From: Candidatus Omnitrophota bacterium
GTDB taxonomy: Bacteria; Omnitrophota; Gorgyraeia; Zapsychrales; Zapsychraceae
Length of the DNA stretch: 36,872 nt
Direction: 5' to 3'
Assembly (NCBI GenBank): GCA_016931055.1
Contig: JAFGFL010000021.1
Location: forward strand, 1-36,872
Shown here piece by piece: positions 1 through 36,872 of this stretch. The position numbers were made by a program, and so were the translations under genes. Positions within the stretch are counted from its first letter, which is position 1. The number at the start of each line of letters is the position of its first letter. The notes under the pieces are model-generated. The model saw only the letters and a list, made by a program, of their open reading frames with translations. It was not told the DNA's origin and searched no databases.

Positions 1-3000
1 CCCCGTCAATTAACCGGTGGGGTGCTACACCCAATCGGTGAATTAAGGGGTGTTGAAGTCGGTGAGCGCCAGGTCGTTTCCTCGCCGGCGATGATGCCCG
101 AAAGGCCGAAGGCGGAAACGGCCTCCAGCCCGGCGTTACTCTCGCCACACGACCAGGCATGGCAGAAGTTAGTTAGTTTAGTCAGTAACGAAAGATTTTT
201 AAAGATTAAAGAACCGGGCAATGACACCGCACCCCGCGATGTTTATTTAGGAAAGAACTTTGTTGCGCATGTTCCACTTACTGAGTTGACGAGTAACCGC
301 TCTATACAGATCGCCTTGAACAGCTTTGGTAAATACTTTGCTCCTACGACGATTGTTGCGGGTATTGTCTCATTGATAACTGGTCAGGACGCCGATGACA
401 GCCGGGTAACTCTTATTTCCCAACGTGTCACTCCGTTGATTTACCAGAGCCTGCTTGATTCGCGTGACAGCGCAGACCAACCGAAGAATTATTTTGACAT
501 ACTCAGAGAGCGGCATCCCAACCAGTCTGAATTTATTGCCGCGGCAAGGAATGTTATTGATCAATACATTGGACTTGTTAATGACATGTGGACGATGGGG
601 ATATTTAATCTTGACGTTACCTTTAAGAATATGGGCGTGGATAAAAATGGACAAATCCGCATGTTTGATTTCGGAAACTTTATTGACGAAAAACCAAGCG
701 AAGAGCAGCTTTATTCTGCGTTTAACAGAGGATACAAGTTTGACGGCGAAAGTTTAAACACAAGAATGCTTCTGGGGACAGAGGGGCGGGAAGTGGTTCA
801 TTATTATGAAGAACAAGCCGAGCAGGTTTTCAACAAAGAACATTTTGATGAGGTTTGGGGGGCCAATATAGGTTTGCGCACGGCGGTACAAAAGGCCGTG
901 ACCGATATAGTCTCCAGCCCGGTCTATGATTTTGAGAAACTTGAAAAGCGCATCATGGAACCGTTTGACGGCCGCCTTGCTTCAGCTGACGGAGCTTTGT
1001 CCGGTTATCGGGCATCGGAGGTCGCGGGTTGGGCCCGGCGGATGAAAGGGGAGATTGACGGCAAGATCGGGAACGGCCGCGATCTCTGGAGGATCTCCAG
1101 CGACCTTGGGGCGTGGCCCGGCGACAACCACATGGACAGAGAGGATTTTCTTGTCCAAACGGGACGGAAAGCCCAAGCGGCGTATGATTTTGCCGAAGCC
1201 CTTCAAAAAGAGGCGGACGGGAAACAGAATATCTATCTGATGGAGGCTCTCGGCCTGGCGCTTGCTGAGGAGGTCTTAGGCGGGCGTCCCAAGACTTTGT
1301 ATTTTACAGACGAGGCCTTTAAGGCGATGAAAGGAACGCAGGTGGATCGCTATGACGGATCCCTTGAGCTCATGTTTGCAGAGGCAAAGAGTAGAGCAGG
1401 GGTCGCGTATGAATCTGAGCCTCTGAATGCGGCGCAATTCAAACATTTTAGGAAGGAGTTCTTCAGCCTTTATAAGGAACTTGTTTCCGACCGGGAGATC
1501 CCTCAGGGATCTCTGCAGCCTGCATACAGAGGGCTTCTGGACGCCAGAGACGGCATAAAGGCGGCTTCCCGGAAATTGTCCTTATACCTCGACCAGATCG
1601 GGATGACGGGAAATGTTCTGGCCCGCGACGGCGGCCGGTTTATCGGGGCGGCCTATACGGAAGAATTGCTGTTCTTCGTGGAGGCCGTGGCCCGGCAGAA
1701 ACTCGCCGAAGGCATGCCGGCATTCAGCGAGGAGGACATGGATCGGAAGATCGAAAGCAAGATGTTCTACAGCAATCTCTCTGACCATTTGATGCCGGAG
1801 GGGCTTGCCCGGGAAGGAAAAGGCCTGTTGCCGACGAATTTTGACCGTTACCTTGTTGAATTTAAGGGAGAATTTACAGAGGATGGAGAGCCGATCGTCA
1901 CCGCCAGGGAGGACAACTTCAGCCAGCCGAAGGCGCGCTTTGAGATCGTCGCCTTGATCGCGGAGTTATGGAAGAAGAAAAGAGGATCGGACCTCGGCAT
2001 TTCAAATATTGTTTCGTTCAGGCGGCCGATTTCCTCGCCGGTCATTGATTTCAGGGTTATGGAGAATATGATTAATACCGTTTTATACATCCTTTCATCA
2101 CGTGAAAACACGTTCAGAGTTCAAAGGGCTTCTGACGACCGCGACGACTTACAGGCACAAGATGCGGCTTTAAAACGCTCACTGATGGACTTAAACAGAA
2201 TAATCCGAGGGTTGAAACAAAATCCGCAACGGGGATTAACGAAGAATGAAGAAACCGTTTTGAATAACAGTGTAGAAGCGATGGAGAAATATCAGAAAGA
2301 GGCGGTTGCCGAGGATGCCCGGCGCGGAGAGAGTGGAGGCCCATCCTATAGATTAACGGATGGCAGGATTGTCGCAGCTATCTATAAAGAACTTCGTGAT
2401 TATCTCGATCAAATAGGGGCCCTGAGAGGAGAACAGAAACAGTTAAGTCTATTTGAGGAAAGAGGGCCTTTATCAAGCCCGGTTGACACTCAGAAGCAAT
2501 TTGAATCTGCGAAAATGGCGCAGGAAAAGTCGATTGGATTGATGCAAAGGATGCGAGATAGGATAAATGAATCTATTCGAAGAATACATGACAGATTAAG
2601 CAGACAGAATGAAAGGATCCAAGAAAGGCGGCAAGACCTTGATGAGTACTTAGACGATATTGCCCAAATAGAGCGAGATCGTGCAGTTGCTCCTGTTCAA
2701 AAAGCTGTTGGGCGGACAGAAGCTGCTTATAAAGAAAATCTGCTTGCGCCGTTTGTGAATTGGTTAGCCAGGGTGTTCCATAGAGAAGGAGAGCCTGTTA
2801 AGGGTCTTGAGGAGAAGACGGAAAAAGCCGCCCAAGCGCCTCCGGTTAAAGCTGCTCCTTCTGCTGTTACGCCGGTATCAATAGTTGAACCGCCGTTGCC
2901 TGTTGCCGCTTCGCCTATTCAAGCTCCAGTTCCTGTTCCGGCTTCATCGCCGACATTGAGCGCTCCCATATCTTTGCCTATGCTGTTGAGTAAAATAAAT

Positions 3001-6000
3001 GATGATATTTCATCGTCGCCGGTCTTCTCTAACAAGCATTTGCAGGACAATCCATTTGCCGATAAAGCCTATGCGCGGGCCGGTGTCGAAGCTTCAAGCG
3101 CAATTCCTGGGGATAGCGGCAGAAAGACAATTCCATTCTCGGCACATAAACAGAGTAAAGGGATTCTGCCAGTTCCAGCCGGGCTAGCTAGTTTGCCTAC
3201 CAGCAGTCCCTTACCAGACAGTTCTAGCGGATCAGGCAACCGCAAGGCTCCAGTAAGTATGGTTGTCATGGTGCGTGACCAAGAAACACGTTACAAAGCT
3301 TTCTTTGTCATTAATGTTCCTAAACCTACTTCAAATGAACAAGGGGCAAAGATATTATTAGTAATCGATAAAAATGGTGCTACTAGATTCTTAAGTAGCG
3401 GAACCAGCCCGACAACGCTCCCAGCTGTCCTCCTATTCCGCATAGGAGCAGACAGTGCAAATGCAAGCAGCGCGGAACATAAGTATGAGTATGTCGTAGT
3501 TGTTGTAGTGTCTCTTGACGAAAGTCTCGAGATTAGTGACGTTGTTAACTTGTCTGGTTCCAATTACTTCGGTAATATGGCATTAGATGAGGGAACATCT
3601 GCTTCTTGGTTTGTATCTGAAATCGCAAGATTATTCAGGTCTGGAGTAGCCGAGGCAGCAGAAGCAAACGCAGCAAGAAACAAGGCAGGATCGAATCCTG
3701 CTGGCAGCACCAGAAGCGAAGCAGCAAATGCAGTAAGCAGGAAGGCAACCTCGGAAGAGGATGCCGGTAATGTAAAGGCAGTAACGGATCGATCGACCTT
3801 AGCAGCAATGTTAAGGAAGGTTGACCAAGCGGTAAAGTTAGTGGTCAAACTGTATGGTTACGCTGTCGCGAGAGCGAAGCGGCTGTACGGGGCGATCCTC
3901 AGAGGTGGGAGAAAGGCCTCATCAGGCAGGTCAGTACAAGCTCCTGGACTCGTCCGAGTAGCGGTTACGGTCGAGGTTAGCTCTGCGGTGGCGAGTATCA
4001 AGGCCGCCTATAACGACGTAGTCAAACTATCAATCGCGCGCGTGATACACGCGTTCGGTAAGATTTCAGGTTCTGGAAGTGTTGGAACCGAAGATTCAAA
4101 GAGTCTGCCGTCAAAACAAGGTTCAAGCCCCAACGACTTGTCCCAAGGACAGGTTGTATCCATTTCTTCGTCTATATCTACAAAAGCAACTTCTAGTTTA
4201 TCCATACCTTATATTTCTTCCACTGGCAGGGCTATAGCGGCTCTCACAGCCGTTATTTTGGCGCTGCTGGCTTATTCCATAGAGATGAACGCGCCCGGCA
4301 TTATCGTATTGAGTATTGCGTATATCGTATATCGTAGTTCAATTAACAGAGAAAGCCTGGTTGGTGTCCGCCCTATCTTTGAACGGATTTCCGGCCAGGC
4401 TTTTGTAATTAATTTAACCATTAATCGTGCGCATGACGCATCACGCATCACGCACGGCGAAATAGGAGGTGCATTATGGATTACACCAATACGTATTACA
4501 CCAAGATTCAGTTCAAGCATTTCGTTGACGTCCCGAGCTCAGCCTGCATTATCGCTACTGCGCTTGATGAATCCAGGAAGCTTAAACTCTTCCTCATCGC
4601 CAATGGCAGCGGGGCAATCTATAGGAGAAACGGCATTAATAATACTTGGGACCCTCTTGAAAGCGAGCATCACGAAACGGTCCGCAGGCTTGTCAAGGAA
4701 AGCCTTAACGACAGCAGGATCCCGCGCTACACAACCAAAAGCCTTAACTAAGGCTGACAATGAGGGAGGCCGAAACTCTACCGTGGCAGGTATCTTTACG
4801 GCCTCCCTTGCAACACTATTCAAATACATTTTGAGATCCGGCTCACGCGTCACAAGGATCTTATTAACAACAAAAGAAGCAGTCTTAGACTACGCAACTA
4901 AGACTAAGGCAGGAGAGCTGCGCACAACTCTACCGTGGCAGGTATTTGCGAGCTCTCCTGCAACTTCTTCGCCGGTTGAGCAAACCCGCCGGGCCGCCTC
5001 TAGCTCGCCGGTTGAGAAAACAGCGGTTAGCGGAAAGCGAATAGCGTTTAGTTCAGTTAATCCGGCCTATACGCTAAACGCTATACGCTATACGCTGAAT
5101 CCTTCCAGTTCCCCGATTAACATGAAGCACCTTACAGACATCGTCAAGCGCGGGCTGCTCCGCGCCGGGCCGAAGGTGAAGATATTAAGCAGATTCCCAG
5201 TCAAAAAGCTTCTCGCCTTCACAACAATCTCTGTAATTTCCGCGTTAACTCCGTTAAAAGCTCTTGCGGCCGAGGCGGCTGCTGCCGCTACGGCTACCGC
5301 CGGCGCCAAAGCCGCCGTGGCCAGCGCTGCAACGCCGTGGATCCTCAATCCTATTGTCATTTGGGTTGTTGCCGCGACTGTTGTGGTCCTTGCCGCCGTG
5401 AAGCTGTTCACCGCGAAAAACGCGGCACAGAAGAAGATTGCCGCTATGGTCATCGGCGCGATTGCCGTCTCTGCCTTGGCAAAGATTGCGGCGGTACCGG
5501 TCCTTATAGGATTGGGCGTGGTGTTTATGATTGGTGCGTTAGTATTCCGTATCGGGACATTACGTGATATCTCCGTATCTTCCTATTCGGCCTTAATGGG
5601 CGCCGGGCTTATTGCCTTGCCGTTCATTGCAGGTGCCCAGTTCATCGTTGTTGCTTTTGCGGCCTTCGGCTTCCTCACATTGATGATGATCCTTGTCAAT
5701 AGTTTCCAGGGCGGCATAGAAAAACCGGATATGTCATTAAGGAAGATGAAGGAGGATATCCGGAAACGTCTTGATGAAAATCTCGCGCAACAAATGCTGG
5801 ATGATAACGGCAAGGAAATTATGGATGAGGTCAAACTCCGGAGCCGTTATATCAAGTGGTTATATCATGCCCATAAAGATGGATCGATGGTGGGAGGAAA
5901 CGCGCAAGAAAGTGAAGGGTTCTTAGGCAAGGCATTGACGTTTGCCAGAAAGTCAGGCATTAACCTGGCGGTTGAGGTGATGGAAGCGTTCAAGACGGCC

Positions 6001-9000
6001 TATGAGATCATCGGCGCAAGGAATAAGGAAGCTTCAAGAAATATCCTGATGAAGGCCGCGGTCTTCGGGTATGCCCTGATCCTTGCCACGGGCTATTTGT
6101 TCGCGAAGGTCATTTATATGTTCTTCGCGGGGCCGGGGACTCGCAAGATAGAGCTTAGAAGAAAGTTGGTCCGGGGCGATTTCGAGAACATCGATTGGAA
6201 CCTGGCCGCGCAGGCTGTGTTGTATAAGGAGAGAAACATCATCAAGATCATTATCCGCGCGGCAGATATGGCCTTCTTCAAGCTCGGATACCTCCATCCG
6301 CTTGCCTACAATCCGATTATGGTAACTTTCTCCCGTTTGTGGATTGCCGGGCTGGGCATTTACTTTACGCCGGTCGTTGTCACATTTGTTACGGCGCACT
6401 TGCCGGTATTTGCCGGAGTTGTTTTGGCGTTCGTGCTAGGCATTTTTGTGCTTAACCTTGCCTTACAATTCAGGTCACAGGTTCAGACGCACCACAGGAA
6501 CTTAGTCGACCTCCTTTCTGCCAGGAAGCATGGTGCTGTCGGGCAAGATGGATCAGCCCATCTGTCCCTCGAGAAAATGATCATTGCCGCCAGACGCGAA
6601 GGCCGGGACTGGACCACGGATGAAGGAATCAGGAAAGCATATCTCTCAGGGCTCCTTTACGCATCGAACACAACCCTTACAAGCATCTTGAGGGCTCAGC
6701 ACGGAAAGGTAAGCAAGAAAGGCTTGCTCTTGTTCTATAGTCTCTATCCGGCGGCAGCCGTTATGTATGTTCTCAATACTCTTGTTCCGTTTAACTGGAT
6801 TAGTAAATTGTTCTCCGGGAGTTCTCTGCAGACCAAAAAATATTTTGCGAATTTGGGGTCATTAAAAGTTTCGTTCATCTCGGGCGGCATCGGACTATCG
6901 ATCATCGGCGTTGAAATTGCCGGCGCTGTGCATATCGGCGAATCCCTCGGCGGGCCGGCCCAGCCGATCGTCAACGTGCTGGAAGGCGACGGCAAAGGCG
7001 GCCACAGTTTGATGAGCCTCGGTTCTGATATTATCCTTTCCGGGCAAGACGCTGTTGTGAATAAAGTCAATGAAGGGAAAGGCGACGAGCAAAAGATCGA
7101 TGCGAATGTCACGCGCTCGATATACAAAAAGTTATTCGGCAACGAGGACGACTTTAACCTGATGCCTTTGTACCGGCAAATCAGGCAAATGACAAACGGA
7201 GAAATCACATTTAAGGATTTTAAGGAACAATGGCTTGCGATGAAACCCGAAAATTTTGTATTAAAGCACCAGGACAAGTTAATAAAGATTGGCCTCTCTG
7301 AGGGGCTAGTCAAAAGGGATTGGGAAAAGCCGATTAACGGGAAAGATATCTCCGAGAAAGACAAGATCGTGATTATGAACCTGCTCGGCCTGGCGCCTGA
7401 TTCCAAGTTCCCGTTCGAATGGCTGGATTCGCGTGTCTTAGCCGCTATCGCGCGTAAATTGGCTATTGAAGAAAAAATCGAGGAATTGCTGAAACAAGAT
7501 TATGTTAAGACGATCAAAGACAAAAGATCCGTGTTTCAAAACCGCATCTCCGATCGGCTGATTGACTATGTTGCGGAAAAAGGCTCAATCAGCTTGTTTG
7601 ATCCTGCCATTTCAATGGAAGAAAGAGCCTTGATCTTAAGGGAATTAAACTGGCCGAGTTTCGCCTTGAAAGCGACGCCGAAGGAATTGACGGCGGAGGT
7701 TTTGGCCATGCTTGCGGTCAAGCTGGGGAATGAAACGCAAACAGGAGATGAGCCGCTTTCCGAAGAGGCGATAGCCGAGACGGCAGCCGGTCAGCCGCAG
7801 CGCGCCGTGCTCCTTTCCGGCAGGACGGATGTCATCGGATACGTCAAGGAAGATGTCGCTAAGCACCCGATCTTCACCCCGCAGCGGCTTCGGTTCGGCG
7901 TGAGCACCGAAGATATCAATAACCTGGGGCTCTCGATCATGCACATTGAGAACCGCGGCCGCGCGGTCGGTTTGAGCGAGGCAGGGGCCCGCGGCATCAT
8001 GCAGATCATGCGGGATACATGGAACAGGACGGTTGCCGTCCTTGTCGCCAGGGGCATCATCCCTTACGCCTACGATTATGACAAAGAGGTCAACGACGCC
8101 AGAAAGAGCATTGAGGTCGGCGTCGGGTATTTGGCGCTCATTACCGAGACGATGGCAGAGCGTTTCTCAGGGCAAGAAATGACGAAAGAAGATTTTATCA
8201 AGATCGTTGCGGCCGCCTATTTTGCCGGCGAAAACCATAAGTCCGATCAGTGGTACCGCGATGTCATCCGGGCGGGAACAAGAACAAGCCAGGACAATCT
8301 AAAAACCTACGCATACGCCCGAATGGCCTGGATACTTTTCGACAACATGGAATGGGATAGCCAGGGTAGAGCGGTATCCAAAAGCACTGCCAGCGACATG
8401 GCGGGAACATATCAGCAAGTTAAGGCCGTTGAAGCCAAGGACAAGGAGGCGCTGGCCAGGCAGAAGGTCATCGAGGAATTCAAGAAGAACAGGAATGCTG
8501 AAATGGCGAAGGTTGCGGAGAAAACAGGAAAGGCTGTTATCCCCGTCGTTTCCGTGATTGAAACGCAGCGAGAAGTTGTTCCTGCGAAAAACGGCTTTGG
8601 ATTACAATATGGACCGGAAGTTTCCCTGGTCATCAGGAATGATGAAAAGGAGACCTTTACCCGCATTGCGGCTGACGGGACGGATTATCCGATGTCCGAT
8701 GAACTGATTGAAAGAGTCAAGGCTGCTTTTGGCGACAGGAAAATCGAAGGGAAGACAGGGATCCAGGCCGGGGCTGTCCTGGTTTTGGCGACAGAGATTG
8801 TCAATGATGATGACCGCATAGAATCAGCCATCCTTCAATTGTTTGACCAAATTGCCGCGCGCGAAAAAGACGCGGGCGAATACTTAAGGATGGTCGTCTT
8901 TGCCGATGACACGCCGGTCAAGCTCGAAGGCAGACAATTCGCGAAATTCTTCAGGAATGTTATTCGCGGCGGGACGCGAGATGAAAACCACATTCCGGTC

Positions 9001-12000
9001 TATAACAATCGCGCCGGTATAGGTAAAGTTGTTAATGATGAAATCCTAACTGTGGAAGATGAGAAAAAGCCTTCCCCCGATGCATGTTTTGAAGACAAAC
9101 CTGTCACTCAAATCTTTGCCGGAGTGACGGTGGACCGTGAATTGGATGGTAAGGAAATTGCGGTGGGTGATTTAATCGGCGTTGCCAAGAATCCGTCCAA
9201 GGCCGCCAGGGACGAACAGACCTATCGCTATGGAATTTCAGTCGATGGTGAAGGAGTTGAGTTGAATGATATCTATAGGACAGTGGAAGAAGAAATCCAG
9301 GAAGCCTTATTGGCGCGCAGGGATGCTATCAGACAGAAAGTCATCAATGAGGACGTTGATTTAGAGAAGGCGCTTGAGGAAGCTCTTAAGGAAGCCGTCA
9401 ACGAAGTCAAGGGTTATAAGAAGGATTCTTATAAACCTGAAGAGGCCGTCGCGCGCGAAGCGATTTTCGTCATGATTGAGCGCTCGCCGAAATTACTCGA
9501 AGGGACAAAAGCCTACGCGAGGATCAAAGAAGAGTATGGCTTGCTTGACAAAAAGGATGAGCTGTTCGACGCGCAAAAGACGATCCGTTCCTTTGCCCGT
9601 TTTAATGAGCTTTCCACGCAGAGGTCCCAAAAAGAAGGTGACGCGATCACCGCCCTTGTCTTTAATAAATTCGAACGCGAGCAAACCAGAACGGAAAATG
9701 CCAAGAAATGGACAAAAGAGACCATTGAAGAACTCCTGGCGAAGAAGAAACTGGATAAAGGGGCCCTTGTAAAACCTTTTGTCGGTCTCGGGTATGATCC
9801 AAACAATAAGGTTTTCTCCAAGTCGTTTAAGATCGCGGAGGGATTTGACCTGCGCTTCGGGTTCTTGATTGATTCTCAACTCGCCACCATCCCGGAAGAC
9901 ATAAAAACGGCCCTTGGGTTGTTCCAAACAGGCTGGAAACAGATTATAGGATACCCGATGGCAGTACAGGCATACTTGAATCTTTACAACAGGATAGCGA
10001 AGTACCGCCTCGGTGTTGGGGATTCGGGAGAGGGCGAAAGAGGAACGGTGATGATCTTCGAGGACTTTGATGATGTCAAGGATATCTTGCTGGAGGTCAC
10101 CAAGTTTGTCACGAGCCAAATTCCGGAAGAAGTCACGGATGAGAATTTTGATGAGGTCGCCAAGAAGATCGAGAAATTTAAGCTTTCGAAATCGAAGACC
10201 GGCTACACGCTTGATTTCACCGGAGCCAAACTGTTCCTGGATGTCTTGCGCAGCCTGCCTGTTGCCGGCCGGTTCTTTGGGCCGAAAGCGGATAAGAGCA
10301 ATCCGACAATATGGAACAGGGAATACAGGGCCATCTATATTGCCGGCATCAATGAATTGAAGTTCTATCTGGAAGGACTGGAAAACAATAACCCAGACAT
10401 CGTCTACGTCTTTGCCCGCGAAGGGGTCAACTTGAGCGGATACCGGATTGACCTGAAATTGCTCAATGACAAGAATTCGAAAGAATCCGGCGTGAAAATC
10501 GCCTTCCGCACGCCGCTTTATAAATATGACGATCTCACGAAATGGTTGAATGATCCTAGAAACGAGGGATATAACTTAAAAGACAACCAGGTTTACGTCG
10601 TCCAGGGTCGCTGGATGCTTGACCAGCTTGATACCAACCAGAGATTGAGCAACGGCCAAATACCGGCAGCTGTATACGATCAAAACGGATCGTTAAGAGA
10701 AGAGTTGAACTATATCCCGCGCACGAATACGATCCTCGGGCCTCTTAACGTCAGCGGGACAAGTTACCAGACGGATGCCGCGGCCGTGAAAAATGTCCTG
10801 CCGGGCGTTGCGACCGGCCAGGGAATAGTCGAAGAAGCGTACTTTAAAAACATTATCACGAAACCTGAGGATCGCGCGCGGTTGATGCAAGACCTGAAGG
10901 AACATGATCTGATCGACGGGAACAATGTCGTCCAGCCTGCGGTGATCGATATGAAGTATCCGGCGTCGATGGGCTTGCCGGAAGGCCGGTATACTTCGCA
11001 GCAGTTGGTCGACATCTTTGACGTGTTGAAAAACTACGAGGCGGTTTATCCGATGGCCCGTTATGGCCAGGAACCGACCCGGGAGGCCTTCGGATTCGCT
11101 CATCATTTCAAGGCCGGCGAAAAAGGGAAGCTCATCGTCTTTAACGTGCGGTTTGACGGCGTCTTGACGGAAGAGCCGTTTGAGGGGACCGGATTTAGTT
11201 TTGAGAAAATCTTGGCCAAAGGGATCGAGGCCGGCCATGTGGACAAATACCATCGGGTCCATTACAGATTCGAACACTTAAGCAAGAAGTTCAAGTCCGC
11301 GTTTCCGGAACTTACGGATAAAGAATTCGCTCAAATCGAAGACATCTTCAAGAAAATAGCCAAGACAAATACGGGCAAATTCGAGCTTGTTTATAACGGG
11401 ATGATCGGCACGCACCACAGCAGGGAGGCTTTCACGCCGGCACCCCTGACGTTCCCGCTCGATGAAGCGAGGGAATATTCTCTTAAGGCGAGAATGCTTT
11501 ATACCGTTGAAGAGGATATGGCCAATATCAGAGAGAAGGTTTACTACACCCGTCTGGTTCAATATAGAGAAGGGAAATGGGTGGTGGAGGATCCTGAAGT
11601 CGCCGGCGGATTAAGGGAAGTGCCGGAAAACAGGATTTACAGAAGGGATGTTCCGGAAGGCTTGCCGCTGGTGACCGGTGGGTCGGTGCTCAAGGAAGGG
11701 CAAGTTGCGATTTATGAGCCCACGGATCAAGAGCCGATGGCGCGCGTTCTCTTCGGGGACCGCATGAAATATCTCCATACGCATAAAGAGATCACCGATT
11801 ATCTGCAGCAGCAGCTGGAAAGCGGTATGTCCCTTGATATTGGCTTGGAGTTTGACGGCCTAGGCAAGGTCAGGGGGTTCAAGGTCGACTATAAAGACGG
11901 GTACCTTTCCGAAGAACCGTTTAAGAGGTTTGGCCTGGATTACGACGCTGTATTACGGAGGCTGCGCGAAAGTGAAACGAAATATCTGGTTAAGAATGAA

Positions 12001-15000
12001 AAGGGCGATGAAGTTGTTAACCCTGACTTCTATAAATTCGACCGGGAAAAATACCGGGAGGAATTTAGAAAGTTGTTCCCGAATTATACGGAGAGGCAGC
12101 TCGCCCGTATCGAAGCGATCTTAAGAGATGCCATCGCCTTAGCGCCGGTCGTTATCCGTTCCGGCGAAGACATGGGGTCTGAAGAGCTTGGCCTGATCGA
12201 ATTCGGCGCCGCGTACAATAACCTGCCGGAGATCAGGGGCCTGGCGACCGGCGAATATTATGCGGTCATAAGGGATGCCGAAGGCAACTTGGTCGGGCTG
12301 AAGGATCCTGTCGCGATCCGCGAATTCAAGTTCAAAGCTTCTCAGATAGAAGGGAAGAAGAAGGATCGCTTAGATCCGTATGCGTTGCAAAAGATGAGCA
12401 CAGAGGAGCTTCTGAGCTCAGTCGGTTTCGGGAAGAAGGTTGGCGAAGACTACGCCGCATTGCAGGAGACGAGAGAAAAGGTGGAAAAGCGTCATCAAGA
12501 ATTTGAACAGTTCAGAAAGGATTTGATCCAACTGCGTACCAAGCTCAAAGAATTGAAATCAACGAATGACAGGAATATTGCCGACCGCCTTGCCCGTGAA
12601 ACGGCCAATCTTGTGACGAGCATATGGGAATTTGATGTCAGGATGAGAAGCGGGCTCTTCCTGCGCGGCATCATTGAAGAACTCATCCATGACAAAATGA
12701 CCCTAAAAGAATTTATCGAACAGATCAACGAAGAAGCGGCTAAGCGGGGCATGAAACCACTAGATCTCTTTAAGGAAAAGGCAATTGCGGTCATGAGCAA
12801 TTCGCTTTTCACTCAAACAGATCAGGATGCCCTGGAGGAAAGAATCAATAAAATTATCAAAGCCATCGACAGGCTTCAGTCCGGAACCCTCCCGGCCGAA
12901 CAAGTTTCATTTGCCTTGTACTATTTCGCGATCGATGAAAATGGCAGTGTGTTTAAGACTGAAAATGCGGTTAGACGATATATTCTGAGCAAAGAAGGCT
13001 CCACCATTGAGGCGGTTAACAGGATCGATCAAAACATTGCCGCGTTAATAGAGAAATTGAAGACAGGTGGCCAGAAGTCAGAAGACAATCTGCGCTGGTT
13101 CTTAGATCTCTTGTTGCCTGAAACACGGGCTGACGTTCCGGAAGGGATGGACGAGAGGGAGAACCTGACGGATATGAGAGAATATTTCAAGAAGGATGAT
13201 AGGGAGGCCAAGAAGTATGGAAGCACAAAAGGAAAGGTTGGCCGGGAAAAAGAGGCGGCCGCTTACTGGAAGAGAGAAGTCCAGAAATGGAATGTTCCCG
13301 AAAACTACAGGAACGGAACTGAGATTGAGAGGGCGTTGTGCAGGGCGTATGATTTTGCCAGGAGAATGGCTGCCAGAAAACAGAAGGATTATGAGTTAGC
13401 GGTGAGGCAGGAGCATAATGTGGACCTGCAATTGAGGATTTACCAGTTATCGCGTGAGAACGGTCAAGGCAGATTGCCAACGACTCCGCAACAGTTTATC
13501 AACGATATGATCGCGTTGGAAAGAGGGCGTAAGGAATCAATCGTGGAAGGTTATGCGCTTATGAAAGAATCGCTTGATATCGTGGTTCCTGATGGCAATA
13601 AGTATGACAGATTATGGATCATCCCCGACCTGACGGAAGAGGAAGTGGCGGTCCTGCCTGATCTGACGGAAGAGGAAAAGAAAGAGATCGTGACGTTCCA
13701 GCGGGCCTATAGATATTGGACAGGAGACCCGAATGGCGATACCGAAGAGGAACAATTAGGGCGGCTCTTGTATACCAAGGCAAGGGCGGTCGAGCGGTTC
13801 AAGTCTATGCAGATCAATGAGAACGTTCGGGATCAAGTTGAGGTGGACGGAAGGGTGTATAAGATCAAAGGCGAAGGCGGCCTGATCGAGCAGTTCATCA
13901 GCAGCTTATGGGCAGAAACCAAGTATTACAATGATTTTGCCTGGCCTGAACTCAAAAAGGACCGGGAGTACTATTGGGGAAGAGGCAAAGAAGATGACGC
14001 GCAGATCAAAGCACGCAAGCTGGCCGCGAGAAGAGCCGAAGAAGCGCTTTATACCAACAGGCTCGAGTTAATCAGAACCTTCCGCCTGATCGGCAATAAG
14101 ATCTTCACCGGAGAATTCGGCAGCAGGATCGAAGGCATTCTGGATATTAAACACGATATGACCCTCATGGCTATCCGGGCTTACGGGAACCGTGATAACG
14201 CGCTTGAGAACCTCGTCGATGCCGTTGGCGCAAGGAGGGAAACAACAGCCTTCACGCAGGGCCAGAGAATGCAAGAATGGCAGCTCGAAGACTTGTTGAA
14301 GAAGGCGGAAGAAACGGCTCATGAAGGTTATGAAACGCTTGCCAGAGAATCAGCGCGGTATAACAGGGATCGTGACCAAGCGTTGGCCTCTCTTAGGAAA
14401 GAAATCGAATCTCAAGGGATCAACAAGCATGACCTGCGCATGAGGGAAATTGCCAACCGCATCCCGCCGAGAGCGACAGACCCGATCCTTACGACAATTG
14501 GCGACAAGCTGCTGGCCATGGAAGAGGGCGGCCTTAAGGCGGAGAACTTATCGATCAACGGCCAGCCGTTCGAGGAATTTGTCAAGGGCCGGGTGGCATG
14601 GATTACCGGCGTCGACGGCCTGAAGACAAAATACTTCGGGGACGGCAGCGATATCACTGTCCAGCAGCATGTGGCGCTTTCTAATGTCGGGGCCCGCGGC
14701 GTCAGCGTCTATATGAGCCGCGGCCAGGCGGACGATCCGGGGGCGTCCAGCAATCAATACGTCGGCGTGAATCTTGAGATGACGGACAGGGAATTCCATA
14801 ACCTGGCAACGAACTTCGGCCTGTTCTATGGCGAAGACGACATCTTCGAGATCAATGAAATGGATACGTACAAGGCAGGCAAGGTAATCGGCAAGAACAA
14901 AAAAGTCAGGGTCATGTTGCTCATGCCGTCGGCGGCGGTCAGCAATAAGGAAGGGACAATCAAAGAGAGTCTGGCCGGCGTGATTAAGATCTCCGATAAC

Positions 15001-18000
15001 GGCGAAACATTGGTTGCGGTGGAAGGGGTCATACATATGGATATGACGAAGAAGACGGGATTTGAAGTGAAAATCGGAGCGGCCCGGGGCAAAAACAGCA
15101 AAGAACACACGCTGTTTATCACGGATCCGTTCAGCATCCCGGTCCTTGACACGACGGTCACAGTGCCGATTGATTATAAGGAAACCTATCTCTCCCAGAA
15201 GGCGACAATCCACCACGCGCTTAACGATCATATCAGGCTGAATATTTCCGTCATCGATATCCAGAAGGGGAATTCCCTCGGCCTGATAAGCGACACTCAC
15301 GAAGTCTTCGGCTCGGCCGGAGCGGATGTCTCATTCGATCTCAAAGGCACGACCATCTTCGTTGCCGGCGAATCGGCTTTCACCGGGGAAAACCGCCGGC
15401 ACAATGTCTCAGCCAGGGTCAATAAGGGCGCGCTGGATATCTCCGGGAACGTCGGCGAGGTCAATGGCGAGGTGATAAGCGGACTTAACGCGAGCTATAA
15501 CAGCAAAAACGGCACGCGCTTTGTCGTCAGCGGGGGCAGGAATTCAAAAGGCGTCACGTCTCTCAGCGGGGAGATATACGCGACGGCCGGCGAACGGGTG
15601 GATATTACCGGCGGCGGAAATGTTGAGAACGGCAAGTTTAAGCCGGAGTTGGGCGCGGCGATGACGATTTACAGAAGCGGCAAAAAGGACGTGAAGACGC
15701 CGGTTAAGTTGGCGGATGTTAATAGAGAAGATATCCCTGATGCCCTCAAGAAACTTTTCCCGGGTTATCAGGCGTTTGATAAGGAAAAGTTAGGCTCTTT
15801 GGTTGTCACTCCGGACCGGGCCGCCAGGGAAATGGACAAGAAATGGAACCGGATCATGAAGGTCGTGACGCGTGACGGACGGTGGGAGGTCAATTTAGGC
15901 ATTAAAGCGGCGGAATTAAAAGAGAAAGTCCTGCTGCACAGCGCCGGCGCGGCCATCTTTCCGGAAGACGGCAGGATCCTGCCGATTGACGAGCGCATTT
16001 ACAGCATCGCCAGGCGCATTGATGCCGTGGCGGGTCAAGCGGGCATCGAGAAAACACCGACGGGTTATATCTTTAAGGTCATAGATAAGTTCACAAAGAA
16101 GGAATACACCATTCCGTTGGACGGGAATGTCCTGGTCATTATTCCGGAAGACGTGAAGAGATTCGGCAAGATCCTCGGCGAAGAATTCCAAGGCATTACG
16201 GGCCCCGTGGTTATCGAAGCGAGCATTCCGATGCAGGAACGCCTCATGGAAATGAATGAAGGGGACCGCAGAGGCGTGATTCCTGCCAGAGGCCAAGGGA
16301 TCTTTGAGAACAACGATGACATCATGAAGGTGTTGACGGACAACGGTCTCGGCAACGGCGCCATCCAGTCGATCAGGACGCCCGATAACAGGTACGACGA
16401 TATGGGCAATCCTGTCTTAAGGACGGATATCGTGAACCTGACATTTACAGGCATCCCGATGTTGGGGACGGATGTGAATAACCTGGCCTCCGCGCCGAGA
16501 GAGCCAAGGACCGTCGTCATAGGCGAAAATGATGACGCCTCGCTTCAACTGAGCATCGCAGGGACGAAGGAATTCAGGCGGATGACGAAAGATAAATTCC
16601 CTGTTCCGTTTAAGGAAGGGACACTTTACTTGACCATCGAACAGCTTAAAGCGCGGGATAGGGAACTCATCAAGGCGCGGGAAGAGCTGGAGAAAGTGAT
16701 TGCAAAGTCCGGCAAAGACAGCGAGCCATACAAAGCGGCCCTAGGGAAGCTCGAAAAGGCAGAGGCCTCGATGTTCCACATGGAGTGGAGCAATATTGTC
16801 GGCGAGGAAGAATTGATTTTGACCATCCCGGCAAAGGACGCCAATCCGGAGTTAACGACCCTCTCTGACGTGGAAAACAATAAGAGGGTCGCTGTCAGGC
16901 TGCCCGAGGCGTACCTCGAAGAAGGGAAAGCGTATAAGCAGAATAGGTTATATGCGGTCGAAGGCAAGGTGGTCATTGCCCCCAGAGTCATCTCGGCTGA
17001 TCAGCGAGGCCGATTCAAGGAAGAAAACAGGCTCTTCATCCAGTCTCTTGGGCGCGGATTATTCGACGCCAAATATTTGACGAAAGCGGCTATCGACACC
17101 GTCTACGCGGCAAAAAAGATCGTTCCGGTTGTCAGCGGCCATCTCGAAGTGAAGGGCAAAGGGTTCCCTTATTATCCGGATGACAGCCCGCGCAATGATG
17201 CGTTCGATAAGGCCACGGAAGGCGGCGACCGGATCATCTACCGCTCAGAGCCTAACCTCGAGATACCCGGCTTCACGCCTCTGCTGACGCCGCGCATCCT
17301 GGACACGCGGACCCCGGCGCAGAAAGGCAAGGCCGTGAATGAGACCGATATCTTTGTCCCGGGCCTTGATTACGGGCAGCTGACGTTTAACGCCAGCGGC
17401 GAGGAATATATGCGGCAGATTGAGAAGAGACTTCTGGAAGAGAATTTTATGATCATCCCATCCGACCGCGGGATCGTGAAGGTCAATAAAGAGGATATGC
17501 CTCAGATCGTTGATTATGTGAATGGAGTTATCAATCTGAATAGCCAAGAAATCAAGGATATCAGGGGTAAGACGATCTATGAAGGCAATGAGCCGCTGCG
17601 TAAGCTGATGCTCTCGAAAGACATGACGTTCGACGGCGTGACGATCAAGAAGGGATCTGTCGTGAAGATCGGCAAGGGTTCCAAAGGCGAAGAGTATCTG
17701 AAGGCCGTTGAGGCGCTGGTGTTAGGGGATGAGGAAGAGCAAAAGAAATATGACTACAAGAAACTGGGTATCTCATTGGATGAAAAATATCAAGGGTTCG
17801 GCTTGTTCCATGTGCCTGATGGAAGTACCTATTTCGGGACGGAAGATATGTATATGAAATATATCGATTTCAAAGCAGGCAGGATTTACTTCAAAGCCGA
17901 AGAAGTAATCGGGCCTGATGGAAAGCCGATATTTAGAGGTGATCAGAAAGAAAAGAAAGGTGTTAAGAGCATCCAGTTTGAAAATAATCGATTGTATTAC

Positions 18001-21000
18001 AGGGCTCAAGAAGCAATTAAACCTGCTCCCAGACCGAAGTTTAGGGAGTTCAATGATAGCGATCAATTGTTTAAGTTGAAAACAATCAATGAGATTAACT
18101 CCGGAAAAACAACACGGCTTGACGCCGGCACAGTGTTCTATCCGGGAGTAAAAGCAGAATTAATATCGGCTGTTATCAAGGCGTTATACACAGGCAATGA
18201 ATCAATGCTGGCCGAATATAAGAAAGATGTCGAGAAAGACGCGATATTAACGGGATTAGTCGATAAAATCATTAGAAATTTTGATCAAGGTTGGAAACAA
18301 AGAGGCGAAGGTGTCCTGCATGATCCTAAATTAGGCACATTCTTCTTGAACAAAGAAGCTAATCGGAATCCGAAACACTTTATGAATATCAAGGAAGGGC
18401 GTGTTTATTTTAAAGCTGAAGAGATATTGGTGCCGGATAGAAAAACACCGTTAATTGAAAATGGACAAGCGGTGGAGAAAGATGGGCAGCCGGTACTTAG
18501 AGAAATGAAGCCATTATTTAAAGACGGGAAACAGGTCTTTAAATTAAAGACAATCAATCCAACGAGCATACAGGGAGAAACATTTAAACACCGGATTGAT
18601 TCTGGGGCAACAATTGAATTAGGGAGCTTAAAAGATGATTTGGAGACCGTGGAAGCTTTGTATAAGGGTGACGATGAAAAGTTAAGTGAGGATCTTAAGG
18701 ATCAAACAGAGAAAGAAGCGGGTATTATAGAAAGGGTTGTTCAGTGGATCAAAGAAATATGGGAGCGATATGTTTTACGGATGCCAAAGCCCGAGACAAA
18801 AACGGAAACGCTGGAAGTAAGAACCCGGGAAATAGCCGGACAATTTGATCAATATTGGGAAAGAGGCCAGGGCGCACTTAACGTTCCCGGGGAAGGGACA
18901 TTCTTCTTGAGTAAAGAAGCAAACAGGGATCCAAGGCATTTTCTTGATATCAAGGCCGGGCGTATCTATTTTGAAACTGAACCGGCATTGAACGAAAAAG
19001 GGTATCCGTTATTCTTAAAAGGTGAAGCCCAGTTCAAATTAAAGAATATCAACCCTGTTATCGTCAAAGGTCGGACGATAAGGCCGGGGGCAATTATTGA
19101 TTTAGGAAGAGATATGGAAGTGGACTTGAACGTCCTTGAGGCATTATACGAAGGAGATAGGGGAAAATTGAAGGAATATCGAGAGCAAATGGGAGAAAAA
19201 GAGAAACAAAGATTCGTTGAGATTGAAAAAATGTTTAGAAATGCGGGATGGAAGATAGGCAAAGGCGCCCTTCACACGGAGAAGCAAGGGACCTTCTTCT
19301 TATCCGAGGAGGCGGCTGACAATAATGATAATTATATTGATTTAGAGAATGGGCGGATCCATCTGAGGGGCAAATCTATTATAGGGCCGGATGGTTATCA
19401 TTTGTTCAGGAACGATAAAGAAGTGTTCAGTATAGAGACGGTTAAAGACATTATAACGGGAGGACATGTGGTTCCGCGCGGCGCCGTCTGGCAAGCTAGT
19501 GAGCTAGATATGTATCGGATGAAGACGATTGAAGCGTTGTATAAAGGGGAGGAAGAAACGTTAGATGCCCTTCGGAAGGAACATCCGGTTGTTGCGGAAA
19601 CCGAGAAGGAATTTAGGAGTTATTGGGAACCAGGGCAAGGCGCATTGCATCGTAAAATGGATGATGAAAGAGATGGAACGTATTTAATGACCCGAGAAGC
19701 CCTTAGTCGTCTTTATAATCCCGACACAAAACAGATTTTTATAAAAGCTGACGAAATCAGAGGGTCGGATGGAGAACTGCTTTTCAGCGATGACGGGACT
19801 CAGGTATTTACAATGAAAACGGCAATAGGCCTTCCGGTTAAAGGCGGCCAAATAGAAGAGGGGGCAATATTAGACCTTGGGGAAGAACAATCGGATATCT
19901 TAGGGGCGCTTCGAGCCGCGTATTTGGATGTCTATCCCGATGATAAGGAAAAACGAGATATTTATGAACAAAGGCTTAAAGAGATATGGGGCATTACTTC
20001 AAAAGATGAAGATCTCTTAGGATATGGGGCGCTCCATAAAGATGATAATACAGATAAGCAAGGACAGTGGTCTATTTTATTGGATGAACGCGCCTTAAGG
20101 GAGTTGTACGACCAAAATACAGGACGCACATATATGAGAGGGGAAAAGATCGAGAGGGCAACGGGAACAACGATTAATCTTAGAACAACGAAAGCTTTGA
20201 ATGTGCGAGGAATTATCGTTCCGGAAGGGGTAACGTTAGAGTTAGGAAAAAAATCGATAGCTATTTTGGATGCCCTTGGCAATTGGAGGATGGGCGAAGA
20301 GATCGAGCAAAGGGCAGGAAAAGGTAATGAGGATGAGAAAAAAGCAGGTGTTGTTTATGAACAAACCTATAAGACATTTGGGCAAACGCTTGAAACCCAG
20401 TATAAAGAAGGCTTAGGACGGGTCGATACAAATGTTGGCAGCTTTGTAATGACGGATCAACTTTTGGCGCGTCTTATAAGAAACAATCTATTGAAGTTCT
20501 CGATCAGTAAAGATAAGAAGAAAGATTGGGTATTTACCTGGGAGAATACCGGCGCCTTTATGATCGGAGACAAAACAATAGGAAAAGAGGGAGCTTCGTT
20601 TGTGTTAACGGATGAAGCGTTTAAACGTATGTGGGCGATCGTAAAAGATTCAAAAGAAGGATTTGGAACGATCGGCTCCAGGGAACCGTTATCCATGAAA
20701 AAACTTTTGGAATTGTATGCCAGGTCTAAAGGATATCTCGATATTGTTGAAGAGACAAACGGCCAGGGAAAGACCGAATTTGCCTGGAAGGGTATTAATA
20801 TTGAAGTCAATGCGGATGGCACGGTAACGGAAAATCGGGAAGACCTGGCGATAACGACAAAGGGCATTGTTTACCTTCAAATGCTCGAAATAGCTTTTAA
20901 AGAGGGAAGATTGCATTCCATGGATGGAAATGTTGATGTATTAAGCGATGAGGACGTAAAAGCAAGAAGAAAGAACCCAGACGAAACAAGGATTATCGCA

Positions 21001-24000
21001 AAAGCTGTTACCATTGAGAAGAAAGTCGCCTTGTATGATACTCCGATCACAAAAGAGATTTTATTAGGCCTTTATAAGAGAGGCGGCTATAAAGGCGAAT
21101 ATATAAAGTCGTTTAACTATGACTTGTACTACAGAGATATGAATGGAAATGATCGTTACGACCAAGGCGAAGAGATCAGGACGGCCAAGAAGCATCCTGT
21201 CGGATACAAGGCGTTAACGACAAATGATATCGAACTTAATGATGACAGTAAGGAGCTTTTGAAGAAAGTCCAAGCGGATAAAGTCCTTGTGGTCATAAAG
21301 ACCAAAGATAAACTTGCCCGCGAAGAAGTTGGGGTGAAGGAAGGCGAAAAAGAATTTGATGTGATGGAAGATGATGGCGAGGAAGAAGGCGTCAAATCTT
21401 ATTACATCTCGCTTGACAGGCTTGTTCAAAAGAAGACCGAAACAGGAAAATTCTCACCTGAAGAACTGAAAGAATATACGGATATTCAAAGAGAGGCGGA
21501 CCAGATTATTCTCTTCAACCCTGAACCGAAAGAAGGCGAACGCTATCAGGCAGCAAAAATCTATCTCACTTATAACCCTGATGAATCATTGATCGAGATA
21601 TTAAAGCCGGAGAAATTAAAAGAATCGACCATTTATCTGTTGTCTAAGTTTTACAAGGAACAGACAGGACGGGCACTAACGGATGTGAGCCCGAATTTCA
21701 CAGATCAAGACCGGATCAGGACTTCATATGAGACAGGCTTTGATCAAGAGGGGCTCAAACATGTGCTGGTGATGGATTTCAGGGCAAAAACAAATTATGT
21801 TGATATTTATAACACGGCGGGTGGTTTAGTCAGAAGGATCCGCCCTCTCTTTGGGCAGATTATTCATTACAATCCGGAAAGTGAGCATGAAATTTATTCG
21901 ACTTCGATAGGAAAAGATGTTGCCGCGAATATTAAGAAAATGTTCATCAATGCTATCGAAATTGAGAGGAAGAAAGGGACAAACGAAAAGAACCGTGAAA
22001 TATTCCCTGAAGGATCAACGGAAGAGACCGGGATATCCATGTCCCTCCACAATGAAGGGCGGGATGGCTCCCAAGTAGATCATGTGACAGGGATCTATCA
22101 ATTCACGAGAGAAGAAGGAAAGGAATATGTCACGTTTATTGATTTGAGGGACATTAATCGCGGTGGCGGTTTTGCCTCGATCAGGAAATCAAGATATCAA
22201 CAAGGAGAAATTCAGGAAGATGTAACTGGTTTTGTCCGCATTCCAAGGGAATATTTAGGCCATGACCGGTACGATATTGAACGGCTCACCGACCTGGCCC
22301 TCTTTGACCGGATTGATCAAGCAAAAGGTTATACCTTCAGCGATACGTATCATTATTCTAAAGAAACCAATAAGCTTGACTGGAGAGACGTCAAAATCCG
22401 CCCGAGCGAGGAGCAAGATTGGACTGATGCCTGGACGATTAAAGGGAATGGGAATGTGACAGCCCAGCATATTCTTGATGTCCAATATCAAGGATTGTTA
22501 AAACATGAAGAAATAGCGGGTGCCTTTGCGAAATTAGGGATCAACGACGAAACGGTCTTGTTCCCGGCGCATGTCAGGACAACTGACCGTGTCGTAACGA
22601 CCGACTACAGGATCCTGCATGATTGGCAGGAGCGCAAGATTATTACTGTAAGGCGAGAAGCGGTCGAAGGGAAGGATGCGATAGGCCCGATAATTGAGGT
22701 CATTGTTGGGCTTGAGTTTGAACCGAAGACAGGAGAGCAGACGCGGTCGGTGAAACTGACACCGGATTACCAGATCAAAGGTGATTTTGATGAAGTTGAT
22801 GACCAGGAAAGAAACGAACTCAAAAGAAGAGGTGTCCATTTAGAAAAGACAGCGGGCATATTATTCAAGAAAATGAAAGCGATCTATGAAGATGTGGTTT
22901 CAAGGCGATTTGAGAAAGTCAATGGGATAGACATTGAGAAAACACCGTTGAGAAAACTCATGATGGCTTTGGAAGAAATCGGTATTGGAAGTGAAACGGA
23001 ACTGATTATTATTCGTGAGCAGCCAAGATTATTAGAGACCAAGGTAGATGGCAAGACAGTATATGTTCCATATTCCGGGCAGCCAATCCTGCACTTCCTT
23101 ATCCCTCATGATTCCCGAGGGCGCGATATCGCGATCTTGTATCCGAATGGGGATCTGGCTGTCAATTTATGGTGGTTTGAGGGCAAAGAGCTTCTGGTTA
23201 AGTACAATGGCAAAGGTGAGTCTGAACCGTTTAATCTTAAACTCGGTATAGTTCCAGGAACGATCGTGACAGAAGAAAATAAAGGTGAAGGGTTGATGGA
23301 TGCGATTTATAAGAAATTGGGAGTTAGAGACGAAGAAAGATTAAAAGAAGTCCAGATTTATAAACGACCGAATCCGGCAACGGCTGTATATGAAATTATT
23401 TTGGCTGAACGAGGAAAAGAAGGCCGGGTAATAGAATATCAAAAGGACAAAGGCAAATATGTGGAAGTTGCAATAAAAGAAAACGGTGAAGAAGTCCATT
23501 TTGCAGAAACAGGAAAAGGTTTTGAGACAACAAAAGACGGAATATTCATCAGACTTTCAAATGGGAATTATGCAAAGGTTATCGCGCGGGTAACCGGAGG
23601 AGGAAACGACAAAGAAGCCGAAAGCATATCCTTTAGCGTCGAATATGAGGATGGCCTAAAAGTTGATGGGTATGAGTATTTAGTGCTTGATTCGCTGCAC
23701 AAAAAGAATGTTGTCTATACTCCGGGCGGGCAATTATTGGCAGAGAAATATAAATACATTAAGGCACGTATTATAAAAGAAATGTTAGGCGTTGCGACAC
23801 GGGGAGAAGAAACCACCTATTTGGATGTCAGATCATCTCTGAGGCAACCCATTGCGAGTGTGTTAGATGAAGATAAGAGTGTCACGAAAACATTCTCGGA
23901 CCAAAAATTTGTGATTACAACTGATGGCAATCAGAGGTCTGCCGTAACGACCATAGAAAAAGAACCGATGGGTCCAAATATCACACATACTCACGAGTCA

Positions 24001-27000
24001 ATATATATCAACAGCGAATTTAATGATAAATATCGAACGGATTATCCGCGTACGATGGGCGATATTTACTCCACGTTTAAAGGTGTCGCCCTAGGCTTTA
24101 TGATCGTTGGAGGCTTATTAGCTATTATCGGTTGGTTGGCTGATTACATACGGATACGGAGAGTGAAGAAAGGATTGGATAGAGAAAAAGAAATAAGCGC
24201 CAACAATATGCCTGTCAATCCGACCCAATATCCGGAACCTTATGCTGCCGGATACGGCTATAATGACCAACAACGTGAAACTGCCAAACATAAATTCGGC
24301 CAAATTACACATAGACTGGATAGAGGAGAATCTCTTGACAAGATTTTCGATGAGTACTTTGAAGCTTACAGAGTTTGGAGGAAACATATTCTCAACGAAA
24401 AGGCAGAATTCATTCCTGCCACGGATCAGGAAAAAATTGATTATCTTTGGATGCTCACGTTACAGCTTGTTGGGATAGGGTATTTCCATAACGATACTCC
24501 GGATTTCTTCTCTTATGTATTACATAAATCCATAGAAATGAAGCTTACGCAACAAGAAAATCAAATTGGATCTTTTGTCCGGGCCGAATATGAACGATGG
24601 TACAAGATACTTTCTTTAACAAACACAAAATTGAAAGGCGTTGTTGGCGGACCGGCAAGCAATACTGTGTCGCATGATTCTGTTTTCAATATTGATGATT
24701 TCAACGACATGTTCAGGACTAAGAAATTCATTGACGATTATGATCAGCTTGAAAGAAATGGGAAAAAACAGCAGGCTTATGATGACTTGACTGAAGAATT
24801 GGAGAAAAAGACAGTGGCTGTTATTTCTGAAGCCCACAAACTCGGCGGACAATTTGCAGGTGATAAATTGCGGGTTAAGAAGGTATTAGCAAAATCTGAT
24901 GTACTAAAAGATTATGTTAAGTTTGTTCAGGGCATTTGGATGTCGGAACATCCGCTATTTCTCAAAACATATCCTGATAAACCCAGCTGGTTACATATTC
25001 TTAGAAATTTCTATGGACCGCTTATGGTTGTTATTGGGATAGTCTCGATAGCAGCTGTGATTTCTAAATATTTGTATTTTGGTATCAGTCTAAGCCAAGG
25101 CGCGTTGGCTATCTTCATTATAGCCATTGTTGTCTTGACACAGAAACATCTCCTTAACGCTTGGATTAACAGGAAACTTAAGAAAAACTCAACATACAAA
25201 ACAAAAAGACCTGACGCCGGTTATGAAAAAAGCAAGCCATCCTTTAAAGAGGAGCTTTTCAGGTACGGGTTCTGGGCTGCGCTTTTGGGTGGGAAATTGT
25301 GGTGGAACGTGTTTGTGTTTAAATATTTATTTATTGCCGTTGGCGAATTGTTAGGTGCGACATGGGTGCCAACAATATTTGGATTGAGCCTGGGCATCAA
25401 TATGGTATTTCTGCTCTATATAGGGATATGGATTCCATTCATCCTCTTCTTTATCCTTGACACGTTCTCATTCTTCTACATTTTTGAAGGGATTACAGGA
25501 TATATCCACGGAAAGCTCCAGGGCATTGGGACAATAAAGAGTCAGAGAAAGATAAGGAAGCTTCAAAAGGAGAACATTCTAACTCGGCTTATTGAACATA
25601 AATTAATCCCGAGAGGATTAAATCTCACGCCTGCCCAAAAGAATGTCGCAGTTGCCGAAATTATCAATCTTATTTTAGAACGGGCCCAAGCCAGAGATTA
25701 CATCAGCCCTGAAGCATTCGAAGAAAACAAATGGGGGATTAACCGTCAGAAAGGGGAGGATTTCCTTAATGCAACGGTTTCAGTAAGCGAGAAGTTCTTT
25801 GATTTGGATAACAAAATCATCCAAAAACGCATGCAGGTTTTCTTTAACAGTTTATTTATGAATATGCCCGATCTTCCGCTCTTGGAACGTATAAAATCTT
25901 TGACAGCCATGATCCCTGTCGGCCCTGGGGAACACTTAATTTACCCGTATTTTCAAGAAGGAGAGAATGTGAGCTTAGATTTGATCCTTGATACCGGACA
26001 TACAAATCTTAATTATCTAGTCAAGCGATATACAGACATGTGGGAGAACCTTATCAAAAGAATGACAATCTTAGTAAATGACATAGAAAGAAAAGGGGAA
26101 TATAAGGGAAGGAAAATATCTGCGGATGAAATTAAGGAAATGAGAAAACAAATAGAAGCAATGATAACTTTACCTTCGAGGTTCGGGGAAAGATTGGGTG
26201 ATTTGCATCCGATCCTGAAGATGGAAGTAAGGCTTTGGGGCTCTAATCGATTCCAAGCGTTCATAAGAACGTTGGATGGAATGTCGGATTATGCGAGAGT
26301 GTTAAGGCTTTACGCAAAAATTAATCATCCTGAATGGAGTGACGAAAGAATTGATAAAGAAGTCGCCAAGAAATACCAGATTCTATGGGGGCATCAAGGG
26401 TATGGCAATTATAAATTCATGAAAGCAGGTAAAGGAAAGGATAAAGAAAAAGCACAGGATACCTATGATATTCTGAGTCGATTAGGAGACCAAGGGATTA
26501 TCATAGATATTGCCTATTTGACTCCGTTTAACGAAAACATTGATGAAGATGTTATCAATCAGCCCGAAAACAGGGTCGAGTTATTTGCTAATGACGGTTA
26601 TTGGAATAATGTGCTTGCACGGTATAATCCGACAACTAAGAAAATAGAAACCCAATATGTTGTTCACTTAACAAAAGATCATCCTGTATTTGCAGAGGGT
26701 AAACCTGCGAACCAAACACACACTCGTCGATTTGCCCGCAGCGAAGTTATCATGACCATAGATATTAACCAGGATTTTTATGTTGAGCAGGCATTCAAAA
26801 TACCGCACTTATTAGAAGAATTTGATAAGGATGGCAGAATTGCTGTCGTTGGTTATCCAGAAGATGTCTTTACGGATACATTCAATAACATCGGCCTCTT
26901 TCATGCTGTAGCGGACCGGACGTTTGTAACTCTTGTTCAGAGAGTATTGAATCTGCTTGGCGTGCGGTTCCATTATGGGCATCCTGACGTGTGGCGCGCT

Positions 27001-30000
27001 TCGTCCGCGGAAGTTTACGGTGGCGTTTCCGCGTCATATCCGGTTAACGAGGATATCTTCGGGGGTTATTTGAGGAAACTGAAAGGGCAAAAGATCATCA
27101 ATGTTGAATATATCGAGGCAGGAAAGGCGCGTGAAGGATCATGGCCAACAACCGATGGCATTTTCGGGAAGTTTGGTATGGGGGCCACGCAACAGATGTA
27201 TAATCGGTTCTTACATTGGATCAATTCTTCAAAAAATATGCCACTTGTTGAAAGAATCTCCCATCTATTTGGCGGCATTGGTTTTTATATGCGTAAACCT
27301 TGGATTATTATCGGTCTGTATGTATATTTACTCGTGACCCTTCTGGGAGGTGTAAGCGGATTCGCGGCATTTCCGGCCGAATTTCTAGTTGGCGTTATCG
27401 GGATTTTTGTCTTTGGGCAGGCTATTACCTATACCGGATTCTTGCAGTGGCTGCTTGAATACGGCATCTTTAAGAAAATATCCATAAAACGGGTTAACGA
27501 GAGGAAATGGTATAGTAAACCAAAGTTTGAAACAATACACGAACGCATGAGCTTGACTATATTAAAACATAAAATTGAGGTCGAGAGCGGCCTGATAAGC
27601 TTTGCTTGGGTATTTCTAAAGATGTGTACTTTCTTCATGGCCCATGTATTTACAAATGCTTTCGGGGTAAGACAGGCTGTTAAAGGCCTGGCTCAGTATG
27701 TTGCGACTGGAAGAGGGTTCATGTTGCAGGCATTAAAATTACATGATGCGGATGGAAAAGGTTTCTTGTATAAGTTTTCAAAAACACATGTTAATAGAGG
27801 GCTTATCGGGTTCGTTATTTCCATTTTAGCTGTTAAAGTGTGGTTTAATCCCACATTGCTTTTCTCGATTTCGTTTATTGGGATATTCATTGCGGCAATG
27901 ATTATTCCGATTTGGTATACAAAAGGCAATTTCCCTAAAGATGGCGTTACTAAGGAAGCATATGTTAAATTATTTGGGGAAAATTTGAAAGAGGGATGGA
28001 AATATATAATCAATAATTTTAAAGAAGGGCGAAAGAATAAGGACCGTTCCAGAAAGTGGTTTGATACAATTTCTTATTTTGTGACTTATATTGTATGGTT
28101 ATCTGTAGTTCCATTCCCGCTCTTTTTGGCGGCCTTCTCGTATGTGTTCATATTGGGTCTAACAATGCCCAATATTATTATTGGGATATCGGCAACTTTA
28201 TTAACTTCACCGTACTTATGGACTCGTATCCTGATAGCAATAAAATCTAGACGACAGAATCGAAACGATTCAGCTCCTTATAGCCCAACATCTGGAAGTA
28301 AAAGTTCTTCACCGGTTACACAAAATCTTAAGAATGACCAGTCCGGCTTTGGCAACGTGGTGAGATTCGGGATATTGTTCGCGCTAAGCGGGGTTGTGAT
28401 GGCGGTTGTAGGAGATGCTTCTATTTCTGCGATGGCTGTTCCGGCGGCCATTGCAGGATTGACAGCCGCAGGCGTCCTATTCGCCCTTATATTTAGGGAA
28501 AGGCGTGAGGTCAAAGAGGCGTGGAGAATCGTTAAAGAAATGTTCGCGTGGAAAGAACCAGTTAAGATTAACCCGGCACTTCCGGAAATTGAAGACAAGG
28601 CGCGGGAGATCAAGCGAATCGAGTTAGTCAACTTCAAGATTGCGAACGGGCTCATCCGGTGGCTGTCGGGATTGTGGGACACGGTCGCCGGCTGGTTCAC
28701 AAAACGTGCTATTGTTATCGGAATGCCTGATGGCGAGGTTGTCAAAGGTGACGCCAATGCGACGGCCACTATCAAGAATCAGCCGAAGTTGGCGATCAGC
28801 AGTCCCGTCGGATCAGTCTTTGTGGCCTCGAGCTCACCGATTTCAGTTGAGGGTGATCCTGTTTGGGACGCTTATTGGGCCAAGAAAGCAAAAGTGAACG
28901 GTGGACAAGAAACGGTTAAGACGGTCAAAGATACTCCGGTTTCAGCGGCCATGACTGTGGCGGTAACAGTTCCGGTTGCTCCTGCCGGAAACACGGATCT
29001 GCCTCGTGATCACGTCGCTGTGGTAAACCGTGAGGTTGCGGCTCCTGAAACCAAGGAACGAAAAACAGGAAATTCCAAGCGCGCCCCGCCAGTGGCGGTA
29101 GATAGCGTCGTTGTTCCAGGTCTCAATATCCTGCCTGATATTTATACTCCTTCAGAACTTCTGATGCACAATCTTCTCTTTGAAGCATTTCCTATCGCTT
29201 CCAGTCCTGTTTTTTATTTGGCAGATCCCACCATTTTGTATAGGAAGGAATTCCTAATCGAATTTGAATATAACGATACGCTTGCTAGAAACATTCCAAT
29301 TATTGCTGTGATTAAAGATTATCGTCAAAAAGATAGATACAAAAATGAAAAACTAATAAAAGAAAGTGTTGCTCAGGGCGCGGTTGGAGGAGCCAAGTCG
29401 AGAGATTATCATAAAGGGGCCTTGTTAGCGGCAGCCTTGAACAGTGATTATCTGGATATGAATAAGAGTGATTGGATTCTACGGATGATTGAACCAACCG
29501 GAATGGATATCTATGCGGATACCATGGCGATAGCAGGCGGAAACAGGATCGCTTTGATCAATTTAGGCAACAAGAACATAAGACTGATCAGGAATAAGAA
29601 ATTCGCACATTTGCATGATATTGTCTTCTCTTCCGATGGTAGCCGGTTGCTTGTTGCCGCCTCAGGATTTGATAAGCTTTTGGAAATAGATGTCAAGACG
29701 GGGCATGTTGTTTGGGAGTGGACGAGCTGGGAGCATGAATATAACAAATCGAAAGACGGGAAAGTCTTAACGGCAGATAGGAATGAAGCACAAAGATTGG
29801 AAAACTTAGGGAAAGACGTCATTTTGGTGAATGATTATGCCGATACTAAATGGAATGGCTTTGGGGTGCCAACAAAATATAGGGCTACGCATGTCAACGG
29901 GGCGATCTATGGGTCTGATAACAAAATTCTGGCGACTCTGTTCCATCCGGGCGAGTTGATATCTATAAATAAAAAGGACGGCTCTGTAGGGGTTGTTCAC

Positions 30001-33000
30001 ACCGGACTTAAGAATCCTCACGGTTTTGTTCAAGATCCTGAGTTTGGATATATGGTTACGGATACTAAAAATGGGCGAGTACTATTTTTGGACGCGTATT
30101 TCCATACAGCAAAGGAAGTGAACCTTGCCGGTATGCCCGGAGCAATAAAGGAGAGGGCTCTGCTTGGAGAGTGGATTCAGTATGTGACAAGGATTGGAGA
30201 AAGGCTTTATGCGGCAGTTAATATTTCCAACAGTAGCATATATTTATTTGATATCAAGAGAAGAGAATATCGGCAAATCAAATTCTCTGAAGATTTGGCA
30301 ATCCAGAAAATAATTAACAATGACCGAAATATTTATTTTGACGATAGGGCGCTTCAACAAAAATGGGACTATGTTAATGAAGGAAGCAACAGGCTTAATG
30401 CCTCCAGCCCCGTTAAATATCTTTCCGGAAGGGATGCGTTAATTGACAAGGCCGTATCGGAATTCGGATTAGGTGACGTCCAAAAGCTTCAGACCATTAC
30501 TTCCGGTTATTCAGAATCGTTAGTCGGTTCGATAATACCGATGATTATCACATCTAAAGGCGCGTATCTCCTCAAGAAGTTAAACCCCAGAAAAGTCCGA
30601 ACGCAGCAGAGAGCCGAATATATTGTCGGCCTGGCTAACCATCTAAGGGATGGCGGGATGAACGTTCGGATTCCTCACATTGCCAAGGCAGGGACAAAAG
30701 GCGAAAAAGCTTCTGATTATATTATGAGCTTTGCCAATGATTTGGGCGAGGAGGAGTTCTATATTGTCGAAAAGTTTATGGAGGGGTATGTCCAAGTTTC
30801 AAGAAAAGACGCGACAAGAAATATGCTGTTTAATGCCGGAAAGGTACTGGGTGAAATGCACGCGGCATTGGAAGCGTATGAGGGCGAATATACGGAACAT
30901 GAAAACGATTATTCACTTGAGAAGATGATCGAGCGCGTTCTCGGGTTTGATTGGGAAAAAAACTACAAAGGAAAGCTTGATAAGGGAAATCTCGCAGCCA
31001 TAAAGGCCGCTCAGAACGAAATAGCCGCATTCAAGACAATACTGCCGCGGTATAGAAAGCAGCACATCCCCAGCGACTTGAACTTCGGAAACATGATGTT
31101 TGACGCAAAAGGCAATGTCGCCGTACTGTTTGACTGGGACAATGCGCGCAAGGCGTACCGATTTGAAGACGTTTTCTCCGTCATAACGAATACCGGACGG
31201 GTCGGTGAAGGGCATTACTTTGGCGAATTTACCCCTGCGGATATAATGACCATGCTGGAGGGGTATGCGGCATCAGGCACGACGTTGACGTCAAAAGAAA
31301 TTGCGGGCATCTATTATGATTATCTCGGGTTATGGATGTTCGATGCCAGAGTGGCTATGGAAGCGCGAAAAGACGCAGGAATTGGTAACAACGATCTTGC
31401 AAAACGGCATTTAGAGCGGCTGAAGGAAGCGATGCGAATCCTTGCGTTCCTGAAGGATGAAGATTATACGGTTGCAAACGACTTAGGAATGTTGATATTG
31501 AATCCAAAAACTATAGGTCAGAGGGACATTCTTTCTGATCCGACGAAGGTTGCGATTGTTAGAATTGACCCGGCGAAAGTGCGTATTCATATCGTGCCTG
31601 ACAGCAGCCTTCAGGATAAGTTCGGGCCGGTTAACAGGGATAATAATGTGATTCCACATCCCGGATTTGAGGATATCGATCAGAAGAGAGTTTTTGACAG
31701 TATTCACGACCAAAAGCTTAAGACACCGGAAGAACTAGCCCGTGAAGATATTGGCACCGATAAAGCGGTTATCATGTCCAGCAATGAAAATCTGTACTGG
31801 AATGCTCCGGTCGTCGTGTATCACAACGGAACAATAAACTATGCCAGAGAACAGAAAATCGATGAAAATGTTTATCCAATGTTTGTTGTTTGGAATGACG
31901 GCCATGTGACCATAGAGGACCATGTTACATTCACTTTAAAGGATGGGATTGGCGGTCAAGCAAGGATTAGAATTGATAATGTGGACAAAACCTCAGATGT
32001 TGAGGCGGCAACATTTGTCCAGCTTATTATGAGCAAGAAACACGAGGGTTTTGTCGCACCGGACAAGAAAGAGAGAATTGCATGGTATGACGATATAAAA
32101 CATGTCTTTGTTATGCGGGGATATTCAAAGGATGATATCGAGAAGAAGTTTGGCGAGACACTTACTGAGAAAGAAGTGCCAATGATGAGCGAGGCGGTAT
32201 TTTTCGGGGCTAAGCAATTAAACAATAATAGACAATTGGCGGCGGATGCCTATAAGGGGCCGGTCAAATTGGATCTCACGCTATCCATTGGAGAAACGGC
32301 GGTTAACGGCCAAATGAAAGCAAGCAGAACAATCAAAATGCCGTCTGAAATATTGAAAAATGATTTGATCAAGAAAGGGTACCACTATACGCCTGAAGGG
32401 GTCAAAGAAAAAGGAGACTTCCAGTTCAATGAGCGGGGTAACATAATCGAAATATTCTTCCTGGAGAATCCTTATCCGTTCCATTTGGTAGGAATTACAA
32501 AAGAGGGCGGGATTCTAGAGGTGGCTATTGAGGGGCGGTCCGGAGAAACGGGGGCGACCATACGCCAGGCCTATGAATTTATGAGCAATCTCGGAGCTGT
32601 TGCAGCAGGGATCATTGATCAAGGGCGTAGCGTTCGGCTGAATATTGCCGAAAAAGACGGGAGTAGAGATCTGGTCAGGGCCAAGTTCGGAGAAACCAGG
32701 TCGACGGCAGTTATTGCTTATACGGCCAGAAACACCAAAAATGCTTCCAGCTCGCCGGTCCAGGATGCGAATGATCCCGTTTGGGCCGCTTATCTTGCCA
32801 AGAAGGCCAAAGAGAACGGCGGGCAAGAAACGGTCAAGACAGCAAGTCCCGTCATTCTGCCTCGCACCGAGGGGACCTTGGAACGGGTGCTCGGTACCGA
32901 GGTGAGCCCGAAGGGCGAAGAATCTAAAGTTGAGATCTTTCCGCTTCGCCGTGAGAATTTGACAAAAGCTTCGGCTCACCGTCAGGATGACGGCGTGTTG

Positions 33001-36000
33001 AAGGCTATGACACAAGACACAGGGCATAAGACACAAGAATCAAGCCGCGAAGCTCCCAACCGCTGGGCGGTGATCGAAGACAAGGACCGGATCGCGCGCA
33101 AGGAAGAAGAACGCAAAGCCCATCGCGAGCAGGCCCCGCCGGCTGAAGCGATATCTGTCTTGAATGAATCCATCAGTCCTGCCGCAAACGCTTTAAGCTC
33201 GCCGATCAATTATAACGTCACGCCGGAAGAATATCAGGCCCAACTGAACGGGAATTTTGCGGCCAAAGATCGCAAGGCTTTAAATGTCTTGAAACAGTCT
33301 CTTGAAGAACTAAAAGCCATAATGGCGAAAAACCGTTTCGTCTTCATTCCTGCCGATCAACAGGAGCTTGAGCGAAGTCTCTTCTTGAGCATCGATTTGC
33401 GGAAAGATCAGGCATTGAAGGCTTACGCGCGAACAGTTCAAGAAAAGGCTGTCGAAATCCTTGGGGATCGCCGGAAAATCAGGTTAAGTGACCTTTCAAC
33501 ACTGCATGCTTCATTAGTTAACGACGCGATTGGGGATAATACCCTGGATATCAGCGATGAGGCCATCGCAAGAATTTATGAACAATACAAGGATATCATG
33601 GCCGGCATCGATGCTTTTGAATTGGCAATCCACGGCCCGCATTTGATGGACAATTTCGGGATCGTCCTGGAACTCCGCACCGGATCGAAATATGTATTGG
33701 CTATCCGTAGGGCCGCCCAGGAAATGCTGGATAAGAATAAGGAGAAACTCCCTGAAGGAGTAACGGCTTATGTTCCGAATATCTTCCATGCCTCATTAGG
33801 CTATATTATTGACGCGCAACCGGAAGAATTGCGCATGATTTATGAAGAACTCAAACGTCTTCGGGAAAACCTTGATGAGCCGATCATGATCAAAGCTGAG
33901 CAAATCCAGGTCGTGAAAACAATTAATAAATTAATGGATTATAACGGCGCAGGAATTTTTAACCTTACGCCGACCTCAAGCCCGGTTGAGGCCAGGAAGA
34001 TCCTAGTTGTCGATGATGATAAGAGCATCCGCACTTCGATAAGAAGGATATTGGAATTTGAGGGATATGAAGTCCTGATGGCGGCCAACGGCGTAGAGGC
34101 CATGGAGGCCGTTAAGGCCCATCCGGATATTGCCCTTATCTTTACGGATCACGATTACAAACATCGCGCCATGAACGGCCTTGAGTTTATCAGGCAAGTT
34201 CAGATTGCGGCGGCAAATATCCCGATTGTGTTAATGACATCCACCACGGGAATCGCTGAACAAGCCATAAAGTTCGGCGCGAAACGGGGGATCCCCAAAC
34301 CGTTTGGCATCGATGAGCTGCTCAATGCTGTCAAAGAATATATCTCCTCTTCGCCGATAAAACATGAGTATACGCAAGAGGAATTAAGGAAGATCAGCCG
34401 GGAAATCATCGCGAACTCTTATGCCGACTGGGGGCGCTATTATCCGGATGTGTTGCGGCGCGGGCGCCTGAGCATGAGCCCTGAAGAAAACAGGGTCTGG
34501 GCCGAGATGAACAACGCCGTATTCCGCGAGGCGGAATCCAGGAACATGAATACCGGCGGGCGCGGCCGGACCGCGGCCTATGACCGGTTTGTCGACGCGT
34601 TCCTCTCGGCATTATTCGAATATGCCGGCATAAAACAGGTTAAAAAATCCAGCTCGCCGGTCAAGCAAAACTATACGGCGCCGCGGACCTTTGACGGGCT
34701 GAAGGTCGAGTGGTTCGGGCGCAGGGCGGTCATTCGTTTGGGCGGCGGCAAGGCCTTAAATATCAAGTTTGCCCATCAATTGGAGGACGGCGGATTTGAT
34801 CCTAACGACATTGGGATGCTCAAGCGGGAGGCGCGCAATATGGCGGAGTTGACGTTCCTGCCGTTTGTCCCGCTCGCCGGCAAAAATGGCGATTTTGTTT
34901 ATGCGTTTGAAGGGGAAATTCACGGGCCGATGATCGATACGATTAACGCGGACCATGATTATCCGGCGATCGGTTTTATCTCAAGCGAAGAAAGCTTAGA
35001 TTATCTTATCGCTAAGGTCAAGGCCGGCCGGCCTGTTGTTGAAAGTCTCCGCAAGGCCGCGGCGCTTTCGGCGAGGCATCTCGGGCTTCTGATCAGTGAA
35101 GGAAAATATCACGGCACGCTGCTTCCCTTAACGCATCATGACAGCGCTTGGCAATGGGATTTCACGACGATAGGGCATTTTACGATTACGCCGGAGCATT
35201 TATTGCATCCCAACATCACCGGGGCCGGCATTTCCGATCTTGAACATGTCCTCCCGATACCTCTGCCGCAGTATACCTATACCCCTCTTGTTTACGGCGG
35301 CCATGGGCTCATGTTTAAAATGTTGACCAACCGGTCTTTGGATTCATGGTTCGGCCAGCAGTTTGCGGAATTGATGATCGGCGTGATTGCGGCAGGCACG
35401 CTGAATCACATCCGGATGGAACAAATAAAGGGCATTATCCGGATGGCGGCTGAAGAATATTATCTGATGGTCACAGGGAAGAATTTGGGCCTAATTTCCG
35501 CGCAGCAGGAATTGGATAAGATCATCCGCGAGATGAGGCAGATATCTCTGAATAGGAAGGCCGGCATCTCGGAGTACGGCGCGAATGTTCTCATGAGGTA
35601 TGTGGGGGAAATCACCGGACAGTTCAAGAGCACGGAAGCCCATGAGCGCATTTTAAACCTGATCAATGGGCGGAAGAATTCGAGCAGCCCGGTCGGGACG
35701 AAGGGCAATTCTCGTTCGCCCGAACAATTAAAAAGGATCAGCCGGGAAGCCATTAAGATCTTGTATAATCGGTGGAAGCTTGATCCGGCGTTGATGAGGG
35801 CGCGCGGGCCGAGGAAAGATAGGATAGACCGCAGCATTGCTCAAATGGTGTATCTCATAGCAAAAGATCTCGGGATGCCGACCAGAGGGCCCAATACTAG
35901 CCGGTATGGCGAATTCATCGATATTTTCTATACCGAATTGGAATCTTATATCAAAGAGCAAGAGAGGGGGCCATCAAGCTCGCCCCTCGCGTCCGATGGA

Positions 36001-36872
36001 AATGGACGGACGCTCGGGACGGCTCCGCAGAAAGTTGATCGAAGGCGGAGCTCGCCGGTGGAAACGGATTCAAAGTTACCGTCCGGCCATCATTTGATCG
36101 GATTTGTGCTTCCTGTCTCAAAGAACAATCATACGGAAGAAAGCGGAGAACACACAACTGGAGATACTCTTGGGGGTACAGCGTCGAACGCTGCCGGCAG
36201 CAGAGGTCAGATGCCCCGCTTCGCCCGTATGAGAACAATGTCGAAGAGGGAAGTCCTCAAAACCGCCGTTATGATGGCCGAGACGATTTTAGGGTTCCGG
36301 CAGAAGGTCTTAACCGCGATTGTCCGGTATCTCTACGCCTTAAGCAACCGCGTCAGTACATACGCCGCTTCTCGCCCTGCGGCGAAGAAGGCCGGCCAAA
36401 ACTCCATACCAGCGCAGACTATCGTATTGCGTATTGCGTATCGCGTATTGCGTAAGGAGGACGGGATTTATCCGACCCGAAAGATCGGTTTCCCACGCAC
36501 GACGCAATACGCACGACGTATGTTTTTCCTCAATTCATTCTTGAGGAAAACATTACGTACTCCATCGTTAGACACAGGAGTACGCACGACGAAACAATCA
36601 GATTTCCTGCCAGGTGCCCTTCGTGCGCCATCACACTCCCGGGATGTGAGACATCCTATGACGTTCAAGCCGACGAGCCGAATTCTGTCTGCCTTGGTGG
36701 ATAATAAATATCAATTCATCAAGAATTCCGGGGAGGGTTATCTTCCGGATGCTTCCAGGTGGGTAATGCGTGTAACGTGGTCTTTAACATTTTCTTTGAT
36801 ATCCGCAACGTTTCTTTCTACTTTAACCAGTTTGACGTCTATTTCTTCTACTTTCTTTTCCACTCTAGTCAG
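1..36872 (+). CDS. Giant multidomain protein, partial (open at both window ends, about 12,290 codons in frame +1)
   Basis: Translation in frame +1 gives protein-like sequence with recognisable domains almost throughout. No frame +1 ORF appears in the supplied track, although frame +1 holds many ATGs, as expected if the frame has no stop in the window. Parts at about 4.3-5.1 kb and 36.4-36.9 kb are stop-free but do not look like native coding sequence in this frame. Confidence 0.88.
139..760 (+). other. Protein-kinase-like domain (divergent), within the giant ORF
   Basis: Frame +1 reads ...RVTLISQRVTPLIYQSLLD...FIAAARNVIDQYIGLVNDMWTMGIFNLDVTFKNMGVDKNGQIRMFDFGNFID. The LDVTFKNMG segment resembles a catalytic loop, followed by a DFG motif at 667-675. 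Confidence 0.45.
4303..4337. repeat. Tandem heptanucleotide array (5 units), arm of an inverted pair
   Basis: atcgtat|tgagtat|tgcgtat|atcgtat|atcgtag, exact 7-nt period. Confidence 0.8.
4429..4456. repeat. Tandem heptanucleotide array (4 units), opposite orientation to 4303-4337
   Basis: gcgcatg|acgcatc|acgcatc|acgcacg, exact 7-nt period. The acgca core is the reverse-complement orientation of tgcgt in the previous array. Confidence 0.8.
4464..4470 (+). promoter_or_regulatory. Shine-Dalgarno-like site for the internal ORF at 4476
   Basis: aggaggt followed by 5 nt (gcatt) and ATG at 4476. Confidence 0.6.
4476..4751 (+). CDS. Small hypothetical protein (91 aa) in frame +3, nested out of frame in the giant ORF
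   Basis: MDYTNTYYTKIQFKHFVDVPSSACIIATALDESRKLKLFLIANGSGAIYRRNGINNTWDPLESEHHETVRRLVKESLNDSRIPRYTTKSLN*. It has a good RBS. Its codon choice has G/C-rich third positions and its composition looks globular, whereas frame +1 here is Ser/Thr/Ala low-complexity. Confidence 0.65.
   Translation: MDYTNTYYTKIQFKHFVDVPSSACIIATALDESRKLKLFLIANGSGAIYRRNGINNTWDPLESEHHETVRRLVKESLNDSRIPRYTTKSLN
4763..4808. repeat. Stem-loop element, copy 1 (10-bp stem, conserved 20-nt loop)
   Basis: agggaggccg (4763-4772) pairs with cggcctccct (4799-4808). The loop carries aactctaccgtggcaggtat (4774-4793). Confidence 0.75.
4881..4905. repeat. Perfect 8-bp hairpin between the two loop-conserved stem-loops
   Basis: agtcttag-actacgcaa-ctaagact. 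Confidence 0.6.
4909..4961. repeat. Stem-loop element, copy 2 (11-bp stem plus inner pairs, same 20-nt loop)
   Basis: gcaggagagct (4909-4919) pairs with agctctcctgc (4951-4961). The loop has the identical aactctaccgtggcaggtat (4926-4945). Stem sequence differs from copy 1 but base-pairing is kept. Confidence 0.78.
5022..5095. repeat. Inverted pair of heptanucleotide arrays with an 11-nt spacer
   Basis: agcggtt|agcggaa|agcgaat|agcgttt|agttcag (5022-5056), spacer ttaatccggcc, then tatacgc|taaacgc|tatacgc|tatacgc (5068-5095). agcgttt(a) is the reverse complement of (t)aaacgct. Confidence 0.8.
5122..5280 (+). other. Internal signal-peptide-like segment (ancestral N-terminus?) in the giant ORF
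   Basis: M(5122)KHLTDIVKRGLLRAGPKVKILSRFPVKKLLAFTTISVISALTPLKALAAEA: basic n-region, hydrophobic core, ALA-like cleavage site. It follows directly after an SSSPI motif (5104-5118). Confidence 0.5.
5338..6480 (+). other. Multiple predicted transmembrane helices
   Basis: Hydrophobic stretches such as PIVIWVVAATVVVLAAVKLF, KIAAMVIGAIAVSALAKIAAVPVLIGLGVVFMIGALVF, ALMGAGLIALPFIAGAQFIVVAFAAFGFLTLMMILV, LWIAGLGIYFTPVVVTFVTAHLPVFAGVVLAFVLGIFVLNLAL. Confidence 0.7.
7861..8250 (+). other. SLT-type (lysozyme-like) lytic transglycosylase domain
   Basis: LGLSIMHIENRGRAVGLSEAGARGIMQIMRDTW...SIEVGVGYLALITETMAERF...KIVAAAYFAGENH matches the SLT pattern: catalytic Glu in IMHIENRG (codon 7948-7950), then GARGIMQIM and AAYxAGE. 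Confidence 0.85.
14560..15690 (+). other. Beta-strand-rich region, possible beta-barrel or beta-solenoid-like domain
   Basis: Alternating hydrophobic/polar pattern, e.g. TLVAVEGVIHMDMTKKTGFEVKIGAARG, NHVSARVNKGALDISGNVGEVNGEVISGLNASYNSKNGTRFVVSGGRNSKGVTSLSGEIYATAGERVDITGGGNVENGKFKPELGAAMTIYRSG. Confidence 0.4.
17410..20650 (+). repeat. Array of diverged tandem protein repeats (about 110-150 aa each; at least 6, perhaps 8, copies)
   Basis: Repeating consensus F..YW..GQGALH...GTFFLSKEA...FLDIKAGRIYFKAEEI..PDGKPLF...VFKLKTIN....G..I.PGAIIDLG...L..VEALYKGD. Approximate copy starts: 17788, 18277, 18838, 19228, 19600, 19972, with degenerate copies at about 17410 and 20383. Confidence 0.75.
24082..24160 (+). 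other. Transmembrane helix preceding the glucan-synthase-like domain
   Basis: STFKGVALGFMIVGGLLAIIGWLADYIRIRRVKKG: one hydrophobic stretch followed by basic residues. Confidence 0.65.
24230..28260 (+). other. 1,3-beta-glucan synthase-like domain (FKS1/callose synthase, GT48 family), with flanking TM helices
   Basis: Ordered conserved blocks: NIDDFNDMF (24688); FW..LL..K...LWIPFILFFILDTFSFFYIFEGITGYIHGKLQGIGTIKS; RMQVFFNSLFMNMP (25828); QGYGNY (26398); GKPANQTHTRRFARSEVIMTIDINQDFYVEQAFKIPHLLEEF (26698); VRFHYGHPDVW (26962); NEDIFGG; YIEAGKAREGS (27109); YVATGRGF...YKFSKTHVNRG (27697). All resemble FKS/callose-synthase blocks in the same order. Confidence 0.88.
28318..28797 (+). other. Small membrane module between two SSPV motifs
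   Basis: FGNVVRFGILFALSGVVMAVVGDASISAMAVPAAIAGLTAAGVLFALIFRERREVKEAW..., bounded by SSSPV (28303-28317) and SSPV (28798-28809). Confidence 0.5.
29500..30345 (+). other. Beta-propeller-like domain (NHL/SMP-30/arylsulfotransferase-like)
   Basis: Blade-like repeats: HDIVFSSDGSRLLVAASGFDKLLEIDVKTGHVVWEW..., ATHVNGAIYGSDNKILATLFHPGELISINKKDGSVGVVHTGLKNPHGFVQDPEFGYMVTDTKNGRVLFLDAYF..., RIGERLYAAVNISNSSIYLFDIKRREYRQIKF. Confidence 0.6.
30430..31480 (+). other. Aminoglycoside phosphotransferase-like (APH family) kinase domain
   Basis: LLKKLNPRKVRTQQRAEYIVGLANHLRDGGMNVRIPHI...FYIVEKFMEGY...GKVLGEMHAAL...KQHIPSDLNFGNMMFDAKGNVAVLFDWDNARKAYRFEDVF. Brenner-type loop H(31063)IPSDLNFGNMMF and metal-binding FDWDN (31129-31143). 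Confidence 0.75.
31500..32700 (+). other. Phosphodiester glycosidase (NAGPA)-like region
   Basis: KVAIVRIDPAKVRIHIVPD... and C-terminal GGILEVAIEGRSGETGATIRQAYEFMSNLGAVAAGIIDQGRSVRLNI, resembling the DGR...G.T..E.A..M..LGA..A.NLDGG.S pattern. Confidence 0.45.
33009..33043. repeat. Tandem heptanucleotide array (5 units) in a linker
   Basis: gacacaa|gacacag|ggcataa|gacacaa|gaatcaa, exact 7-nt period, read in frame +1 as TQDTGHKTQES. Confidence 0.75.
33208..33975 (+). other. 2H phosphoesterase-like (2'-5' RNA ligase / cyclic phosphodiesterase) domain
   Basis: Two HxSL motifs: LHASLVND (His 33505) and FHASLGYI (His 33787), with FIPADQQELERSLFLSIDL upstream. Bounded by SSPI (33196) and SSPV (33976). 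Confidence 0.65.
33988..34344 (+). other. Response-regulator receiver (REC) domain
   Basis: ARKILVVDDDKSIRTSIRRILEFEGYEVLMAANGVEAMEAVKAHPDIALIFTDHDYKHRAMNGLEFIRQVQIAAANIPIVLMTSTTGIAEQAIKFGAKRGIPKPFGIDELLNAVKEYI: DD acidic pair, phospho-acceptor Asp, T/S and K(34297)P. Bounded by SSPV and SSSPI. Confidence 0.92.
34363..34647 (+). other. Duplicated small domain, copy A (about 95 aa, unknown)
   Basis: YTQEELRKISREIIANSYADWGRYYPDVLRRGRL...GRGRTAAYDRFVDAFLSALFEYAGIKQVKK, between SSSPI and SSSPV. Resembles 35713-35970. Confidence 0.6.
35713..35970 (+). other. Duplicated small domain, copy B (about 86 aa, unknown)
   Basis: RSPEQLKRISREAIKILYNRWKLDPALMRARGPRKDRIDRSIAQMVYLIAKDLGMPTRGPNTSRYGEFIDIFYTELESYIKEQERG, between SSSPV and SSSPL. 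Confidence 0.6.
36421..36522. repeat. Inverted pair of heptanucleotide arrays with a 39-nt spacer
   Basis: atcgtat|tgcgtat|tgcgtat|cgcgtat|tgcgtaa (36421-36455), then acgcacg|acgcaat|acgcacg|acgtatg (36495-36522) in the opposite orientation. Confidence 0.8.
36516..36558. repeat. Long hairpin, terminator/REP-like
   Basis: acgtatgtttttcctcaa-ttcattc-ttgaggaaaacattacgt: about 16 bp with small bulges. Confidence 0.7.
36556..36584. repeat. 8-bp hairpin adjoining the previous one
   Basis: cgtactcc-atcgttagacaca-ggagtacg. Confidence 0.6.
36738..36872 (-). CDS. C-terminal fragment of a coiled-coil-like protein (44 aa visible, 5' end outside window)
   Basis: Reverse strand reads LTRVEKKVEEIDVKLVKVERNVADIKENVKDHVTRITHLEASGR* with the stop (taa) at 36740-36738. 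Strong heptad-like spacing of V/I/L with charged residues, whereas the opposing frame +1 is low-complexity S/T/L/F. Confidence 0.55.
   Translation of the reverse strand: MTRVEKKVEEIDVKLVKVERNVADIKENVKDHVTRITHLEASGR

Follow-up and report, generated by a model that had tools for sequence, protein, structure and literature searches.

Does a bacterial contig really encode a glucan synthase of family GT48, the family responsible for callose and for the glucan of fungal walls and the one that echinocandins target, and what would such an enzyme do there? An earlier note had proposed an Fks1-like synthase at positions 24230-28260 of the window, which here means the whole 36,872-nucleotide stretch of Omnitrophota DNA that was analysed. 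On sequence and model evidence, we regard this segment as probably a bacterial GT48 synthase within a giant Omnitrophota envelope protein, processive and using UDP-glucose, with beta-(1,3)-glucan as its inferred product.

Identity of the GT48 segment

The Pfam glucan synthase profile PF02364 matched the segment with 209.2 bits (cut-off 37.2, E=1.4e-61) in two pieces, 25819-27342 and 27583-27903, and a family-specific profile covered 25153-28263, close to the extent given by the earlier note. When the profile of alignment A2 was searched against the PDB with hmmsearch, Fks1/Gsc2 were recovered at E values of 1e-101 to 1e-104 and were the only matches at E<=0.01, the cellulose synthase BcsA not being matched. 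An AlphaFold model of the segment reached a pTM of 0.79, and its 13 best PDB fold matches in Foldseek were all Fks1/Fks2 (Fks2, E=1.1e-28), with BcsA far behind (E 2.8e-8). As expected for an Fks1-type fold, the modelled GT-A domain lies between membrane clusters, with membrane segments found on both sides; a GT2 cellulose synthase would have its closest profile among such enzymes and a DxD motif, whereas the window has D-x-N. Family profile, profile match to solved Fks1 and predicted fold all agree, which identifies 24230-28260, at the level of sequence and model, as a GT48 glucan synthase.

The motifs QGYGNY, GKPANQTH, IDINQDFYVEQAF, VRFHYGHPDVW, NEDIFGG, AGKARE and YVATGRGF, listed by the earlier note, were found in this order, and the core motifs align with Fks1. 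Catalytic and substrate residues of Fks1 have been mapped in yeast (PMC12715860), and their conservation was counted over 34 bacterial rows that are 18-30% identical to Fks1 and were themselves recruited by similarity to the GT48 family:

24997..25458, + strand: transmembrane helices preceding the GT domain, with ...IWIPFILFFILDT at their end (hydropathy, model)
25819..27342, + strand: GT48 catalytic GT-A domain (PF02364, E=1.4e-61; hmmsearch; Foldseek)
26698..26721, + strand: GKPANQTH motif, Fks1 K1082 and N1085 (K in 34/34, N in 23/34 bacterial rows)
26761..26769, + strand: D-I-N triplet, the Fks1 DAN motif D1102-A-N1104 (D 34/34, N 34/34)
26971..26988, + strand: HYGHPD motif, invariant in alignment A1
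27046..27054, + strand: N-E-D, Fks1 N1220-E1221-D1222 with the catalytic ED (E 32/34, D 34/34)
27304..28494, + strand: C-terminal transmembrane bundle, YVATGRGF motif at 27697 (second piece of PF02364, hydropathy, model helices)

The window keeps the equivalents of E851 (31 of the 34 rows), K1082, N1085, D1102, N1104, E1221 and D1222. The only tested catalytic residue that differs is Y849, given as one of the residues that contact UDP-Glc in Fks1 (PMC12715860), which is Gly in the window and Y in 9/34 rows. It is very unlikely that the segment is an inactive synthase, retained as a structural membrane module of the giant protein. Motifs are missing or altered in several relatives from giant frames (NKD for NED in L044 and DVG for DxN in L104, for example), but the window has lost none of the tested catalytic residues other than Y849, and a stop-free frame together with motif conservation among sequences 25-50% identical argues for selection.

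For the N-terminal DDFN block of the earlier note, the link to FKS1_dom1 is weak. A helical domain with pLDDT values mostly of 80-95 in the model (24265-24939) occupies the right place for this Fks1 accessory domain, but among 15 relatives just 2 matched PF14288, at E=0.01. The window itself gave no PF14288 match in the profile search, and neither a PDB profile search nor Foldseek returned a solved relative or fold match for the helical domain.

The giant frame, its domains and its relatives

The whole contig is a single open reading frame, 12,290 codons on the + strand (1-36870) without an in-frame stop, as against 360-886 stops in each of the other five frames, and it runs off each side, both gene ends lying beyond the contig. 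Stop-codon reassignment was ruled out as the cause, as genes elsewhere in the same genome end with the ordinary TAA, TGA and TAG. The frame exceeds 20 kb and carries 21 transmembrane-like segments in the hydropathy scan across its 36,870 bp, the features by which Omnitrophota giant ORFs are recognised. With a single frame filling the contig, the small gene with a Shine-Dalgarno sequence that had been proposed is unsupported. By contrast, the SLT and REC domains named beside it are real, and together with a kinase-like domain they share the frame of GT48, which bears out a giant ORF with bacterial-type domains; the unusual lineage that had been suspected is Omnitrophota.

1..36870, + strand: open reading frame, 12,290 codons (0 in-frame stops versus 360-886 elsewhere)
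4231..6924, + strand: first cluster, nine predicted transmembrane segments, aa 1411-2308 (hydropathy scan)
7930..8247, + strand: SLT lytic transglycosylase domain, catalytic Glu present, MHIENRG...GARGIMQIM (PF01464, E=1.4e-6)
21598..23400, + strand: conserved domain of unknown function directly upstream of GT48, IPxDSRGRDIA motif (alignment A4, 8 relatives)
24085..24141, + strand: transmembrane segment before the accessory-like domain (hydropathy scan)
24265..24939, + strand: helical domain at the Fks1 accessory (FKS1_dom1) position, identity uncertain (alignment A3, model)
29620..29988, + strand: beta-propeller-like stretch, weak PQQ_2 (PF13360, E=0.0017, below cut-off)
30547..31197, + strand: APH-type phosphotransferase/kinase-like domain, catalytic residues present (PF01636, E=5.9e-10)
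32476..32643, + strand: NAGPA-like (phosphodiester glycosidase) fragment (PF09992, E=4e-5, 24.3 versus 25 bits, just under cut-off)
34000..34335, + strand: response-regulator receiver (REC), DD, phospho-acceptor D, T/S and K present (PF00072, E=4.3e-19)

Active-site residues read from the sequence are intact in SLT, APH and REC alike. No solved relative was found for the conserved domain at 21598-23400. Pfam searches of the remainder of the window and of the complete giant frame G357 returned few domains; near the start of the latter lies a peptidase C39-like stretch, just under cut-off. Type II secretion genes were found near one complete copy of the giant frame.

GT48 scored over cut-off in 32 of 384 Omnitrophota genomes, and some Elusimicrobiota carry it too; most copies lie in long single frames, from thousands up to tens of thousands of codons in length. 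The scan across genomes relied on two patterns taken from bacterial rows and may therefore have missed GT48 in other phyla. Planctomycetota were dismissed as a third phylum, as the 'Planctomycetales' bin shares its GTDB family with Omnitrophota bins. A viral or plasmid origin was likewise dismissed, no relatives being found in IMG/VR (scanned by short patterns) or in plasmid and phage collections.

Since GT48 is known from eukaryotes, and since GC3 in the window frame falls from about 0.6 upstream to 0.41-0.45 at codons 6000-10000, contamination by eukaryotic DNA or recent acquisition of the gene from a eukaryote had to be weighed. We give these explanations almost no credence. GT48 shares its frame with SLT and REC, the nearest relatives of the window are Omnitrophota at about 50% identity as against 24.6% for Fks1, and the bacterial rows are as distant from one another as from Fks1, with identities as low as 17%. 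Furthermore, the SLT-to-GT48 parts are partially colinear with Ca. Zapsychrus, the SLT domain resembling the SLT part of its ORF1, and this colinearity spans the GC3 change, with colinear pieces on either side of it. Contamination as such is refuted because related loci occur in many independent genomes.

In Ca. Zapsychrus these parts sit on four successive ORFs, and this, with the C39-like stretch of G357, gives some ground for supposing that the protein is cut post-translationally into separate working proteins, GT48 being an enzyme of normal size and the fusion of little functional meaning. We consider this doubtful, though compatible with the main explanation: the window showed no protease, most relatives have the modules in a single frame, and the ORF breaks in Zapsychrus may be frameshift errors of assembly.

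Proposed function of the synthase

A GT48 synthase working within the giant protein would bind UDP-glucose in the cytosol at the K/N of GKPANQ and the D-x-N triplet, without a metal as reported for Fks1, and the ED pair would carry out catalysis. A beta-(1,3)-glucan chain would grow processively by addition of glucose and be extruded through a channel made by the flanking helices. As judged from hydropathy only, the long stretch that separates the two membrane clusters and contains SLT may lie outside the cytosol; there the transglycosylase could make gaps in peptidoglycan for the polymer or the protein. The outcome may be a surface glucan or a coat for attachment, and the APH and REC domains may regulate the synthase in place of the fungal Rho1 GTPase. 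In the window's own genome, which is 89% complete, matches to TIGR01099 (galU) were all below cut-off and none was clear.

Linkage specificity is not readable from sequence, and beta-1,3-glucan is the best inference for the product. An unlikely alternative is a synthase of GT48 fold making a different polymer, with another beta-glucan linkage or sugar, the bacterial branch being old and its donor and acceptor sites diverged. The identity to Fks1 of just 18-30%, the variable Y849 position, the replacement of N1085 in 11/34 rows and the DxD in place of DxN in relatives from other giant frames are consistent with this alternative. However, nearly every GT48-type row retains K1082, DxN and ED, the window has all the equivalents named above apart from Y849, and to our knowledge characterised GT48 enzymes make beta-1,3-glucan. 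The predicted polymer could be searched for on uncultured cells with ordinary stains. For the Omnitrophota giant proteins, few of which have a known role, the assignment would supply one part with a putative catalytic function.

Origin of GT48 and comparison with known systems

The literature searched regards GT48 as eukaryotic, and the connection with cellulose synthase is a structural one. The profile of the DxD-type relatives matches both BcsA and Fks1, so that in sequence terms these relatives form a bridge between GT2 and GT48. In a tree rooted on them, yeast Fks1, the only eukaryotic sequence included (plants, algae and oomycetes being absent), nests inside the bacterial GT48s (AU p=0.007). 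Tentatively, GT48 may have arisen in bacteria, in giant envelope proteins of Omnitrophota and their kin, from GT2-type, cellulose-synthase-like enzymes whose DxD metal motif became DxN; eukaryotes would then have acquired their beta-1,3-glucan/callose synthases from this pool, the DxD relatives in giant frames being surviving intermediates. With a large, diverse bacterial set and relatives matching both families by sequence, the origin of the enzyme becomes directly testable, and the bacterial GT48s are new homologues for work on structure and mechanism.

GT48 and, separately, Omnitrophota giant genes were already known; the literature searched (without the West-Roberts et al. 2023 preprint) contained no description of GT48 outside eukaryotes and no paper joining the two. 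With Fks1/Fks2 (GSC2; fungal 1,3-beta-glucan synthase, CAZy GT48; PDB 7xe4, 8jzn, 9wzs) the window shares the PF02364 domain, the predicted fold, a GT domain between two membrane clusters, the DxN and ED motifs and the YxxTGRGF block. Unlike them it is bacterial, about 25% identical, and part of a giant polypeptide with SLT, APH and REC; the identity of its accessory domain is uncertain, Gly replaces Y849, and dependence on Rho1 is not expected. Activation by the Rho1 GTPase is a trait of the fungal members and does not define GT48. BcsA (GT2) shares the cellulose-synthase-like fold at a weaker match, but it is a metal-dependent DxD enzyme, whereas the window has DxN and its profile matches Fks1 and not BcsA. 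The known bacterial route to beta-1,3-glucan is the curdlan synthase CrdS (GT2), which from general knowledge, not sequence comparison, presumably makes the same product class but belongs to a different CAZy family.

The closest counterparts in gene architecture are the Omnitrophota giant ORFs (Seymour et al. 2023, PMC10066038), which have the same stop-free frames of more than 20 kb and many transmembrane helices in the same phylum, the type II secretion genes beside one complete copy being a further likeness, and of which peptides were detected in another Omnitrophota, V. archaeovorus (PMC10066038). Few annotated domains were reported in them, and GT48 or glucan was not mentioned (PMC10066038), whereas in the window a full catalytic GT48 was identified.

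A GT48 synthase domain with conserved catalytic residues

Glucan synthase similarity was located in the following parts of the window, together with a conserved domain that lies upstream of GT48 in many relatives:

21598-23400: conserved domain of unassigned function (motifs IPxDSRGRDIA and TGEQ...LTPDYQI), without Pfam or PDB match
25819-27342 and 27583-27903, + strand: match to Pfam PF02364 (1,3-beta-glucan synthase)

The PF02364 match had an E-value of 1.4e-61, and phmmer recovered yeast Fks1 at 5e-30. When a profile built from 21 relatives was run against the PDB, Fks1/Gsc2 (1e-101 to 1e-104) were the only chains with E<=0.01. The 13 best PDB matches of an AlphaFold model of 25138-28497 (pTM 0.79) were all Fks1/Fks2, with E-values down to 1.1e-28, followed by cellulose synthase at 2.8e-8. 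Of the Fks1 residues named as catalytic or substrate-binding (PMC12715860), the window has every one except Y849, which is replaced by Gly. Among 34 bacterial sequences with an identity to Fks1 of only 18-30%, K1082, D1102, N1104 and D1222 are invariant (34/34), and E1221 and E851 are present in 32/34 and 31/34, respectively.

Fusion frame, domain order and proposed function

The window is the complete contig C53 of a 2.2 Mb genome (94 contigs, 89% complete). A single + strand frame spans 12,290 codons end to end with 0 stops, the remaining five frames contain 360-886 stops, and the gene runs past the contig at both ends. Since all three stop codons terminate ordinary genes on the other contigs of this genome, recoding is not needed to explain the long frame. 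Within it, GC3 at 18000-31000 falls from ~0.6 to ~0.42 and then increases once more; most genes in the rest of the genome have values of 0.5-0.65, and three other giant frames showed no clear GC3 step at GT48.

Hydropathy analysis placed nine membrane segments at aa 1411-2308 and none until aa 8029, from where the GT48 membrane regions extend to aa 9498 with none thereafter. The further domains are:

aa 2644-2749: lytic transglycosylase (SLT)
C-terminal of GT48: phosphotransferase/kinase-like domain (APH), weak NAGPA fragment and receiver domain (REC)

By eye, the active-site residues of SLT, APH and REC are kept. The analysis shows the predicted fold, the catalytic residues, the membrane setting and the fusion frame; identification of the Fks1-type accessory domain (FKS1_dom1) is not secure. 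The synthase would use cytosolic UDP-glucose, whose supply from its own genome is putative, in a processive, metal-independent transfer, and might extrude a glucan of presumably beta-1,3 linkage via a membrane channel. The middle part with SLT would be extracytoplasmic, and APH or REC may act as a regulator.

Between aa 2635 and 9158, pieces of the window are colinear with Ca. Zapsychrus exili at 21-34% identity, separated by unaligned stretches; in Zapsychrus, the matching parts are spread over three successive ORFs, after which comes a fourth. In a Ca. Zapsychrus locus (L049, G115:C24 60002-109729) four successive, partly overlapping ORFs comprise 2420, 3548, 2776 and 7894 codons, and one Zapsychrus ORF break separates the accessory-like domain from the GT48 membrane helices. 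These breaks may represent either a true split or an assembly frameshift. The frame of another genome, G357, is complete, with 23,462 codons and ordinary genes on both sides; genes for type II secretion (secretin, T2SSE, T2SSF) lie in its vicinity. Its probable start (L053:4183 onward) is an ATG with a GAGG-like site upstream, followed by the signal-anchor-like segment WLKVTAVAVICTFVPQQISWAFN. Domains C-terminal of GT48 vary from genome to genome. Housekeeping-type domains (ribose-phosphate pyrophosphokinase, HAD, FAD oxidase, CrcB, deaminase) follow GT48 in giant frames of the related loci L065:6048-20000, L066:1-9729 and L055, which look as if they had absorbed neighbouring genes.

Distribution and origin

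PF02364 exceeded the curated cut-off in 32 of 384 same-phylum genomes (any match: 36). The frames concerned are for the most part long, from thousands up to 42,913 codons, and contig ends often truncate the short ones. Of 20 loci from a genome-wide scan, 18 belong to bins whose titles give Candidatus Omnitrophota or one of its named members, one to Candidatus Endomicrobium (Elusimicrobiota) and one to a 'Planctomycetales' bin. The latter (L042, G385) was deposited as Planctomycetales and shares its GTDB family with Omnitrophota bins. Among 295 genomes of the phylum to which the Endomicrobium genome belongs, 11 had a match, 5 of them over the cut-off. Neither a pattern scan of IMG/VR nor plasmids and phages gave a match. 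Occurrence is patchy, as two further genomes of the same genus had no match, which may reflect loss or missing contigs. Giant Omnitrophota ORFs with few annotated domains have been described (PMC10066038). We found no papers joining GT48 with Omnitrophota or Elusimicrobiota; automatic database annotation may exist. Judged by title, literature naming PF02364 and bacteria is eukaryote-focused.

In a tree rooted on the seven divergent relatives of profile A5 (below), yeast Fks1 was nested within the bacterial GT48 set. Constraining all 34 bacterial GT48 sequences together without Fks1 was rejected (AU p=0.007), and constraining the 27 core sequences was not (p=0.22). Because the constraint groups were picked after the tree was seen, and the sample held one eukaryotic sequence, several incomplete outgroup sequences and long branches, the idea that eukaryotic GT48 came from bacteria is a lead rather than a result.

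Divergent relatives between GT2 and GT48

A more sensitive profile matched 59 of 368 genomes of the phylum. Nine of its weaker matches were read (L101-L109; G347, G225, G158, G063, G140, G243, G298, G155, G269), located in long and giant frames of up to 57,756 codons. The GT48 profile matched all nine (E 1e-107 to 1e-21), and all those read kept the E1221-D1222 pair. The D-x-N triplet (DAN in Fks1) is kept in two (DAN, DTN); four of the other seven carry D-x-D (DWDH, DWDM, DRDH, DADH), one DWE and one DVG, and one did not cover the site. GT2 Pfam models weakly matched two of these seven. A profile of the seven (A5) aligned to the GT48 profile over 695 columns at 100% probability and matched both the GT2 cellulose synthase BcsA (2e-5) and Fks1 (1.5e-3) in the PDB. 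Together, these matches show that, at the sequence level, the giant frames contain a bridge between GT2 and GT48.
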